In this document: positions 1-64,000 of the stretch, one piece after another
How the letters are laid out: every line of letters starts with the position of its first letter
Position numbering within the stretch: position 1 is the first letter of the stretch
Assembly: GCA_028871795.1 (NCBI GenBank)
Contig: JAGWMG010000011.1
Location: forward strand, 1-64,000
Length of the DNA stretch: 64,000 nucleotides
Source: Alphaproteobacteria bacterium
GTDB taxonomy: Bacteria > Pseudomonadota > Alphaproteobacteria > Micropepsales > Micropepsaceae
Direction: 5' to 3'
Notes under the pieces: model-generated
Told to the model about the DNA's origin: nothing
Database searches by the model: none
The model's input: only the letters and a program-made list of their open reading frames with translations
Position numbers and translations under genes: made by a program

Positions 1-148
1 CCTGGATTCCCAACACGTCTGCCGCCGAACGGGCCGTCACCTCCAGCACAAAACATTCCAGCAGCCGCAACTGCTGTTTCGTGCCCAATTTGCAGCGCTT
101 AATCCCCATTCAACCACCGTAGATAATCTCCTTATCTACGTCAGCCCC
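1..148 (-). mobile_element. End of an IS1595-type insertion sequence
   Basis: The left edge of the window holds the 5' end of a transposase gene on the minus strand (ATG at 109). Its first residues read MGIKRCKLGTKQQLRLLECF and then VLEVTARSAADVLGIQ, the N-terminal pattern of IS1595/IS1016-type transposases. Upstream of the start, positions 131-148 carry the likely terminal inverted repeat (minus strand GGGGCTGACGTAGATAAG). This is followed by a short internal palindrome GTAGATAA/TTATCTAC. The rest of the element lies outside the window. It sits just beyond the rpsD terminator. Confidence 0.75.
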
Positions 149-159
149 TAAACGAAAAT

Positions 160-178
160 CCCCGCCAAGATGACGGGG
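160..178 (-). terminator. Terminator of rpsD
   Basis: A CCCCG/CGGGG hairpin lies 30 bases past the rpsD stop. On the minus strand it is followed by ATTTTCGTTT. The stem is short, so strength is uncertain, but position and orientation fit. Confidence 0.55.
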
Positions 179-207
179 CTTTCGCTAAACTGCAATTCGA
201 ACAAGCT

Positions 208-822
208 TTACCGCGAATAGAATTCGACGATCAGGTGCGGCTGCATCTGCGCGGCATAAGGCACGTCCGAAAGCTTCGGCGTGCGCAGGAATTTTGCCCT
301 CTTGCCGTCTTCGACTTCAAGATAATCGGGCGTATCGCGCTCGGGGCTCTTGGCGGCTTCCAGCACCAGCGCCATTTCGCGCGCCTTCGCCGTCAGCGCG
401 ATGTCGTCGCCTTCCTTGATCATATAGGAGGCGATGGTGATGCGCCTGCCGTTGACCTTGACGTGCCCGTGGGAGACGAGCTGGCGCGCCGCGAACGGTG
501 TCGGCGCGAACTTGGCGCGATAGACGACGGCGTCGAGCCGGCGCTCTAGCAGGCCGATCATGTTCTCGCCGGTGTCGCCCTGCCGGCGCGACGCTTCCGT
601 GTAGTACTTGCGGAATTGCCGCTCCGTGATGTTGCCGTAATAGCCTTTCAGCTTCTGCTTGGCCTGGAGCTGCGTTCCGTAATCGGACAATTTCTTGGCG
701 CGGCGCTGGCCGTGCTGGCCGGGGCCGTAGGAGCGCTTGTTGACGGGGCTCTTGGGGCGGCCCCAGATGCTTTCGCCCATGCGGCGGTCGATCTTGAATT
801 TTGCCGAAGCGCGCTTGCTCAT
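208..822 (-). CDS. rpsD: 30S ribosomal protein S4
   Basis: The 204-residue product matches bacterial S4 over its whole length: [20 protein letters not shown] at the start, the [20 protein letters not shown] segment, the S4 RNA-binding domain (about 94-160, [17 protein letters not shown] then [15 protein letters not shown]) and the IVEFYSR C-terminus. S4 binds 16S rRNA early in 30S assembly. Here it is monocistronic, read from its own promoter at 877-904, and not part of an rpoA operon, as is usual in Alphaproteobacteria. It lacks the zinc-binding cysteines of the C+ form. Confidence 0.98.
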
Positions 823-876
823 TCTTGGTCCCGGGGTTGGGGGAAACCGGGGCGCGGTTGCCCCGGGAAGGGGCGC

Positions 877-904
877 AATATAGCGGGGGAAGTTCGCCTG
901 TCAA
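877..904 (-). promoter_or_regulatory. Sigma-70-type promoter of rpsD
   Basis: On the minus strand a perfect TTGACA (899-904) is separated by 16 bases from TATATT (877-882). Transcription would begin about 45-50 bases before the rpsD start codon. The box quality fits a strongly expressed ribosomal gene. Confidence 0.7.
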
Positions 905-1037
905 TGCCGCGTAACAGGCTGTAATATCTATTATTTTATGGCCATACTCGACTGCAAGTTGTGTACCCCCAAGACGCCTTGCCGCCGGGGGCGGCTTGCA
1001 GCGGAGATGGTTTTGACGCAACTGCAATTCTGTTTGG

Positions 1038-1126
1038 GGCCCCGTGGCGGAACCGGTAGACGCAACGGACTTAAAATCCGTAGTTCCGAAAGGGACGTGA
1101 CCGTTCGACTCGGTCCGGGGCCACCA
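1038..1126 (+). tRNA. tRNA-Leu (anticodon TAA)
   Basis: An 89-base class II tRNA with a long variable arm. The acceptor stem GGCCCCG pairs with CGGGGCC, followed by discriminator A and an encoded CCA (1124-1126). The anticodon stem ACGGA/TCCGT encloses the loop CTTAAAA with anticodon TAA at 1072-1074. The T-loop GTTCGACTC is intact. Confidence 0.95.
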
Positions 1127-1129
1127 GCC

Positions 1130-1576
1130 TTCTCCCGCTTCGCGAGCTGCGGTCGACACGTCATTCTGCTTTCGCAACAGCCGGCGCGGTGCGCGAAGGC
1201 CTTGCTTGGCGGCGGCGCGGATGAGCGCGAGGTGCGCGCCGGTGTCGATTTGCGCGTCCGCCATCGCCACGACCATCGCACAGGTCCACTTGATGCGGTC
1301 CACATGAGCGCAGATCGCGGCGGTGCGGGCGCGGGTTTGGGCGCTGTAGGCTCCGTGCATCTGCGCGTTCGTGTTGCCGCGCGGCGCGCCCGCGCCCGGC
1401 GCGTTTTTGCCGCCGTTCGGATTTCGCTTGCGGGTACCGACGCTTGCGCGGCGCTCCGCAAGATAATTGTTTCCTGCGCCTTCGTGGGGGATACCCCCTT
1501 GCCGACGCCGGCGACGCATGCGCGCCTCCGCAAGAAGGCGGAGCGTGTTCGCAGGAGCAAGAGCGCACAGCTTCAT
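1130..1576 (-). pseudogene. Possible remnant of a GAGAP-motif hypothetical protein
   Basis: Read on the minus strand from ATG 1576, one frame contains PNGGKNAPGAGAPRGNTNAQ and MHGAYSAQTRARTAA. This Gly/Ala/Pro-Asn-His pattern occurs in small hypothetical proteins of alphaproteobacterial genomes and prophages. The frame has no stop of its own and runs straight through the antisense strand of tRNA-Leu. A functional full-length gene is therefore unlikely, and a decayed or truncated copy is the better reading. No function can be assigned. The rest of this 600-base gap shows nothing else recognisable. Confidence 0.3.
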
Positions 1577-1736
1577 GGCACGTATTTTACGCCCAAGCCG
1601 GTGCATGCGGGATACGCCGGGGAAGAAAGAGGCAAGCGGGTGACGGCGTTGGGGAAATCGGCGGGGAGGAAGAGGGATAAGCGTTGGCTGCTCGCCGTTT
1701 ACGGCCGCCGGCCCCGCGAAATAGCGCGCGGGTACG

Positions 1737-2258
1737 TCATTTCGACCATTGCGCCAGCCAGTCGGCGATGGCTTGCGGCGTCATGTGGCGGGCGTCCTCG
1801 AGCGCCGAGATGTCGTTGCGGTTGACGAAAGTGCCGTCCGGTTCGGCGACGATGATCGCCGGTACGCCGCCGCTTTTCAGCCTGTCGGTGACCCCGAAGC
1901 GCGCCGGGATTTGCAGGTTCTTGTCGAAGCGGCCGACGTCGACGCTGACGATTTCGAAATGGGACGCCAGAAAGCCTTTCAACTCGGGAAGCTGCATCAG
2001 ATTGGCGAGCACGATGCAGTCGCCGCACCAGTTGCCGCCGAGGTCGATCATCACGCGCTTGCCGTTGGCCCTGGCGCGCGCGAAAGCGGCATCGACGGCG
2101 GCATTCGCGTCCGCGTCGACGTCGTAAGGGGTGCGCTCGACGATCGGCAATTGCGCCAACTGGTCGATGCCGACACGCGGAGCGTGCGTGGCGCGCGGGG
2201 AACAGGCCGCAACCAACGGCAAGACCGCCAGCGTCAACAACATCGTTCTTCGCTTCAT
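1737..2258 (-). CDS. Thioredoxin-family lipoprotein
   Basis: A 173-residue protein with a lipoprotein signal peptide (MKRRTMLLTLAVLPLVAAC, lipobox LVAAC, Cys19) and one thioredoxin-like domain. The active-site motif is WCGDC at about residues 77-81, inside DLGGNWCGDCIVLANLMQ, followed by a cis-Pro segment GGVPAIIV. The family acts as a membrane-anchored periplasmic thiol reductase or isomerase; the partner is unknown. The WCGDC form is typical of thioredoxin_7-like proteins and not of DsbA or TlpA. The gene stands alone and diverges from the peptidase gene at 2411. Confidence 0.85.
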   Translation of the reverse strand: MKRRTMLLTLAVLPLVAACSPRATHAPRVGIDQLAQLPIVERTPYDVDADANAAVDAAFARARANGKRVMIDLGGNWCGDCIVLANLMQLPELKGFLASHFEIVSVDVGRFDKNLQIPARFGVTDRLKSGGVPAIIVAEPDGTFVNRNDISALEDARHMTPQAIADWLAQWSK

Positions 2259-2410
2259 ACGGTCTCCGCGGCTGCCGGCCGGTTGCGAAACGGCCGGCGG
2301 GGGCTATCCTAGCGGCCGCCGCTTGCGCCGTGCAACCAAGCTCGAAAAGTTGAACGGCCGGGCCGGGCCTTTTGCCGTAAAAGGGCAGAAGCATCAGGAG
2401 GGGGCAGACC

Positions 2411-4282
2411 ATGAAGAGAATTGCGCTTTTCGCCGCTCTGGCGTTCATGCCGGCGCCAGCTTTCGCCGCCGACAGCAAACCGGTTCCGGCGGCCACCATG
2501 TGGGATCTGGGCGATCTCTATGCCTCGCCCGAGGCGTGGACGGCGGCCCACGACAAGGTCCTGGCCGCAGCCGGCAAGCTCGACGGCTACAAGGCCACGC
2601 TGGGCAAAAGTGCGCCCGACATGCTGGCGGCGCTGAGCGCCATCAGCGCGGTGCACAAGGAGGTCGACCGCCTGGGGGTCTATGCCTCGCTGAAAGGCGA
2701 CGAGGACGTGCGCGTCGCCGCGAACCAGGAGCGCGAGCAGCTGGCGCAAGCCTTGGCGGCGACGCTGGCGGAAAAGACCTCCTGGCTGACGCCGGAAATC
2801 CTGTCCATCGGGGCGGAAAAGGTGAAGAGCTTCGAAAAGCAGTCGGCGGAACTCGATCGCCGCTTCGGATTCTTCCTCGACAACACGCTGCGCGCCAAGC
2901 CCCACACGCTGGGCGCCGAAGCCGAAAACGTGATGGCGGCGGCGAGCAACGTGCTGGAGCAGCCGGACAACATCTACAGCCAGCTCTCCAACGGCGAGCT
3001 GCCGTTCCCGTCGCTGACGCTCGCCGACGGCACCAAGATCGCGCGCCTCGATCAGGCGGCGTATTCCAAGTACCGCCAGGCGCCCAACCGCGGCGACCGC
3101 AAAAAGGTGTTCGACGCGTTCTGGGGCACCTGGAAGAAATACGAAGGAACCTTCGGCGCCTCGCTGAACACGCAGGTGCTGGGCGAGGAATTCGACGCCA
3201 AGGTGCGCCACTTCCCCGACGCGCTGTCGGACGCGCTGTTCGTGGACAACATGCCCGAAGGGGTCTACCGCCAGCTCGTCGCGCAGGCGAATGCGGGCCT
3301 GCCGACCTTCTACCGCTATCTGAAGCTGCGCAAGAAGCTGCTCGGCATCAAGGACGATCTCGCCTATTACGACATGTACCCGTCGGTGTTCACGCTCAAG
3401 CGGCCTCTCAATTTCACGGTGGAGGATTCCGAGCGCATCGCGCTGGACGTGACCTCGGTGTACGGACCCGAATACACCGCGATGCTGAAGAAGGGATTTT
3501 CCGGCCGCTGGATGGACGTGCTGCCGCGTCCGGGCAAGGCCTCGGGCGCTTACATGAACGGTTCGGCCTACGACGTGCACCCCTACCTGCTGTTGAACCA
3601 CAACAACGATTACGAGTCGCTGTCGACGCTCACCCACGAATGGGGCCATGCCGTCCACACCCTGCTCGACGACGAAACCCAGCCCTACGAGACGTCGAAC
3701 TATTCGACCTTCGTCGCTGAGACGGCGTCCATCTCCAACGAGATGCTGCTCAACGACTACATGGTGGCGCACGCCCAATCGAAGGACGAGAAGCTCTATT
3801 ATCTGGGCCAGGGGCTGGAGCTGATCCGTACCACCTTCTTCCGCCAGACGATGTTCGGCGAGTTCCAGCTGGCGATCCACGAGGAGGTCGAGAAGGGCCG
3901 CGCCCTGTCGGGCAAGCGCCTGAGCGACATCTATTGCGGGCTGCTCAAGCATTACTACGGAGCCGACGCAGGCGTCACCAAGATCGATCCGGCCTACTGC
4001 GTCGAATGGGCTTTCATCCCGCACTTCTATTACGGCTTCTATGTCTATCAGTACGCCACCTCGATGGCGGGCGCGGCCGCCTTCACCCAGGCGATCGAAA
4101 GCAAGAAGCCGGGGGCGCGCGACCGCTTCATCGCCATGCTGAAGGCCGGCGGCTCGGACTATCCCTACGATCTGTACAAGAAGGCCGGTCTCGATATGGC
4201 GGACCCGGCGCCTTATCAGGCGCTGATCGCGCGCATGAACCGCTTGATGAACGAGATCGACACGCTGGAGGCGCAGAAATAG
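2411..4282 (+). CDS. pepF: Exported M3-family oligoendopeptidase F
   Basis: A 623-residue metallopeptidase of family M3 (PepF type). A cleavable signal peptide (MKRIALFAALAFMPAPAFAA) indicates periplasmic location, unlike cytosolic PepF of Firmicutes. The zinc motif THEWGHAVH lies at about residues 408-416, with the downstream glutamate region FVAETASISNEMLLNDYM supplying the third ligand. The C-terminal PYDLYKKAGLDMADPAPYQ is also typical. It would cut short peptides of about 7-20 residues. A strong AGGAGG ribosome site lies 9 bases before the ATG. Confidence 0.93.
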   Translation: MKRIALFAALAFMPAPAFAADSKPVPAATMWDLGDLYASPEAWTAAHDKVLAAAGKLDGYKATLGKSAPDMLAALSAISAVHKEVDRLGVYASLKGDEDVRVAANQEREQLAQALAATLAEKTSWLTPEILSIGAEKVKSFEKQSAELDRRFGFFLDNTLRAKPHTLGAEAENVMAAASNVLEQPDNIYSQLSNGELPFPSLTLADGTKIARLDQAAYSKYRQAPNRGDRKKVFDAFWGTWKKYEGTFGASLNTQVLGEEFDAKVRHFPDALSDALFVDNMPEGVYRQLVAQANAGLPTFYRYLKLRKKLLGIKDDLAYYDMYPSVFTLKRPLNFTVEDSERIALDVTSVYGPEYTAMLKKGFSGRWMDVLPRPGKASGAYMNGSAYDVHPYLLLNHNNDYESLSTLTHEWGHAVHTLLDDETQPYETSNYSTFVAETASISNEMLLNDYMVAHAQSKDEKLYYLGQGLELIRTTFFRQTMFGEFQLAIHEEVEKGRALSGKRLSDIYCGLLKHYYGADAGVTKIDPAYCVEWAFIPHFYYGFYVYQYATSMAGAAAFTQAIESKKPGARDRFIAMLKAGGSDYPYDLYKKAGLDMADPAPYQALIARMNRLMNEIDTLEAQK

Positions 4283-4301
4283 CCGCGGAAGCCGGAATGC
4301 A

Positions 4302-4333
4302 GAAGCCGGAAGAGATCATTTTCCTCCGGCTTC
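4302..4333. terminator. Hairpin between convergent pepF and SIMPL genes
   Basis: A 9-base perfect inverted repeat, GAAGCCGGA ... TCCGGCTTC, lies in the 68-base gap between two convergent genes. It could stop transcription from both sides. The flanking T-tracts are weak. Confidence 0.5.
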
Positions 4334-4350
4334 CGATTTCCGAATCCGGG

Positions 4351-5070
4351 TCACTTGATTTCCCAGGTCATCGAGACGTCGGCGGTGACGCTTTCTTCAC
4401 CGCCGGCCACGGGCGGCGGCGCGGCGCCCGCCATCATGGCCATGGCTTTGTATAACGGTCGGGGCTGATTGCTGCCGCCTTCGTCGATCGACAGGATGGG
4501 GCCGAGCGTCACACCCGCGGCCTTGGCGTAGGTCTGGGCGCGGAGAATCGCATCCTTCACCGCCGCCTCGCGCGCCTGTTTCAGCAGTGCGGAGGTATCG
4601 CGGATCGAAAACGAGATGTCGTCGATCCGGTTGGAGCCCGAGGCGACGAGCGCGTCGAGCACCGCGCCGGTCTTGCCGAAATCCTCGACGGTAACGTTCA
4701 CCGTATTGGAGACTTCGTAACCGGCGATGCGCTGCGGGCACGCCGTACCCGGCTTGCAGACTTGGTACTGCGGCGACAGGGAGAAGTTCGACGTCTGGAT
4801 GTCCTTGTCGGGAATCCCGAGTCGTTTGAGCGTGGCGAAGACCGCATTCATGGCGCGCGAATTGGCCGCCAGCGCCAACGCCGCGGTGCGCTCCTGGGTG
4901 ACGACGCCGGTGGAGAACTGCGCCTGGTCGGGCGCCGCCTTGGCGACGCCCTGCCCCGGCATGGTCATCATGCGCGGCGCCGGCTGATTGTCGGACGCAG
5001 CGTTGGCTGCGGGGACGGCGATCAGGCAAAGAAGCGCGCAAGCCGTCAAACTGCGAAGATCGAATGGCAT
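4351..5070 (-). CDS. SIMPL-domain (DUF541) periplasmic protein
   Basis: About 239 residues with a signal peptide (MPFDLRSLTACALLCLIAVPAANAA). The SIMPL/DUF541 domain shows the hallmarks MPGQGVAKAAPDQAQFSTGV, LKRLGIPDKDIQTSNFSLSP, GYEVSNTVNVTV and the C-terminal VTADVSMTWEIK. The family includes Brucella BP26/Omp28, which forms channel-like periplasmic oligomers; the role is poorly known. The start at 5070 is chosen over 5142 because it directly precedes the signal peptide. Confidence 0.9.
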   Translation of the reverse strand: MPFDLRSLTACALLCLIAVPAANAASDNQPAPRMMTMPGQGVAKAAPDQAQFSTGVVTQERTAALALAANSRAMNAVFATLKRLGIPDKDIQTSNFSLSPQYQVCKPGTACPQRIAGYEVSNTVNVTVEDFGKTGAVLDALVASGSNRIDDISFSIRDTSALLKQAREAAVKDAILRAQTYAKAAGVTLGPILSIDEGGSNQPRPLYKAMAMMAGAAPPPVAGGEESVTADVSMTWEIK

Positions 5071-5183
5071 GGTTTGTTTCCTTATCCCTGGCCCCGGGCG
5101 GCAGTCTAAACCAAATCGCGCGGCAAAACTTGGGCGGATCAAGCCATGGATTGCGCGGCTCGATTCCTGCTATGAGCGCGCCG

Positions 5184-5260
5184 GGGCCTGTAGCTCAGCT
5201 GGTTAGAGCTGACCGCTCATAACGGTCTGGTCGCAGGTTCGAGTCCTGCCGGGCCCACCA
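5184..5260 (+). tRNA. tRNA with CAT anticodon, probably tRNA-Ile2
   Basis: A 77-base tRNA with acceptor GGGCCTG/CGGGCCC, discriminator A and encoded CCA (5258-5260). The anticodon stem GACCG/CGGTC encloses CTCATAA. CAT could mean elongator Met or the AUA-reading Ile2 that TilS modifies with lysidine. The acceptor carries C4-G69 and C5-G68, pairs known to favour TilS recognition in E. coli, so Ile2 is preferred. The initiator tRNA is a separate gene at 24137-24213. Confidence 0.9.
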
Positions 5261-5499
5261 ATCTTTTCGGTATGTTGGTGCAAAGGGAGACCCGTTGTCT
5301 AACCGGTGTGTGCTAGAAAAGAAACGATTCTAGCTCCTGGGTTCGCCTGGCAGAAACCGGCGGCATGGGTCCCGCGAGGTCCGTGGGCATGCGCCTGTTG
5401 GATGCCAGGGGTCATCTGGCGGTGACCGGGGTCGTTATGACGGCGGGTCCTGTAGGTGGGGGCAGCGACAGCCTAAAATGGGCTAGACTGATGGCTTGA

Positions 5500-5522
5500 T
5501 ATGGCACCATTATGGTGCCATA
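5500..5522. promoter_or_regulatory. Operator palindrome of the mqsRA-like module
   Basis: An inverted repeat with perfect 11-base arms (TATGGCACCAT, one central T, ATGGTGCCATA) lies immediately before the toxin gene. MqsA/HigA-type antitoxins repress their own operon by binding such palindromes through the C-terminal HTH. The 240 bases between the tRNA and this site hold no gene that I can see. Confidence 0.7.
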
Positions 5523-5530
5523 GTGTCGCG

Positions 5531-5836
5531 GTGGAAAAGCGCCGGCCGAGCTTCGATCTTGGTGCCTTCAAGGCGGTCTGCGGCGATCCCCGTCGCCTCG
5601 CGATCACCACGACGGCGTTGCGGACGGCGGCGGAGATCGGCTTCGGCAGGACCGAGATCACGGCCGTCATTCAATCGATCAAACCGGCGCAGTTCTACAA
5701 ATCCATGACCAGCGTCCGCGATCACCGGCGCTGGCAAGATGTTTACCATGTCCCCTGGGAGGGCATGGTGCTGTACGTGAAGTTCACGAATGACGCAGTG
5801 ACAGAGTTCGTCGTGCTGTCGTTTAAGGAGCGGTAA
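5531..5836 (+). CDS. mqsR: MqsR-family toxin (RNA interferase)
   Basis: About 101 residues from GTG 5531. An in-frame ATG at 5501 lies inside the operator palindrome and is a less likely start. The core FGRTEITAVIQSIKPAQFYK, SMTSVRDHRRWQDVYHVPW and C-terminal FVVLSFKER align with E. coli MqsR (FYKSMT, WQDVY, VSFKEK). MqsR cleaves mRNA, mainly at GCU, and is held inactive by MqsA. The order toxin before antitoxin is that of mqsRA. No clear ribosome site precedes the start. Only one base separates it from the antitoxin gene. Confidence 0.85.
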   Translation: MEKRRPSFDLGAFKAVCGDPRRLAITTTALRTAAEIGFGRTEITAVIQSIKPAQFYKSMTSVRDHRRWQDVYHVPWEGMVLYVKFTNDAVTEFVVLSFKER

Positions 5837-5837
5837 A

Positions 5838-6254
5838 ATGAGCGAGACGATGGTTCACCCCGAGACGGGCGAGAAGCTCATCCGTGGCATACGGCCGTTC
5901 TCGGTTCGCTATGAGGGCCGAGAGCGGACCGTCAACCTGCCTGGCTGGTATCCGGCAAAGAAGGGTGCCGAAGGCCTGCACGTTGGCGACGACATGGACG
6001 CCGCCGACCGGGCGCTTGTCGAACTCAAGGCCGAGGTCCAGGGCGTGCTGAAGCCCGATGAGGTGCGCGCGATCCGCCTGCGCCTCAAGCTGTCGCAGCG
6101 CAAGGCCGGCGAAATCCTTGGCGGTGGTCCCCGCTCCTTCCAGAAATACGAGTCGGGTGAAGTGCTCGTCAGTCGACCGATGACGCAGCTTCTGCGGCTG
6201 CTCGAGCGTGACCCCAAAAGGCTGAAAGAGCTTGCCGGCTCGAAGGCGGCTTGA
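5838..6254 (+). CDS. mqsA: MqsA-family antitoxin lacking the zinc cysteines
   Basis: A 138-residue antitoxin. The N-terminal half (MSETMVHPETGEKLIRGIRP ... TVNLPGWYP) has the MqsA-like layout, but the CxxC pairs that bind zinc in E. coli MqsA are absent: no cysteine occurs in the protein. The C-terminal half is an XRE-type HTH (EVRAIRLRLKLSQRKAGEIL, GGGPRSFQKYESGEVLVSRP) that should bind the palindrome at 5500-5522. AAGGAG sits 7 bases before the ATG. The gene follows the toxin directly. Confidence 0.85.
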   Translation: MSETMVHPETGEKLIRGIRPFSVRYEGRERTVNLPGWYPAKKGAEGLHVGDDMDAADRALVELKAEVQGVLKPDEVRAIRLRLKLSQRKAGEILGGGPRSFQKYESGEVLVSRPMTQLLRLLERDPKRLKELAGSKAA

Positions 6255-6796
6255 ACCTAGACTTGCTCGCTTGCAGGCCCGTCGGAGCCTCGACGAAATG
6301 ATCGCTGCTTGTGACCTTGGCGGTGCATGATCGCCCCTGTTCAGCACCTGAAAATCCCCTGCTACGATGCTTAGGGACTTTTGCATTTCATGCCGCAAAA
6401 AACGCAGTGTTTCAGCGGCATTCGTGGATGCAATATCCGGCCATATTCTGCGAACTTGCGAAGAATCCCTGTAAAGTCCCTGCATAACAGGGGACGGACT
6501 GCGTCGTCCGCGCGCAGTTCTCGCTCAACATGCTGACCTACGAGAAGTCGGCGGTGAGGCCGGTGATCGAACGACTGCCTGCTCCACCAATAATAACTAA
6601 TTGATATAACATGATAATTTAATTCTGTATACGGAATAAATACCGCCGGCTTTCCGCGGGACCCGGACGGGATGGCCTCCCTGACGATCGGCGGGTGTGC
6701 GGAATCTTAAACTCGATAACGGGCAAATCGCGCCGGATTCCCGGCCGACATTTCCGGTTTTCCGTTTTGCGCGTAGGCTTCAGCGACCGGGATCGC
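6255..6796. other. 540-base gap with gene debris
   Basis: No intact gene is seen. On the plus strand, positions 6488-6604 form an open frame without a start that reads CVVRAQFSLNMLTYEKSAVR and PVIERLPAPPIITN before TGA. It looks like the 3' tail of a lost gene. AT-rich sequence at 6590-6640 then precedes the PaaK-like gene and may hold its promoter. Confidence 0.4.
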
Positions 6797-8224
6797 ATGC
6801 GATTCCGCAGCACGTTTGAGCAGCGGGAGAACCGGACCTTGGCCGAAGCGAATGTCGAACAGCAGCGGGCGGCACATTATGCCTTTCTCGGCAGCCTGAT
6901 GCCCGAGCTTATCGGGCGGTTATCGTGGTCGCGGGCGCAAATCGAGGCCCACAGAACGACCGCGTTCCGTGACCTCTTGCGCCACGTCCGGGCACACTCG
7001 CCTTGGCACGCCCGGCGTGCCGCGCATCTCGATCCCTCCACGGCGACATTGGCCGACATTGTTCGTCTCCCGAGCATGAACAAAAGCGACTTGATGGAGA
7101 ACTGGGACGAGATCGTGACCATCCCGGGCGCCAGCCGCCGCGAAGCCGAAGAAGCGCTGCGGAAGATGACGGATCAATTCTACATCTGGGGCGACAACGT
7201 GCTGTTCGCCTCCGGAGGAACGGGAGGGCGGCCCGGACTCTTTCTCTACGATTGGTCCGCATTGGCCATGACCTGGGGAGGGATGAACAGAGGGTTCGTC
7301 AAGTCCCTTGCTCCGCTCGCCGGGCGCGGGATCGAGGTGCCGCAACAGGTCCGCACGGCGTCGATCGGCGCCGAAATGTCCGCACACGGCTCTTATGTCG
7401 TGGGCCGCATCTTTTCCAATCCCCTCAACCCGACGCACAGGCTTTCCGCGTGGCGCTCCGCCGACGAGCTCATCCCGCAACTAAATGCGATACAACCCCA
7501 CTTTCTCTTCTGCTATCCCAGCTTGATTCTGGCGCTGGCCGCCGCGGCGAAAGCCGGAGAACTTAAGATCGAACCGCGAGTCGTCTATGTCGGCGCCGAA
7601 CGTCTTCCCGACGCCAGCCGTCAACTCGCCCGCCGAACTTGGCCGCAGGCCGACATTCTGACCTGCTGGGGAACGAGCGAAGGCGGCGGAACATTCCCAT
7701 GCCCCTGCGGGGACGGGTTCCACGTCAGCGAAGACCTCGTCATCATAGAGCCGGTGGACAGCGCCGGCGCAGCGGTCGCGCCGGGCCAGCGCTCGTCCGG
7801 CATTTATTTCACCAATCTCGTCAACAAGGCGCTGCCGATCATACGCTATTTTATCGACGATATTTTCGAAATGGACGATGGGCCTTGTGTTTGCGGCTCG
7901 TCATATCAAAAAGTCCGCCAGGTCCACGGCCGCACGGTCGAGATTTTTCATTACGGGGAGATTTCGGTGCGCCCAACCATCTTGGAGCTGGCCGTATTGG
8001 AGCAGCTTCACATTCTGGAATACCAGATCCGTCAAACGCCTCGCGGGGCGCATCTTGCCTATCGCAGCCAAGGCGAAATCGACGCCGCCAGGCTGTCTGC
8101 AAAGATGCGCCAAGCCCTTCTGAGCTACGGGCTGCAGGAACCGGAAATCACGATCGAGAAGATCGCACTTCTCGAACGCACGGCGGTCGGCAAGCTGAAG
8201 CACTTCGTTCCTCTGCCGCCTTGA
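6797..8224 (+). CDS. Phenylacetate-CoA ligase-like adenylate-forming enzyme
   Basis: 475 residues from ATG 6797; an upstream in-frame ATG at 6695 gives a basic, non-conserved leader. The ATP-binding loop ASGGTGGRPG lies near residue 139, and the A5-like motif CWGTSEGGG near 290 is followed by a cysteine-bearing segment (PCPCGDGFHV, CVCGSS). The end TAVGKLKHFVPLP carries the expected C-terminal lysine. PaaK relatives activate aryl or other acids as CoA thioesters through an acyl-AMP. No paa or other pathway genes are near, so the substrate is unknown. It may be an acquired accessory gene next to the toxin-antitoxin pair. Confidence 0.8.
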   Translation: MRFRSTFEQRENRTLAEANVEQQRAAHYAFLGSLMPELIGRLSWSRAQIEAHRTTAFRDLLRHVRAHSPWHARRAAHLDPSTATLADIVRLPSMNKSDLMENWDEIVTIPGASRREAEEALRKMTDQFYIWGDNVLFASGGTGGRPGLFLYDWSALAMTWGGMNRGFVKSLAPLAGRGIEVPQQVRTASIGAEMSAHGSYVVGRIFSNPLNPTHRLSAWRSADELIPQLNAIQPHFLFCYPSLILALAAAAKAGELKIEPRVVYVGAERLPDASRQLARRTWPQADILTCWGTSEGGGTFPCPCGDGFHVSEDLVIIEPVDSAGAAVAPGQRSSGIYFTNLVNKALPIIRYFIDDIFEMDDGPCVCGSSYQKVRQVHGRTVEIFHYGEISVRPTILELAVLEQLHILEYQIRQTPRGAHLAYRSQGEIDAARLSAKMRQALLSYGLQEPEITIEKIALLERTAVGKLKHFVPLPP

Positions 8225-8237
8225 GCGACGCCCCGCG

Positions 8238-8453
8238 TCAGTGCGTTGACATGTCCGATTGTTTGCCGAGGAGCGTCAACTGCGCTTCGGCCGTCATTGT
8301 TGCCCGTTCGCCAGCGCTCATTCCGGCCAAACGGGCCCGGATGTAATCGTTTATCCGCGGCCAGTCGTCTCCCCATCGAACCAATGCCTCCCGCGTCCAT
8401 TCCTCGATCTGCAAAGCGAGAGAGAGCTTCCGGTTCGCCATTCGGTTCATCAT
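8238..8453 (-). CDS. Small hypothetical protein
   Basis: About 71 residues on the minus strand (ATG 8453; ATG 8441 also possible). The sequence is amphipathic and protein-like, LQIEEWTREALVRWGDDWPR then INDYIRARLAGMSAGERATM, with no signal peptide or cysteine. No family is recognised. It sits convergent with the PaaK-like gene and divergent from the GNAT gene. Confidence 0.5.
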   Translation of the reverse strand: MMNRMANRKLSLALQIEEWTREALVRWGDDWPRINDYIRARLAGMSAGERATMTAEAQLTLLGKQSDMSTH

Positions 8454-8542
8454 TTTTGAAGAACGGTTCACGTTAAGCCCATCTAGGCTGCCCCGCCATA
8501 ACGGTGAGACATTAGGATTAACCCAGGGGAATATTCACGACC

Positions 8543-9121
8543 ATGGATGCCGCGGACCGCCAAACCTCGATCGGCCACAACTCTATCCGAGTCGAGATTG
8601 TGACCACAATGGAGCAGCTGCAGCACGCCTACACCATCCGGGCCATCTGCTTCATGGAGGAGAACGGCGTCACCGCGGGACAATCTTTCGACGGCAACGA
8701 CCTTCAGGCGACGCATGTCGTCATCTATGCCGGCGAGGAACCGATCGGCGCCTTGCGCATCCGCTGGTTCAAGGATTTCGCGGAGATCGAACGCACCGCC
8801 TTCCGCAAGGCCTATCGCAATCCGCGCCATCTCAAGACCACGGCGGAATTCGTCTTCCGGCACATCGCGCGCAAGGGCTACTCCCGTGTGGTCACGCATG
8901 CGACGCCCGTCTACGCCCGTCTGTGGCAACGCCTGCTCGGCTTCAAGCCGGTCGCAGACAAATCACCGGTGCTTTTTGTCGGTCATGCCGAGCCTTACGT
9001 CGAATTGATCAGGGAACTCGAAGTGCCGGAAAACGCCATCACGCTCGCAACCGATCCGACGATCATGTTCAGGACGGAGGGCGCGTGGGACTTCGTCTCG
9101 AAATACGAGGCTCGTTCCTAG
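8543..9121 (+). CDS. GNAT-fold acyltransferase
   Basis: A 192-residue protein with a GNAT/autoinducer-synthase-like core: an N-terminal strand (VEIVTTMEQLQHAYTIRAIC), IGALRIRWF as strand 4, and FVFRHIARKGYSRVVTHATP where the acyl donor would bind. It lacks a clear RxxGxG/A loop, so it resembles N-acyl amino acid synthase-like proteins more than classic acetyltransferases. The N-terminus carries SIGHNS, a short tag seen at the start of various alphaproteobacterial proteins. Substrate unknown. AGGGGA precedes the ATG. A short gene follows 31 bases downstream. Confidence 0.7.
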   Translation: MDAADRQTSIGHNSIRVEIVTTMEQLQHAYTIRAICFMEENGVTAGQSFDGNDLQATHVVIYAGEEPIGALRIRWFKDFAEIERTAFRKAYRNPRHLKTTAEFVFRHIARKGYSRVVTHATPVYARLWQRLLGFKPVADKSPVLFVGHAEPYVELIRELEVPENAITLATDPTIMFRTEGAWDFVSKYEARS

Positions 9122-9152
9122 AAAGGTTCCTGTTCGCTGGAGGGGGTGTGCC

Positions 9153-9413
9153 ATGCAGGACTACTACGACTACGTGAAGCAGGTGACCGCCATCAACACC
9201 GAGGCCGTGCGGCGGCTTGTCGATTGCGAGGATACGAATAGTCTCGAACTCGCGGAACTGTTCGAGGGCATTGCCAACCTCTACCTCGACATTTCGGACG
9301 ACATCCGCGAGCGCTTCATTTCTCTGCGGGCAGACGCGCGTACTCCGCCGGTCCGGCAAGCAACTGCGCCATTGTCTGTGATAAGGAATCCCGAGGAAGC
9401 GCGCGGAGGTTGA
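9153..9413 (+). CDS. Small hypothetical protein downstream of the GNAT gene
   Basis: 86 residues with a strong ribosome site (GGAGGGGG) before ATG 9153, which supports a real gene. The acidic, helical body (YYDYVKQVTAINTEAVRRLV, LAELFEGIANLYLDISDDIR) matches no family I recognise. It probably shares a transcript with the GNAT gene. Its last 98 bases overlap the 3' end of the convergent LysR gene, so the C-terminal tail may be less constrained. Confidence 0.6.
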   Translation: MQDYYDYVKQVTAINTEAVRRLVDCEDTNSLELAELFEGIANLYLDISDDIRERFISLRADARTPPVRQATAPLSVIRNPEEARGG

Positions 9414-10368
9414 GATCCGGCCCGAACCAGGGATTGGCGGGACTGAAGACGGCGGCGAGCCAGTCGTAGACCAGCTTAACCGGGCGCGCCATCAACCGCT
9501 CCGATAACGCGATGACGTGGATCGGAACCATCACATGAACGTCGAGTTCGAGAGGAACCAGCAACGGGTCGGCCAGGGCGTAATTGCCGAGCAGGCCGAT
9601 CCCGAGCCCCGATTTCACCAGCAGCCCGTAGGCAAACGAATTGTCGCAGTAATGCGCGACGACTCCGCGCGACACCGCCGAGCGCCAATTGGCCCAAATG
9701 CTGGTGTGCGCGGAATAGTATTCGCTGTCGATGAAGAAATGCGACTCGAGATTCCTCCGCAAGGGGATGCCGAAGCGGTTGATGTAGGCATTGGTGGCGA
9801 CTGGAATGAAATGCAGGTGCCCCAGCGGGCGTGAGGTGATGCCGGCCTGGTTTGCCGGCGCGAAACCGATCATCACGTCGGTCTGATTGTCGCGGAAGCT
9901 GGTGAGGTTGATCGGATTGCGGATGTGCAGTTGTATCTTGGGATAGCTTTCGTTGAACGGCACCAAGTTGGGGACGACGAACAGCCCGGCCAACGCTTCC
10001 GTGACACTCACCCGCACGAGCCCTTCGGCCTCTCGCGTCTCGGCCTGCATATCTTTGGAGATTTCAAACAGCTTTTCGTCGAGCGCCAGCAGCGACGCCG
10101 CCAGTTCCTTGCCTTTTTCCGTCAGCTTGATGCCGCTTTGCGTCGGCACCACGAGCTGCGAGCCGATGACATCCTGCAGCCGCTTGACCTGCCGGCTCAC
10201 GGTCGGCTGGCTCAGGTTCAGCTCTTCGGCGGCGCGATTGAAGGATTTGGCCTTGGCGACGGCCAGGAACACCCGCAGTTCGCCCCAGAAGGGGCCGCTC
10301 AGGACGCGGGGATCGTCAAGCGGCGAACGATTGAGATTCTTCTGCGAACGCTCGAATGGCTCCGTCAT
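9316..10368 (-). CDS. LysR-family transcriptional regulator
   Basis: A 350-residue LysR regulator. The winged HTH lies at about residues 28-90 (FWGELRVFLAVAKAKSFNRA, AEELNLSQPTVSRQVKRLQD) and the substrate-binding domain at about 115-310. It has an unusually long N-terminal lead of some 28 residues before the HTH and a C-terminal tail beyond the usual 300. It diverges from rquA across 353 bases that contain a T-N11-A-type box at 10513-10529. Control of rquA is plausible but inferred. The effector is unknown. Confidence 0.9.
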   Translation of the reverse strand: MTEPFERSQKNLNRSPLDDPRVLSGPFWGELRVFLAVAKAKSFNRAAEELNLSQPTVSRQVKRLQDVIGSQLVVPTQSGIKLTEKGKELAASLLALDEKLFEISKDMQAETREAEGLVRVSVTEALAGLFVVPNLVPFNESYPKIQLHIRNPINLTSFRDNQTDVMIGFAPANQAGITSRPLGHLHFIPVATNAYINRFGIPLRRNLESHFFIDSEYYSAHTSIWANWRSAVSRGVVAHYCDNSFAYGLLVKSGLGIGLLGNYALADPLLVPLELDVHVMVPIHVIALSERLMARPVKLVYDWLAAVFSPANPWFGPDLNLRALPRDSLSQTMAQLLAGPAEYARLPAEK

Positions 10369-10512
10369 TTTCGTTTCCCGGGAAGCAAAGCGTCAGCGAC
10401 CGCTCAAAAAAACTCACCGACATCGGCGCCGAAGGTCTCGAATTGTTTGAAAAGCCCGCCAACAGGATAACAAACCGGTAAAATACTACAATGGTTCCGA
10501 ATCACGACGGGC

Positions 10513-10529
10513 ATTGCGGTTGCGGTAAT
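10513..10529. promoter_or_regulatory. Candidate LysR box between the LysR gene and rquA
   Basis: ATT-N11-AAT (ATTGCGGTTGCGGTAAT) matches the T-N11-A form of LysR operators and is the only such match I noticed in the 353-base divergent gap. The rest of the gap has no gene and no clear FNR-type box. Confidence 0.35.
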
Positions 10530-10721
10530 GGGAGCGGTTCCCAACGCACGAGATATTCTCTTGAACAAAGCAGACTCCCCGCCTGGTAAAAATCCCGCTT
10601 TGGGCACGGCGCGAACGGCACGGGGATGGGCCGGACTGCTTGGATGCGAATCCGCCGCATTGCCTGGGACGGACGGACATGCATCCTGCCCGCGGGGCTT
10701 TATCAGCAAGCATTCCGCCGC

Positions 10722-11462
10722 ATGTTCCAGAGCCTAGATGAAATCGGCACCCAGCGACGCGCCGATGCAGATCCCCCGCGTGCCGACGAGGTCGGCATCC
10801 CGGATTATCTGCGCCGCCATTACTGGTGGGCCTATATCCATCCGCGGGGCGTCAAATTCTTCGACCGCCGCTGGATCGTCAACCTCATCCTGCTGGGCAA
10901 CTACCACCGGCTGCGCGACCGCGCCCTGGCGGAATTCGGCAGAGCGGCGTCCGGCAGCATCCTGCAGCTGGCTTGCGTATACGGCGATCTGACGGCGCAG
11001 CTGGAGAAGCGCGTTGCCGCCGGAAGTGGCAGGCTCGATGTCGTCGACGTGGTGCCGATCCAGCTGAGCAATCTGAGGAACAAGTTGCCGCTGGGCACGC
11101 GCGCGCGAATGCTGCGCATGGACGCCGCCGACCTCGGGCTGCCGGACGCAAGCTACGACCGGGCCATGCTGTTCTTCCTGTTGCACGAACTGCCGGCGAG
11201 CCACCGCGCCCGCACGCTCAGCGAGGCGTTTCGGGTGGTCAAGCCGGGCGGCAAGATCATGATCGTGGATTTTGCCAGGCCGCACTGGTGGAACCCGCTG
11301 TTCTACCTTTGCCGACCCCTGTTGGCATCGCTCGAGCCGTTTGCCCTCGATTTGTGGCGCGACGACATCGTCTCGCTGTTGCCACCTTCCTGGAAAAGCG
11401 CCAAATTCCGGCGGGAAACCTCGTTCGGGGGGTTCTTCCAGAAAGTGGTCGTCACACGCTGA
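10722..11462 (+). CDS. rquA: Rhodoquinone biosynthesis protein RquA
   Basis: 246 residues from ATG 10722, with in-frame upstream ATGs at 10644 and 10626 also possible. The protein has a class I methyltransferase fold but the RquA signature: IPDYLRRHYWWAYIHPRGVK, then FFDRRWIVNLILLGNYHRLR, the modified SAM motif LQLACVYGDLT, VVDVVPIQLSNLRNKLP, and LFFLLHELPASHRARTL. RquA converts ubiquinone to rhodoquinone by replacing a methoxy with an amino group, using SAM as amino donor. Rhodoquinone is the low-potential quinone for fumarate reduction under low oxygen. The gene stands alone and diverges from a LysR regulator. Confidence 0.88.
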   Translation: MFQSLDEIGTQRRADADPPRADEVGIPDYLRRHYWWAYIHPRGVKFFDRRWIVNLILLGNYHRLRDRALAEFGRAASGSILQLACVYGDLTAQLEKRVAAGSGRLDVVDVVPIQLSNLRNKLPLGTRARMLRMDAADLGLPDASYDRAMLFFLLHELPASHRARTLSEAFRVVKPGGKIMIVDFARPHWWNPLFYLCRPLLASLEPFALDLWRDDIVSLLPPSWKSAKFRRETSFGGFFQKVVVTR

Positions 11463-11553
11463 GACGGCGAATTCGTCTCACCGAGACGGATTTGTCGTGA
11501 AATTTCGTGTAAGGTGACGGCATGGCTCGTGTCGAGCCTGTAGGGAGGGAATA

Positions 11554-11862
11554 ATGCATCCGTTCTTCTTTGGCGCCATCCATCACGTGTTGCTGGTGGC
11601 GGTGTTTGCCTTTTTCGTGCTGTTCGCCGCCAGCAAGGCCGACGGCTTCGTCAAGATTCTCGGCAATGTGCTGGGCTATCTGCTTTTGATCGCCGCCGTG
11701 CTGATGATCCTGTGCGCTGCCATCGGACCGATGTTCGGCGGCCGGACGATGGGCTTCATAGGCACCATGCATCCTGGCTGGGGCTATCACATGATGCAGA
11801 GCGCTCCGCCGGCACAACCCGCAACCCCGGCGCAACCGGCAAAGCCCGCGCCCGGCAAGTAA
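11554..11862 (+). CDS. Small membrane protein of unknown function
   Basis: 102 residues with two predicted membrane helices (HHVLLVAVFAFFVLFAA and GYLLLIAAVLMILCAAI), then a Met/His/Gly-rich stretch (GGRTMGFIGTMHPGWGYHMM) and a Pro/Ala-rich tail. GGGAGG precedes the ATG. The Met/His cluster might bind metal, which is speculation. No family is recognised. Confidence 0.65.
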   Translation: MHPFFFGAIHHVLLVAVFAFFVLFAASKADGFVKILGNVLGYLLLIAAVLMILCAAIGPMFGGRTMGFIGTMHPGWGYHMMQSAPPAQPATPAQPAKPAPGK

Positions 11863-11956
11863 CCGCGACAGTCTTCAAGAGCGGAAGGCGCCGCGCCGCG
11901 GCAAGATGCCCGCGGCGACAGAGGAGTTGCGTCCGAAGCATCCCGCCGGAGACGCA

Positions 11957-13360
11957 TTACATCTGCATCGTCCAGCCTTCGACGCCCATCGCCGCCTGGC
12001 GCACCGCTTCCGACAGCGTGGGATGGGGATGGCAGGTGCGCGCGATGTCCTCCGACGACGCTCCGAATTCGATGGCGAGCGCCGCTTCGGCGATCATGGT
12101 TCCGGCCTCCGCGCCCAGGATATGCACGCCCAGCACGCGGTCGGTCTTGGCGTCGGTGAGGATTTTCACGAAGCCCTCCGTCGCCGCGATGGTCTTGGCG
12201 CGCGCGTTGGCGGTGAAGGGAAACTTGCCGGCCTTATAGGCAATGCCCGCCGCCTTCAATTCCTCTTCGGTCTTGCCCACCGTGGCGATTTCCGGTGCGG
12301 TATAGACCACCGCCGGAATCGCCTCGTAGTTCACATGCCCGGCGCGCCCGGCGATCCGCTCGGCGCAGGCCACCGCTTCGTCCTCGGCCTTGTGGGCGAG
12401 CATGGCGCCTTCGCGGCAGTCGCCGATGGCCCAGATGCCCGCAATATTGGTCTTGAAATGGGCGTCCGTCGCCACGCGTCCGCGCCCATCCAGCGCCACG
12501 CCCGCCTTGCCCAAGTCCAATCCGTCCGTATACGGACGCCGTCCGATGGCGACCAGCAGCACGTCGGTTTCCACGGTCTGCCGCTCGCCGCCCGCTGCCG
12601 CTTCCAGGCTGACGCGCAACGCCGCGTTCGTCTTCTCGACGCCCACCACCTTGGTCGAAAGCTGGAACTTCATGCCCTGCTTCTGCAAGATGCGCTGGAA
12701 CTGCTTGGCGATTTCGCCGTCGAGGCCGGGCGCGATGCGGGCGAGGAATTCCACCACCAGCACTTCGCTGCCCAGCCTTCGCCACACCGAGCCCAGTTCC
12801 AGTCCGATATAGCCGCCGCCCACGACCAGGAGACGCTTGGGCACCGCCTTCAGCGCCAGCGCGCCGGTGGAGGTGACGATGCGCTCCTCGTCGGCCGTCA
12901 CGCCGGGCAAGGGCATGACGTCGGAGCCGGTGGCGATGACGATGTTCTTCGTTTCCAGCGTGCGCAGCGCGCCGTCGGCGGCCTTGACTTCGACCTTGCC
13001 GGGGGCGGCGATCCGCGCCTCGCCGACGATGGCTTCGCACTTGTTCTTCTTGAGCAGGAACTCGACGCCTTTGGTGAGTTCGCCCACCACCTTGTCCTTG
13101 TGCGCCATCATGGCCGGCAGGTCGAGGCTCACCTCGGCCTTGATGCCGAGCTTGGCGAATTCCCTGCCCGCTTCCTCAAAACGCTCGCTTGTGTGGAGCA
13201 GTGCCTTGGAGGGAATGCAGCCGATATTCAGGCAGGTGCCGCCGAAACGGCCGCGCTTGTCGACGCAGGCGGTCTTGAGGCCGAGCTGGCCCAGCCTGAT
13301 CGCGGCGTTGTAGCCGCCGGGTCCACCGCCAAGGACAACGGCATCGAATTGGTCAGCCAT
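11957..13360 (-). CDS. lpdA: Dihydrolipoyl dehydrogenase (E3)
   Basis: A 467-residue flavoprotein disulfide reductase. FAD motif GGGPGGYNAAIRLGQLG is at the N-terminus, the redox-active pair is in GGTCLNIGCIPSK (about 41-53), the NAD motif VVGGGYIGLELG is near 178 and the C-terminal His-Glu dyad is in CHPHPTLSEAV. It reoxidises dihydrolipoamide of 2-oxoacid dehydrogenase complexes or the glycine cleavage system. No E1/E2 genes are adjacent, so its partner complex is not visible here. Confidence 0.97.
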   Translation of the reverse strand: MADQFDAVVLGGGPGGYNAAIRLGQLGLKTACVDKRGRFGGTCLNIGCIPSKALLHTSERFEEAGREFAKLGIKAEVSLDLPAMMAHKDKVVGELTKGVEFLLKKNKCEAIVGEARIAAPGKVEVKAADGALRTLETKNIVIATGSDVMPLPGVTADEERIVTSTGALALKAVPKRLLVVGGGYIGLELGSVWRRLGSEVLVVEFLARIAPGLDGEIAKQFQRILQKQGMKFQLSTKVVGVEKTNAALRVSLEAAAGGERQTVETDVLLVAIGRRPYTDGLDLGKAGVALDGRGRVATDAHFKTNIAGIWAIGDCREGAMLAHKAEDEAVACAERIAGRAGHVNYEAIPAVVYTAPEIATVGKTEEELKAAGIAYKAGKFPFTANARAKTIAATEGFVKILTDAKTDRVLGVHILGAEAGTMIAEAALAIEFGASSEDIARTCHPHPTLSEAVRQAAMGVEGWTMQM

Positions 13361-13440
13361 CTGTGTGGTCTTTCGTTCAGGGGAGCGGAAATTACTTATG
13401 TCGCCGGGAGCGGTGTTGCAATTCGCCCGGGCATATTTGT

Positions 13441-14892
13441 TTACGGGATGCGGCCGACTGGGGCGCCCTTGAGGCCGCTGACCCGATAAACCACATAACG
13501 GGCGACGGGAACGCCCCGCCGGCCCCTGTCGATGCGGGCGACTTCCACCACCTGGGCGAAATGCGCCCTAATGAGATCGCGGCGGTCGCGGCGTACTTCG
13601 CTGACATAAAGTGCGGGACGCGCATACAGCGCGGCGCTTGCCGCCGGCGCCTGCGGCCAGCGATAATCCTCGCCGATCTGCACGACCGGGCCTGGTCCGT
13701 AGAATGCGAACCAAGCGGTGGAGGCATAATCGGTGGTCAGAACGGCGCCGGCGTGCGCGGACAGTTTCAGCGTCTCGACCTTGGCGGCGACCTCTGGAAA
13801 GCCGACCGCCAGCAACCGCGCCAGAGGATCCTTGCGTCCCATCGGCACCATTCCGGCGAGCGCCTGGACATAGGCTGCGGCGAGCAGCATGGCGGCGACC
13901 GGAACAGCCAATCGCTTCGACCAGCGGATCACGAAGGCGCTCTGCCGATCGGCCTGTTGCCAGGCTAGTGCCGCCGCCACGCTCAACAGCGGATAAAGAA
14001 AGCAAGGCCAATTGCCCTGCACGCGGGCGTGCAGGGCGTGGTAGGCGAAGTAGGCGACGACGGGCCACAGCAGCGCCGCGATCAGAAACCGGCGTTCGCC
14101 GTGCGCGCGGGTGGCGCCGGCAAGCCCCGCAACGCCGAGAAACAGAATGAATGGCGTGGCCAGCACCGCCTGCGCGCCCAGAAACTCGAACAAATAGCGT
14201 AGCGTGAACGCCTCGCCCTCGATGCGTCCGAACTGCAAGGCGAACGTCGCCCAGCCATGCGTGTGGTTCCACCAAAGATTGGGTGCAAACAGAATCATCG
14301 CCAGCACGCCGCCAAGAGTGGGCCACGGCGAGAGCAGCCAGCGGCGCATCGGCGGACTTGTGGCCAGCCAAATCACAGCGCCCACGCCGAGAAAAAACGC
14401 GGAATATTTCGAAAGCAGCCCGAGCCCCGCGGCGATCCCCGCTGCCAGCCACCAGCGTCCGTCCTGGGTTTCGGCGACTTTCGCCAAACACCAGCAGAAT
14501 GCCGCCGCAGTGACGATGGAGGGCGCATCCGGGGTCGCCGCCAGCATCTCCACGGAAATCATCAGCGTAAGATTGAAGAGAAGGCAGGCGATGGCGCCGG
14601 TCTTCTCGTCGCGGCCCAGGATCGCGCCCGTACGCCAGACAAACCAGCCGGCGACGAACGACAGCAGAATGCCGCCGATCCGCACCCCGAAAGGCGTGGC
14701 GCCGAACAGGAGCGTGCCGGCGCGGATGACGAAGGCGATGGCGGGGGGATGATCGAAATATCCCGCCGCCAGATGGCGCGACCACAGCCAGTAATAGGCT
14801 TCGTCGGCCGACAGCGGCAGCAATGCGCCTGCCAGGAGCCGAAGCGCACTAAGAATCGTCAGCGCGGCGACAAGCTGCGCGTCGCGTTTCAT
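13441..14892 (-). CDS. GT39/ArnT-like membrane glycosyltransferase
   Basis: A 483-residue polytopic protein. The first periplasmic loop carries LSADEAYYWLWSRHLAAGYF and DHPP, the acidic-aromatic signature of GT39/PMT_2 enzymes, followed by about a dozen membrane helices and a soluble C-terminal domain. Such enzymes move a sugar from an undecaprenyl carrier to a lipid or protein in the periplasm. The ATG at 14892 overlaps the stop of the upstream GT2-GtrA gene by 4 bases, so the two are translated together. That gene could make the lipid-linked donor. Confidence 0.85.
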   Translation of the reverse strand: MKRDAQLVAALTILSALRLLAGALLPLSADEAYYWLWSRHLAAGYFDHPPAIAFVIRAGTLLFGATPFGVRIGGILLSFVAGWFVWRTGAILGRDEKTGAIACLLFNLTLMISVEMLAATPDAPSIVTAAAFCWCLAKVAETQDGRWWLAAGIAAGLGLLSKYSAFFLGVGAVIWLATSPPMRRWLLSPWPTLGGVLAMILFAPNLWWNHTHGWATFALQFGRIEGEAFTLRYLFEFLGAQAVLATPFILFLGVAGLAGATRAHGERRFLIAALLWPVVAYFAYHALHARVQGNWPCFLYPLLSVAAALAWQQADRQSAFVIRWSKRLAVPVAAMLLAAAYVQALAGMVPMGRKDPLARLLAVGFPEVAAKVETLKLSAHAGAVLTTDYASTAWFAFYGPGPVVQIGEDYRWPQAPAASAALYARPALYVSEVRRDRRDLIRAHFAQVVEVARIDRGRRGVPVARYVVYRVSGLKGAPVGRIP

Positions 14893-16040
14893 CGCGTGCG
14901 CCAGATGAACATGCTCGACATGGCGTAATTCCACAGCACGCCCATGACGGCTCCGTTCAATCCGGCGAGCCACCATACTTCGCCCTGGCGGTAGAATAAC
15001 CAGGACGCCAAGCCGACATTGGTGACTGCGCCGATCGTTCCGATCAGGCAGAACCCGACGAAGCCGAGCAGCATTCTCCAGCCGCGCAGCCGCCGGTCGC
15101 GGTAGGTTAGGCTGTTGTTGAGCAGAAAGTTGCTGGTCATGGCGAAGAACGTGGCCACGCTCTGGGCAAGAGTGAAAGACGCCTGACCCGGCCACACAAG
15201 CATTGCGGCTTTGAGCACGCCCAGATTCACCGCTATGCCGCTGGCGCCGACGATGGCGAAGAAGATGAACCGCGGCTCGACCAGGCCGTTCGACAGCTTG
15301 GCCAGCAGAAGGCCGAGGAACTCCAGTCCGATCTGGGCATTGAATTTGCTTTCGCCGTCGTGGCGGCTCCGGAACACGAAAGGCTGTTCGTCGACGCGCA
15401 AGCCGCCGCCGACGGTGGCGATGTCGAGCAGGATCTTGAAGCCCGCGGGCGACAGCCGCCCGGCGATGGCATCGAAGCTGTCCCGCCGCATCATAAAGAA
15501 GCCGCTCATCGGATCGCTGAGCGAGGTCCCGAGGATGCGCTGCGTCAGACGCGTCGCCAAGCGGCTGATCCTGCCGCGTCCCCCACTGAAGGACTGGGCG
15601 CTGCCGCCCTCCACATAGCGGCTGGCGGCGACGAGATCGCACGCGCCCGCTTGCAGCTTCGCCAGCATCTGCGGCAGGATGCGTTCGTCGTGCTGCAGAT
15701 CGGCGTCCATCACCGCGACGTAGGCTGCGCTCGAGGACAGCATGCCTTCGATGCAGGCGCCCGCCAGCCCGCGGCGGCCGACGCGGCGCAGACAGCGCAC
15801 GCGCGGATCGCCCACTGCGATGGCCTTCACCGCGTCGGCGGTGCCGTCGGGAGAATTGTCGTCGACGAAGATTGCTTCCCAGGCGACGCCCGCCAGCGTG
15901 TGGTCCAAGCGCTTGATGAGTTCGGCGACATTGCCGCGCTCCTTGAAGGTCGGGATGACGACGGAAAGTTCCACAGCCCTCGCCAGGGCGGGCGCGGCTT
16001 CGGTTTTTGCATCGGCGGCGGAACGCATCACGGGCTCCAT
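14889..16040 (-). CDS. Polyprenyl-phosphate glycosyltransferase fused to GtrA
   Basis: 383 residues. The N-terminal GT2 domain (about 25-250) is DPM1-like: LSVVIPTFKERGNVAELIKR, FVDDNSPDGT, and VMDADLQHDERILP with DxD. The C-terminal part (about 260-383) has four membrane helices of GtrA type (FAIVGASGIAVNLGVLKAAM, TSNFLLNNSLTYRDRR). The family loads a sugar onto undecaprenyl phosphate and helps present it across the membrane. Overlap with the GT39 gene downstream supports a donor and transferase pair. Confidence 0.9.
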   Translation of the reverse strand: MEPVMRSAADAKTEAAPALARAVELSVVIPTFKERGNVAELIKRLDHTLAGVAWEAIFVDDNSPDGTADAVKAIAVGDPRVRCLRRVGRRGLAGACIEGMLSSSAAYVAVMDADLQHDERILPQMLAKLQAGACDLVAASRYVEGGSAQSFSGGRGRISRLATRLTQRILGTSLSDPMSGFFMMRRDSFDAIAGRLSPAGFKILLDIATVGGGLRVDEQPFVFRSRHDGESKFNAQIGLEFLGLLLAKLSNGLVEPRFIFFAIVGASGIAVNLGVLKAAMLVWPGQASFTLAQSVATFFAMTSNFLLNNSLTYRDRRLRGWRMLLGFVGFCLIGTIGAVTNVGLASWLFYRQGEVWWLAGLNGAVMGVLWNYAMSSMFIWRTR

Positions 16041-16262
16041 AAAGCGGCGCTTTGGTGACCGCAGCGGCCGCTCCCGTCAAGTGGCGGCGGACCGCAGTCC
16101 CGATATTGCCTGTTTCTCCAAGGAAAAAACAATCATATCAAGCGATTATCTCGGCCGTGGGAACCCTTGGGTTTTGCTTGCCGTGGAGCGGCGGCAAGGG
16201 TTTATGATGCTGTCCGCAAGCGTTCGTATGAGTCACTTCTCAAATCGCAAGCGAGGGATGTG

Positions 16263-17432
16263 ATGGCTTCGATTACGGACTCTGTCATCGAAACGCGCTG
16301 GCTGGCAGCCTTGTCGCGCCTGGAATTCGGCGCCCTCGATTTCGTGGCGCCCGACGGGGAGGTTCACACCGCGACGGGGCGCAAACCCGGTCCGCAGGCG
16401 CGATTTGCGATCCACGATTGGAACGTCTTGAGCCGCATCATGGCGCGCGGCGACGTGGCGCTGGGCGAAGAATACATCGCCGGCGCCTGGGACACCGACG
16501 ACATCGAGAAACTGGTGACGCTGTTCCTGATGAACATGGAGGCGTTCGAGAACTACGCGCACGGCAACCTCCTGACCCGTCTGGCCCTTACCATCCAGGA
16601 CCGTTTCGTGCGGCGCAATTCGCTCGCCGGCAGCCGGCGCAACATCGAAGCCCATTACGATGTCGGCAACGATTTCTACAGGCTGTGGCTGGACAAGAGC
16701 ATGACCTATTCCTCCGCCCTGTTCGGCGGCATCGCCAAGAACCTGGAGGAAGCGCAAAGCAACAAGTACGAACGCATCCTGGGCAAATTCCTCAAGCCCT
16801 GCTCCTCCGTGCTCGACATCGGCTGCGGCTGGGGCGGCTTTGCCGAACGCGCGGCGGCCTGCGGCCATCGTGTCACCGGGTTGACGATTTCGCCCTCGCA
16901 ATACCGCTTCGCCCGCGAACGGCTGAAGGGCGCCGCCGAGATCCTGCTCGAGGACTACCGCAAGGCGCGCGGCCTTTTCGACATGATCGTTTCCATCGAG
17001 ATGTTCGAAGCCGTGGGCGAACAGTACTGGCCGCAATATTTCCGCACCGTGGCCGAACGGCTCAAGAGCGGCGGGCGCGCGGTGATCCAGACCATCACCG
17101 TGCGCGACGAGCTGTTCGCGCGCTACCGCCTGCGCACCGATTTCATCCGCCATTACGTTTTCCCCGGGGGTATGCTGCCGTCGCTGCAACGTTTCCGCGA
17201 GGAAGCGGAGCGCGCCGGCCTGAAAGTCGTGGACCATTTTTCCTTCGGCAAGGATTACGCCAAGACCTTGCGCGAATGGTCGGCGCGCATGCGCGCCAGC
17301 AGCGAAGATGTCTTGGCCCTCGGCCATGACGAACGATTCATGCGCAACTGGCAGTACTATCTCGGCATCTGCGCGGCGGCATTCAGCGTCAAACGAACGG
17401 ACGTGGTGCAAGTCGAGCTGGTGAACGCCTAG
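16263..17432 (+). CDS. Cyclopropane-fatty-acyl-phospholipid synthase family
   Basis: 389 residues from ATG 16263, chosen because AGGGA lies 7-10 bases upstream and it begins the conserved part. The N-terminal lipid-binding part has ARGDVALGEEYIAGAWDTDD. The SAM motif VLDIGCGWGGFAERAA lies near 183, with GLTISPSQYRFARERL and SIEMFEAVGEQYWPQYF typical of Cfa synthases. It would add a methylene bridge (or methyl group) to unsaturated phospholipid acyl chains at the inner membrane. It stands alone between the GT operon and the polytopic protein genes. Confidence 0.9.
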   Translation: MASITDSVIETRWLAALSRLEFGALDFVAPDGEVHTATGRKPGPQARFAIHDWNVLSRIMARGDVALGEEYIAGAWDTDDIEKLVTLFLMNMEAFENYAHGNLLTRLALTIQDRFVRRNSLAGSRRNIEAHYDVGNDFYRLWLDKSMTYSSALFGGIAKNLEEAQSNKYERILGKFLKPCSSVLDIGCGWGGFAERAAACGHRVTGLTISPSQYRFARERLKGAAEILLEDYRKARGLFDMIVSIEMFEAVGEQYWPQYFRTVAERLKSGGRAVIQTITVRDELFARYRLRTDFIRHYVFPGGMLPSLQRFREEAERAGLKVVDHFSFGKDYAKTLREWSARMRASSEDVLALGHDERFMRNWQYYLGICAAAFSVKRTDVVQVELVNA

Positions 17433-17664
17433 AAACGGCGGCGGCGTTTCATCCCCCGGCCGCTTGCACGGCGGCAGTTCTGTTCTTTATATGCAATCGA
17501 ATCACGATTGCACCGCATGCGGAACGGGGAAGCCGTCAATTCTTGATCCTGTCGAATGCCCTTCGTGCTCCGGTTGTTTGTTGTTGGCGCTGCTGCGCCA
17601 ATCCGCCCGCTGGAGCGCGCCGGTAGTGAGTCCTAGACGGCGATGATTGGAGCACCTTTCGGTA

Positions 17665-19236
17665 ATGACCATATCCTGGGAGCGTAGCGGACCGGCCATG
17701 GCGCTCGGACTCGCGGCCGGCGTGCTCGCGGCGCCGCTATGGTTCGTGCATTCTCCGGCGATGCCGGACTATCCGGCCCACATTGCCGGTTTCGCCTTGA
17801 TCGCCGGCGGCGCCAAGGCGGCGTCGCCGTTCTATGCCGTTCACTGGGCTCTCGTTCCCAACCTCGCCTCCGAACTGATCGTGCCCTTGCTGGCACAGCT
17901 GATGGCCGTCGAAACCGCAACCAAACTTTTCCTCAGCGTCGCCGTCGCGCTGTGGGTGTTGGGGCCGGCGGCGATCCAGCGCGCGCTGTTCGGCACCATT
18001 GGCGTTGCGCCGCTGGCCGCGGCGTTCTTCGCCTATAACGCGAATTTCACCTGGGGGTTCTTCAACTACTATTTCGCGACGGGTTTGTGCTTCCTGCTGT
18101 TCGCCGCCTGGATCGCCACGGAAAACAGGCGCCCGCCGGCCGCGCTTGCCGGCTTCGCGCTGGCCGTCGCGGCGCTGTATCTCTGCCACCTGGTCGCCGT
18201 CTTCCTGCTGGCCGTGATGATCGCGGGATTCGAAGGGGCGCGGCTGTGGACGGCGCGCGACTTCCGTCTCATGTCGCTGGCCAAGCGTGCCCTGCCGGTC
18301 GGCGCGATTTTCCTGCCCGCAGCCGTCGCGTTCCTGTTCTTCAAACCCGCAGGCGTGCAGGGCGGTCAGATCGCCTTCGATTTCGCCGATACGGTCGGCG
18401 ATCGCTTCTCGGCGGCCATCCAGCTTTATTACAGCGAGCCGGCCTATCTTCTGACCGGCGCGCTGGCGATCCTGACGTTGTGGGGTCTCTTGTACGACAG
18501 GGTTCGCATTCATCCGGCGATGAAACCTCTCGTGATCGTGCTGAGCGTTCTCACCCTGGTGGCGCCCGAATGGGCGTTGGGCGGCTGGGGCGTTCATCTT
18601 CGCCTGCCGGCCGTATTGGGAGCGGTATTGTTCGCCTCCGCCGAGATGCGGTTGAGCCCGCGCGCCGCCGCCATCTTCGGCGCCGTCCTGCTGCTGTTGG
18701 CCGGCTTCAGTTCGGCGACGTTGGCCGGGAACTGGCTGGGCTACGACAGGCAGTTCAGCGAATTCCGCGCGGCGCTGCGCGAAATCCCGGCGGGCTCCAG
18801 GATGCTGACCGTGCTGGACGGCGACTCGCTGAACGACGAGCTGGACCCGACTCCCGATCAACCCTATTGGCACATGGCGGAATTCGCGATCGTCGACCGG
18901 CGCGCCTTCACGCCTTTGATGTTCACCACCAGAGGCCAGCACGTCATTCGCGTGAAGCCGCCTTATCAGAATCTCGCCGCCGCAAGCGCGCAGCAGGGAT
19001 CGCCGCCCGACGTCGCGGAACTGGCGGACCTCGCGGCGGGCGCCGACGACAACGATCCCGACATCGAGAAGGTCTTTCCCTATCTGAGACGCTTTCAATG
19101 CCATTTCGACGAAGCCATCGTCATCCGCGGCAAGGGCGAAGCGGCGGACGTTCCGGATTTTCTGACCTTGCGCCACGAGGGCAGCTTCTTCGCGATCTAC
19201 GACATCCACCCCACCAAAGCCTGCAGCCAGCGATGA
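17665..19236 (+). CDS. Polytopic membrane protein, GT-C-like
   Basis: About 523 residues with some 11 hydrophobic helices. An early loop (FVHSPAMPDYPAHIAGFALI) has the Asp-containing pattern of GT-C fold glycosyltransferases. The C-terminal 150 residues form a soluble domain. No precise family is recognised, and a role in lipid-linked sugar transfer is inferred from fold and context. ATG 17665 was chosen over TTG 17647. It overlaps the next gene by 4 bases, so the two form an operon. Confidence 0.65.
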   Translation: MTISWERSGPAMALGLAAGVLAAPLWFVHSPAMPDYPAHIAGFALIAGGAKAASPFYAVHWALVPNLASELIVPLLAQLMAVETATKLFLSVAVALWVLGPAAIQRALFGTIGVAPLAAAFFAYNANFTWGFFNYYFATGLCFLLFAAWIATENRRPPAALAGFALAVAALYLCHLVAVFLLAVMIAGFEGARLWTARDFRLMSLAKRALPVGAIFLPAAVAFLFFKPAGVQGGQIAFDFADTVGDRFSAAIQLYYSEPAYLLTGALAILTLWGLLYDRVRIHPAMKPLVIVLSVLTLVAPEWALGGWGVHLRLPAVLGAVLFASAEMRLSPRAAAIFGAVLLLLAGFSSATLAGNWLGYDRQFSEFRAALREIPAGSRMLTVLDGDSLNDELDPTPDQPYWHMAEFAIVDRRAFTPLMFTTRGQHVIRVKPPYQNLAAASAQQGSPPDVAELADLAAGADDNDPDIEKVFPYLRRFQCHFDEAIVIRGKGEAADVPDFLTLRHEGSFFAIYDIHPTKACSQR

Positions 19237-20621
19237 GCCGGACCCCTCTCAAGTTGGTGGTTGCGGGCGCGGCACTGTTTTGCCTCCTCGGGCTTTGGCG
19301 CGCTGCCGCGATCATGGGCCTGCACCTGCCGCTCGACCCCAACGAAGGCTGGAACGCCTACCATGCGGCGGCGGCCATATCGGGGGCGCCGCTTTATCCC
19401 GGACCCCGGAGCTTCATGGTCGACAACTATCCGCCCTTGTCGTTCTACCTGGTCGGAGCGCTCGGCCGGGTGGTGGGCGATCATATTTTTGCCGGCCGGA
19501 TCGTTGCGCTGTTGTCCTTCTTCTTTGTCCTGTTCGGCATGTACGGCGCGGCGACGCGCATGGGCTGCAAGCGCCTCGAGGCGTCCTTTGCGCCGCTTCT
19601 GTTCGCCGGAGGCCTGCTGGCCTTCACCGATTATGTCGGCATCGACGATCCTCAGATGCTGGCGCACGCCATCGCCACGGCGGGGTTTCTGCTGCTGCTC
19701 GGCGAGCCGCGCGGAACGGGCCGGATCGCCGCCGCCGCGCTGTTGTTCGTGCTCGCCGTTTTCGTCAAGCACAACGTGATCGCGATGGCCGCCGCCGCCA
19801 GCGTGTGGCTCTCGGTCTACGACCGGAAGAGCGCGCTGCGCCTGGTCGCGTTCGGCCTTGCATTCCTGTTGCTCGGCTTCGTGCTTTTCCGTTTCGTTTA
19901 CGGGACGGGGCTGCTTGCACACCTTATTTCGTCGCGCACCTATTCCTTCGAGAATCTCCGCAACGGCTTCGGGCGCTGGCTGCATTGGGCCCTGGTGCCG
20001 CTCGCCGGCCTGACGGTGCTTGCGGCGCTGCGCTGGAACGACCGTCACGTGCGTCTTGTCGTCTTTTATGCGGCATTCGCCAGCATCCTCGGCATCGGGT
20101 TTCTCGGCGGCGCCGGCGTCGACGTCAACGTCATGTTCGACGCCGACATCGCGCTGGCGCTCGCTGTCGCGCTCTTGCTCGACCGCATCGCGCGCGGGCT
20201 GCTTCCGCCGGCCGTCGCAGCGGCTTGCGTCTTGCCGCTGCTGCTCGGGGCCTGGACGAGCGGCGACTGGGGCGACGCGGGCGGCTGGCTGCATCCGATG
20301 CACGACGAAACCGATCAGGCGGAAAAAGATATTGCCTTCCTTGCCGGGCGCCGCGGGCCGGCGCTGTGCGAAATGCAGTCTTTCTGCTACTGGGCGCGCA
20401 AGCCCGCTGCGGTGGACGTCTTCAACGTCGGCCAGCAGTTCGACACCGGGGCGCGCAGCGATTTGCCGCTTGTCGCCATGATCGACGCGCGCCGCTTCTC
20501 GGTCATCCAATTCGACCCGGATTCGCCGTATTCCCTGGGCGAAAACGTGCACGATGCGGTGGCGCGCGGCTACCGGCTCGATCACGAAGACGATTACGGC
20601 AGTTTTTACGTCCCCAAATGA
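19233..20621 (+). CDS. GT39-like polytopic glycosyltransferase
   Basis: 462 residues with about ten membrane helices. The first loop reads LPLDPNEGWNAYHAAAAISG and the second VDNYPPLSFYLVGALG, which together resemble ArnT/GT39 proteins (acidic pair in loop 1, YPP in loop 2). The product would act at the periplasmic face of the inner membrane. The substrate is unknown. It follows the preceding membrane protein with an ATGA overlap and ends 4 bases before the convergent GH18/NodB/GT2 gene. Confidence 0.7.
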   Translation: MSRTPLKLVVAGAALFCLLGLWRAAAIMGLHLPLDPNEGWNAYHAAAAISGAPLYPGPRSFMVDNYPPLSFYLVGALGRVVGDHIFAGRIVALLSFFFVLFGMYGAATRMGCKRLEASFAPLLFAGGLLAFTDYVGIDDPQMLAHAIATAGFLLLLGEPRGTGRIAAAALLFVLAVFVKHNVIAMAAAASVWLSVYDRKSALRLVAFGLAFLLLGFVLFRFVYGTGLLAHLISSRTYSFENLRNGFGRWLHWALVPLAGLTVLAALRWNDRHVRLVVFYAAFASILGIGFLGGAGVDVNVMFDADIALALAVALLLDRIARGLLPPAVAAACVLPLLLGAWTSGDWGDAGGWLHPMHDETDQAEKDIAFLAGRRGPALCEMQSFCYWARKPAAVDVFNVGQQFDTGARSDLPLVAMIDARRFSVIQFDPDSPYSLGENVHDAVARGYRLDHEDDYGSFYVPK

Positions 20622-20625
20622 TCTT

Positions 20626-23600
20626 TCAGGCGCGCCGCGCCTGCACGGTGCCTGCGCGCTCGATCTTGCCCCAGCTCACGAAGACGCCGCGCAGCGCGGT
20701 GGAGATCGACCGCACCACCACGTAATACATCAGCTGGCGATAGCCGAAACGCTGCAGCATGAGCCACCACAACAGGCTCCAGTTCTCGCGCTTCTCCATC
20801 AGGAATCCGAACAGGGCCGCGGCCAGATCGACCCCCATGAAGACGCAGTAGTAAATCCCCACCGCCAGCAGATTGTCGTTGGAGAACTCCGCGCCGTGCT
20901 GGGTGTAGGCGATCCATTGCGTCACCAGCTGCCAGACCAGCAGCAGATCCGCGACCGGCGCCAGCGACGTCAACAGAATCTGGAACAGCCACACCTGCGG
21001 CAACGCCACCAGCCCCAGCGCACCGTAGCGCGGGTTGAAGGTCATGTGGCGGTACTTCCACAGGCATTGCAGCGTGCCGTAGGCCCAGCGAAAGCGCTGC
21101 TTGGCGAGACCGCGAAAGGTGGCGGGCGCCTCGGTCCAGGCAATCGCCGAACTGTCGAAATGCACCTCGTATCCGGCGCGCTGCAGGGCGATGGTAAGGT
21201 CCTGGTCTTCGGCCAGCGTATCGTAGGGAAAGCCGCCGATCTCGGCCAGCGCCGTCCGGCGCCAGGCCCCCACCGCACCGGGTACCACGGTGAGCGTGCC
21301 GAGCGCGGCTAGAGCGCGCCGTTCCAGGTTCTGCGCCACGATGTATTCCAGCGCCTGCCAGCGCGTGATCATGTTGACCCGGTTGCCGACCTTGGCGTTG
21401 CCGGCGACGGCGCCGACCTTGGGATCGGTGAACCAGCGCACCAGACGCGAAATCGTATCGCCGTCGAATTCGGTATCGGCGTCGAGCGCCACGATGACTT
21501 CGCCGCAGGCGCGCGCAAATCCGAGGTTCAAGGCCTTGGCTTTGCCGCCGTTGGCGACGCTGACCAGCGTCACTCTGGCTTCTTTGCCGAAGCGCTCGCG
21601 CACGATGTCGGCGGTGCGGTCGCGCGAACCGTCGTCCACGATGATGATTTCGAGATTGCGATAATCGCTGTGCAGGATGCGGGCGACCGTCGAAGCGATG
21701 ACCTTTTCCTCGTTGTAGGCGGGAATGACGACCGAAACCGCAATCGCCTCGTCCGGAGTGGGCGGCGGGTCGCCGGCGGAGGCGCGCCGGTGGTTCCACA
21801 GGCTGAGTCCGCACAGCAACAGAAGGCGGCCGATGCCGAGGAAAATCGCCGCCAGAAAACAGTAATACAGGATGTCCCCGAGCCAGCTCAGGGTGAGGAA
21901 CACCGCCCGGTCGGCGTACAGGATGAAGGTCGGCGCCAGGCGCGGCATCGCCTGTTCGCGGGTGAGGCCGGCGAGTTGGGAGACCGGCACGAAGTGGTAG
22001 CCTTGCGCCCGCAGCTCGTCGATCAATCCGGGAAGCAGGGCGACGGTCGCGGAACGGTCGCCGCCGGAATCGTGCAGCAGGATGACGTTGCCGCGAAGCT
22101 CGGGGTTGGGATCGTTCACCGCCGCGAGGATGCGCTGCATCATTTCCTGCTTGGTGGGCTGCTGCCAGTCGAGCGGATCGACATGCACGCCGACGGTGAT
22201 GTAGCCGAGATTCTGCGCCACCTCGACGGGAACGATCTGGTCCGCCGTCACCGGTTCGGCGTCGCCCAGATAAGGCGGGCGGAACAATTTCATCTGACGG
22301 CCCGTCAGCGCCTCGAACAATCGCTCCGTCGCGTTCAACTCCAGCGCATCGGCGCCCGTGGACGTCACGGAGAGGTTGGGATGGGTGAAGGTATGATTGC
22401 CGACCTCGTTGCCGTCGGCGAGCATGCGCTGGACGAGACCGGGGTGCGCCTCCGCATTGGCGCCGATGATGAAGAAGGTCGCCTTGACGTTCTTCTGCTT
22501 CAGGATGTCGAGGATCGCCGGCGTCCATTGCGGATCCGGCCCGTCGTCGAAGGTCAGCGCCAGGGTATGCGGTTTCAGGCCGACACGCCGGATGACGTAG
22601 GTCGTCGGCAGCTTGGTGTAATCTTCGTCCGAAATGTCGCCGGTCTGCGGGTCGATCTCGATGCTGCGGCTGCCGGAGGTGGGATCGGCCTCCACCCGCA
22701 GGATTTCGCCGTCGCCTTCGAAGTCCACGTCCTGGTTTGTGGGAATCGTCTTCAACGCGGCCGGCGCGCCGGCGCGATACGGCCTGCCGAGCACGGACCA
22801 CACCGACGGATCCTCGCTGCCCAGCCTCCACAAGGCGTAGCCGGCGGGCTGATAGACGTCGGCGGCGTGGATCTGGTTGAAGGCGGTGACGCCGTCGAGG
22901 AACCAGACGTCGTGTTTCTCGTTGTCGTTCTCGATGTAGGAGAAATGCGGATTGTTGGTGTTGGGGTCGAAGTCGACGCGGGCGTCGGAATCGCGCGCGG
23001 CGATGGCGGCTTCCTGGAAACTGAGATCGTCGGCACCCTCGCTGCCGTGCCAGTCGTAGGCATAGTTTCCGATCCCGATGATGGTGCGGCTCGGAGACAG
23101 TTCTTTCATCCTGGTGTCGAGAGTCGTCTCGAACCAGGGCTCGCCGGCGATAGCGCCGGGTGGATCGCGGTCTTGGTGTTCGTCATAAGCCATGAGCAAC
23201 GTGTAATCGATGGACTTGGCGAAGGCCGCGTAAGGCCAGCCGTTATCGGCGTAAGGGGCCGCCTGAACGACGATCCAGCCGCGCGGCGCGAACGATGCGG
23301 AAAGCTCGCTCAGGAAAACACCGAGATCGCCATAAGCGGCCGGCGGCACCTCTTCGAAATCGACCACCACGCCCTGCAGCCTGTTTTCGGCGAGAAACGA
23401 CACGATGCCTTTTTCCAGGAGCGCCCGGCGCGCGGGGTCGGCCAGCAGGCCCTGCATGCCCGGCCCGTTCCAGACACCCGCGGAAGCGTTCTGGATCACC
23501 GGCAGGATCGGAACGTTCGGCCGCATGTCGCGCACCAGCGTCAGCGCCTTGTTGTCAAGCGTGGGTTTGAGATGCAGGTCCGTTCCGTCGAGTGACAGCC

Positions 23601-24036
23601 AGCTGGGCACGACCCAATCGAGATTGGGCAGCGCGCGGCGCAGGTCGGGATAGCTGGCGTCATCCCAGTTCACATAAAAGCCGATGGCCAGCGGCCGATG
23701 CGGCAAGGGACGCAGCGCCGCCGAAAGCGGACGCCCCGGCGCGGCATGGGCGTTCTTCGTGCGCCAGCTGCGGGCCAGGTTTTCGCGGGCCCGCGCCTCG
23801 GCGCCCAGACGCGCCGCAGACTTCAACAAGGCGGGGTCCATCGCCTTGCGTTCCAGCTGGTTGTTCGCCGTCACTTTGTAGGGAAGCTGGGGACTCTCGA
23901 CGTGCTGCGTGATGAGGATGCTGGCCACGAAGGCGATGCCCAGAATCGTGCTCAGGATCGCGCCGGCCCATCCCAGGATGGACAGGTGGGCGGCTCGCCG
24001 GCCGGTCTCGTCGAAGAAGATGGGTTTATTGGACAT
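20626..24036 (-). CDS. GH18-like / polysaccharide deacetylase / GT2 three-domain protein
   Basis: 1136 residues combining three enzymes. After an N-terminal membrane anchor, residues about 110-420 form a GH18-like barrel (IGFYVNWDD; VVVDFEEVP near the usual DxxDxDxE; LLMAYDEHQDRDPPG). About 485-690 is a NodB deacetylase (LALTFDDGPDPQWTPAILDI, GNHTFTHPN, FRPPYLGD, ILLHDSGG). About 765-1136 is a processive GT2 synthase (VSVVIPAYNEEKV, LDADTEFD, EDQDLT, QRFRW) with membrane helices on both sides. It could build, deacetylate and trim a GlcNAc-type polymer. The only neighbour in the same direction is tRNA-fMet. The GH18 catalytic motif is shortened, so that domain may only bind. Confidence 0.9.
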   Translation of the reverse strand: MSNKPIFFDETGRRAAHLSILGWAGAILSTILGIAFVASILITQHVESPQLPYKVTANNQLERKAMDPALLKSAARLGAEARARENLARSWRTKNAHAAPGRPLSAALRPLPHRPLAIGFYVNWDDASYPDLRRALPNLDWVVPSWLSLDGTDLHLKPTLDNKALTLVRDMRPNVPILPVIQNASAGVWNGPGMQGLLADPARRALLEKGIVSFLAENRLQGVVVDFEEVPPAAYGDLGVFLSELSASFAPRGWIVVQAAPYADNGWPYAAFAKSIDYTLLMAYDEHQDRDPPGAIAGEPWFETTLDTRMKELSPSRTIIGIGNYAYDWHGSEGADDLSFQEAAIAARDSDARVDFDPNTNNPHFSYIENDNEKHDVWFLDGVTAFNQIHAADVYQPAGYALWRLGSEDPSVWSVLGRPYRAGAPAALKTIPTNQDVDFEGDGEILRVEADPTSGSRSIEIDPQTGDISDEDYTKLPTTYVIRRVGLKPHTLALTFDDGPDPQWTPAILDILKQKNVKATFFIIGANAEAHPGLVQRMLADGNEVGNHTFTHPNLSVTSTGADALELNATERLFEALTGRQMKLFRPPYLGDAEPVTADQIVPVEVAQNLGYITVGVHVDPLDWQQPTKQEMMQRILAAVNDPNPELRGNVILLHDSGGDRSATVALLPGLIDELRAQGYHFVPVSQLAGLTREQAMPRLAPTFILYADRAVFLTLSWLGDILYYCFLAAIFLGIGRLLLLCGLSLWNHRRASAGDPPPTPDEAIAVSVVIPAYNEEKVIASTVARILHSDYRNLEIIIVDDGSRDRTADIVRERFGKEARVTLVSVANGGKAKALNLGFARACGEVIVALDADTEFDGDTISRLVRWFTDPKVGAVAGNAKVGNRVNMITRWQALEYIVAQNLERRALAALGTLTVVPGAVGAWRRTALAEIGGFPYDTLAEDQDLTIALQRAGYEVHFDSSAIAWTEAPATFRGLAKQRFRWAYGTLQCLWKYRHMTFNPRYGALGLVALPQVWLFQILLTSLAPVADLLLVWQLVTQWIAYTQHGAEFSNDNLLAVGIYYCVFMGVDLAAALFGFLMEKRENWSLLWWLMLQRFGYRQLMYYVVVRSISTALRGVFVSWGKIERAGTVQARRA

Positions 24037-24136
24037 GTCTCGGGAAGTTCGGCGCCGCGCGCACTATACGCACGGTCTCATGGTATTTTTCATCGTTCCT
24101 TATGTAATGTGAAGGACCCGGGCTTCACACGGAGGC

Positions 24137-24213
<77 letters not shown>

Positions 24214-24219
24214 TCGCCT

Positions 24220-24543
24220 TCGTTTTTCGCCGCGATCCGGCGAAGGGTGCGCGGATATAGGATATAGCACCCCCCCTGTCCACCCCCGGGATTGGCTGTC
24301 TTGGGCCGGTTTTCCCGGCAGCCTCGGCAACATAGGCTCGCAGCGCCGTCGCCAGATGATCGAACCACAGCCGTACCCGGCGGCTGCCGCGCAAAGCCCG
24401 GTGGGCGACCAGCCAGACCTCAAGCTTGACGCGGAATTCCCGGGCCAGCACGGCCACCAAGTCCGCCTCGCGCGCGGCGATCCCGAGCTGGCGGCCGCCG
24501 ATGCCAAAGCCGGGGCGTCCTGCGGCCTAAAGCTTGTCCTTTG
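24220..24543 (-). pseudogene. C-terminal remnant of a LysR regulator
   Basis: On the minus strand one frame reads GFGIGGRQLGIAAREADLVA, VLAREFRVKLEVWLVAHRAL, then RGSRRVRLWFDHLATALRAY. This is the end of a LysR substrate-binding domain. An in-frame TAG sits just upstream (about 24541-24543), no HTH part is present, and the frame has no stop before the tRNA. The gene is therefore a 5'-deleted fragment. The remaining bases up to dksA hold only its promoter. Confidence 0.6.
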
Positions 24544-24612
24544 CCCGTGCGACGGGCCTTAAGGTGTTGATCGGCACGAATTCTTCCCCTTAACGCAGTC
24601 TTCGAATTCCGA

Positions 24613-24641
24613 TTGCTGCGGATAGGCATGGCCGCTATAAC
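24613..24641 (+). promoter_or_regulatory. Sigma-70-type promoter of dksA
   Basis: TTGCTG (24613-24618) and TATAAC (24636-24641) are separated by 17 bases. The expected start of transcription is about 40 bases before the dksA ATG. Confidence 0.55.
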
Positions 24642-24685
24642 CCCCGCCCAGCCGCCAACCGGCCCACCTTGCGAAGGGAGTGTCC

Positions 24686-25102
24686 ATGGGTACCCAACTT
24701 CCGTCCGGCTATAGGCCGTCGGAAAGCGAACCCTTTATGAACGAGAGGCAGCGCGAATATTTCCGTCGCAAGCTTCTCAATTGGAAAGAAGACATCCTTC
24801 GCGAGAGTCGGGAAACCATTCAGAACCTTCAGGCCGAGACGGTGCCGCATGCCGATCTCGCCGACCGCGCCTCCACCGAGGCGGAACGCCAACTCGAACT
24901 GCGTACCCGCGACCGTCAACGCAAGCTGATCGCCAAGATCGACGCGGCGCTGCGCCGCATTGAAGACGGATCGTACGGTTTCTGCGAGGAGACCGGCGAA
25001 CCGATCTCGCTCAAACGGCTCGACGCGCGTCCGATCGCGACGCTGTCGATCGAAGCGCAGGAACGCCACGAGCGCCGCGAAAAAGTCTACCGGGACGACT
25101 GA
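24686..25102 (+). CDS. dksA: RNA polymerase-binding factor DksA, single-cysteine form
   Basis: 138 residues from ATG 24686, with GAAGGGAG just upstream. The coiled-coil with its acidic tip (PHADLADRASTEAERQLELR) is followed by the C-terminal globular part YGFCEETGEPISLKRLDARP, IATLSIEAQERHERREKVY. DksA enters the RNA polymerase secondary channel and works with ppGpp in the stringent response. The classic zinc finger needs four cysteines; here only one remains, as in other alphaproteobacterial DksA proteins, so zinc binding is not expected. It has its own sigma-70 promoter. Confidence 0.93.
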   Translation: MGTQLPSGYRPSESEPFMNERQREYFRRKLLNWKEDILRESRETIQNLQAETVPHADLADRASTEAERQLELRTRDRQRKLIAKIDAALRRIEDGSYGFCEETGEPISLKRLDARPIATLSIEAQERHERREKVYRDD

Positions 25103-25160
25103 CGTCGGTTCCCGATCCCGGATCGGCTTCGCCGTCCGGGATGCCTTCGCTGCCGCGACG

Positions 25161-25889
25161 TCACCACGGCATCAGGATGTCGTAGAGTTGGCTGCCCAGC
25201 CTTGGCTGCTGCACGTCGCTGACCGTGCCCTTGCCGCCATAGGAGATGCGCGCCTCGGCGATCTGGGTCAGATCGACGGTGTTGGCGCTGGTGATGTCTT
25301 CCGTGCGCACGATGCCCGAGACCTGCAAATCGCGCAGTTCGCCGTTGACGCGCATTTGCTGATGACCGGCAATCACCATGTTGCCGTTCGGCAGGACCTG
25401 TGTCACCAGCGCGGCCAGAGTCAGATTGATTTGCTCCGAACGGGCGATTGAGCCGCCGCCGACATTCGAGGTGTCCGAACCCATTTTCACCAGGCTGCCC
25501 GGGGTCATCGCAGACGGCAAAGATTTCTCCAGGCCGAAGAAATTCGCCAGATTGGCGTCGTCCGAGTTGGTGCGCGTACGACTGGTCGTGTTGGAGAGTT
25601 TTGCGGCGTCGGCCACCGAGATGCTGACGGTCAAGATGTCGCCGACGCGGCTGGCGCGCGGATCGTGGAAGAAACTGCGCGCACCGGGCTGCCACAACGA
25701 ATTTGCGCCGCGCGGCTCGGCGGGCGGCGTCGGCATGGGCACCGATACCGGCTTCGCTGGCGCGGTGCTGGCGATGGGCGCCAGCTTGGGATCACTGCCG
25801 AGTTCGGAAAGCCGCTCGTAGGTGCTGCAGCCCGCCAGCAGGCAGGCCGTGCCGAGGGTGAGAACAATCCTGAAAAAGCGCCGGGTCAT
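25161..25889 (-). CDS. flgH: Flagellar L-ring protein FlgH
   Basis: A 242-residue lipoprotein with signal peptide and lipobox (CLLAGC, Cys21). The conserved body reads SLWQPGARSFFHDPRASRVG, DILTVSISVADAAKLSN, LPNGNMVIAGHQQMRVNGEL and the C-terminal RLGSQLYDILMPW. FlgH forms the outer-membrane L-ring around the flagellar rod. It is the last gene of the flgF-flgG-flgA-flgH unit, 12 bases after flgA. Its residues 30-60 form a Pro/Ala-rich linker. Confidence 0.97.
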   Translation of the reverse strand: MTRRFFRIVLTLGTACLLAGCSTYERLSELGSDPKLAPIASTAPAKPVSVPMPTPPAEPRGANSLWQPGARSFFHDPRASRVGDILTVSISVADAAKLSNTTSRTRTNSDDANLANFFGLEKSLPSAMTPGSLVKMGSDTSNVGGGSIARSEQINLTLAALVTQVLPNGNMVIAGHQQMRVNGELRDLQVSGIVRTEDITSANTVDLTQIAEARISYGGKGTVSDVQQPRLGSQLYDILMPW

Positions 25890-25901
25890 CGACGGATTCC
25901 T

Positions 25902-26390
25902 TTACGGCTGGACGCTGGCAAGACGCGAGGACACAACCGCGCCGGTGCCCCGGGCGCGCACTTGCCCCGGACCGATTACGACGGCGCTGACCTGGCGGAA
26001 CGATGCCGGATTCTGCACCGTCACGGTTTCGCCCATGCCGCCTTCGCTCATGGCGCGGCCGGCGGCGGTGAGCACGATCCCCGGCGCTTCGAAGGTCATG
26101 GTGACCGTTGAGCCCTTGGCGACGAGGGTCGGACGGCGCACGTCCTCGAGGCGCACGCTCTCGCCGGCGTGCAGTACGCGGCGCGTTTCCATGCCGACGA
26201 GATCGCTTTCCGCCGTCGCGGTTCCCGAGAGGATATTGTCGCCGACCGTCGCATAGGTGACGTCCGCCTGCGAGATCGTGGCGCCGCGGGCGATGTCGTG
26301 GCTGGGGACCACGACGCGCACGCCGGCATGGGCGAACGCGGGCCAGGAGAGCAAAACGGTCAGAGCGAACAGAAGAGTGCGCGTCATCAT
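25902..26390 (-). CDS. flgA: Flagellar P-ring assembly chaperone FlgA
   Basis: 162 residues with a signal peptide (MMTRTLLFALTVLLSWPAFA) and a SAF/FlgA domain: VVVPSHDIARGATISQADVT, RRVLHAGESVRLEDVRRPT, VTVQNPASFRQVSAVVIGPG. FlgA is the periplasmic chaperone needed for FlgI polymerisation. This is a short form, without the N-terminal extension of enterobacterial FlgA. Two adjacent ATGs (26390, 26387) are possible starts. The first overlaps the flgG stop by one base, which suggests translational coupling. Confidence 0.93.
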   Translation of the reverse strand: MMTRTLLFALTVLLSWPAFAHAGVRVVVPSHDIARGATISQADVTYATVGDNILSGTATAESDLVGMETRRVLHAGESVRLEDVRRPTLVAKGSTVTMTFEAPGIVLTAAGRAMSEGGMGETVTVQNPASFRQVSAVVIGPGQVRARGTGAVVSSRLASVQP

Positions 26391-27178
26391 CAGCCTCCCA
26401 GCTTGGCGGTTTCCGACAGCATCTCGTCGGCGGCGGTGATAACCTTGGAATTCATTTCGTAGGCGCGCTGGGCGGTGATCAGCGACGTGATCTCCTCCAC
26501 CGCGTTGATGTTGGAGGTTTCCAGGAAGCCCTGCTGAAGCGTGCCGTAGCCCGTGGATCCGGGAACGCCCGATTGGGGCGAACCCGAGGATGCGGTTTCG
26601 GTAAGCAGGTTGTTACCTTCCGCCTTGAGGCCCGCCTCGTTGGGAAACCGCGTCAACTCGAGCTGACCGACGGTCTGCGGCGCCGTTTGGCCGGGGATCG
26701 TGGCCTGCACCTGGCCTTGCGCGTTGATCGATACCGCGGTCGCGGTGGTCGGAATGGCGATGCCGGGCTGCACGACATAACCTTGTTGGGTGACAAGCTG
26801 GCCTTCCGGCGAGAGGGCGAAATTGCCGGCGCGGGTGTAGGCATCCGTGCCGTCGGGCATCTGGATGCGGAAATAGCCCGCCCCGTTGATCGCCACGTCG
26901 TAGGGGTTCGATGTCGTCTGCAGGTCGCCCTGCCTGGTGACGCGATAGACCGCCGCAGTGCGCACGCCGGCGCCGAGCTGGATGCCGGACGGTACGACGG
27001 TGCCGGTGTCGGACGATTGGGCGCCCTGCAACTCGACGTTCTGATAGAGCAGGTCCTCGAATTCGGCGCGCTGCTCCTTGAAGCCCGTGGTGTTCATGTT
27101 CGCCAGATTGTTGGCGATGACTTCGACGTTGGTCTGCTGGGCGAGCATTCCGGTCGCCGCGATGCTGAGGGCGCGCAT
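26390..27178 (-). CDS. flgG: Flagellar distal rod protein FlgG
   Basis: 262 residues, the standard FlgG length. The N-terminal rod motif ALSIAATGMLAQQTNVEVIA, NNLANMNTTGFKEQRAEFED and the C-terminal LETSNINAVEEITSLITAQR, AYEMNSKVI are typical. FlgG builds the distal rod, which crosses the P and L rings. It lies 12 bases after flgF and is coupled to flgA. Export uses the flagellar type III system, so there is no signal peptide. Confidence 0.97.
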   Translation of the reverse strand: MRALSIAATGMLAQQTNVEVIANNLANMNTTGFKEQRAEFEDLLYQNVELQGAQSSDTGTVVPSGIQLGAGVRTAAVYRVTRQGDLQTTSNPYDVAINGAGYFRIQMPDGTDAYTRAGNFALSPEGQLVTQQGYVVQPGIAIPTTATAVSINAQGQVQATIPGQTAPQTVGQLELTRFPNEAGLKAEGNNLLTETASSGSPQSGVPGSTGYGTLQQGFLETSNINAVEEITSLITAQRAYEMNSKVITAADEMLSETAKLGG

Positions 27179-27190
27179 GAATCGTTCTCC

Positions 27191-27931
27191 TTAATTCGGC
27201 GTGCTGCCGAGTTTGTCGATGGCTTGGCGCTTCAGGGTGTCCATGCTTTGCGCCAGCGTTGCCGTCGCCTGATAGGCGCGCATGACGTCGATCATGCGGG
27301 TAATCTCGATCACCGGTTGGACATTCGAGGTTTCCAGCGTTCCCTGCACGATCCTGGTGTTCGTAGCCGCCGACGCCGGGCTTTGGCTGGTGGCGTAAAG
27401 GCTGTCGCCTTTCTTCTGCAGCGCGCGCTCGTCGGCGAAATCCACCAGTCTGAGTTTGCCGATCTGGCCTTGCTTGCCGCTGACCGTGCCGTCGGCCGCA
27501 ATATGAATGTCGCCGTCGTCGGCCGTGACGGTGATCGGGCCGCCCTCGCCCAGGACCGGGTCACCACTGTCCGTGATCAGTTGTCCGTCGCCATTGAGGC
27601 TGAGGTGGCCGTTGCGCGTGTAACGCTCCCCCGCCGCCGTCTGCACCGCGAAGTAGCCCTTGCCGGCGATGGCGAGGTCGAACGGAGCGCCGGTGGCCTG
27701 CATCGTGCCTTCGCTCAAATCGCGCACCACGCCGTTGTCCGCGACGAAGCTCAGGCTCTGCGGACCGCTCTGACCTTCGGAAGGCTGGACCTGCTGGACG
27801 AACTCCTCGAACTTCACCTCCTCGCGCTTGTAAGCGGGAGTCGACAGGTTCGCGAGATTGTTCGCGATCACGTCCATCGAGCGATAGGCCGCGAGCTGCT
27901 GCGAGAGGCTGACAAGCAGTGTGTTATCCAT
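27191..27931 (-). CDS. flgF: Flagellar proximal rod protein FlgF
   Basis: 246 residues from ATG 27931, chosen because the family begins MDNTLLVSLSQQLAAYRSMD, with VIANNLANLSTPAYKREEVK next. The C-terminus LETSNVQPVIEITRMIDVMR is the paired helix. FlgF joins FlgG in the rod. It is the first gene of a flgFGAH unit with a sigma-54 promoter at 27975-27989 and a palindromic activator site further upstream at 28039-28055. Confidence 0.95.
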   Translation of the reverse strand: MDNTLLVSLSQQLAAYRSMDVIANNLANLSTPAYKREEVKFEEFVQQVQPSEGQSGPQSLSFVADNGVVRDLSEGTMQATGAPFDLAIAGKGYFAVQTAAGERYTRNGHLSLNGDGQLITDSGDPVLGEGGPITVTADDGDIHIAADGTVSGKQGQIGKLRLVDFADERALQKKGDSLYATSQSPASAATNTRIVQGTLETSNVQPVIEITRMIDVMRAYQATATLAQSMDTLKRQAIDKLGSTPN

Positions 27932-27974
27932 GGGGCAGGGATCCTTTCTGGTCCTTCGCCATTCCCGAACGGCT

Positions 27975-27989
27975 GCAGGCCGCGTGCCA
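27975..27989 (-). promoter_or_regulatory. Sigma-54 promoter of flgFGAH
   Basis: Minus-strand TGGCACGCGGCCTGC has GG and GC with the required 10-base spacing and the full TGGCACG -24 element. It lies about 45 bases before flgF. Late flagellar genes of many Alphaproteobacteria use this sigma factor. Confidence 0.75.
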
Positions 27990-28038
27990 TTCGCCAAGGC
28001 CGGCATTCCGCCGCTTTTCGCTGCCCCCCAGCGGCGAG

Positions 28039-28055
28039 CCGGCAAAGTTTGCCGG
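28039..28055. promoter_or_regulatory. Palindromic activator site upstream of flgF
   Basis: Perfect palindrome CCGGCAAA-G-TTTGCCGG between divergent flgF and fliL, about 65 bases upstream of the flgF sigma-54 promoter. By position and by resemblance to the sites at 39661, 61036 and 62139, it is a candidate binding site for an FlbD-like enhancer-binding protein. Confidence 0.6.
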
Positions 28056-28150
28056 GCGAAGACTGCCTTCGCCTGCAATCGAGGGTGCATTTGAACCAGT
28101 CCTTAACCACGTCGGCATAACGTCGCCTGAGGTTTGCGGGCGCGAAGGCG

Positions 28151-28714
28151 ATGGCGAAGAAAGAAAAACAGGCGGCAGAGGTCGCGGAGCTCGAAGAGGG
28201 CGCCGAGAACGGGCAGGAAACGGCTGCGAAGCAAGGTTTCGTTAAGAAACTTCTCGGCAACAGGAAGCTCTTAATGATCGCCGGCGGCGGCCTGCTGGTG
28301 CTGCTGCTGGCGATCGGCGCGGGACTTTATTTCTTCGTCTTCAGCGGCTCCGGTGAAAGCGGGCAAACCGAGACCGCCGCGGTTCCGCAGTTTCCCGCCA
28401 CGCCGCCGCAAGTGGCCTATTACGACGTACCCGACCTCATCGTGAACATCCAGACCGCCGACGGTTCGAGCGCCTATCTCAAACTCTCGGTGGAGCTTGA
28501 GCTTTATTCCGGCGACGAAAAAGCGGGTTTGCAGGCGCTGATGCCGCGCGTCGTCGATCAGTTCCAGGGCTATCTGCGCGAACTGCGCGTGGACGACATC
28601 AAAGGCTCCGCCGGCATCATGCGCCTGAAGGAAGAAATGCTGCGCCGGATCAATGTGGCGGCCGCCCCGTATCGGGTGCGCGACGTTCTCCTCAAAGAAA
28701 TGATCGTTCAGTAG
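28151..28714 (+). CDS. fliL: Flagellar basal body-associated protein FliL
   Basis: 187 residues: a charged cytoplasmic N-terminus, one membrane helix (about 39-60, LLMIAGGGLLVLLLAIGAGL) and a periplasmic stomatin-like domain (YYDVPDLIVNIQTADGSSAY, LQALMPRVVDQFQGYLREL). FliL rings the stator units and supports torque. The gene starts a fliL-fliM-DUF6468-motE-TPR operon on the plus strand, divergent from flgF. The usual GluGlu-rich segment is in the N-terminus (AELEEGAENGQE). Confidence 0.95.
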   Translation: MAKKEKQAAEVAELEEGAENGQETAAKQGFVKKLLGNRKLLMIAGGGLLVLLLAIGAGLYFFVFSGSGESGQTETAAVPQFPATPPQVAYYDVPDLIVNIQTADGSSAYLKLSVELELYSGDEKAGLQALMPRVVDQFQGYLRELRVDDIKGSAGIMRLKEEMLRRINVAAAPYRVRDVLLKEMIVQ

Positions 28715-28729
28715 GACCGCGAAAAGAAG

Positions 28730-29842
28730 ATGGCCGACGAACCCCAGACAACGGAAGCCGCCACCCCTGCCGCCGAAGCGCCTGCCGCCCCTGGCGCGGA
28801 AGCGCCCCCCGCCGATGCAAAGGTGACGATCACCGAGGCGCCGCCCGCCGGCGGCGTCGGCGGCACCGCCGAGCGCATCCTCAACCAGGAGGAAATCGAC
28901 TCCCTCCTCGGCTTCGACGTCAACAACGAGCAACTGCAGGACAAATCCGGCGTCCGCGCCATCGTCAATTCGGCGCTGGTCTCCTACGAGCGCCTGCCGA
29001 TGCTGGAAATCGTCTTCGACCGGCTGGTCCGGCTGATGACGACATCCTTGCGCAATTTCACCTCGGACAATGTGGAGGTGAGCCTGGACAACATCACCTC
29101 CATCCGCTTCGGAGATTATCTGAATTCGATCCCGCTGCCCGCGATCCTGGCGGTGTTCCATGCCGAGCAATTGGACAATTACGGCCTGTTCACCGTGGAT
29201 TCCAATCTCATCTACTCCATCGTCGACGTGCTTCTGGGCGGACGGCGCGGTTCCTCGGCCATGCGCATCGAGGGCCGGCCCTACACCACAATCGAACGCA
29301 CCCTCGTCCAGCGCATGATCGAAGTCATCCTGACGGACATGTCGCAGGCCTTCGAGCCTTTGGCGCCGGTCAATTTCCAGCTCGACCGCCTGGAGACCAA
29401 CCCGCGTTTCGCGGCGATCGCCCGTCCCGCCAATGCGGCGATCCTCGTCAAACTGCGCATCGACATGGAAGACCGCGGCGGGCGCACCGAGCTGCTCTTG
29501 CCCTACGCCACGCTCGAACCGATCCGCAAGCTGCTGCTGCAGCAGTTCATGGGCGAAAAATTCGGCCGCGATTCCATCTGGGAAAGCCATCTGGCCACCG
29601 AGCTTTGGTCCACCAGGGTCGAGATCGACGCCATCCTCGACGAGCAGGTCATGCCCCTCGACAAGATCATGAATCTGGAGATCGGCCAGACCGTGATGCT
29701 CAACGCCACACCCGATTCCAAGATCGAACTGCGCTGCCGCGGCGTGCCGCTCCTGCGCGGCCGCATGGGACGCGCCGGATCGTCCGTCGCCGTGCGCGTC
29801 GAGGAAGCCATCGAACGCACCGACGCCTCGCGCGCGCTATAG
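28730..29842 (+). CDS. fliM: Flagellar motor switch protein FliM
   Basis: 370 residues. The CheY-P-binding motif LNQEEIDSLLGF sits near residues 49-60, not at the extreme N-terminus, because a 45-residue Pro/Ala/Glu-rich extension precedes it. The middle domain follows (SYERLPMLEIVFDRLVRLMT, GDYLNSIPLPAILAVFHAEQ) and the SpoA-like C-terminus ends EIGQTVMLNATPDSKIELRC. FliM links CheY-P to the C-ring. The next gene lies 12 bases downstream. Confidence 0.96.
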   Translation: MADEPQTTEAATPAAEAPAAPGAEAPPADAKVTITEAPPAGGVGGTAERILNQEEIDSLLGFDVNNEQLQDKSGVRAIVNSALVSYERLPMLEIVFDRLVRLMTTSLRNFTSDNVEVSLDNITSIRFGDYLNSIPLPAILAVFHAEQLDNYGLFTVDSNLIYSIVDVLLGGRRGSSAMRIEGRPYTTIERTLVQRMIEVILTDMSQAFEPLAPVNFQLDRLETNPRFAAIARPANAAILVKLRIDMEDRGGRTELLLPYATLEPIRKLLLQQFMGEKFGRDSIWESHLATELWSTRVEIDAILDEQVMPLDKIMNLEIGQTVMLNATPDSKIELRCRGVPLLRGRMGRAGSSVAVRVEEAIERTDASRAL

Positions 29843-29854
29843 GAAGGAACAACC

Positions 29855-30247
29855 ATGACGCTCTCCTTCATTCTGGAACTGGCCTTGAGCATCCTGCTGG
29901 CGGCAACGCTGGTCTATTGCATCGTGCTGGAGCGCCGCCTGGCCGCGGTCCGCAAAGGCCAGGATGGCCTGAAAACCATGATCCGCGAACTCGATGCGGC
30001 GATTTCGGGCGCCGGCGCCTCGTTGCGCGCGCTCAAATCCGCGGCTTCGAGCGCCGCCGAAACGCTTGACGAGCGCCTCAAGCGCGCCCGTTTGATTGCC
30101 GACGAACTTGGCCTCCTGGCGGCCTCGGGCGAACGCATCGCCGAACGCTTCGACCGCAACGCCGCGGCCAGACCCGCCGAGCGCAACGCCTCTCTGCCGT
30201 CGGGCAGCGTCATGCATCGCCTCGAGGCGCTGAAAGCCGTACGATGA
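29855..30247 (+). CDS. DUF6468-type flagellar locus protein
   Basis: 130 residues with an N-terminal membrane helix (MTLSFILELALSILLAATLV), a YCIVLERRLAAVRKGQDGLK segment and a helical, probably coiled-coil remainder. Proteins of this type occur beside fliL-fliM in Alphaproteobacteria; function is not established. In Caulobacter the position next to fliLM is held by pflI (flagellum positioning), but I cannot show homology here. It overlaps motE by 4 bases. Confidence 0.75.
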   Translation: MTLSFILELALSILLAATLVYCIVLERRLAAVRKGQDGLKTMIRELDAAISGAGASLRALKSAASSAAETLDERLKRARLIADELGLLAASGERIAERFDRNAAARPAERNASLPSGSVMHRLEALKAVR

Positions 30248-30948
30248 ATGTCCTGCTCAGACATATTAGGCTGCTGCCTGCGGTGATCGCCTTGGGTGCG
30301 GTGCTGCTTGCCCTGAAGGGCGAAGGCCTGGTGCGCGAAGCCTGGGCGCAGGAGCAACAGCCGGGCGCCGCGGCCGTTCTCGCCCAGGACACCGCCCCCT
30401 TGCCCAAGGATGCCCTCGACGACAGCCAGTCCTCAAGCCCCGCCGAAGTCGACGTCCTGAGCAGCCTTGCGAAACGCCGCGCCGCGCTCGACGCGCGCGA
30501 AGCCGATATTGAGGCGCGCACCGATTTGCTGGCGGCGGCCGAAAACCGCGTAGACGGCAAGATCGCCAATCTCAAGCAGCTTCAGGACAAGATCACGGCC
30601 CTTCTCGCCGAGCGCGATACGGAGCAGGACAAGCAGCTCGCCTCACTGGTGAAGACCTATTCCGCGATGAAGCCGAAAGATGCCGCGCGCATCTTCGACA
30701 ATCTCTCCGACGACGTGCTTGTCCCCGTGGCGCAGGCAATGAAGTCCGATGCGCTGGCCCCGGTGCTCGCCGCGATGACGCCCGACGCGGCCCAGAAACT
30801 GACGGTCAAGCTGGCGGACCGCCTGAAGCTTCCCGAGCTGGCCGCACCGGCACCTGTGCCAGTCGTCGCACCGGTTCCCGGCGCACCAGCGCCGCAACAG
30901 GTCGCGGCGGCGCCGGCTCCGCAATCCGGTCCGGCGGCGGGCCATTAG
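30244..30948 (+). CDS. motE: MotE-like flagellar protein with MgtE-N domain
   Basis: 234 residues: an N-terminal signal or membrane segment, a coiled coil (about 75-130, LAKRRAALDAREADIEARTD), an MgtE-N-like helical domain (SLVKTYSAMKPKDAARIFDN, LSDDVLVPVAQAMKSDALAP) and a Pro/Ala-rich tail. MotE is a periplasmic chaperone of MotC in Rhizobiaceae; here it lies in the fliLM operon. The gene overlaps the preceding one by 4 bases, and the large TPR gene begins 25 bases after its stop. Confidence 0.85.
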   Translation: MNVLLRHIRLLPAVIALGAVLLALKGEGLVREAWAQEQQPGAAAVLAQDTAPLPKDALDDSQSSSPAEVDVLSSLAKRRAALDAREADIEARTDLLAAAENRVDGKIANLKQLQDKITALLAERDTEQDKQLASLVKTYSAMKPKDAARIFDNLSDDVLVPVAQAMKSDALAPVLAAMTPDAAQKLTVKLADRLKLPELAAPAPVPVVAPVPGAPAPQQVAAAPAPQSGPAAGH

Positions 30949-30973
30949 AGTTCACGGAAGGCGCAAGAGGGTG

Positions 30974-33900
30974 ATGCGGCTGAACGCCTATCGGATTTGG
31001 TTCCTCCGCGCTGCCGCGGCAGTGGTCGCTTGCCTTCTGGCGCAGCCGGTTCAGGCGGCGGACAAGGTCGCGGCTTCGACGGCGGGGGGGTATGCGCGGC
31101 TGCTCTTCAGCTTGGAGCCGAATACCCAGGTCAAAGCGCTCGTCGCCGGCGAGGTCCTGACAATCTCCTTCGACCGCAAGGTCGACCTCACGCCCACCGT
31201 CATCGCTCAGGCCCTGCCCGGCTATATCGCCGGTTCGCGCGCCGACCCCGACGGCAAGACGTTCCGCTTCGCGCTCAGCCAGGCCGTGCGCGTCCACACC
31301 AGCACTTCGTCCGGCACCACCGCCGTCGATCTGGCGCCCGCGAGCTATGCGGGCACGCCGCCCGATCTGCCGCCGCCCCCCCCGCCGCCGCCCAAGATCG
31401 TCGACGTCGCCAAATTGCCACTGCTCGAGGTGCGCTCGGGTTCCTATCGGAATTTTACCCGCATCGTCTTCGACTGGCCGCGCAATGTTCCCTACGCCGT
31501 GTTTCCAGGCGCCGGGAGATTGACGGTCCGCTTCCAAGCGTTGGCGAAGCCGGACTTTTCCGCCATCACGCGGCAGGCTCCGCCCTGGGTGAAGGCCGCG
31601 GGCTGGCGCGTCGAGAATGGCGGTACCGTTGTCGAACTCGAGACCGACAACGATTCCGGCTTTCACGATTTCCGCGACGGCACGCATGTCGTCGTCGATA
31701 TATTGGCGCCGAAAACCGATGCCGACGCCTACAAGCCGCCGGGCGGCATGAAGGCGACCGTCACCGCGTTCCAACAAACCGACGCCGCGACCAAGACGCA
31801 GGCCGCAGCGATCGCGGCCGCGGCGGCAAAACTGAACACGCCCGCAACCGCGCAGACAAAAACGGCAAGCGCACCGCCCCCGAAGACTGCGCCGGTGGCG
31901 CCTGCACCGAATCAGCCCGCCGCCGCGAGCCCGCCTCCTGCGGCAACCGCGCCGCCTGCCCTGAACGCTCCATCTTCCGCTCCCAACACGCAGGCCGCCG
32001 ACAGCACACTCACACGCGCCGGTGCCGTCTTGACCTTCCCGGGGGCCGGCCGGCGCGGCTCGGCGGTTTTCGTGCGCGGCCTGACCGCTTGGGTCGTGCT
32101 GCAGAATGCGGCGCCTTTGGACGCAGTCAGATTGAAATCCCAGCTCGGCGACTTCCCGGCGGCGGTCGATGCGGCTTCGAGCGCGGAGGTCTCCATTCTG
32201 CGCCTCACCCTCAAGCAGCCCGAACAGATCGCCGCCACGGCCGAAGGCTCGTCTCTAAAGGTCGTCATCGCGCCGCAGGTGAATTCGACGGCGATCGCGA
32301 TCGGCTTTGCGCGCAACCAGGATGATCCCACCCACTCTTCGCTCTCGACGCTGCTGCCGGGGGCGACCGCAACGGTGACGCTTGTCGATCCTGTCGCCGG
32401 CGACGAGTTGACCGTCATACCGGGCGCCGCCGGCCGGGCGATCTTGAGCGAGCATACCTATGTCGAATTCACGGCGCTGCAGACCGCATCGGGCATGGTG
32501 TTGCAGCCCACGGTCGACGATCTGTCCGTCGGCATCGACAAAACACGCGTGACGATCACGCGGCCGGGCGGGCTGTCGCTGACGCCGCCAGCGACGCCGG
32601 TCGCTGCATCGCCCGAAGCGCTGTTGCACGGCGGCGATGGACCCTGCTTCCTGGATTTCGCCAACTGGAAGACCGTCAGCGGCGGCAGCTTCCTGGCGAC
32701 CGAGCGCCGTCTGCGCGCGGCGACGGCGCGATTGAAACCCGCGGACGCCAATCATGCGCGCTTGGTACTGGCGCGCTTCTATCTGGCCAACGGTTTCGCC
32801 GCCGAGGCGCTCGGTCTCGTCAAAATGATGCAGTCGATCGATCCTGCGCTGCAGAGCGACATGCAGCTGCAGACGATCCGCGCGGCGGCGGATCTTCAAA
32901 TGGGCCGCATTCGCGACGCCCATAACGACATCGCCGGCGCGCAGTTCGACGCCGACCGCCACGCCGCCCTGTGGCGCGGGCTGATCGACGCGGCGCTCGA
33001 GAACTGGGACAGCGCGCACGCCAACCTCGAACGCGCCAGCACGGTGCTAGGCCGCTACCAGCCCGACATGCAGGCGCGCGTGCGCCTGGCCGATGCCGAC
33101 GCGGCGCTGGGGATCGGGCGTCTGGAGATTGCCGACGCCGAACTTTCCCGCCTGCCCAAACGGCTGGAGAACCCGCTGGCGCTCGAGGCCGATCTGGCGC
33201 GCGCCCGTCTTTACGCCGCCGAGAGGCAATGGCGCGAAGCCGACAGGCTGTTCGCCGCGGCCGAAGAGGGCGGCGACGGACGCGTGGCGGCCGAGGCCAT
33301 TTATGACCGGGTCAATGCCGCACTGGCGGCGGGAACCATGAAGCCGGCGGCGGCCGTCAACGCGCTCGAACGGCTGCGCTTCCGCTGGCGCGGCGACATC
33401 CTGGAACTGAACACGCTGCGCAAGCTTGCTTCGATCTATTTCGCCCAGAAGCGCTGGCGCGACGGGCTGCAGACGTTGCGGATCGCGACGCAATATTTTC
33501 CCGGCGACGAACTGGCCGGCAAAGCGCAGGACGACATGCGCGCGGCTTTCGTCGACCTTTTCCTGAAAGGCAAGGCCGACGCCATGCCGCCGGTGGAAGC
33601 GCTGGCTCTGTTCTACGACTTCCTCGAGCTGACTCCCATCGGTCCGGACGGCGACGAGATGATCCGGCGCATGGCCGACCGTCTGGTGGCCGTCGATCTA
33701 CTCGGCCCGGCCGCCGACCTTCTCAATTACCAGGTAACGAAACGGCTCGACGGCGTGGCGCGCGCCCAGGTCGCCACCAAACTCGCCATGGTCGAACTCA
33801 TGGACCACAAGCCGCAAGCGGCGCTGGAAGCCTTGCGCTCGACGCGCATCTCCACCCTGCCCGACGACGTCAATCACCAGCGCCTGTTGATGGAAGCGCG

Positions 33901-34336
33901 CGCGCTGGCCGAACAGAAGCAATGGGACCAGGCCCTCGAACTCATCGCCGTCGACCAGGCGCCCGATACGGCGCAGCTGCGGGCCGACATCTACTGGAAG
34001 AGCGGCAACTGGGCGGCAGCCGCCCAGAAGGCCGAAGACGCGTTGGGCACGGGCTGGAGCGATCCCGCGCCGCTCAGCGACCAGCAGCGTCAGGCAGTGA
34101 TGCGCGCCGCGGTCGCCTACTCGCTCGCCAACGACGAAACCAGCCTGGAGCGCATCCGTGAGCATTTCTCCGCGAAGATGAAAGCGAGCAGCGACGCCAA
34201 CGCCTTCGATGTCCTCACCCAGCGCATCGACATGCACGGCATGGCCTTCCGCGACGCCGCCGCCAAGGTGGCCTCGTTCGACACGCTGCAGGCGTTTATG
34301 AAGAATATCCAGAACCGCAAGGTCGCCTCGAACTAA
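30974..34336 (+). CDS. Large exported TPR protein of the flagellar operon
   Basis: 1120 residues (ATG 30974; GTG 30971 also possible). A signal peptide (FLRAAAAVVACLLAQPVQAA) is followed by AMIN-like beta-rich regions (YARLLFSLEPNTQVKALVAG; YRNFTRIVFDWPRNVPYAVF), a run of eight prolines near residue 135, an Ala/Pro-rich linker (about 260-340), and TPR-like helical repeats from about 570 to the end. This layout suggests a periplasmic scaffold that may touch peptidoglycan. It is the last gene of the fliL operon, 25 bases after motE, so a flagellar role is inferred. No exact family is known to me. Confidence 0.8.
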   Translation: MRLNAYRIWFLRAAAAVVACLLAQPVQAADKVAASTAGGYARLLFSLEPNTQVKALVAGEVLTISFDRKVDLTPTVIAQALPGYIAGSRADPDGKTFRFALSQAVRVHTSTSSGTTAVDLAPASYAGTPPDLPPPPPPPPKIVDVAKLPLLEVRSGSYRNFTRIVFDWPRNVPYAVFPGAGRLTVRFQALAKPDFSAITRQAPPWVKAAGWRVENGGTVVELETDNDSGFHDFRDGTHVVVDILAPKTDADAYKPPGGMKATVTAFQQTDAATKTQAAAIAAAAAKLNTPATAQTKTASAPPPKTAPVAPAPNQPAAASPPPAATAPPALNAPSSAPNTQAADSTLTRAGAVLTFPGAGRRGSAVFVRGLTAWVVLQNAAPLDAVRLKSQLGDFPAAVDAASSAEVSILRLTLKQPEQIAATAEGSSLKVVIAPQVNSTAIAIGFARNQDDPTHSSLSTLLPGATATVTLVDPVAGDELTVIPGAAGRAILSEHTYVEFTALQTASGMVLQPTVDDLSVGIDKTRVTITRPGGLSLTPPATPVAASPEALLHGGDGPCFLDFANWKTVSGGSFLATERRLRAATARLKPADANHARLVLARFYLANGFAAEALGLVKMMQSIDPALQSDMQLQTIRAAADLQMGRIRDAHNDIAGAQFDADRHAALWRGLIDAALENWDSAHANLERASTVLGRYQPDMQARVRLADADAALGIGRLEIADAELSRLPKRLENPLALEADLARARLYAAERQWREADRLFAAAEEGGDGRVAAEAIYDRVNAALAAGTMKPAAAVNALERLRFRWRGDILELNTLRKLASIYFAQKRWRDGLQTLRIATQYFPGDELAGKAQDDMRAAFVDLFLKGKADAMPPVEALALFYDFLELTPIGPDGDEMIRRMADRLVAVDLLGPAADLLNYQVTKRLDGVARAQVATKLAMVELMDHKPQAALEALRSTRISTLPDDVNHQRLLMEARALAEQKQWDQALELIAVDQAPDTAQLRADIYWKSGNWAAAAQKAEDALGTGWSDPAPLSDQQRQAVMRAAVAYSLANDETSLERIREHFSAKMKASSDANAFDVLTQRIDMHGMAFRDAAAKVASFDTLQAFMKNIQNRKVASN

Positions 34337-34353
34337 TCGACGGCAGCTTGTCT

Positions 34354-34848
34354 TCACGCGGCGGGCTGTGCCAGATCGCGGAACGCGGCAATCACCTTCT
34401 TGTAGGTATCGCGCTTGAAGGGGACGATGAGCCCCGGCAAATCATCCAGCGACAGCCATTTCCAGGCGGCGAATTCCGGATGCTGCGTCCTGATGTCGAT
34501 GTCGCCGTCCCTGCCGGTGAACCGCATCGCCAGCCATTTCTGCCTTTGGCCGCGGAAGCGCCCATGCAGAGCGACGCCCACAAGATGCCTGGGCAGGTCG
34601 TAGCACAGCCATTCGTCCATCTCGCGCAGGATGACGGCTTTGTCGGTGCCGATCTCTTCCTTCAATTCCCGCAAAGCCGTTTCGGCGGGCGTCTCGCCGT
34701 CGTCGATGCCGCCTTGCGGCATCTGCCAGCCCTCCACCGTCTGGTCGATGCGACGGCCGACAAAAACCGATCCGCCGCGGTTGAAGAGCATGACGCCGAC
34801 GCAGGGACGGTAGGGCAAATCGTCGTGGGAAGACCCGGGACGGGGCAT
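34354..34848 (-). CDS. rppH: RNA pyrophosphohydrolase
   Basis: 164 residues with the Nudix box GGIDDGETPAETALRELKEE IG (about 45-67) and the RppH flanks LPYRPCVGVMLFNRGGSVFV, EGWQMPQGG and DEWLCYDLP. RppH removes pyrophosphate from 5'-triphosphate mRNA ends and so starts decay. It is the last gene of the gpmA-envC-ctpA-deacetylase-rppH series, 9 bases after the deacetylase gene. Confidence 0.95.
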   Translation of the reverse strand: MPRPGSSHDDLPYRPCVGVMLFNRGGSVFVGRRIDQTVEGWQMPQGGIDDGETPAETALRELKEEIGTDKAVILREMDEWLCYDLPRHLVGVALHGRFRGQRQKWLAMRFTGRDGDIDIRTQHPEFAAWKWLSLDDLPGLIVPFKRDTYKKVIAAFRDLAQPAA

Positions 34849-34857
34849 ATGGGACGC

Positions 34858-35997
34858 TTATTGTTTCGACTGGCTGACTATGGCCGATACGGGCACCAGA
34901 ACAAAGCCCCTGCCGGAAAGTCCTTGCGCCCATTTGTTCACCCGGTCGACGGTCACCGGATAAAGAAAGCCGGAACCCGAGGCGCTGCCCTTGGCGCGTG
35001 CAACGGCTTCCAGGCCCGAAAGCCGATGGTCGATCTCCATGGCGGATTGGATCGCGTCGATGGTGTCGGTCGCCTGCGCGAAGTTGGCGCCGAGGCGCTG
35101 GGCGATGTCGGGGGCCACCGAATGCAACGCCAGCCCGTTGTCGTAGAAGAGCAGCCCGCGCCGGGTCAGATAGGTCATCACCGGTTCCAGCGCGGCCGCG
35201 TCCGAGAGGAAGCGTCCGCCGAGAAGATTTGTCACGCCGGTATATCCGGTGAACCGCGTCAGCGCCCATACCAAGCGCCGGGTGTTGGAATCTTCTCCGA
35301 CGCCGGCGCGCAGCGTGTATTGGCCCGGATCGCTATCGGGAAAGTCGTACGGCTCCATCGGCACTTCGAGGAGCACTTCGTGACCCTTCTGCCGCGCGGC
35401 GGCGACCCAGCGCTGGACGTCGGTGGTGTAGGGCACGAAGGCGAGCGTGATTCCCGAAGGCAGGCCGTCCAAGGCCGCGGTCGTCGCCTTGGCGCTGATG
35501 CCGAGTCCGTTGATGACGATGGCGATGCGCGGCTTGCCCGTCGAGACCACAGGAGCCGCGTAGGCGCGCATCGGCGGCGTACCGTCGTCGGCGATGCGGG
35601 GCAACGGCCCTTGCGGCGTTTTTTCGATCAGCGCCGGATCGGCAATCGCGACGCGTCCCGTGGAAACCGGAGGCGGCGGCGCGGCAGGTTGTTCGGCGGC
35701 GGGAGGTTGCACGCCGGCCGGCGGCGGCGCGGGTTCCAGCGGCGGCGCGGTTGGAGCAATGACTGGCGCCTGGGCCGGCGGCGGCTGTTTCGGCGGCACC
35801 GCGCGCGCCACGCGCTTCAGGTGTAGATCAAGCTGCGCGACCGGATCGCCGGCATGAGGATCGCCCAGGAACGCCACGCCGCCGGCGATCCCGAACAGCA
35901 CGGCGAAGACCAGGACATAAGCAAGCGCCAGCGCTTGCGCCCCGCGGCGTACGCTTTCTGGCGAGGACACGCCCCCGGTCATGCTGCTCGCGGCCAT
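34858..35997 (-). CDS. Divergent polysaccharide deacetylase (YibQ-type)
   Basis: 379 residues: an N-terminal membrane anchor (LALAYVLVFAVLFGIAGGVA), a Pro/Ala-rich linker (about 60-125) and a DUF610 divergent deacetylase barrel (RIAIVINGLGISAKATTAAL, LPSGITLAFVPYTTDVQRWV, GHEVLLEVPMEPYDFP). It usually sits beside envC and ctpA, as here, and is thought to act on peptidoglycan or another envelope glycan. The expected first aspartate is Asn in VINGLG. ATG 35982 is a second possible start. Confidence 0.88.
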   Translation of the reverse strand: MAASSMTGGVSSPESVRRGAQALALAYVLVFAVLFGIAGGVAFLGDPHAGDPVAQLDLHLKRVARAVPPKQPPPAQAPVIAPTAPPLEPAPPPAGVQPPAAEQPAAPPPPVSTGRVAIADPALIEKTPQGPLPRIADDGTPPMRAYAAPVVSTGKPRIAIVINGLGISAKATTAALDGLPSGITLAFVPYTTDVQRWVAAARQKGHEVLLEVPMEPYDFPDSDPGQYTLRAGVGEDSNTRRLVWALTRFTGYTGVTNLLGGRFLSDAAALEPVMTYLTRRGLLFYDNGLALHSVAPDIAQRLGANFAQATDTIDAIQSAMEIDHRLSGLEAVARAKGSASGSGFLYPVTVDRVNKWAQGLSGRGFVLVPVSAIVSQSKQ

Positions 35998-36033
35998 TGC
36001 CCCAAGATAAGGGCAATCATGGTTACACCCAGG

Positions 36034-37344
36034 TTAACGGGCAACCTCGCTCTTGGCCGCGGCCACGGTCATCTTGCCGCGCAGCAGATCGAGCGCGTAG
36101 GCAAGCTGGAAATCGTCGTATTTCTTGCCGGGAGCCGGGTGGATCACCGTGACGGTCTTCCTTTTCGCCGCCGCATCGTTCGTCAGATGGCCAGGCAGAT
36201 CGGCTTCGCTCGGCCGCTCGATCTTGGGCACGGTTTCATCGTCGTTTTGCGCCACGGCGATGTCCGGGACGATCCCTTCAGCCTGGATCGAACGGCCCGA
36301 CGGCGTGTAGTAGCGCGCCGTCGTCAGCCTGAGGGCGCCGCCACTGCCCTCGCCCAGAGGGATGATGGTCTGCACGGAGCCCTTTCCGAAGGACGTCAGG
36401 CCGAGGATTCTGGCGCGCTGATCGTCCTGCAGGGCGCCGGCGACGATTTCGGACGCCGAAGCCGTGCCGCCGTTGATGAGCACGATCACCGGCTTTCCGT
36501 CGGTGATGTCGCCGGGTCTGGGTTTGGCGTCGTAGCGCTGGGTATCATCGGCATGGCGGCCGCGGGTGGAAACGATCTCGCCCTTGTTGAGAAAATCGTT
36601 CGACACCTGGACGGCCTGTTCGAGGAGCCCGCCCGGATTGTTGCGCAGATCGAGGACGTACCCCTTCAGCGACGGGCCGATCTGCTTCTTGAGCTCGCGC
36701 ACCGCCTTTTCCAGGCCGCTCGAGGTCTCTTCGTTGAAGGCGCTGAGCCGGATGTATCCGATGTCGCCTTCGCGATGCCATTTGACGCTGTCGACATGAA
36801 TGACGGCGCGCGCCAGCACCACGTCGAACGGTTTCTTCTCGCCGTTGCGCAGAATCGTAAGGGTGACCTTGGTGCCGACGGGACCGCGCATCTTGTCGAT
36901 GGCGTCGTTCAGCGCCATGCCCTCGATGGTTTTGCCGTCGATGGCGGCGATGAAATCGCCGGTCTTGAGACCGGCCTTGGCCGCCGGAGTGTCGTCGATC
37001 GGCGAGATCACCTTGATCAGCCCATCCTCCATCGTCACTTCGATGCCGATGCCGCCGAACTCGCCTTTGGTCTGGATCTGCATGTCCGCAAAACTCTTCG
37101 CGTCCATGTAGCTGGAGTGCGGATCCAGGTTCGAGACCATCCCCTCGATGGCCCCGTCGATCAGCTCGCTGTCCTGAACCGGGCGCACATAATTGGCGCG
37201 CACGCGCTCGAAGGCCTCGCTGAAGAGATCGAACTGGCGGTAGGGGCCCATCATGCTGTTGGCGCCTCGTGCGGCCGGCAGAACCCCGACGGCGGCCACG
37301 AAGCCAATCATCATGCCGACAACGACGAAAGCGACGCGCTTCAT
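36034..37344 (-). CDS. ctpA: S41-family C-terminal processing protease
   Basis: 436 residues: signal anchor, a PDZ domain (about 85-165, GGIGIEVTMEDGLIKVISPI, AGLKTGDFIAAIDGKTIEGM) and an S41 peptidase domain. The catalytic serine lies in GGTASASEIVAGAL (about 292-300) and the lysine in FGKGSVQT (about 318). CtpA trims periplasmic proteins, often peptidoglycan hydrolases. Its ATG overlaps the stop of the EnvC-like gene by 4 bases, which fits joint control of cell-wall cleavage. Confidence 0.95.
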   Translation of the reverse strand: MKRVAFVVVGMMIGFVAAVGVLPAARGANSMMGPYRQFDLFSEAFERVRANYVRPVQDSELIDGAIEGMVSNLDPHSSYMDAKSFADMQIQTKGEFGGIGIEVTMEDGLIKVISPIDDTPAAKAGLKTGDFIAAIDGKTIEGMALNDAIDKMRGPVGTKVTLTILRNGEKKPFDVVLARAVIHVDSVKWHREGDIGYIRLSAFNEETSSGLEKAVRELKKQIGPSLKGYVLDLRNNPGGLLEQAVQVSNDFLNKGEIVSTRGRHADDTQRYDAKPRPGDITDGKPVIVLINGGTASASEIVAGALQDDQRARILGLTSFGKGSVQTIIPLGEGSGGALRLTTARYYTPSGRSIQAEGIVPDIAVAQNDDETVPKIERPSEADLPGHLTNDAAAKRKTVTVIHPAPGKKYDDFQLAYALDLLRGKMTVAAAKSEVAR

Positions 37345-38612
37345 GATCTTTTTGCCTTCCTTGACGCAACAGCCAAATAGGGTGCCGGGCTGAACCCGCG
37401 GCCGTTCTGCTGCAATTCGAAATAAAGTCGAGGCCGCAGGCTGGTCTTCGACATGATCCCGATCGGCTCCCCTGCCAGCACACGATTTCCGGGACGGACT
37501 TCGAGACGTTCCAACCCTGCCAAGACCGCATCGTAGCCGTCGGCCAATTCCAAGATCAAGACTTGGCCGCTTTTATGGTAAGGCCCGGCGAACAGAATCG
37601 CTCCGTCGGCCGGCGAAATGACCTGCGCACCGGGCGCGGTGGCGTAAGTCAAGCCGGGAGCGGCTTGCCCGCCGACACCGTCCATTCCCTCCGGCGTCAG
37701 CACGCCGACGACGGGATAAACCAGGGAATTCCGCCCCAGCCAGGCCCCATCGGCGCTTTTTTGCGCAGTTACCGTAACGACACTCTGGCTCGCCGGGACC
37801 GCCCGCAAGGCCGCGACCCTTTCGAGCAACGTCTGGAGATTGGCGGCTTGCAAGGCGATCTTGTCCAGTTGGCCCTTCAAATCGCCGTAGTGTGTCGCGG
37901 CGGCATCGGCTTCCAATTGTTTCATCGCGAGGAGTTGATCGAGCTCGATGCGGGCCTGCGACAGATAAGCGGCATTGCTTTCGGCTTCGGCACGCCGCGC
38001 CACCAGCGCCAGCCTCGTCTTGCGCAACGCATCGATGCGCCCCGACAGCGCCGCCGCCTCGCCATAAACGTTCGGCAACGAGGCGCCGACGAGCATCGCC
38101 CCCCTGGCGGCGGCCAAGGCGTCGTCCGGTCTGAGCACCATGGCGGGCGGCATGTCGTGCTGCAGACGCTCCAGGATCGCCAGCAGCCGCGACACCGACA
38201 GCCGATCGTGGGCGAAGTCGGCGGACAGTTTTGCGTTGTCCGCCGTCAGACGAACGATGTCGGCGTCGAGCTGCAACTTTTCTCGCTCCAGGGTTTCGAC
38301 GCGCGCCGCCGTTCTCACCAACTTTTGCTGCAGCGTCTCCGCCTGGCGTGCGAGCGCGTCGCTGGCGCTCTTGGCCGTCGCGACTTGCGGCCGATCCTTG
38401 GTGATTTCTTTTTTCAGTGTCTGAAACTGATCGGCCGTCGACGGCAATTTCGAAAGCGCATTGGCGGGCATCGCGCCGCTCAAATCGGTGACGCCGTCTT
38501 GCGCGGGCGGGCGGGCGATGTCGGGCCTGGGACGGGGCACCGGCGTCTTGTCCGCCGCCGCAACGCAGGGAACAACGGTCAGCACGAGCATCGCGAGAAC
38601 GCGCCGCGGCAT
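37341..38612 (-). CDS. envC: EnvC-like murein hydrolase activator
   Basis: 423 residues from ATG 38612, just before the signal peptide MPRRVLAMLVLTVVPCVAAA. Two long coiled-coil stretches (about 50-180 and 200-290) lead to a degenerate LytM domain (GAQVISPADGAILFAGPYHK, VLILELADGYDAVLAGLERL). The zinc ligands HxxxD and HxH of active M23 enzymes are missing, as in EnvC, which activates amidases instead of cutting. It is coupled to ctpA. The gene follows gpmA by 25 bases. Confidence 0.9.
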   Translation of the reverse strand: MPRRVLAMLVLTVVPCVAAADKTPVPRPRPDIARPPAQDGVTDLSGAMPANALSKLPSTADQFQTLKKEITKDRPQVATAKSASDALARQAETLQQKLVRTAARVETLEREKLQLDADIVRLTADNAKLSADFAHDRLSVSRLLAILERLQHDMPPAMVLRPDDALAAARGAMLVGASLPNVYGEAAALSGRIDALRKTRLALVARRAEAESNAAYLSQARIELDQLLAMKQLEADAAATHYGDLKGQLDKIALQAANLQTLLERVAALRAVPASQSVVTVTAQKSADGAWLGRNSLVYPVVGVLTPEGMDGVGGQAAPGLTYATAPGAQVISPADGAILFAGPYHKSGQVLILELADGYDAVLAGLERLEVRPGNRVLAGEPIGIMSKTSLRPRLYFELQQNGRGFSPAPYLAVASRKAKRS

Positions 38613-38637
38613 CTTCGGGTGCCGGAAGAAAGCGTCG

Positions 38638-39399
38638 TCACGCCTTCTTTGTCTGTGCCCTGACGGCGTTGATGCGTCGTTCCAGCTCCTGCGGGTCGCC
38701 GAGGAATCTTGCGTCATCTGCCTTGTACGCCGCGTTCAGCCGATAGGCTTTGGGAATGCCGGTCGGCAAATCCACCTTGACGATGTCCTCGTCGCTCACG
38801 TCTTCGAGGTATTTGAGCAGGGCGCGCAGCGAATTGCCATGGGCGGCGATGAGCACGCGTTTGCCGGCCTTGAGGTCGGGAAGGATAGTCTGCTCCCAAT
38901 AAGGCATGACGCGGCCGAGAACATCCTTGAGACTCTCGCTGCGCGGCAGATCGGCGTCCGGCACGCCGGCATAGCGCCGGTCGGCCTTGGGATAATCGGG
39001 GGAATCGAGATCGACCGGCGGCGGCGGTGTCGCGTAGGAGCGCCGCCATATCTGGACCTGGGCCTCGCCGAATTGCCGTACCGCTTCGAGCTTGTTCGAG
39101 CCCTGCAGCCTGCCGTAATGGCGTTCGTTCAGGCGCCAGTGCTTGATTACTGGCAGCCACATCGAATCCATCTCTTCCAGGGCGAGCCATAGCGTTTTGA
39201 TCGCACGGGTGAGAAGCGAGGTATAGGCTGAATCGAAAGCGAAGCCGTCCTGCAGCAGTGTGCGTCCGCCGGCGCGCGCCTCACGTTCGCCTTGCTCGCT
39301 CAGCCTGACGTCGCGCCAGCCGGTAAACAGGTTTTTCTTGTTCCACTCGCTCTCGCCGTGACGCAGGATGACAAGCTGGTAATCCTTGAAATCCGCCAT
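38638..39399 (-). CDS. gpmA: 2,3-bisphosphoglycerate-dependent phosphoglycerate mutase
   Basis: About 253 residues from ATG 39399 (GGGG 8 bases upstream; ATG 39417 also possible). The catalytic motif LRHGESEWNKKNLFTGW is at the N-terminus, with WRLNERHYGRLQGSNK and AAHGNSLRALLKYLE giving the second histidine. It interconverts 3- and 2-phosphoglycerate in glycolysis. It heads the minus-strand run with envC, ctpA, the deacetylase and rppH. Confidence 0.97.
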   Translation of the reverse strand: MADFKDYQLVILRHGESEWNKKNLFTGWRDVRLSEQGEREARAGGRTLLQDGFAFDSAYTSLLTRAIKTLWLALEEMDSMWLPVIKHWRLNERHYGRLQGSNKLEAVRQFGEAQVQIWRRSYATPPPPVDLDSPDYPKADRRYAGVPDADLPRSESLKDVLGRVMPYWEQTILPDLKAGKRVLIAAHGNSLRALLKYLEDVSDEDIVKVDLPTGIPKAYRLNAAYKADDARFLGDPQELERRINAVRAQTKKA

Positions 39400-39584
39400 T
39401 TCGTGCATCCCCGCCATGTTCGTCGGATCGCGAACCTATAGCAATTTCCATTGCGAAATAGGCATCGTTTCGCCGCGAAAAATTCGGCGTAAGGGCGCGC
39501 ATAAATCAGCGTCTGCGTGTCGCGGTCGATGCCGTTGTAGGCGGCATCTTGAGCCCGCAGCATTTCCTGGCCCCAAATAGTGTT

Positions 39585-39624
39585 TATACAACCAAAAGAA
39601 CATCAATTATGAACGTATACAACC
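39585..39624 (+). repeat. Direct repeat TATACAACC upstream of flgI
   Basis: TATACAACC occurs at 39585-39593 and 39616-39624, spaced 31 bases start to start (three helical turns) in the AT-rich 400-base gap between gpmA and flgI. It could be a regulator site for either gene. The gap holds no other gene; it also contains the flgI activator site and promoter. Confidence 0.45.
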
Positions 39625-39660
39625 TTAAAGAAAAATCATGCCGGTGGACAGGTTTAAAAC

Positions 39661-39681
39661 TGCCGGGAAAAATCTGCCGGG
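39661..39681. promoter_or_regulatory. Activator site upstream of flgI
   Basis: Two TGCCGGG elements separated by AAAAATC. The second half matches the TTTGCCGG-type arm seen at the other flagellar promoters. It lies about 86 bases upstream of the sigma-54 element at 39750. A weaker ATGCCGG occurs at 39638. Confidence 0.45.
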
Positions 39682-39749
39682 TGACATCGACGGAGATCTG
39701 CGATCTGTTGTAACAGACTGATTTGATTGCACTATTTATTTCATGCGGA

Positions 39750-39764
39750 CGGCACGAAACTGGC
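39750..39764 (+). promoter_or_regulatory. Sigma-54 promoter of flgI-flgJ
   Basis: CGGCACGAAACTGGC keeps GG and GC at 10-base spacing and the GGCACG core. The -12 side (TGGC for TTGC) is imperfect. Transcription would start about 26 bases before the flgI ATG. Confidence 0.55.
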
Positions 39765-39801
39765 AGGGAGGAATACGGAAAACGAGCAGCAGAAGCGGCT
39801 T

Positions 39802-40932
39802 ATGCCCTACAAGCGTCCATTCATAAGACTCTTCGCCGCCCTTCTCGCAGGTCTGCTGGCAGCACCGCCACAGCCGATCTTCGCTTATTCGCGTGTCAAG
39901 GACCTGGTCGACGTTCAGGGCATTCGCGACAACATGCTGGTCGGCTATGGGCTGGTGGTCGGCCTCAACGGCACCGGCGACTCCCTCAAGAACGCGCCCT
40001 TCACCCAGCAAAGCATCCAGACCATGCTCGAGCGGCTCGGCGTCAACACGCGCGGCAGCATCATGCAGACCAAGAACGTCGCCGCTGTGATGGTGACGGC
40101 AAGCCTTCACGCCTTTTCGGCCCAGGGCACGCGCATCGACGTTTCGGTCAGCGCCATGGGCGACGCCAAGAGCTTGCAAGGCGGCACCTTGCTGGTGACC
40201 CCACTGTTCGGCGCCGACGGGCAGATATATGCACTCGGCCAGGGCCCGGTCGCCATTGGCGGCTTCAGCGCCCAGGGCGATGCCGCCAGCGTGACCCGTG
40301 GCGTGCCCACGGCGGGACGCATCTCCAACGGGGCGATCGTGGAGCGCGAGGTCGGCTTCTCGCTGGCCGGCGAACACGAGCTGAAGCTTTCCCTGCACAA
40401 TCCCGATCTGACGACGGCGACGCGCCTTGCCGCCGCGGTGAACACCTATCTCGGAGGCTCTATCGCGCAAGCCACCGATCCCGCCACCATCCACATCGCC
40501 GTTCCCGCCAATTACCCCAATGGCGTCGTCGGCCTTCTCACCGACGTCGAGCAGGTGAAGGTCGATCCCGATCAGCCCGCCAAGGTCGTCATCGACGAAC
40601 AGTCCGGCGTCATCGTCATGGGCGCCAATGTGCGGATTTCGACGGTCGCCATCGCCCAAGGCAATCTGACGATCCGCGTCAACGAGACCCCGCAGGTGAG
40701 CCAGCCGGCGCCCTTCTCCAACACCGGCACCACACAAGTTGTCCCGCGCACGCAGATCCAGATCGACGACAGCAAGGGCAACAAGATGACGGTGCTGCAG
40801 GACGGCGTGGCACTGCAAAGTCTGGTTGACGGCTTGAACGCCCTCGGCGTCGGCCCGCGCGACATCATCTCGATCCTGCAGGCGATCAAGGCGGCCGGCG
40901 CGCTGCAGGCGGACATCGAGGTCATCGGATGA
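39802..40932 (+). CDS. flgI: Flagellar P-ring protein FlgI
   Basis: 376 residues from ATG 39802. A signal peptide (FIRLFAALLAGLLAAPPQPI) is followed by the conserved RVKDLVDVQGIRDNMLVGYG, LVVGLNGTGDSL, NVAAVMVTASL and the C-terminal LVDGLNALGVGPRDIISILQ. FlgI is exported by Sec and polymerises, with FlgA, into the periplasmic P-ring. It overlaps flgJ by 4 bases. Confidence 0.97.
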   Translation: MPYKRPFIRLFAALLAGLLAAPPQPIFAYSRVKDLVDVQGIRDNMLVGYGLVVGLNGTGDSLKNAPFTQQSIQTMLERLGVNTRGSIMQTKNVAAVMVTASLHAFSAQGTRIDVSVSAMGDAKSLQGGTLLVTPLFGADGQIYALGQGPVAIGGFSAQGDAASVTRGVPTAGRISNGAIVEREVGFSLAGEHELKLSLHNPDLTTATRLAAAVNTYLGGSIAQATDPATIHIAVPANYPNGVVGLLTDVEQVKVDPDQPAKVVIDEQSGVIVMGANVRISTVAIAQGNLTIRVNETPQVSQPAPFSNTGTTQVVPRTQIQIDDSKGNKMTVLQDGVALQSLVDGLNALGVGPRDIISILQAIKAAGALQADIEVIG

Positions 40933-41243
40933 GTCCCGGCGTCGACATCCAGACCGCGATTGCGGTTGCCAAGGCTCCGTTCCTGGCGCCTCGCCAAACC
41001 ACCGATCCCGCCACGGCGACGAAAGTCGCGAAGGAATTCGAAGGCGTCTTCCTCAGCCAGTTTCTCGGCGCGATGTTCGACGGCATCTCCACCGACGGCC
41101 CCTTCGGCGGCGGCCAGGGCGAGCAGATGTTCCGCTCGCTGATGCTCGACGAATACGGCAAACAGATCGTCGCGCAAGGCGGCATCGGCCTGGCGAGCAC
41201 CGTTTCCCGCGAGCTTCTCAAGACCCAGGAAGCTCCCCAATGA
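40929..41243 (+). CDS. flgJ: Rod-binding protein FlgJ (short form)
   Basis: 104 residues that contain only the rod-binding half of FlgJ (KVAKEFEGVFLSQFLGAMFD, FGGGQGEQMFRSLMLDEYGK, QIVAQGGIGLA). The muramidase half of enterobacterial FlgJ is absent, as is usual in Alphaproteobacteria. It caps or scaffolds the growing rod. Four-base overlaps on both sides place it in one unit with flgI and the FlgN-like gene. Confidence 0.93.
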   Translation: MSPGVDIQTAIAVAKAPFLAPRQTTDPATATKVAKEFEGVFLSQFLGAMFDGISTDGPFGGGQGEQMFRSLMLDEYGKQIVAQGGIGLASTVSRELLKTQEAPQ

Positions 41244-41662
41244 GCGCCGATCCGCAAAAGATTCAACGCTTGATCGCGATGGCCGAACGGCTGATCGCGG
41301 CGATCGAATCCGACATCGCCGCGCTCAAGGCGGGGCGTCTGCAGGAATTGCGCACCACCGATCCCGAGATCCAGCACCTGTCGTTGCTGTATGACCGCGA
41401 GGCGGCGGGGATGGACCCGGCGCGCGCAAAAGCGGCGCCGTCCGATCTGCGCCGCAAATTCTTCGACACCACCGCGAAATTCCGCGATGTCCTTGCCCTG
41501 CATGCGCGCCTGCTGACGCGCGTGCGCAATGCCAGCGAAGGCATCGTCAAGGCGGTGGCCGAGGAAATCGAGCGCCGCCGCGCGCCGACCTGCACCTATG
41601 CGCCGGCGGCGTCGCACGCGCGTCCGCAGGCTTCGGCGATGGTCTACAACACAGTGATCTAG
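41240..41662 (+). CDS. FlgN-like flagellar chaperone
   Basis: 140 residues, nearly all helical (RLIAMAERLIAAIESDIAAL, FFDTTAKFRDVLALHARLLT), with a disordered C-terminal tail ending SAMVYNTVI. Size, helix pattern and place after flgJ suggest the FlgN family, the export chaperone of hook-associated proteins FlgK and FlgL. Sequence similarity is too loose to be sure. Its stop overlaps by 4 bases that of the convergent beta-propeller gene. Confidence 0.65.
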   Translation: MSADPQKIQRLIAMAERLIAAIESDIAALKAGRLQELRTTDPEIQHLSLLYDREAAGMDPARAKAAPSDLRRKFFDTTAKFRDVLALHARLLTRVRNASEGIVKAVAEEIERRRAPTCTYAPAASHARPQASAMVYNTVI

Positions 41663-44394
41663 CCGGTGGCGCTGGTGCTCGAATTGCTGACGGACAGCAA
41701 GTTCAGCGCCAGCGAATAGTTCGACAATTGGGATTGCGTATAGGCCGACACGGTGCCGCCGGATTGCGCCGCCGTGCCGGTGCTCGAGGCGGGCGCGTTG
41801 GTTGTCTGATAGGCCTTCTGGATGGCGGAGAGCACACTCAGCAGTTGCGCGCGCGCGGCGCCCGCGGCGGAGGCTGTGAGAACATTCATGTTGGTGGCGA
41901 GGCCAAGCCCGAACGCCCGCGAACTCGACGAGGAATTTCCGCCTGCGCTTAGCGTTCCCGCCGCGATGCCCAGCCGCGCCAGCGCGTCGAAGTTTGCCGG
42001 ACCCGCCACGAGCTTCGCCGTCACGCTCGTGCCCGCCGCAATCTTCAAGCCCTCGCCGTTCGCGCCGTAACTGATGCTCGCCGCGCCGTTGGAGCCGAGT
42101 TCGCCGTTGATCTTGGTAACCAGGCTCTGCAGCGTCTCGCCGTTGTCGATCGTAATCGTGAAGGCCCGCGCCGCCGTGCCCTCGATTTGGATCTGGAACG
42201 AATCGCCTGCTCTCAGCGTCGTCTGGGACGTCAGATCACTCGACTGGCTGACGCCGATGGTCCCGCGCGGAAGGCCGAGCGCATCCAGCACGCTCGAACC
42301 GCTGTTGTCGAAAGCGACGGCTTGTCCGGCGGACTGGCCGTCGGCGCCGCCATATTGGCGCGTCCAAACGATCGCGCCAGCGGGGGACATCGCGGTGACG
42401 AAGGTATTGTTGGTGCCGACGGCGTTGCGGGTCTGCCCGGCAAACGTCCCGGTGGTGGTGCCGGCGAGATAGACCGTGCCGTCGGAGCCGATCGTCAACC
42501 CGCCCGCCGTGTCGCTGCCGCCGGTCCCAACATAGCTCACCGTATTGGGAGTGGCGCTGGCGCCGTTGTCCGTCGCCGCGAAGACGAAAGCGTCGCTGCC
42601 GCCCGAGTTGGCGTTGGCGATCGCGGCCGCCCCGCCGGCGTCGAGCGCGCCGTTCTGCGTCGAGCCCGCAACGTAGATCTGATTGCCGTTCACGGCCAAG
42701 CCGCTGATGGAGCCGCCGTTCCCGAGCGCGCCCAGATCGATCTGCCAGGCCGGTGCGACGGTGGCGTCGCCGCCCGTGTATTTGGAGAGGATCGCTTCGC
42801 CGTTCTGCACCGACGCCACCACGAGATCGCCCGACGCCGTGACCGCGGTGGCGGCGACCGTGTCGTTTCCAGAGGTGCCGAATTGCTGCTCGTAGATCGT
42901 CTTTCCCGAAGAAGCGAGTTTGGCGATGTAGGCGTCGCGGCCGCCGTTGCTGGTCTGGCCCGCGCCGATGACGCCGGTCACCTGTCCGCCGACATAGACA
43001 TTGCCCGAGGCGTCCACGCTCACGGCGGCGGCCTGGTTGTTGTTGAGCGTCTGGATCTGCGTGGTCCAGGTCTGGTTGCCGTTGGCGTCGTATTTGGCGA
43101 CGAAACTGTCCGTGTTGCTGTTGGCGACGGCGGTGGTGCCGAGGTCGGCCGTGGTCGATCCGGCAACCACCACGCCGCCGTTCGGATTGAGCGCCAGCGA
43201 AGCGGCGGAAGCGGAGCCGGCGCTGCCCAGGAGCTTGGTCCACTGCAGATTGCCGGCCGAGTCGTACTTCGTCAGATAGACGTCCTGCGAACCCTGATTG
43301 AGCTGATTGGCGAAACTGCCGGTCGCGTTGCCGACCATGTAGACGTTGCCGTTCGCATCGACCACCGTCGATTGCGCCGTCGTCGTTCCCGTGGTTGGCG
43401 AAACGGTGGCGCTGAAGGAACTCTGCGGGGCGGAAAGATTCGTCAGCTTGACCAGCCGGCCTTGATTGTCCGCGGCGGTGCCGGATGCGGCCGTCGTCAG
43501 ACCGGAGGTGCCCGCGACGTAAAGCGACGGGGTGGCGGCGGCCGAAGACAGCGAAATGCTCTCGCTTGCCGAAGTGTTGATCTGGATGCCGTAAGAGGCA
43601 TTCGTGGGATCGTTGATCGAGCCTTGGGTGATCACGCGCTGGAAGCGCGAGGAGAACCCGGCACCCATCAGCTGCTGATTGACATAGTTGACGATGTTGT
43701 CGATCGAAAGCGCGCCTTGGACCTGCGACAGGTCGATTGCAACGTTCGTCGTCGTCCCGCCCTTGGTGACGGCGACGGTGAAGCTGTCGCCGACGCTAAG
43801 GCCCGGCAAGGCCTTGGCGATATTGGCGTCGCCGACGACCGTGCCGCCGCTGTAGCCGAACGTCGCGAACGGCACCTGTGCCGTGCTGGTGACGGACGAC
43901 GAAGGCGCCGCCGCCTGCAGCGTGAAATTGTTGAACGTCGCGGTCTTGATGAAGGATTCGATCTGCTGCATCCCCGTCTGGAATCGGGTGTTCAAGCCGA
44001 CCAATTGTCCCGCCGTCATGGTGGAGCGCTGCGCCATGCTGGCCAGATAGGAAACATTGTTGACCGCGTTGTAGAGCGCGAAGAGGTTCTGGTTGTCCTG
44101 CTCGGTCTTGGCGTCGGCGGCGCTGCTGTGCAGCGTCGGCACCTTGCTGGTGTCGAGGAAATTGGCGGTGGCGAGCACCTGGGCGTCGCGGGTTTGCTGG
44201 CTGGGCGGAGACAGGTTCTCCCAAGGCAGTTGATCTTTCGCCGTGGCGCCGGTCGAAGAGGACGCAGACGACGAAGAGGTGGAACCGGCTGTGCCGCTCG
44301 CAGACGTCGCCGCCGCGGCGACGGACAACTGCGCTTGGTAGTAGTTGAGCAGGGTCATCGGATCGAAGCTCAAGATCGAAAGAGTCGTGGCCAT
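41659..44394 (-). CDS. Beta-propeller protein with flagellin-IN-like segments
   Basis: 911 residues without a signal peptide. The N-terminus (LSILSFDPMTLLNYYQAQLS) leads to a Ser/Thr-rich linker and a helical part. Near 200 comes a flagellin-IN-like segment (GDSFTVAVTKGG, then LSIDNIVNYVNQQLM). Residues about 340-690 form SBBP-type propeller repeats (DANGNVYMVGNATG, DASGNVYVGGQVTG, GSDGTVYLAGTTTG, each followed by a KYDxxGNxxW-like strand). A second IN-like segment follows near 730 (AGDSFQIQIEGTAARAFTIT, NGETLQSLVTKINGELGS). The C-terminus is helical. This suggests export by the flagellar type III system to the hook or filament. The function is unknown. A CtrA-type box lies upstream at 44463. 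Confidence 0.75.
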   Translation of the reverse strand: MATTLSILSFDPMTLLNYYQAQLSVAAAATSASGTAGSTSSSSASSSTGATAKDQLPWENLSPPSQQTRDAQVLATANFLDTSKVPTLHSSAADAKTEQDNQNLFALYNAVNNVSYLASMAQRSTMTAGQLVGLNTRFQTGMQQIESFIKTATFNNFTLQAAAPSSSVTSTAQVPFATFGYSGGTVVGDANIAKALPGLSVGDSFTVAVTKGGTTTNVAIDLSQVQGALSIDNIVNYVNQQLMGAGFSSRFQRVITQGSINDPTNASYGIQINTSASESISLSSAAATPSLYVAGTSGLTTAASGTAADNQGRLVKLTNLSAPQSSFSATVSPTTGTTTAQSTVVDANGNVYMVGNATGSFANQLNQGSQDVYLTKYDSAGNLQWTKLLGSAGSASAASLALNPNGGVVVAGSTTADLGTTAVANSNTDSFVAKYDANGNQTWTTQIQTLNNNQAAAVSVDASGNVYVGGQVTGVIGAGQTSNGGRDAYIAKLASSGKTIYEQQFGTSGNDTVAATAVTASGDLVVASVQNGEAILSKYTGGDATVAPAWQIDLGALGNGGSISGLAVNGNQIYVAGSTQNGALDAGGAAAIANANSGGSDAFVFAATDNGASATPNTVSYVGTGGSDTAGGLTIGSDGTVYLAGTTTGTFAGQTRNAVGTNNTFVTAMSPAGAIVWTRQYGGADGQSAGQAVAFDNSGSSVLDALGLPRGTIGVSQSSDLTSQTTLRAGDSFQIQIEGTAARAFTITIDNGETLQSLVTKINGELGSNGAASISYGANGEGLKIAAGTSVTAKLVAGPANFDALARLGIAAGTLSAGGNSSSSSRAFGLGLATNMNVLTASAAGAARAQLLSVLSAIQKAYQTTNAPASSTGTAAQSGGTVSAYTQSQLSNYSLALNLLSVSNSSTSATG

Positions 44395-44462
44395 CCGTTC
44401 CGCCCGCTGCGCGCGGAAAAGTTTCCCCTTTTCCTCTTAACGAGGCTTGAAGATCAGCGTGC

Positions 44463-44477
44463 TTAACGCAGCCTTAA
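44463..44477. promoter_or_regulatory. CtrA-type box TTAA-N7-TTAA
   Basis: TTAACGCAGCCTTAA is an exact TTAA-N7-TTAA match between the divergent propeller gene (start 44394) and the TPR gene (start 44502). Another TTAA is at 44437. CtrA drives early flagellar genes in Caulobacter relatives. Confidence 0.55.
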
Positions 44478-44501
44478 CGCGACGCGCGCAACAACTGGGA
44501 G

Positions 44502-46010
44502 ATGCTCGCCGATCCTTACGCACAAGGTTTGAGGTTCTCCGCTCAGGGGCAGCATACCCGGGCGATCGAGCAGTTCGAGCGCGCCCTGGCCGCCAACCCC
44601 GACGATCCGCGCACCCTTTTTGCGCTCGGCAACACGGCGCGCGCGCTCGGCATGAGCCGGCCGGCCGAGGAGTTCTATCGCCGCGTCCTCCGCGCCGAGC
44701 CGGGGCGGCTCGAAGCCGTGGTCAACCTCGCCAATCTGTTGCGCGGGCAAGGGCAATTCGCGGCAGCGGAGGCGCTGCTGCTGCCGGCCCTGGCGGAAAA
44801 CCAGCAGGCGCCGGAGCTATGGTTGACGCTGGGTTCGACCTATCGCGAGATGGGCGATACGGGCCGTGCCGCCGAACATTACCGCCAAGCCCTGCAGCAC
44901 TGGCCCGATTATGCGGCCGCGCTCGGCAATCTCGCCGACCTTTTGGCCGACGAAGGAAAAACTGGGGACGCGCTCGAACTCTACGAACGCGCCTTGAAGG
45001 CACAGCCGGACAACGCCCAGGCGCGGCTCAATCGCGCCGTGCTCCTGCTGCTGACGGGCGATCTCAAGGCTGGGTGGCGCGACTATGCCGCCCGGCTGAA
45101 GCTTCCCGGCAAGGTTCCGCTTCCCGACCACGGATTGCCCTGCTGGAACGGCGGCCCCCTCAAGCGCGTCCGCCTGCTGGTGACGGCCGAGCAGGGCGTG
45201 GGCGACCAGATCATGTTCGCGAGCATGATCCCCGATCTGGCCGGGCGCGCCGCGGCGGAAGGCGGAAGCGTCATCCTCGAATGCGAACCCAGGCTCGTCG
45301 AGCTGTTCGCGCGATCGTTCCCGTCCGTGGCCGTGCGGCCGTGGGACATCGAAACGCGCGAGGGCGCAGCGCGCACGCATTACGGCTGGCTCAAGGCGGC
45401 CGGAGGCGCCAATGCCGCCGTCGAAATGGGCACGCTGCCGCGCTTTCTGCGCAAAGCCGTCGACGATTTTCCGCCGACAAAATCCTATCTCATTCCCGAC
45501 GCGGGAGAAGCGCAGCGTTGGCGCAGATACTTCGCCGGCGCCCCGCTCATCGGCTTGTGCTGGCGCAGCGGCGCGACGGGCGGACACCGCGCATTGCAGT
45601 ATGCTCCGCTCGAACGCTGGGCGGCCTTCATCCGCGGGCTGCCCGGCACCTTGATTTGTGCGCAGTACGACGCCAACGCAGAGGAGATCGCGGCCCTCAA
45701 GACGATGAGCGGCCGCGACATCGTGGTGCCGCTGGGCCTCGACCAGAAAAACGAACTCGACCGCACTGTTGCCATGCTGTCGGTGCTCGACGCGATGGTG
45801 AGTGCGCCGACGGCGGTTTCCTGGCTGGCCGCCGCGACCGGCGTAGCGACCTGCAAGCTCCTGTACGACACGAGTTGGACGAGTTTCGGCCGGCCTTACG
45901 AACCGTTTGCGCCGTCCGCGTGTTGCATCGCGCCGCGCGTGGGCGGTGACTGGGCGGACGCCTTCGCGCAAGCGAACGCGTGGATCATGTCGCGGCTTGT
46001 TTCGCCTTGA
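44502..46010 (+). CDS. TPR protein with GT41/GT9-like C-terminus (FlbA-like)
   Basis: 502 residues. TPR units fill about 1-190 (GLRFSAQGQHTRAIEQFERA, LGSTYREMGDTGRAAEHYRQ, DALELYERALKAQPDNAQAR). The C-terminal half resembles the nucleotide-sugar-binding part of O-GlcNAc-transferase-like proteins (VRLLVTAEQGVGDQIMFASM, IPDLAGRAAAEGGSVILECE, IGLCWRSGATGGHRALQYAP). Related TPR proteins such as Caulobacter FlbA are needed for flagellin modification. It is convergent with the pseF-pseG fusion and follows a CtrA-type box. Transfer of the nonulosonate to flagellin is inferred. Confidence 0.8.
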   Translation: MLADPYAQGLRFSAQGQHTRAIEQFERALAANPDDPRTLFALGNTARALGMSRPAEEFYRRVLRAEPGRLEAVVNLANLLRGQGQFAAAEALLLPALAENQQAPELWLTLGSTYREMGDTGRAAEHYRQALQHWPDYAAALGNLADLLADEGKTGDALELYERALKAQPDNAQARLNRAVLLLLTGDLKAGWRDYAARLKLPGKVPLPDHGLPCWNGGPLKRVRLLVTAEQGVGDQIMFASMIPDLAGRAAAEGGSVILECEPRLVELFARSFPSVAVRPWDIETREGAARTHYGWLKAAGGANAAVEMGTLPRFLRKAVDDFPPTKSYLIPDAGEAQRWRRYFAGAPLIGLCWRSGATGGHRALQYAPLERWAAFIRGLPGTLICAQYDANAEEIAALKTMSGRDIVVPLGLDQKNELDRTVAMLSVLDAMVSAPTAVSWLAAATGVATCKLLYDTSWTSFGRPYEPFAPSACCIAPRVGGDWADAFAQANAWIMSRLVSP

Positions 46011-47766
46011 CCGCCTGGCGTGCGGTGAGCGCACCGGCCAAGTCGGAAGCGATGCGTGCCGCCGCGTTGCCGTCGATGGTCATCAGGCCGGCGGAGCGCA
46101 TTTCGCGGCGCCGTTCGGCGTCACCCAGCAGCGCCCACACGGTATGGGCGACGGCGTTGTCGTCCGCGTCCAGGCCAAGCGAAATCCCCATGCCGGCATG
46201 TTCGAAGGCGGAGGCCGACAGGGCATGGTCCCCGGTGGCGCAGAGATAAATCGCCGGCACGCCGCAGGCCGCCAGTTCGTAAGCCGTGACTCCGAAGGTG
46301 GCGAGTGCGAGATCGGCGCAGCCGTATTCCGTCGTCAGGCTGTCGGCGCCTTCGATGGTTTCGAAGTTGGATCTGAGCGAGACGATGGTCTGCGCGATTT
46401 TTGCGCGGTTCTCGAATCCCGGCCCGATCACGAAGCGGGCGCGGAACACCGGATCGAGCGCGGCCAACGCGCGCGCGGCACGCAAGGTCATTCCATGAGG
46501 ATCGCTGCCGCCCATCGTCACCAGCAAGGTCGGACGCGGCGAAAAGAACCGCGGCCTGGCGACCGTTTGCGGCAGGCCCAGAAGGGCCCATTCCCAACCG
46601 ATGCGCGCCGTGCAGTGCGAACCTTGCCAATCGAGTTCCGCTGCCTGCGGCACCGGCGGGTAGTAGGCAAAATCGGCGGCCAGCCGCCGCTCGGAGGCGT
46701 CGTCGACGACCACGGTCAACGGCACGTCGCGGACGAATTTCGCCAGCCCCTCGCGCGTCGGCCCGTCGCGGCAATCGAGGATGCAGATGTCGGGATGCGC
46801 CACGACGCCGGACAGGGAAGCCTGCGGCCCCGTCAGCAGCCTCGCCTCGAAACCGGCTCGGCGGATCGGCCCCAACGCCTCTTCGCTGCCGTTCACCGCG
46901 AACACCGCGCCGATGCCTTCGCGGTCGCGCAGCGCGCGCGCCAGCACGATCATGCGCTTGACGTGGCCGAAGCCGTAGCCGCCGCCGCCGTCGCAGCGGA
47001 TGAACGCGATCCCTCCTTGCGGCGCGATTTGCTTCTGGCGGACATGGGCGTTGATCTGACGCAGCGCGGGTTCGCGTTCGAGCAGCATGAGCAGATCGCC
47101 GAGCGAGGCCTCGCCGGCCTTGGCTTCCAGGCGCGCATGCACGGCCTGGACGAAGGCGAGATCGTCGGGCGTGTCGACGGTCAGCCGTCCGGCGGCGTGC
47201 GCCAATTTGGGATAAGGCTTGGCGCGAGCGACGGGCACAAAATCGGGATGCAGCTTGAAATAGCCGGTGACGTGCTCGCGCGCGACCGGATCGTCGGCGG
47301 CATCCATCATCAGCTTGTCCAAGGCGCGCCGCGTCATCGGATCGACGCCTTCGTGCGCGGTCACGGCGCCTTCCTCCAGGAGGACGTAATCGCCGCCCTG
47401 ATCGATCATCGCCGTCAGCAGATGGTCGATGAAATCCGCGTCGATGAAAGGCGCATCGCAGGACACCCGCACGATGATGTCGGCGTCGAGCAATTCGGCG
47501 GCGCGCGCGAAGCGGGCCAGCACGTCCATTTCCGGCCCGCGGACGACGCGAACGCCGTGAGTCCTGCCGAATTCCGCGATGGCGTCGTCCAGCGGATTGG
47601 TGCTGGTGGCCACCGCGATTTCCTCGATCAGGCGCGATTTCTTGAGGCGGTGCACGATGTGCCACAGCAGAGGCTCGCCGGCGATCGGCTTGAGCACCTT
47701 GCCTGGCAGGCGGGTCGAACCCATCCGCGCCTGAATCACCGCGACGATGCGCCTGGGCTCGTTCAT
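45985..47766 (-). CDS. Fused CMP-sugar synthetase (PseF/SpsF) and PseG-like hydrolase
   Basis: 593 residues from ATG 47766. Residues 1-245 are a cytidylyltransferase of SpsF/PseF type (VAVIQARMGSTRLPGKVLKP, VRVSCDAPFIDADFIDHLLT). Residues about 255-580 are PseG-like (IAFIRCDGGGGYGFGHVKRM with the glycine-rich GFGH, DICILDCRDGPT, LVTMGGSDPHGMTLRAARAL, LATFGVTAYELAACGVPAIY). PseG removes UDP from the 2,4-diamino sugar before condensation, and PseF activates the final nonulosonate with CMP, so the fusion joins two non-consecutive steps. Its start overlaps the synthase gene by 4 bases. Confidence 0.88.
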   Translation of the reverse strand: MNEPRRIVAVIQARMGSTRLPGKVLKPIAGEPLLWHIVHRLKKSRLIEEIAVATSTNPLDDAIAEFGRTHGVRVVRGPEMDVLARFARAAELLDADIIVRVSCDAPFIDADFIDHLLTAMIDQGGDYVLLEEGAVTAHEGVDPMTRRALDKLMMDAADDPVAREHVTGYFKLHPDFVPVARAKPYPKLAHAAGRLTVDTPDDLAFVQAVHARLEAKAGEASLGDLLMLLEREPALRQINAHVRQKQIAPQGGIAFIRCDGGGGYGFGHVKRMIVLARALRDREGIGAVFAVNGSEEALGPIRRAGFEARLLTGPQASLSGVVAHPDICILDCRDGPTREGLAKFVRDVPLTVVVDDASERRLAADFAYYPPVPQAAELDWQGSHCTARIGWEWALLGLPQTVARPRFFSPRPTLLVTMGGSDPHGMTLRAARALAALDPVFRARFVIGPGFENRAKIAQTIVSLRSNFETIEGADSLTTEYGCADLALATFGVTAYELAACGVPAIYLCATGDHALSASAFEHAGMGISLGLDADDNAVAHTVWALLGDAERRREMRSAGLMTIDGNAAARIASDLAGALTARQAVKAKQAAT

Positions 47767-48635
47767 GCGGCCGGCTCCCAGATCGCGCGGACGTGGCGAA
47801 GCGGGCGCATACCGTCCTGCGGATCGGCGCGCCAGTCGCGATCGGCCAGCTCCGCGGGCTGCGGCTCCTTGAAGCCCGTCCCGTCGGCCTCGAAGGCTTC
47901 GCGGACCCGCGCGATGACCGGCGCGATTTCTTCGGGCAGCCAGCAATGTCCGTCGGCATATTCGGCGCCCTTGCCGTCGAGATCGAGATGGAATTCCACC
48001 GCCGCGGCGCCCCAGCGATGGATTGCCCGTTCGATCACCGCCGGACGGCGCGTGTGATCGGACCAGCCCACCTTGCAGCCGGTGGCCTCGCGCAGGGCGG
48101 TAATGGCGGAAAGATTCGCTTCCCGCACAGGCGCCGGATAGGCGGAAACGCAGTGCAGCAGCATGATGTCGCTGGCACCGGCCTGCCGCAGCGTGGCGAC
48201 GGCTTGAAGGATTTCCTCCATCGTGGCCATGCCCGTGGACAGAACGATCGGCTTGCCGGTGGCGGCACAGGCCGCAAGCAGATCGTGAACCAAGAGTTCG
48301 TAGGACGCGATCTTGTAGAAAGCGACGTAAGGACGAAGCTCTTCCACGGCTTCCAAGTAGAAGGGTGTACAGGAAAACGCTATTCGGCGCTGTAAACAGC
48401 GTTCGGCCAACGGAACGAGATGGGCGAGCGGCAACTCCCAGTCTTTACGGGCGCGGTGCTTGGCGCTGTGGTTCAGGATCTCCGGCGCGAACATGCGGTC
48501 GATCCTGAAAAGCTGGAATTTCACCGCATCGCAGCCGGCAGCGGCCGCCGCGTCGACGAAGACCAGCGCGCGGGAAAGGTCGCGTCCATGATTGCTGGAG
48601 GCCTCGGCAATGAAGACCGGCCGTAAAGCGGACAT
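47763..48635 (-). CDS. NeuB/PseI-family nonulosonate synthase without SAF domain
   Basis: 290 residues of NeuB barrel: FIAEASSNHGRDLSRALVFV, AGCDAVKFQLFRIDRMFAPE, AFYKIASYELLVHDLL, IVLSTGMATMEEIL, GWSDHT and VEFHLDLDGKG. The enzyme condenses phosphoenolpyruvate with a 6-carbon amino sugar to a 9-carbon nonulosonic acid. Typical members have about 345 residues with a C-terminal SAF (antifreeze-like) lid, which is missing here. Together with pseB, pseC and the PseG domain, pseudaminic-type acid is the likely product. It is the first gene of a two-gene minus-strand unit. Confidence 0.88.
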   Translation of the reverse strand: MSALRPVFIAEASSNHGRDLSRALVFVDAAAAAGCDAVKFQLFRIDRMFAPEILNHSAKHRARKDWELPLAHLVPLAERCLQRRIAFSCTPFYLEAVEELRPYVAFYKIASYELLVHDLLAACAATGKPIVLSTGMATMEEILQAVATLRQAGASDIMLLHCVSAYPAPVREANLSAITALREATGCKVGWSDHTRRPAVIERAIHRWGAAAVEFHLDLDGKGAEYADGHCWLPEEIAPVIARVREAFEADGTGFKEPQPAELADRDWRADPQDGMRPLRHVRAIWEPAA

Positions 48636-48656
48636 CTTGAACGCCCGTAATTGTGC

Positions 48657-48671
48657 TTAACGGTTTCTAAA
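48657..48671. promoter_or_regulatory. CtrA-like box upstream of the glycan operon
   Basis: TTAACGGTTTCTAAA fits TTAA-N7-TTAA with one mismatch, in the 74-base gap between divergent pseI-like and methyltransferase genes. A further TTAAC lies at 48693. Confidence 0.35.
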
Positions 48672-48709
48672 GCAGCGTTGGCTAAGAGAGAGTTAACGAG
48701 GAGAATGCG

Positions 48710-49633
48710 ATGGCCATCGCCGCGAGCGAACCCGTCATTGCCTGGGGCGAGCATGAGGGGCGCCGCGTCGCCCGGGTCGACGGCTGCGACATCGTCCAAT
48801 GCGACGTCTGCGGCTTTCGCCACGTCCTGCCCCTGCCGGATGCCGTAAAGCTCGAACAGGCTTATCGCGAACTTTATTACAGCGAAGAAAAACCGGCATT
48901 CCTGGTCCATGCCGGCGAAGACCAGGATTGGGCGCAGCTGGCGCAGACCGACCGGCTGGAAATCTTCGAATCGCTTCTTGGACGTGGCCGGCTGCTCGAC
49001 ATCGGTTCGGGACCGGGATTTTTCCTCAAGGCGGCGCAGGCCCGCGGCTGGCAGGTATTGGGCGTCGAACCGTCGCGGCAAGCCGCTGCGCACGCCCGCA
49101 CCTTAGGCGTCGATGTCGTCGAAGGCTTCTTCAACGCCCAAACGGCGGGCAGTCTCGGCGTGTTCGACGTCGTCCATCTGAACAACGTCCTGGAGCATCT
49201 GCCCGATCCCATCGGAACTCTCACGCTCGCGCGGGAGGTGTTGAAACAAGGCGGGTTGATCTGTGTGGGCGTTCCCAACGATTTTTCGCCGTTCCAGATC
49301 GCCGCACGCGCCTCGCTGGGCGCGGACGAATGGTGGATCGTGCCGTCCCATCATCTCAACTATTTCGACTTCGCCTCCGCCGCCGCTCTCCTGGAACGGC
49401 TCGGTTTTCGCGTGGCGGAGCGCACCACGAGCTTTCCGATGGAACTCTTCCTGCTGATGGGCGAGGACTACACCAAGAACGGCGCTCTCGGCCGTACTTG
49501 CCACGCCAAACGCAAGCGCATCGACCAGGCGCTGGAGGCGGCGGGGCTCAAGGAGGAACGGCGCGCCTTCTATCGCGCCCTGGCGAACGCCGGGATGGGA
49601 CGCGAAGCGGTCTTGATCGCGGTCAAATCGTGA
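48710..49633 (+). CDS. Class I SAM-dependent methyltransferase
   Basis: 307 residues: an N-terminal segment with CDIVQCDVCGFRHVLPLPDA (possible zinc-binding Cys pair), then the SAM domain (RLLDIGSGPGFFLKAAQARG, VLGVEPSRQAAAHARTLGVD, VVHLNNVLEHLPDP, GGLICVGVPNDFSPFQ). It belongs to the Methyltransf_23 group often found in sugar and surface-glycan loci. GAGGAG lies 7 bases before the ATG. It opens the plus-strand glycan operon and overlaps the sulfotransferase gene by 4 bases. Confidence 0.85.
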   Translation: MAIAASEPVIAWGEHEGRRVARVDGCDIVQCDVCGFRHVLPLPDAVKLEQAYRELYYSEEKPAFLVHAGEDQDWAQLAQTDRLEIFESLLGRGRLLDIGSGPGFFLKAAQARGWQVLGVEPSRQAAAHARTLGVDVVEGFFNAQTAGSLGVFDVVHLNNVLEHLPDPIGTLTLAREVLKQGGLICVGVPNDFSPFQIAARASLGADEWWIVPSHHLNYFDFASAAALLERLGFRVAERTTSFPMELFLLMGEDYTKNGALGRTCHAKRKRIDQALEAAGLKEERRAFYRALANAGMGREAVLIAVKS

Positions 49634-50466
49634 GCCGGACGACTGAGGCCTTCTTCATCGTTTCGAGCGGGCGCTCCGGCACTGCCATGCTGCACAAGGC
49701 GTTGGCGGCCGCTCCGGACGTCGAGGCCCATCACGAATACATGGTGCATATCGTCCAGCCTTTGGCGGTACGGCGCTTTATGGGACTCGCCGACGCCGCC
49801 GAGGCGAAACGTGTGCTCGCAGGAACCCACGTTGCCGCGATCCGTTACAGCAAAATGGAGCATTGGGGCGATTCGTCGAACAAGCTCTCCTGGCTGATCC
49901 CCGAACTTGCCGAACTGCTGGCGGAGGCGAAGTTCGTCCATCTGGTGCGCGACGGACGCAAAGTCGCGAGTTCTTATCTCCACAAGCTAGGAAACGAGTG
50001 CTACGACGACCGCTCCACGGCGATCTTGCGCGCGCATGCCGACGATCCGACTGCTATGCCGGCACCCCCGCCGGAAAAGAAATATTGGTGGCCGTTGCCG
50101 CGCAAGGCCGATCCCTTGGCCGGCGTGTTTGCAGGCTACGACCAGTTCGAGCGCATCGCCTGGCATTGGTCGGAGATCAACCGCGTCATCCTGGAAGCGC
50201 TCGGGGAACTCCCGCCGCAGCGAAGCCTGTTCGTCCGCCTGGAGGATTTGCGTGCTGGCCCGAGCACGGCGCGCGCACTTTACGAATTTCTTAACCTTCC
50301 CTACCGCGACGAATATTTTGCGATGTTCGCACGGCCTCACAACGTCAACCGCCCCGAGGATAAACTCCTCGACGAAAAACAACGCATGCAGTTCGAGGCG
50401 ATCGCGGGCCGCATGCTGGCGCGGCTGGGCTACGCTTCGCGGGCGGAATACGTAGTGAATTATTAA
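49630..50466 (+). CDS. Sulfotransferase-domain protein
   Basis: 278 residues from GTG 49630. The PAPS phosphate loop FFIVSSGRSGTAMLHKAL is at the N-terminus and the 3'-phosphate motif FVHLVRDGRKVASSYLHKLG near residue 105. The C-terminal RSLFVRLEDLRAGPSTARAL and LYEFLNLPY are also typical of sulfotransferases. It would sulfate a sugar or other hydroxyl. GTGA overlap with the methyltransferase gene places it in the operon, so its acceptor is probably the glycan made there (inference). Confidence 0.85.
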   Translation: MSRTTEAFFIVSSGRSGTAMLHKALAAAPDVEAHHEYMVHIVQPLAVRRFMGLADAAEAKRVLAGTHVAAIRYSKMEHWGDSSNKLSWLIPELAELLAEAKFVHLVRDGRKVASSYLHKLGNECYDDRSTAILRAHADDPTAMPAPPPEKKYWWPLPRKADPLAGVFAGYDQFERIAWHWSEINRVILEALGELPPQRSLFVRLEDLRAGPSTARALYEFLNLPYRDEYFAMFARPHNVNRPEDKLLDEKQRMQFEAIAGRMLARLGYASRAEYVVNY

Positions 50467-50482
50467 CAGTGAACAGTCGAAG

Positions 50483-51688
50483 ATGGTTACCGGGTCGTTC
50501 CTGGACGTCTTCGACATGCCTGCGATCTGTGAACTCTGCCGCAACGATGCGCTGGAAGCGGTCTACACGCCGGAGCGCTCGCAACGATGCATTCGCGTGC
50601 ACATCTGTGCCAACTGCGGCCTGGTGCAAAGCCTGCCGCGCGCCGACCGTGCTCCGCGCAGGACCGCCGCGGTGTCGAGCGGCGCCGATTGGGGCAATGT
50701 GCGCTACGGCAAGGGATTCCGCACCCAGATCGCCGTCGACGCCGTGTTGCGCCATCGCGGTCGCGCCGATTCCATTTCGCTTCTCGACGTCGGCTCCAAC
50801 CGCGGCCGCTTCGCGCGCGCGTTTCTGGCGGAAGCGCCGAATGCCGCCGTCGTCGCCGTCGAACCGGACGAACGCGTGGCGCAGTCCTGTGCGGAGCTGG
50901 AGCGCGCCGAACTCGTGGTCGCGCGCATCGAGGACGCCGCGCTCGAAAGCGGACGTTTCGACGTCGTCCATTCCTGCCACACCATCGAGCACCTCGCCCA
51001 CCCCCGCGATGTCCTCGCCGATCATTGGCGCTGCCTGAAGGCCGGCGGACTTCTGGTTCTCGATGCTCCGAACATCGCCCTGATCGGGGCCGACGACATC
51101 GTCGAGGAATGGTTCATCGACAAGCATCTCACGCACTTCTCCGAGCGCACGCTCGTGCGCATGGTGGAGGCGGCCGGCTTCAAGATCATCGAGAAGCCTG
51201 ACAAGACCGATCCGGAAAACCTCTTCCTGGTCGCGGAAAAATCCGCCGCTGCGGCCGATAGAGTTGCGGGCGATTGGGAAGAAGTCGAAGAGGCGCACGC
51301 CCTGATCGCGGATTACCTCGCCGCGCGGGCGCGCAACCTCATCGCCCTTGGCGCCGTCGCCGCCGAACTGACGGCTTTGGCGCCGAGGGGCGTGGCGATA
51401 TGGGGCGCCGGGCGGATTTTCGACACCCTGGTCGTGCACGGCGGCTTCGACACCAAGGCGCTGCGGCTCCTGATCGACACGCATTTGAGAGAGCATGTCG
51501 GCGAACGGCACGGCTGCGCGCTTACCGGTCCCGAGGCCCTGACGGATGCCCGCCCCGGCGTGATCGTCGTCATGTCGCGGGGGTTCGCGGGCGAAATCGC
51601 AGCGGAAGCCCGCAGGTTCGCGCCTACCGCGGAAATCCTTCTCTACACCGATCTGCTCAGCCGCGCGCGCACGCGCCTGGCTGCTTGA
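50483..51688 (+). CDS. C-methyltransferase-like protein with N-terminal zinc motif
   Basis: 401 residues (ATG 50483; ATG 50516 also possible). An N-terminal CELCRN ... CANCGLVQSL motif is followed by a SAM domain (SLLDVGSNRGRFARAFLAEA, VVHSCHTIEHLAHPRDV) and a C-terminal domain (VAIWGAGRIFDTLVVHGGFD) of the Methyltransf_13/14 type. This three-part layout is that of NDP-hexose C-methyltransferases. The C-terminal domain may bind the product or remove the epimerised form. It lies 16 bases after the sulfotransferase gene. Confidence 0.85.
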   Translation: MVTGSFLDVFDMPAICELCRNDALEAVYTPERSQRCIRVHICANCGLVQSLPRADRAPRRTAAVSSGADWGNVRYGKGFRTQIAVDAVLRHRGRADSISLLDVGSNRGRFARAFLAEAPNAAVVAVEPDERVAQSCAELERAELVVARIEDAALESGRFDVVHSCHTIEHLAHPRDVLADHWRCLKAGGLLVLDAPNIALIGADDIVEEWFIDKHLTHFSERTLVRMVEAAGFKIIEKPDKTDPENLFLVAEKSAAAADRVAGDWEEVEEAHALIADYLAARARNLIALGAVAAELTALAPRGVAIWGAGRIFDTLVVHGGFDTKALRLLIDTHLREHVGERHGCALTGPEALTDARPGVIVVMSRGFAGEIAAEARRFAPTAEILLYTDLLSRARTRLAA

Positions 51689-51699
51689 GGGGAGTCGTT

Positions 51700-52608
51700 A
51701 TGACGAGTGCAAAAATCACAGTCCGAAACGGCGCGATCCCGGCGGACGCGCCAGACACCGACATCGAGGTCCAGATCGCCGACGCCGCCCGCTTCGTCCG
51801 GCGCCACACCATCGCGTCCATTTTCCGAGCCGGCTCCGGCCATCCCGGGGGAGCGCTTTCCTGCGCCGACATCCTGGCGTGCCTGTTCGGCGCCGAATTG
51901 AATGTCTGGCCGTCTGGAACGGATGAACGCCTGCGGGACCGGTTCGTTCTTTCGAAGGGCCATGCCTGCCCCGCGCTTTATGCCATCGGCGCCTATCATG
52001 GGTTCTGCGACAAAACCGCAGCGCTGGCGCTAAGGAAACTCGGCAGCCCGTTCCAGGGCCATCCCCATGTGCGCGATCTGCCCTGGGTCGAGACCAGCAC
52101 GGGCTCGCTCGGCCAGGGTTTCTCCGTCGCGCTCGGCATGGCGATGGGCATGAAGCTGCAGAAGATGCCTTCGCGCACCTACGTCGTGCTCGGCGACGGC
52201 GAACTGCAGGAAGGCGAGGTCTGGGAAGCCGCGATGTGCGCGGCGCATCACAAGCTCGACAATCTCTGCGCCATCGTCGACTACAACAAGCTGCAGAGCG
52301 ACGCCTCCAACGACGTCATCATGCGGATCGAGCCGCTGGCGGACAAATGGCGCGCCTTCGGCTGGACCGTCTTCGAGATCGACGGCCACAACATTCCCGA
52401 AATTCTTTCGACACTGCATCTGGCAGCGTCCACCCATAACCATCCCTCGGTCCTCATCGCCCACACCGTGAAAGGCAAAGGCGTGCCTTACATGGAAAAT
52501 GGACCGGCCTGGCACGGCAGCGTCAAGCTCACGCGCCAGCAGGCCGAAGAGGCACTCGCCGCGTTGGGTGCGGACCGGCAGGAAATCATGGAGCTTCTCG
52601 ATGTTTGA
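51700..52608 (+). CDS. Transketolase, N-terminal (ThDP) subunit
   Basis: 302 residues from ATG 51700 (GAGGGGAG upstream). Features are IFRAGSGHPGGALSCADILA, LSKGHACPALYAIGAYHGF, GSLGQGFSVALGMAMG and the ThDP-Mg motif VVLGDGELQEGEVWEAAMCA with DYNKLQSD. This is the alpha half of a split transketolase; the beta half follows with an 8-base overlap. Split enzymes often serve dedicated sugar pathways, moving a two-carbon ketol unit. Its place in the glycan operon suggests a role in making an unusual sugar. Confidence 0.93.
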   Translation: MTSAKITVRNGAIPADAPDTDIEVQIADAARFVRRHTIASIFRAGSGHPGGALSCADILACLFGAELNVWPSGTDERLRDRFVLSKGHACPALYAIGAYHGFCDKTAALALRKLGSPFQGHPHVRDLPWVETSTGSLGQGFSVALGMAMGMKLQKMPSRTYVVLGDGELQEGEVWEAAMCAAHHKLDNLCAIVDYNKLQSDASNDVIMRIEPLADKWRAFGWTVFEIDGHNIPEILSTLHLAASTHNHPSVLIAHTVKGKGVPYMENGPAWHGSVKLTRQQAEEALAALGADRQEIMELLDV

Positions 52609-53584
52609 CAACAACGTTTCCGCTCCCGCTCTCATCGGCACCTCCGGCGATTCGCTGCGCGAAGCCTTCGGCAAGGCGCTCGCCGCCATCGCCGACGAGT
52701 TTCCCAAGCTGGTCGTGCTCGACGCTGACGTCGCCGGCGGCACCGGCGTCCACCATTTCCGCAAGGCGCATCCAGAGCGCCTGATCCAGTTCGGCATCGC
52801 CGAGCAGAACATGATGGCGGCGGCCGGCGGCCTGGCCGCGGTGGGCATGCTGCCCGTGGTCACCGGCTTCGCCGTGTTCCTGTCGCGCGCCTTCGAGCAG
52901 GCCAGGCTTTCGATCAGCTACTGCAAACGCAATGCGAAGATCGTGGCCAGCCATCCCGGCCTCGACGTCGGCCCCGACGGTGGCTCGGCGCAGGCGCTCG
53001 AGGACATCGCGGCGTTCCGCGCCATCCCTGGCATGACCGTGATCTCGCCCGCCGATCCCTACGAGACCGCGCTGGCGACGCGCGCGATCCTGGAATTCGA
53101 AGGGCCGGTCTACATGCGCACCGGCCGCAGCGCTGCCAGACGACTGTTCGGCGACGACCATGTCTTCGAGATCGGCAAAGGCGAAATCATCCGCCACGGA
53201 CACGATGTGACGCTGGTGGCCTGCGGCGTCGAAGTCGCCCGCGCCCTGGACGCGGCCGATCTTCTCATCGACGCGGGCATCTCCGCGCGCGTCGTCAACA
53301 TGGCGACGATCAAGCCGATCGACATCGAACTCCTGGCGCGCTGCGCCAGGGAGACCGGCGCCATCGTGACGGCGGAAGACCACAACATCCATGGCGGCCT
53401 GGGCAGCGCCGTGGCCGAAGCCGTGGCCAAGGTCCATCCCTGCCCGATCGAGTTCGTGGGCGTGAACGACACCTTCGGCACCTCCGGCGAACCGGACGAA
53501 TTGGCCGATCATTTCGCCATCACGGCGCCGTTCATCGCCAAGTCCGCCGAACGCGCCGTCGCGCGCAAGCGGGGCCTGCAATGA
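52601..53584 (+). CDS. Transketolase, C-terminal subunit
   Basis: 327 residues: the pyrimidine-binding domain (PKLVVLDADVAGGTGVHHFR, IQFGIAEQNMMAAAGGLAAV with the catalytic Glu) and the C-terminal domain (YMRTGRSAARRLFGDDHVFE, TAEDHNIHGGLGSAVAEAVA). It completes the split transketolase with the preceding gene. Its stop overlaps the SDR start by 4 bases. The total operon spacing is tight from 48710 onward, which supports one pathway. Confidence 0.93.
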   Translation: MFDNNVSAPALIGTSGDSLREAFGKALAAIADEFPKLVVLDADVAGGTGVHHFRKAHPERLIQFGIAEQNMMAAAGGLAAVGMLPVVTGFAVFLSRAFEQARLSISYCKRNAKIVASHPGLDVGPDGGSAQALEDIAAFRAIPGMTVISPADPYETALATRAILEFEGPVYMRTGRSAARRLFGDDHVFEIGKGEIIRHGHDVTLVACGVEVARALDAADLLIDAGISARVVNMATIKPIDIELLARCARETGAIVTAEDHNIHGGLGSAVAEAVAKVHPCPIEFVGVNDTFGTSGEPDELADHFAITAPFIAKSAERAVARKRGLQ

Positions 53585-54333
53585 GCCGCTTTTCGCTGGC
53601 CGGAAAATGCGCCGTGGTCACCGGTGCCAGCCGCGGCATCGGCCGCGCCATCGCTCTGGGTCTCGCGGAAGCGGGGGCGGACGTCGCCCTGACGTTCCGC
53701 CAGAACCGCGGCGAAGCCGAAAATGTCGTCCGGCAGATCGAAACCATGGGCCGGCGCGCGCTCGCCTTGCAGATGGACGTCACCGAGCGGGCCAGCGTCG
53801 CGGCCGCGGCCAAGGACGCGGCCGGCATCGGAGCTATCTCGATCCTGGTCAACAATGCGGGAATCAACAAGCCGGCGGATTTCGACCGTATCGCCGACGA
53901 GGATTGGGACACCGTCCTCGCCACGAATCTGAGAGGCCCGTTCGTCTGCGCCCAGATCTTCCTGCCGTTGTTGGCCGAAGCGGGCGGCGGCAGCATCGTC
54001 CACATCTCTTCCGTCAGCGGCCAATACGGCGGACCGCGCACCGCGCATTACGCCGCGTCGAAGGCGGGACTGATCTCTTTGGCGCAGGTCGTCGCGCGCT
54101 TCGGCGCGCCGCATGGCGTCCGTTCGAACACGATTGCGGCCGGGCTGATCGCTTCGGATATGGCGGCGGCGGGCATGGCGGCGGCGAGCGTGCAGAAAGC
54201 GGCCGAGGCCATCATCCTCAAGCGTCTCGGGCTCGCCCGCGAAGTCGCCGACGCGGCGGTGTTCCTCGCCAGCGACGCCTCGTCCTACATCACGGCGCAG
54301 ACCCTCAACGTCAACGGCGGACTGTACTTCTAA
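53581..54333 (+). CDS. SDR-family oxidoreductase
   Basis: 250 residues with the classical SDR set: TGASRGIGRAIALGLAEAGA, NNAGINKPADF, the catalytic Ser in HISSVSGQYGG, and YAASKAGLISLAQVVA. It resembles FabG and sugar-modifying SDRs such as PtmA of flagellin glycan clusters. The substrate is unknown; context favours a sugar or sugar acid. It overlaps the ATP-grasp gene by one base (TAATG). Confidence 0.9.
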   Translation: MSRFSLAGKCAVVTGASRGIGRAIALGLAEAGADVALTFRQNRGEAENVVRQIETMGRRALALQMDVTERASVAAAAKDAAGIGAISILVNNAGINKPADFDRIADEDWDTVLATNLRGPFVCAQIFLPLLAEAGGGSIVHISSVSGQYGGPRTAHYAASKAGLISLAQVVARFGAPHGVRSNTIAAGLIASDMAAAGMAAASVQKAAEAIILKRLGLAREVADAAVFLASDASSYITAQTLNVNGGLYF

Positions 54334-55550
54334 TGAGCAAGACGCTGCTGATCGTTTCCGGCGGCGTCGAAGCGGCCGACGCGGCGCTCCGCGCCAAGCA
54401 GATGGGACTGCACGTCGTGGTCTCGGACATTAACCCGGAGGCGCCCGGCTTCGCCCATGCGGATTCCCGCCTGATCGCGGACGTCTACGGCCCGCAGGAA
54501 ACGGCCGCGGCGGCGCAACGCTACAGCCGCAAGGTCCGCAGGATCGACGGCGTGATCTGCGTCGCAGCCGACGCGCCCTTGACCACGGCGGCGGTGTGCG
54601 AACGTCTCGCTCTGCCGGGCCTGTCGCGCGCCAGCGCCGAACTGGCTTGCGACAAACTGGCGATGAAACGCCGCTTCGCCGAAGCCGGCGTTCCCGTGCC
54701 CTGGTTCTGCGAAATCGAAACGCCGCAGGCCCTGCAGCGCGTCGCCGTCGAACGCGGGCGCGAGCTGGTGATCAAGCCGGTCGACAGCCGAGGTTCGCGC
54801 GGCGTGCAGCGCATCTCGCGTGTCGAGGACCTGACCAGGGCCTTCCTGCTGGCCCGCTCCCATTCTCCCAGCGAGCGCGTCATGGTCGAGCAGTATCTCG
54901 ACGGACCGCAAATCTCCACGGAATCCGTCGTCGTCGGCGGGCGCTGCCATACGCCCGGTTTTTCCGATCGCAATTACGAATATCTGGAGCGCTATGCGCC
55001 GTTCTTCATCGAGAACGGCGGCGACCTCCCCAGCCATCTGGCGCCCGCGCTGCAGGCGAAAGTGAAGGACGTCGTGGCGCGCGCCGCCGCGGCGCTCGGC
55101 GTGACCAACGGAACGGTCAAGGGCGACGTCGTCGTCCATGAAGGTGAAGCCTACATCATCGAACTAGCGGCGCGGTTGTCCGGCGGTTTTTTCTGCACGC
55201 GAGAGATCCCCCTCAACACGGGCGTCGATTTCGTCGGCGCGGCCATCAAGGTGGCGCTGGGCGAGCCGGTGGAATTAGCTGATCTGGAGCCGCAATACCA
55301 GAAACCGATCATCCAGCGTTACGCTTTTCCGCCCGCCGGCCGCGTGGTGTCGATTTCCGGCGCCGACGACGCCCGCAAGGTCGAAGGCGTCATCGACGTC
55401 GTCGTCACCGCAAAGCTGGGCGACGTCATTCCGCCGGCCGGCGACAAGCGCCCTTCCGCCGCCATGGTGCTCGCCACCGGGCCGGCACGCGACATCGCCC
55501 TCAAAGCAGCGAACGAAGCGCTCGCCTGCCTCAGGATAAAGACGGCATGA
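54333..55550 (+). CDS. ATP-grasp enzyme of the glycan operon
   Basis: 405 residues: a Rossmann-like pre-ATP-grasp part (LLIVSGGVEAADAALRAKQM), then CDKLAMKRRFAEAGVPVPWF, ELVIKPVDSRGSRGVQRISR, VMVEQYLDGPQISTESVVVG, and the metal motif YIIELAARLSGGFF. ATP-grasp enzymes join a carboxylate to an amine or thiol through an acyl phosphate. Here it could attach an amino acid or similar group to a sugar (inference). It resembles the carbamoyl-phosphate-synthase L-chain-like ligases in surface glycan loci. Confidence 0.85.
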   Translation: MSKTLLIVSGGVEAADAALRAKQMGLHVVVSDINPEAPGFAHADSRLIADVYGPQETAAAAQRYSRKVRRIDGVICVAADAPLTTAAVCERLALPGLSRASAELACDKLAMKRRFAEAGVPVPWFCEIETPQALQRVAVERGRELVIKPVDSRGSRGVQRISRVEDLTRAFLLARSHSPSERVMVEQYLDGPQISTESVVVGGRCHTPGFSDRNYEYLERYAPFFIENGGDLPSHLAPALQAKVKDVVARAAAALGVTNGTVKGDVVVHEGEAYIIELAARLSGGFFCTREIPLNTGVDFVGAAIKVALGEPVELADLEPQYQKPIIQRYAFPPAGRVVSISGADDARKVEGVIDVVVTAKLGDVIPPAGDKRPSAAMVLATGPARDIALKAANEALACLRIKTA

Positions 55551-57499
55551 ACGCGCCGCTTCCCGACCGCCACTTCGACCTTGCGGCGGGCACGCTGCAG
55601 TTGTTCGCGTTCTTCCATTTGAATCTCGCCTTCTCCTCGATCGAGGAAGAACAACGCGGCGAGGTCATCGCGCGCTGTTATTGGCCCCTTCTGCGCATGG
55701 CCGAAACGCACGGACCGATCGGCGTCGAGGCGACCGGCTTCACGCTGGAAGAGATTGCGGCGCGGGATCCATCCTGGATCGACAAGTTGAAAGAACTCAT
55801 CGTGTCGCGGCGTGTGGAGTTGATCGGCGCCGGTTACACACAAATGATCGGCCCGTTGGTCCCAGCCCGTGTCACCGAGGCCAATCTCGCCATCGGCAAC
55901 CGCGTCTACCGCCGCCTGCTGCGCCTGCAGCCGACGATCGCGCTGGTGAACGAACAGGCTTATTCGGGCGGATTGGTCGGTCTCTACCTCGATGCAGGCT
56001 ACCAGACGCTGTTGATGGACTGGGACAATCCTGCGTCGCATCACCAATGGCCCGCCGCAGCGGGCTACACGCCCCAGCGCGCGCTTGGCGCCGACGGCCG
56101 CACGATCGGCTTGTTGTGGACCAATACCGTCGCTTTCCAGAAACTTCAGCGCTTCGCCCAGGGCGACATCGCACTGGACGAATATCTTTCCTATGTCCGC
56201 GCCCGGCGCGGCGACGGCATACGGGCGCTTTGCGTTTACGCCAGCGACGCGGAAATCTTCGATTTCAGGCCGGGGCGTTATCGTACCGAAGGGCAATTGA
56301 ACGAGCCCGGAGAATGGACGCGGCTGGAAGAGGCTTTCACCAAGCTTGCGCAAGAACCTTCCTGCACCTTGGTTCTACCTTCGCAGGTTCTCGCGGCGGC
56401 GCAGCCCGAGCAGCAGCCGCTGCGGCTGGAGACCGCCGCCTGTCCAATCCCGGTCAAGAAGCAGCGCAAGTACAATCTGTCGCGCTGGGCGGTCACCGGC
56501 CGCGACGACCTTGCGATCAACGCCGCCTGCGAAAGCATTTATCGCGGCCTGGCCGCGGCGGACGCGGATCTGCCGGACTGGAAAGAGCTGTGCTATCTGT
56601 GGTCGAGCGATTTTCGCACCCACATCACCGACAGGCGCTGGGACGAATTCCGCCGCCGGCTTCGTGCAGCGCAGCTGCGATGGGGCCTGCCGCCGCCGGC
56701 GCCACCGCCGATACCGCGCGGAGCTGCGCTGGCCGCGCGCCATCTCGACGTCGTCACGCCGTCGCTGGCCGCCCGCCTCGATCGCCGCCGTGGCCTGGCA
56801 CTGACCTCCGTGCAATTCAACGGCCCGCCGTTGATCGGCAATCTTCCTCACGGCCATTTCGACGACATCGCGCTACAGGCTGATTGGTACACCGGCAACA
56901 GCGTTTTCGAAGCGCCCGGCGAACACAAGGTCACCGATCTGGAATGGTGCAAGGCGTATCTGTGGAATGACGGCGGCGACGTGCTGGCCTTCGCACGCAT
57001 CGAGACGCCCAAGGGCCCGATCGACAAGACATTGCGTTTTCACGCCCGTGCGCCGCGGATCGACTTCGACCTCACCTTCCATTGGGAAGATTGGGGCAAG
57101 GGTAGCCTGCGGCTGGGTCATCTGACGCTGCTTCCGGACGCGTTCGATTGGGACAAGCTCTGCTTAACGACGCACAACGGCGGTAAGGATTGCGAAACCT
57201 TTTCCCTCGCCGGCGAGACTGTCGACCACGGCGCGCCGGTGTCGTTCCTGGTTTCGTCTTCGCACGGCCTGGCGATGACCGAAGGCTGGGCGGAACTCGG
57301 CGACGACAAGTACCGCGTGCGGATCGAAGTGGACCGCTCGACGGCGCCGATGCTTGGGCTTCTGACGCATAAACGCGTCGGCGGCAGCCTGTTCTGCCAG
57401 CTGGCGCTTTCGGCGCTGGAATTGGACGATACGCGCAAACCTTCGCCGTTCGGCCCCGGCCCGCGGCGCTTCCGCTTCAGCGTTGCTATGGCGCATTGA
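55547..57499 (+). CDS. GH57-like glycoside hydrolase domain protein
   Basis: 650 residues. The N-terminal part has a GH57-like barrel start (LQLFAFFHLNLAFSSIEEEQ, RRVELIGAGYTQMIGPLVPA, LVNEQAYSGGLVGLYLDAGY) and the C-terminal 250 residues look beta-rich (GLALTSVQFNGPPLIGNLPH). No signal peptide is present, so it is cytosolic. Family assignment rests on the N-terminal pattern, and activity is not certain. It overlaps the ATP-grasp gene by 4 bases, so a role in making or trimming the same glycan is inferred. Confidence 0.6.
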   Translation: MNAPLPDRHFDLAAGTLQLFAFFHLNLAFSSIEEEQRGEVIARCYWPLLRMAETHGPIGVEATGFTLEEIAARDPSWIDKLKELIVSRRVELIGAGYTQMIGPLVPARVTEANLAIGNRVYRRLLRLQPTIALVNEQAYSGGLVGLYLDAGYQTLLMDWDNPASHHQWPAAAGYTPQRALGADGRTIGLLWTNTVAFQKLQRFAQGDIALDEYLSYVRARRGDGIRALCVYASDAEIFDFRPGRYRTEGQLNEPGEWTRLEEAFTKLAQEPSCTLVLPSQVLAAAQPEQQPLRLETAACPIPVKKQRKYNLSRWAVTGRDDLAINAACESIYRGLAAADADLPDWKELCYLWSSDFRTHITDRRWDEFRRRLRAAQLRWGLPPPAPPPIPRGAALAARHLDVVTPSLAARLDRRRGLALTSVQFNGPPLIGNLPHGHFDDIALQADWYTGNSVFEAPGEHKVTDLEWCKAYLWNDGGDVLAFARIETPKGPIDKTLRFHARAPRIDFDLTFHWEDWGKGSLRLGHLTLLPDAFDWDKLCLTTHNGGKDCETFSLAGETVDHGAPVSFLVSSSHGLAMTEGWAELGDDKYRVRIEVDRSTAPMLGLLTHKRVGGSLFCQLALSALELDDTRKPSPFGPGPRRFRFSVAMAH

Positions 57500-57553
57500 G
57501 GAGCCGGTAACCAATTTCTGTAACCATGATTTCCGCAAAAACGGGGTGAATCC

Positions 57554-58651
57554 ATGGCGCAGCGGGCAAAGAAGATCTTTCTGGCGAGTGAAATCGACGA
57601 TGACGTCATCACGCCTGCATCCGCTCCCTTGCGCGATTTCACCCAGCCCTGGCTCGATCTCAACGACAAGGCCGTTCTGATCACCGGCGGAACCGGCTCG
57701 TTCGGCAAGCATTTCGTGCGCACGATCATCGGCCAGTACAAACCGCGCCGCGTCGTCATCTTCTCGCGCGACGAGATGAAACAATACGAGATGCAGCAGG
57801 TCTTCCCGACCGAGCAGTATCCCTTCATGCGCTATTTCATCGGCGACGTGCGCGACCGCGACCGCCTCGAACTGGCGATGCGCGACGTCGATTACGTCAT
57901 TCACGCCGCCGCCCTGAAGCAGGTTCCGACCGCCGAATACAATCCCTTCGAGTGCATCCGCACCAACGTCTTCGGCGCCGAGAACGTGGTGTCCGCCTCG
58001 CTCAGGCGCAACGTTCGCAAGGTCATCGCGCTGTCGACCGACAAGGCCGCCAATCCCGTCAACCTCTACGGCGCCTCCAAGCTCGCCTCCGACAAGATTT
58101 TCGTCGCCGCCAACAACCTTGCCGGCGCCGACGGAACGCGGTTTGCGGTGGTGCGTTACGGCAATGTCGCGGGCTCGCGCGGCTCCGTCCTTCCCTTCTT
58201 CAAGAAACTGGCCGAAGGCGGTGCGCGCGAATTGCCGATCACCGATCCGCGCATGACGCGCTTCTGGATCACGCTGACCCAGGGCGTCAATTTCGTGCTT
58301 TCGAGCATGGAACTGTCGCGGGGCGGCGAGATCTTCGTTCCCAAGATTCCTTCCACCACGATCACCGGGCTTGCCAGCCTGATCGGACCGGCGCTCGGCC
58401 ACAAGGTCGTGGGCATCCGTCCCGGCGAGAAGCTGCACGAGACGATGATTCCCGCCGACGATTCGCATTGGACGGTCGAACTCGACGACCGTTACGTGAT
58501 CCTCGCCAGTTTCGCCGCGGCGGCCCGCGAAGCCTATCTCAACCGCGGCGCCAAGCCCGTCTGCGAGGACTTCTGCTATTCGAGCGACGCCAATCCGGAA
58601 CGACTTGACGCGCGCGGCCTGCAACAGCTGTTGTTGGAGGCCTTCGCGTGA
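57554..58651 (+). CDS. pseB: UDP-GlcNAc 4,6-dehydratase (inverting)
   Basis: 365 residues with an unusual 35-residue lead. The NAD motif VLITGGTGSFGKHFVRTIIG is near residue 42, followed by the PseB/FlaA1-type HAAALKQVPTAEYNPFECIR and the catalytic STDKAANPVNLYGASKL (Asp-Lys and Tyr-x3-Lys). It makes UDP-2-acetamido-2,6-dideoxy-L-arabino-4-hexulose, the first step to pseudaminic acid. The pseC start overlaps its stop by 4 bases. Confidence 0.95.
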   Translation: MAQRAKKIFLASEIDDDVITPASAPLRDFTQPWLDLNDKAVLITGGTGSFGKHFVRTIIGQYKPRRVVIFSRDEMKQYEMQQVFPTEQYPFMRYFIGDVRDRDRLELAMRDVDYVIHAAALKQVPTAEYNPFECIRTNVFGAENVVSASLRRNVRKVIALSTDKAANPVNLYGASKLASDKIFVAANNLAGADGTRFAVVRYGNVAGSRGSVLPFFKKLAEGGARELPITDPRMTRFWITLTQGVNFVLSSMELSRGGEIFVPKIPSTTITGLASLIGPALGHKVVGIRPGEKLHETMIPADDSHWTVELDDRYVILASFAAAAREAYLNRGAKPVCEDFCYSSDANPERLDARGLQQLLLEAFA

Positions 58652-59883
58652 GCCTGCCGGCGCTGAAGCCGCATACGCCCTCGGCGCGGCCTTTTCTGCC
58701 TTACGGCCGCCAGGTCATCGAACAGGACGACATCGAAGCGGTCTGCGAAGTATTGCAGAGCGACTTGCTGACCACCGGTCCCATGATCGGACGTTTCGAA
58801 GCCGCGCTGGCGGAAACCGTCAACGCCCGTCATGCCGTGGTCTGCGCCAACGGAACGGCGGCCTTGTACATGGCGGCGCACGCGCTGGGCCTGGGCCCGG
58901 GAACCAAAGTCATCGTGCCGTCGATCACCTTCCTCGCCACCGCGAGCGCTCCCCATCTCAACGGCGCGGAGATCGTTTTCGCCGACGTCGATCCCTCGAG
59001 CGGTTTGATGCGGCCTAGCGATCTTGCGGCTGCCATCGCGCGCGCCGGACGCGCCCAGGCCGTGTTCAATGTCCACCTCAACGGCCAGTGCGGCGCCGTC
59101 GAAGAAATCGCCGATCTCGCACGGACCAACGGTTTGCGAATCGTCGACGATGCCTGCCACGCCCTGGGCGCGAGCTTTGTCACCGCCGGCGGCGTGCGCA
59201 AGCTGGTCGGCGAGAACGCTTTGAGCGACATGAGCATCTTCTCCTTCCACCCGGTCAAGGCCATCGCCATGGGCGAAGGCGGCGCGGTGACGGCAAACGA
59301 TGCCGAGATCGCGGCGGCGCTGCTGCGGACGCGCAACCACGGCATGACGCGCGACCCGGGCGAATTCTCCAACCTTGGGGACGCATTCGAAACCGAAGGC
59401 TGCGCCAATCCCTGGTATTATGAATTGGTGGAACCCGGATTCAACTGGCGCGCCAACGACATCCAATGCGCGCTCGGCCTGTCGCAACTCGCCAAGCTCG
59501 ACCGCTTCCTGGACTGCCGGCGCCGTTTGGCCGCGGCGTATGACGAACTGCTGGCGCCCTATAGGCCGCGTCTCACACCCGTCGCACGTCAACGAACCTG
59601 CTTGCCGGCGTGGCATCTTTATGCGGTGCAGATCGATTTTGCCTCGTTCGGCTTGACCCGCGCGGCGGTCATGCGCGGCCTGGCGGCGGAGGGAATCGGC
59701 AGCCAAGTCCATTATTTCCCGCTGCACCGCCAGCGCTACTATGCCGAGCGCTACGGCGCCGTAAGTCTTCCCGGCGCCGACCGCTACTACGCGCGCGCGC
59801 TGAGCCTGCCGTACTTCGCGTCGATGACCTTGAACGACGCGGAGCGCGTGGTCGGCGCGCTGAGAAATATTCTCGGTCTTTGA
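58648..59883 (+). CDS. pseC: UDP-4-amino-sugar aminotransferase PseC
   Basis: 411 residues of the DegT/DnrJ/EryC1 family. PLP-binding lysine lies in FSFHPVKAIAMGEGGAV (about 203), with LPYGRQVIEQDDIEAVCEVL, HAVVCANGTAALYMAAHALG, IVDDACHALGASF and FNWRANDIQCALGLSQLAKL. It converts the PseB product to the 4-amino-altrose form. It ends the plus-strand operon at a hairpin. No PseH-type acetyltransferase gene is in the cluster. Confidence 0.93.
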   Translation: MSLPALKPHTPSARPFLPYGRQVIEQDDIEAVCEVLQSDLLTTGPMIGRFEAALAETVNARHAVVCANGTAALYMAAHALGLGPGTKVIVPSITFLATASAPHLNGAEIVFADVDPSSGLMRPSDLAAAIARAGRAQAVFNVHLNGQCGAVEEIADLARTNGLRIVDDACHALGASFVTAGGVRKLVGENALSDMSIFSFHPVKAIAMGEGGAVTANDAEIAAALLRTRNHGMTRDPGEFSNLGDAFETEGCANPWYYELVEPGFNWRANDIQCALGLSQLAKLDRFLDCRRRLAAAYDELLAPYRPRLTPVARQRTCLPAWHLYAVQIDFASFGLTRAAVMRGLAAEGIGSQVHYFPLHRQRYYAERYGAVSLPGADRYYARALSLPYFASMTLNDAERVVGALRNILGL

Positions 59884-59930
59884 AAAAAAAGCGGGCGAGG
59901 CTTTCGCCGCCGCCCGCCGCTTCTTGTTTT
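59884..59930. terminator. Bidirectional terminator of pseC and flagellin 1
   Basis: Stem GCGGGCG (59891-59897) pairs with CGCCCGC (59911-59917). On the plus strand CTTCTTGTTTT follows. On the minus strand a run of eight T follows (59883-59890), so it stops both the pseC operon and, after a 90-base trailer, the flagellin gene. Confidence 0.75.
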
Positions 59931-60019
59931 ATGACCCCAAACCCACGCCCCGGGGACGGTTTGGCCGCTGCCAGGAAAGTGGCGGCGGACGTTGACGACG
60001 CCCGCCGCGGAAGAAACAC

Positions 60020-60844
60020 TTACCGGAACAGAGACAACACCGTCTGCGGCGCCTGATTGGCAATCGCCAAGGCCTGGATGCCGAGTTGCTGCTTGGTCTG
60101 CAAGGACGTCAGCAGGGCGCTTTCCTGCGCCATGTTCGCGTCGACCAAGCTGCCGATACCGGCGGTCAACGTGTCGGACAGCTTCTGTGCGAATTCCAGC
60201 TGGATCGAGAACTTCTTCGAGCCAGAGGACAGTTTCGCCAGGGCCGCGTTGACGTTCTGCAGCGAGGACGTGACCGTCGCCACCATGGTCGAGGCTTTGG
60301 CGGCCGTGGAGATCGTGCCCGTGCTCTTGATGGTCACGATCGAGCCCGACAGCGACAATTTCTGGGCGCTGACGGTGATGCGGCGCGTGCCGTCGGCCGA
60401 AGCCAGCGCCGTGATCTGGTTCGTCGAACCGTCGACAAGATTGAAACCGTTGAAAATGGCGTTCTTCACGATCGTGGTGATCTGATCGCGCAGAGCGACG
60501 AAGTCCTGGTTCATCGCCTGACGGCTCGCCGTGTCGAGCGAGGTATCGGACGCGGAGAGGGACTTCTGCTTCATTTGGACCAGCAGATCCGAGATCGACT
60601 GGCCGGCAGACATAGCGACATCGACCGCGGACATGCCGCGGTTGATGCTGTCGGTGACTGCCGCATACCCGGCCACGTTGCCGCGCATGTTCTGGGCGAT
60701 GGCGTAGGTGGCGCCGTCATCCTTCGCGTTCGCGACCTTCATGCCCGTGTTGATGGCGCTTTGGACCTGGGCCAACTGCGACTGGGTCTGATTCAGATAT
60801 TGCAGCGCAATCATGGCGCCGTTGTTGGTATTGACGCTAAGCAT
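60020..60844 (-). CDS. Flagellin 1
   Basis: 274 residues, a short flagellin with D0/D1 domains only: MLSVNTNNGAMIALQYLNQT, NRGMSAVDVAMSAGQSISDL, and the C-terminal SALLTSLQTKQQLGIQALAI, ANQAPQTVLSLFR. The surface D2/D3 part is absent, as in Caulobacter-type flagellins. GGAGG lies 6 bases before the ATG. It has its own sigma-54 promoter (60915-60929). It is a close paralogue of the gene at 61142-61966. Confidence 0.97.
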   Translation of the reverse strand: MLSVNTNNGAMIALQYLNQTQSQLAQVQSAINTGMKVANAKDDGATYAIAQNMRGNVAGYAAVTDSINRGMSAVDVAMSAGQSISDLLVQMKQKSLSASDTSLDTASRQAMNQDFVALRDQITTIVKNAIFNGFNLVDGSTNQITALASADGTRRITVSAQKLSLSGSIVTIKSTGTISTAAKASTMVATVTSSLQNVNAALAKLSSGSKKFSIQLEFAQKLSDTLTAGIGSLVDANMAQESALLTSLQTKQQLGIQALAIANQAPQTVLSLFR

Positions 60845-60914
60845 TTGTGCCTCCGTTCTGGCTTTTTGACGTGAGCGTTTTGCTCAGGGGCGTTTTGCCC
60901 CGCACAGCTACAAG

Positions 60915-60929
60915 GCAACGGCCGTGCCG
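60915..60929 (-). promoter_or_regulatory. Sigma-54 promoter of flagellin 1
   Basis: Minus-strand CGGCACGGCCGTTGC keeps GG-N10-GC and the GGCACG/TTGC cores. It would start transcription about 58 bases before the flagellin ATG, leaving a leader where FlbT could act. Confidence 0.75.
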
Positions 60930-61035
60930 CCGCAAATTAAGGAAGGCTTCACGTTCGTTTGCGCGCGCTGGGGCGAAATCCGCCGGTGCGGATTTTCCCG
61001 GCGGCCGAATTTGCCCGGCACGATTTACCGAGAAC

Positions 61036-61054
61036 GCGGCAAAATCTGCCGGGC
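61036..61054. promoter_or_regulatory. Activator site upstream of flagellin 1
   Basis: GCGGCAAAATCTGCCGGGC is an imperfect inverted repeat of the CCGGCAAA/TTTGCCGG type, about 124 bases upstream of the sigma-54 promoter. Further CCGG-containing half-sites lie at 60980-61020. Confidence 0.5.
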
Positions 61055-61078
61055 GAGAGGCAATTCTTGCCTACACAA

Positions 61079-61117
61079 AAATAAGAGCGGCGCGGGAGAT
61101 CCCCCGCACCGCTCTTT
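61079..61117 (-). terminator. Terminator of flagellin 2
   Basis: Stem AGAGCGG-GCGGG / CCCGC-CCGCTCT (61084-61115) with T-rich tracts on both sides (TTATTTTT on the minus strand). It follows the flagellin 2 stop by about 25 bases. Confidence 0.8.
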
Positions 61118-61141
61118 TTCCCCTTTTTATCCCGCCGTTTC

Positions 61142-61966
61142 TTACCTGAACAAGGACAGGATCGTCTGCGGCGCCTGGTTGGCGATCGCCAAGGCCTGCA
61201 CGCCGAGCTGCTGCTTGGTCTGCAAGGACGTCAGCATGGCGCTTTCCTTGGCCATGTCGGCGTCCACCAAATGGCCGATGCCGGTGGTCAGCGTGTCGGA
61301 CAATTTCTGCGCGAATTCCAGCTGGATCGAGAACTTCTTCGAGCCAGAGGACAGTTTCGCCAGGGCCGAGTTGACGTTGTCGAGAGAAGCCTGGACCGTC
61401 GCCACCATCGTCGAAGCTTTCGCCTGGGTGGAGATCGTGCCCGTGCTCTTGATGGTCACGATCGAGCCCGACAGCGTCAACTTCTCGGCGCTGACGGTGA
61501 TGCGGCGCGTGCCGTCGGCCGAAGCCAGCGCCGTGATCTGGTTCGTCGAACCGTCGACAAGATTGAAGCCGTTGAAAATGGCGTTCTTCACGATCGTGGT
61601 GATCTGATCGCGCAGAGCGACGAAGTCCTGGTTCATCGCCTGACGGCTCGCCGTGTCGAGCGACTGGTCGGCGGCGGCAAGCGATTTCTGCTTCATTTCG
61701 ATCAGCAGATCCGAGATCGACTGGCCCGCCGACATGGCCACTTCGACCGCGGACATGCCGCGGTTGATGCTGTCGGTGACGGCGGAGTACCCGGCCACGT
61801 TGCCGCGCATGTTCTGGGCGATGGCGTAGGTGGCGCCGTCATCCTTCGCGGTAGCGATCTTCAAGCCCGTATTGATGGCGCTTTGCGTCACCGCGAGCTC
61901 GGACTGGGTCTGATTGAGATATTGCAACGCCATCATGGCGCTGGTGTTGGTGTTGACGCTAAGCAT
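61142..61966 (-). CDS. Flagellin 2
   Basis: 274 residues from ATG 61966, nearly identical to flagellin 1 (MLSVNTNTSAMMALQYLNQT at the start, QLGVQALAIANQAPQTILSL at the end). Differences are scattered substitutions. A 177-base block (61487-61663) differs from 60365-60541 at one base that I can see. It has its own sigma-54 promoter and terminator, so the two flagellins can be expressed separately. The leader carries GGAAGTGGAG. Confidence 0.97.
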   Translation of the reverse strand: MLSVNTNTSAMMALQYLNQTQSELAVTQSAINTGLKIATAKDDGATYAIAQNMRGNVAGYSAVTDSINRGMSAVEVAMSAGQSISDLLIEMKQKSLAAADQSLDTASRQAMNQDFVALRDQITTIVKNAIFNGFNLVDGSTNQITALASADGTRRITVSAEKLTLSGSIVTIKSTGTISTQAKASTMVATVQASLDNVNSALAKLSSGSKKFSIQLEFAQKLSDTLTTGIGHLVDADMAKESAMLTSLQTKQQLGVQALAIANQAPQTILSLFR

Positions 61967-62043
61967 GGTGTGGTCTCCACTTCCGTTCTGGTCAGCGAGC
62001 TGCGTTCTGCACATCGCGAGGCACGATGCCCCGCCCTCGCTTC

Positions 62044-62058
62044 GCAACGCCCGTGCCA
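62044..62058 (-). promoter_or_regulatory. Sigma-54 promoter of flagellin 2
   Basis: Minus-strand TGGCACGGGCGTTGC is a perfect match to TGGCACG-N4-TTGC. Transcription would start about 65 bases before the ATG. Confidence 0.85.
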
Positions 62059-62138
62059 CGCCGCTGCCCGCCCGATGCGCCATAAGATGCTGTTTTCATT
62101 TATATAAATTTGCCGGTGGGCGGCGTCCGCAGGGGGTA

Positions 62139-62160
62139 TTTTTTGCCGCTCGGCAAAAAA
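62139..62160. promoter_or_regulatory. Palindromic activator site upstream of flagellin 2
   Basis: Perfect 10-base arms TTTTTTGCCG and CGGCAAAAAA separated by CT. It is centred about 98 bases upstream of the sigma-54 promoter, which fits an enhancer-binding protein site, and lies right after the flaF terminator. Confidence 0.6.
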
Positions 62161-62186
62161 GAAAGAGCCGGCTTTTCGGCCGGCCC
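62161..62186 (-). terminator. Terminator of flbT-flaF
   Basis: Stem GCCGGC/GCCGGC (62167-62172 with 62179-62184). On the minus strand it is followed by TCTTTCTTTTTT. It is 27 bases past the flaF stop. Confidence 0.75.
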
Positions 62187-62212
62187 TTCCCCGCAAAACT
62201 CGTTCGCGCGCT

Positions 62213-62563
62213 TCAGGCAGCGCCTTGCAGCCCCTGCATGATGGTGCGGTTGACGTCGATCAGCGGATCGAGCGAAGCGCCTTGGCGCGTCACTTCCTTG
62301 GAGTACTTCGAGACCCACAGCGACAACGAGACGATCTTCGCGCGCAGGTCCTGCGGCAACTGATTGCGGTCGTCCAGACAATCCGCCGCCAGGGTGCGCC
62401 ACAACTGGCGGTTCCAGTCGATGGTTTCGGCCAGCGGCCCGCCGCTCTTGCCTGACTTCTGGGCGTCGATCAGGGCACCCGTCACCTGGCCGAACAACCT
62501 GTATTCGGTCTGGCGCGGATCCTCAGTAATGCGCTGCGTGTTTTGATAGGCTCTTAGGGTCAT
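62213..62563 (-). CDS. flaF: Flagellar biosynthesis regulator FlaF
   Basis: 116 residues starting MTLRAYQNTQRITEDPRQTE, then YRLFGQVTGALIDAQ and LWVSKYSKEVTRQGASLDPL, all FlaF hallmarks. FlaF binds flagellin and promotes its secretion and translation, opposing FlbT in Caulobacter. Its start lies 41 bases inside flbT; because the conserved AYQNTQ begins at residue 5, this overlap looks genuine. A terminator follows at 62161-62186. Confidence 0.95.
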   Translation of the reverse strand: MTLRAYQNTQRITEDPRQTEYRLFGQVTGALIDAQKSGKSGGPLAETIDWNRQLWRTLAADCLDDRNQLPQDLRAKIVSLSLWVSKYSKEVTRQGASLDPLIDVNRTIMQGLQGAA

Positions 62564-62948
62564 AGCTCAACCGTTCCCGCTCGAATTCGAACAACTTCCG
62601 GCACAACATCAAGGCTTTGTAGTAGGAGCCGCTCATCACGTCGCGGCTGATTTCCATGCAGGCCGCCAAGGCCGTCCGATTGCGGATGGCGCCCATGAAT
62701 TCGGTCATGCGCAGCGCGAAATCGTTGTAGTATTGCTCGCTGCCGTCGGCATCGAGATACATCATCATAATCGGCAGATAGACGCGCCGTGCGGGCGTCG
62801 TCGCCGCGTCCGGCTGCATGATGTCCTTCTCGCGCAGAACGCTGGCCTTGTTCTGGATGACGAGGCTCGTCCGCTTGTCGCCGTTGGTCAGCACGGCGCC
62901 GTTCAACACGAATTTCTCGCCCGGCTTCAGCGACAGTTTCAGCGGCAT
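62523..62948 (-). CDS. flbT: Flagellin mRNA regulator FlbT
   Basis: 141 residues from ATG 62948 (GGGGGGAG 5-7 bases upstream), starting MPLKLSLKPGEKFVLNGAVL, then TSLVIQNKASVLREKDIMQP and the C-terminal YYKALMLCRKLFEFERERLS. FlbT binds flagellin mRNA leaders and limits translation until the hook is done. It diverges from the TPR gene at 63091 across an AT-rich gap with two TTAA motifs spaced by 5 bases. Confidence 0.95.
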   Translation of the reverse strand: MPLKLSLKPGEKFVLNGAVLTNGDKRTSLVIQNKASVLREKDIMQPDAATTPARRVYLPIMMMYLDADGSEQYYNDFALRMTEFMGAIRNRTALAACMEISRDVMSGSYYKALMLCRKLFEFERERLSYDPKSLSKHAAHY

Positions 62949-63090
62949 CACATCTCCCCCCGATGCAGGCATCGCGGACCTTAAAGCCTCCATAGTTAAC
63001 AAACCCCTTGCATTGGAAGAGAAATCGTTCACGCCGGATTAAGCAAATTAACGCTTCTATAGCGGCCTGAATCACGAAGGACATTATCGC

Positions 63091-64000
63091 ATGGCGAAGG
63101 TACTCGCCGCCCGCAGCATGGGATCGCTTGCGGGCATGGACGCCAAGCTGGAAGCGCTCGCCAAGCTAGAAGCGCTCGCCGAGGAGATCGACGCGGCACT
63201 GGCGCGGCAGAAGTCGAACGGGCTCTTGCGCCGCGCCATCAAGGCATGGCGGCGCGGCGACATCGTGCGGGCGGGCCAGCTGGCGCTCGCGGGAACCAAC
63301 GCCGACGACACCAACGCCAAGGCGTTTCACGTGCTGGCGATGGCGCTCGAGCGGATGGGGCACCTGCACAAAGCACTGGTGACCTACGAACGCGCCTTCG
63401 CGCTCGATCCGGACGACCCCGAGTTGCTGATCAATCTCGGCCTGACCGCCTGGAACCTGAAAATGAACGACGGCGCGGCGCGGATGTTCGAGCTGTATAT
63501 CGCCGCCTGCCCCGATTCGCCTTTGGGCTACAACAATCTTGGCAGCATCCAGGGCGACATGGGGCATCCCACGACCGCCATCGAGACGCTCCGCGGCGCC
63601 ATCCACCGCATGCCCAGCGAGGCCATTCTGTGGAACTCGCTCGCCACGGTGCTCGCCGAGGACGGCCGCGCCGAGGAAGGTCTGGTGTTCTACAACGAGG
63701 CGATCAGGCTCGATCCCACCTTCGCCCGGCTTTATCACAATCTCGGTTATGCCTATCAACATCTGGGCATGCTGCCCGAAGCGCTGGACGCCTACGACAT
63801 GGCGCTGTCCCATGCGGTCGATCCGGCGGAACGCATCGAAAGCGCCCATTCGCGCAGCATCTGTCTGATCGGCATGGGCCGCTTGGAAGAAGGCTTCCGC
63901 GAATACGAAATCCGCAACAGCGAACGCTTCCGCGCCTACGTCCACCACATGCTCAAGGCGCCGCGCTGGAACGGCGAGCCGCTCGACGGCAAGCGGCTCC
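63091..64000 (+). CDS. FlbA-like TPR protein (truncated by window end)
   Basis: An open frame of 303 codons from ATG 63091, still open at the window edge. After an N-terminal MAKVLAARSMGSLAGMDAKL and a short repeat, TPR units follow (AFHVLAMALERMGHLHKALV, YERAFALDPDDPELLINLG, LGSIQGDMGHPTTAIETLRG, LGYAYQHLGMLPEALDAYDM). The end, LEEGFREYEIRNSERFRAYV and APRWNGEPLDGKRL, matches the junction to the transferase domain seen in the protein at 44502. Placed next to flbT and the flagellins, it is the likelier FlbA counterpart for flagellin modification. GAAGGA precedes the start. Confidence 0.8.
   Translation, partial: MAKVLAARSMGSLAGMDAKLEALAKLEALAEEIDAALARQKSNGLLRRAIKAWRRGDIVRAGQLALAGTNADDTNAKAFHVLAMALERMGHLHKALVTYERAFALDPDDPELLINLGLTAWNLKMNDGAARMFELYIAACPDSPLGYNNLGSIQGDMGHPTTAIETLRGAIHRMPSEAILWNSLATVLAEDGRAEEGLVFYNEAIRLDPTFARLYHNLGYAYQHLGMLPEALDAYDMALSHAVDPAERIESAHSRSICLIGMGRLEEGFREYEIRNSERFRAYVHHMLKAPRWNGEPLDGKRL
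63142..63177 (+). repeat. Tandem 18-base repeat in the TPR gene
   Basis: GCCAAGCTGGAAGCGCTC is followed at once by the same 18 bases with one change (GCCAAGCTAGAAGCGCTC), encoding AKLEAL twice. Copy number could vary between strains. Confidence 0.8.

Follow-up and report, generated by a model that had tools for sequence, protein, structure and literature searches.

The minus strand of the window (the whole stretch of DNA that was analysed, 64,000 nucleotides) encodes a 911-residue protein, PROP, in which a β-propeller lies between domains of flagellar type. We tentatively propose, at a probability of roughly 0.4, that PROP is an exported flagellar protein with an extracellular role in filament assembly, where it would stand in for the missing FliD. 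The flagellar assignment, already made in the initial annotation of this DNA, is borne out by synteny, by co-occurrence with FlgI and by homology to pieces of flagellin and FliD. The gene, a 911-codon open frame, and its surroundings are arranged as follows:

39727-40932, plus strand: flgI (P-ring; Pfam FlgI, 2.3e-139)
40929-41243, plus strand: flgJ-type rod-binding protein (Pfam Rod-binding, 5.6e-12)
41240-41662, plus strand: small flgN-like gene between flgJ and PROP (name taken from the initial annotation)
41659-44394, minus strand: PROP, the 911-residue propeller protein, FlaEY family (open frame and relatives)
44437-44451, no strand: second CtrA-type box, one mismatch (motif scan)
44463-44477, no strand: perfect CtrA-type box, TTAA-N7-TTAA, between PROP and the divergent TPR gene
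44502-46010, plus strand: TPR protein, the divergent partner of PROP (Pfam TPR)
60020-60844, minus strand: flagellin gene (sub-threshold matches to NCBIfam flagellin models, E 5e-35)
61142-62083, minus strand: flagellin gene (sub-threshold matches to NCBIfam flagellin models, E 3e-39)

PROP had been described as head-to-head with the flgI-flgJ-flgN-like genes; these are in fact convergent with it (tail-to-tail), and its head-to-head partner is the TPR gene at 44502. The CtrA-type box noticed at the same time is real. The flgN-like gene has no match in Pfam or NCBIfam, and its order with flgI-flgJ is kept in eight loci. The TPR protein resembles the FlmG-like TPR protein encoded close to the flagellin cluster of Caulobacter (phmmer 4.8e-54, L212:1800-3593), and the flagellin genes of the window lie approximately 15 kb from PROP.

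Six segments can be distinguished within PROP, listed here from the N-terminus:

44104-44394, minus strand: residues 1-97, with an N-terminal motif of F/L-D-x-x-x-L-L-x-Y-Y-Q type (alignment of 32 members)
43900-44103, minus strand: residues 98-165, helical hairpin, flagellin D1 homologue (hhalign, profile matches, modelled helices)
43501-43851, minus strand: residues 182-298, first IN-type domain, fold like FliD D2-D3 (model of residues 90-300)
42298-43500, minus strand: residues 299-699, SBBP β-propeller (Pfam SBBP, CylK match, blade motifs)
41935-42276, minus strand: residues 707-820, second IN-type domain (hhalign to FliD)
41677-41877, minus strand: residues 840-906, pair of helices at the C-terminus (helices in a low-quality model)

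The propeller, as first annotated, is supported by Pfam SBBP (PF06739; 24.8 bits, with the cut-off at 20.5; E 2.2e-5) and by a PDB match to the propeller of CylK (E 4.4e-46), a cyanobacterial alkylating enzyme. The likeness of PROP to CylK and other SBBP propellers is confined to the propeller itself; CylK, unlike PROP, has no flagellar domains. Six clear blade motifs run from 349 to 639 and a probable seventh, identified by eye, lies near 290; the propeller is thus probably seven-bladed, its first blade perhaps starting near 285. We know of no earlier example of a propeller within a flagellar assembly protein.

The helical hairpin provides the closest link to flagellin (FliC/FljK). Aligned by hhalign it scores 91.3% (E 9.5e-7, residues 111-163) against 14 flagellins of the class and 96% (E 2.8e-9, residues 107-163) against nine that come from outside it, with 11 other families and four reversed profiles, used as controls, all at or below 2.5%, or 3.1% when the comparison was repeated; the uncut family profile reaches only 66% to flagellin and 39% to FliD. 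Residues 107-163 correspond to the second half of the flagellin N-terminal region (approximately residues 88-145). Of Flagellin_N, PROP has just the second part, with the flagellin D0 and C-terminal region undetected. Positions 103-180 of the family profile find flagellin genes of other classes unaided among 378 phylum genomes; of 13 stretches fetched to recheck the phylum hits, 10 matched (L272, L276 and L277 did not), the flagellin genes were confirmed there, and Flagellin_N was present in all six frames scanned. Flagellin_N itself is seen in the family only at E 0.01, in two of 32 members. The hairpin helices also appear in the structure model of residues 90-300, whilst the VIA-align rows for the hairpin are mostly generic helical hairpins and give no support by themselves. 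Preceding the hairpin, residues 1-97 hold a low-complexity linker and an invariant P-W at 57-58 (alignment of 32 members) in addition to the N-terminal motif, for which no relative was found; a reading of its D-x-x-x-L-L as the FliD N-terminal motif was not supported, the best FliD match (E 6.1) lying amid unrelated frames.

Two flagellin-IN-like segments had been proposed from the sequence, and the proposal holds in part: the two domains match each other (hhalign 92%) and the second matches FliD (80%, E 1.4e-5), whereas for the first no likeness to FliD shows at sequence level (0.1%). The possible resemblance of the first to FliD D2-D3 comes instead from the model of residues 90-300 (pLDDT 52 overall, block means up to 79 in this domain), which superposes on E. 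coli FliD with a VIA-align Z of 7.0 and an rmsd of 3.0 over 100 residues, a Z near 7 being common by the tool's own note. The profile of the second IN domain finds one FliD and one FlgE in the phylum search, and Pfam Flagellin_IN is detected in four of the 32 members, with a best E of 7.8e-4, PROP of the window not being among them. The model of full-length PROP is unusable (pLDDT 36). Foldseek gave a weak match (E 0.12).

PROP resembles FliD (HAP2, the filament cap) in its little or no cysteine and probably in its IN-type domains; it differs in its 911 residues with a propeller insert and in its hairpin, which matches flagellin and not FliD. FliD_N and FliD_C are absent from PROP of the window and from the 24 families matched by the 32 members at E 0.1. 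The initial annotation had let its case depend on ends that form D0/D1-like coiled coils, and here the outcome is divided: a D1-like hairpin is present at the N-terminal end, whilst no D0-like segment was detected by hhalign at either end and the C-terminal helices match none of flagellin, FliD, FlgK and FlgL (at most 3.5%).

These data bear on whether PROP might be a third hook–filament junction protein, the least probable of the readings that we considered. Its flagellar-type domains and a weak match of the hairpin to FlgL (hhalign 48-51%) fit such a role; PROP is unmatched by the FlgK and FlgL models TIGR02492 and TIGR02550 (NCBIfam, E 1), and D0 is undetected. A junction role, one of three originally offered, is unlikely because the genome has separate genes for these proteins on contig 5: FlgK, over the cut-off, and beside it an FlgL-like gene, below it.

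PROP belongs to an old, widespread family of alphaproteobacteria, one of whose members is encoded next to the flagellin cluster of Caulobacter. Of 96 genomes of the order, 68 have a match, fragments included; of 385 class genomes, 27 have one of full-length type. These 27 were drawn from 43 class genomes with any match, a propeller fragment (G024) and 15 weak partials being left out and a broken or partial copy (G282) being kept as a carrier. Where a copy was split (G010, G025, G032 and G038, for example), it was counted unmended. Outside the class, the 378 genomes of the phylum sample contain no full-length-type match, and viral contigs gave no relative. Of the plasmid records, that of Sphingobium sp. 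V4 carries a relative and that of Erythrobacter aureus matches at its end and its start, the gene seemingly spanning the start of the record; six other plasmid matches are all confined to the propeller region. In Caulobacteraceae all 20 genomes searched (of 80 found through MipZ) carry PROP, 13 in one stretch and seven as two adjoining pieces, and within the carrier families of the class sample 25 of 27 FlgI-positive genomes have it.

The family tracks FlgI. Across the 96 genomes of the order, PROP and FlgI occur together in 65, PROP alone in three, FlgI alone in five and neither in 23 (Fisher 2e-14); two of the 27 class carriers are without FlgI (G087, G282). FliD shows the opposite pattern: among 227 FlgI-positive class genomes it was found in none of 25 PROP carriers, compared with 80 of 202 non-carriers (Fisher 1e-5), and counted by family, the one way in which phylogeny was handled, in 0/13 versus 51/101 (4.8e-4). 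The test covers these 25 class carriers, and outside its scope lie the majority of carriers in the order, the Caulobacteraceae (20 genomes) and another 11 carriers from the phylum search; the 86 class genomes scored as having FliD include three below Pfam's cut-off, none of these three being FlgI-positive. In a control, C. vibrioides, FlgI and FlgK were found and FliD_C was not. One family, f12, combines FliD genomes with a single PROP carrier, G737, whose 146-kb PROP contig, the one contig read, has no FliD. Absence of FliD does not require PROP, since in 122 of the 227 FlgI-positive genomes PROP and detectable FliD are both absent. Of the three roles first suggested the cap fares best, the tested carriers being without detectable FliD and the flanking domains being of a type found in FliD.

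Alternatively, PROP might decorate the filament or hook as an exported adhesin or shield, anchored by the D1-like hairpin with the propeller outward and dispensable for assembly. We consider this unlikely: outer modules are typically of propeller or IN type, and a D1-like hairpin without D0 would suit an anchor, but the counts in the carrier families (25/27) and Caulobacteraceae (20/20) suit a core role better, and decoration leaves the absence of FliD in the tested carriers unexplained.

A signal peptide is absent from PROP by eye, in agreement with the initial annotation. The 32 members together contain nine cysteines in 29,402 residues, seven of which belong to the first 37 residues of four members whose start was set by the longest frame; for comparison, the FliD set has none in 7,262 residues and the TPR neighbours 38 in 3,582, and FlgI and MipZ are likewise cysteine-poor. 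This depletion hints that PROP may be exported.

PROP is related along its whole length, at 33% identity in the alignment, to a protein of C. vibrioides OR37 (L212:8924-11800) whose gene immediately follows three flagellin genes and has a FlmG-like TPR gene some 5 kb from it; PROP of the window, in contrast, adjoins the flgI-flgJ-flgN-like genes and a TPR gene. A position after three flagellins is, we presume, that of flaEY in the Caulobacter cluster, and the OR37 relative is presumably the published FlaEY. The relatives of PROP in Caulobacteraceae and Sphingobium sp. V4 would correspond to FlaEY (Caulobacter crescentus) and FlaQ (Sphingomonas). FlaE/FlaY and FlaQ are described in PMC8921679 and PMC3667746 as regulators whose loss alters flagellin expression. 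Within the accessible, openly licensed literature (a 1988 Caulobacter paper falls outside this scope), FlaEY is not described as having a propeller or FliD-like domains, and the portions seen of PMC8306008 and PMC8781033 say nothing about FliD in Caulobacter.

The published role is regulatory, whereas the anatomy of PROP, as read from sequence, suggests an exported flagellar part. A cytoplasmic regulator of flagellin and chemotaxis gene expression, with the hairpin as a decoy that binds flagellin chaperones or FlbT/FlaF-type factors, would account for these mutant phenotypes and for the flagellin-like segment; however, there is no credible match to a DNA- or RNA-binding domain, the low cysteine content is like that of exported flagellar proteins, and a propeller between IN-type domains would be unusual for such a protein, so we regard this too as unlikely. 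If PROP is an exported assembly protein, the altered flagellin expression in flaEY and flaQ mutants would reflect feedback from failed assembly and not direct regulation.

The loci also connect PROP with flagellar and sugar genes. A perfect CtrA-type box lies upstream of PROP in 26 of 29 genus relatives, compared with five of 15 loci outside the genus (44 loci, the window excluded), and in none of four Caulobacteraceae loci. In 35 loci, the stretch holding PROP also contains flgI (10), flagellin (8), a TPR/FlmG-like gene (12) or an HldE-type sugar gene (9); at least one of these is present in 28 loci and none in seven. PROP is divergent from a TPR/FlmG-like gene, with a gap of 70-218 nt, in four loci (L036, L037, L083, L086). 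This arrangement, together with the flagellin-like hairpin, might indicate a factor that handles flagellin before assembly, for example a chaperone presenting it to the FlmG-like enzyme. That is improbable in our view, because the TPR domain of FlmG itself binds flagellin and FlmG is enough to glycosylate it when placed in other hosts (PMC7591256), and PROP lacks, by eye, the signal peptide that a periplasmic role would call for.

Under the preferred reading, PROP would be exported by the flagellar system, and its D1-like hairpin and two IN-type domains would attach it, in the manner of FliD, to the hook or filament at the growing end; the propeller would face incoming flagellin, possibly its glycan, and help the subunit into place. 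Export, tip position, glycan recognition and capping are all features that we infer. The FlmG paper raises the possibility that glycosylated flagellin is bound by an unknown assembly factor, encoded in a flagellar cluster of polarly flagellated bacteria (PMC7591256). It is conceivable, though doubtful, that the FlaEY family is this factor: a second, independently built filament cap or assembly factor, combining a flagellin-derived hairpin, FliD-type domains and a glycan-reading propeller, which replaced FliD in lineages with FlmG-type or heptose-type glycosylation.

A gene annotated as a regulator is thus suggested to encode an exported structural or assembly part. For filament growth in alphaproteobacteria that lack FliD, such as Caulobacter, PROP would be a candidate whose anatomy can be tested in a model organism.

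The frame of PROP, the 911-residue propeller protein of the window, is flanked by flagellar genes and a TPR gene, as follows.

41659–44394, minus strand: PROP, 911 residues, open frame
39727–41662: flgI-flgJ-flgN-like genes, convergent with PROP, on its downstream side
44502–46010: TPR gene, divergent from PROP, on its upstream side

PROP and the flgI-flgJ-flgN-like genes converge, and the head-to-head arrangement with flgI described in the initial annotation is therefore wrong. Its proposal that PROP and the TPR gene share a CtrA-type box is borne out by a perfect TTAA-N7-TTAA at 44463–44477 in the gap. Upstream regions of 44 relatives, each spanning 250 nt ahead of the longest-frame start and the first 100 nt past it, carry the perfect box in 31 cases, where shuffled sequences would give 0.07. 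The window's genus accounts for 26 of these (29 regions) and relatives outside it for 5 (15 regions); none was found in the four Caulobacteraceae upstream regions. The window also contains flgF-, flgG- and flgA-type genes, and two flagellin genes at 60–62 kb; its genome encodes FlgK, with an adjoining FlgL-like gene that scores below the FlgL family cut-off. Two long plus-strand frames at 30971–35826 (1121 and 492 aa), at most putative genes, lack a Pfam match (E 0.001), the second having relatives in loci L037 and L038.

In C. vibrioides OR37, three flagellin genes immediately precede a PROP relative, and a protein resembling the window's TPR product is encoded ~5 kb away; the flaEY cluster of C. 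crescentus includes three tandem flagellin genes and, by its position, the OR37 gene is putatively flaEY. We assign PROP to the FlaEY family with a probability of about 0.9. PMC8921679 describes FlaE/FlaY as modulators of flagellin gene expression and FlaQ of Sphingomonas as the FlaEY homologue, and PMC3667746 terms flaY a putative flagellar regulator; the family is therefore already known by name, as a regulator.

PROP matches occur in 50 of 100 related genomes, in 68 of 96 from the order (a count that takes in fragments) and in 43 of 385 class genomes, 27 of these being of full-length type. In a phylum sample of 378 genomes, all 15 with full-length-type matches fall inside the same class, and 31 genomes outside it have partial matches only. 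Relatives were present in 20/20 Caulobacteraceae searched (20 of 80 genomes reached via a MipZ scan), as a single stretch in 13 and as two adjoining pieces in 7; in Sphingobium sp. V4 the relative is on a megaplasmid, with flgI ~4 kb away. Across 32 aligned members, 27 to 62% of residues are identical to those of the window protein, a figure that reaches 80% within the genus. Asticcacaulis sp. AC466 (G491, contig 7) has two full-length-type copies (201705–204716 and 292486–295467). G024, which belongs to the window's genus and has no FlgI match, carries a solitary 245-aa piece of the propeller (contig 11, 28480–29163), probably a decaying remnant. In G085 (contig 4, 45922–46416) and G400 (contig 90, 12987–13292) there are frames whose match to PROP is confined to the second IN-type domain.

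Of 35 wide loci, 28 have one or more of four marker genes in the same stretch and 7 have none (FlgI 10, flagellin 8, TPR/FlmG-like 12, HldE-type sugar kinase/nucleotidyltransferase 9). PMC7591256 describes FlmG as a TPR flagellin glycosyltransferase and places flmG, flmAB, neuB and fljJ under CtrA. Beyond the window's TPR gene, within 48799–53584, are sulfotransferase, methyltransferase and split transketolase genes, possibly for flagellin-glycan decoration; the split transketolase (51274–53584) has relatives in five loci of TPR type, and the sulfotransferase and methyltransferase are also found close to the TPR gene of L036, L037, L038 and L083. A bifunctional HldE-type gene is divergent from PROP, 160–534 nt off, in L031, L032, L078, L079, L082, L085, L091 and L093 (Pfam checks covering L031, L032, L085 and L093); in all but L093 it leads an operon that continues with genes for a SIS-domain protein, an epimerase and a split transketolase, which is a candidate flagellin-heptose pathway. 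In two lineages, then, the gene neighbourhood ties PROP to apparent glycan-building genes, which would act on flagellin.

Residues 107–163 form a flagellin-like hairpin, matching 14 class flagellins at 91.3% (E 9.5e-7) and nine flagellins of other classes at 96% (E 2.8e-9), against 0.06 to 2.5% for controls made up of eleven further families and four profiles in reverse (3.1% for one reversed profile on repetition); the match falls to 66% with the uncut family profile. Independently of this profile–profile match, a phylum search with the family profile picks flagellin frames at the hairpin positions; their identity was confirmed in fetched stretches, with Flagellin_N in 6/6 frames scanned. The matched segment is the second half of the N-terminal region of flagellin. 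No D0-like segment was found in PROP, and no relatives of its two C-terminal helices were detected.

Along the protein, a first IN-type domain, the propeller and a second IN-type domain follow one another, the two domains matching each other at 92%. The first (residues 182–298) is predicted with moderate confidence by a single-sequence model (means of up to 79 for blocks, 52 for the fragment overall). The first two Foldseek matches of the modelled fragment among 350,542 chains, not significant at E 0.12, are the filament-assembly complex 9u4r, where the chain is probably FliD by length and aligned range, and a FliD–FliC complex. Nine among the 50 VIA matches listed cover residues 182–298 and nothing else: six have FliD in their title, two come from complexes of the cap or of filament assembly, and one is a phage tail protein. 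Their Z values are 6.4–7.0, a size that VIA itself warns is common. Since such values are common and the sequence comparison with FliD gave no match (0.1%), this likeness is support rather than proof. The second domain matches FliD at 80%, or at 39% when the profile is left uncut; the phylum search adds hits of this domain to one FliD and to one hook protein, FlgE.

PROP has no signal peptide, as judged by eye, and would be exported by the flagellar system. The 32 members contain 9 cysteines in 29,402 residues, of which seven fall in the opening 37 positions of four long starts, and 26 members have none; a FliD set has 0 in 7,262 residues and the TPR neighbours 38 in 3,582. As FlgI and MipZ are cysteine-poor too, this is a hint only. 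We consider it likely that PROP is an exported flagellar protein.

Across the order, 65 genomes have PROP together with FlgI and 23 have neither, with PROP alone in 3 and FlgI alone in 5. One exception, G447, is a 99% complete genome of the window's family that has FlgI but no PROP match. Among the 385 class genomes, FliD_C is found in 86 and FlgI in 227; of the FlgI-positive genomes, FliD occurs in 0/25 PROP carriers versus 80/202 non-carriers (Fisher 1e-5; by family 0/13 versus 51/101, 4.8e-4). The carriers compared are those of the class sample, which takes in a minority of the order's carriers and neither the 20 Caulobacteraceae nor 11 from the phylum sample. In the C. vibrioides control, FlgI and FlgK were detected and FliD was not. 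A possible counter-example is family f12, which combines FliD genomes with a single PROP carrier (G737). FlgI-positive class genomes with neither PROP nor FliD number 122, and PROP is therefore at most one of several solutions.

PMC7591256 discusses the possible existence of an assembly factor that binds glycosylated flagellin. Its gene would lie in a flagellar cluster, in bacteria that glycosylate their flagellin and have polar flagella, and its loss would stop filament formation, not secretion or glycosylation. FlaEY-family proteins fit this factor in place and anatomy. That PROP is a full glycan-reading replacement cap is unlikely; that it acts in filament assembly much as FliD does is a tentative reading, at somewhat under even odds, with which the regulator reading of the literature can be reconciled as putative feedback.
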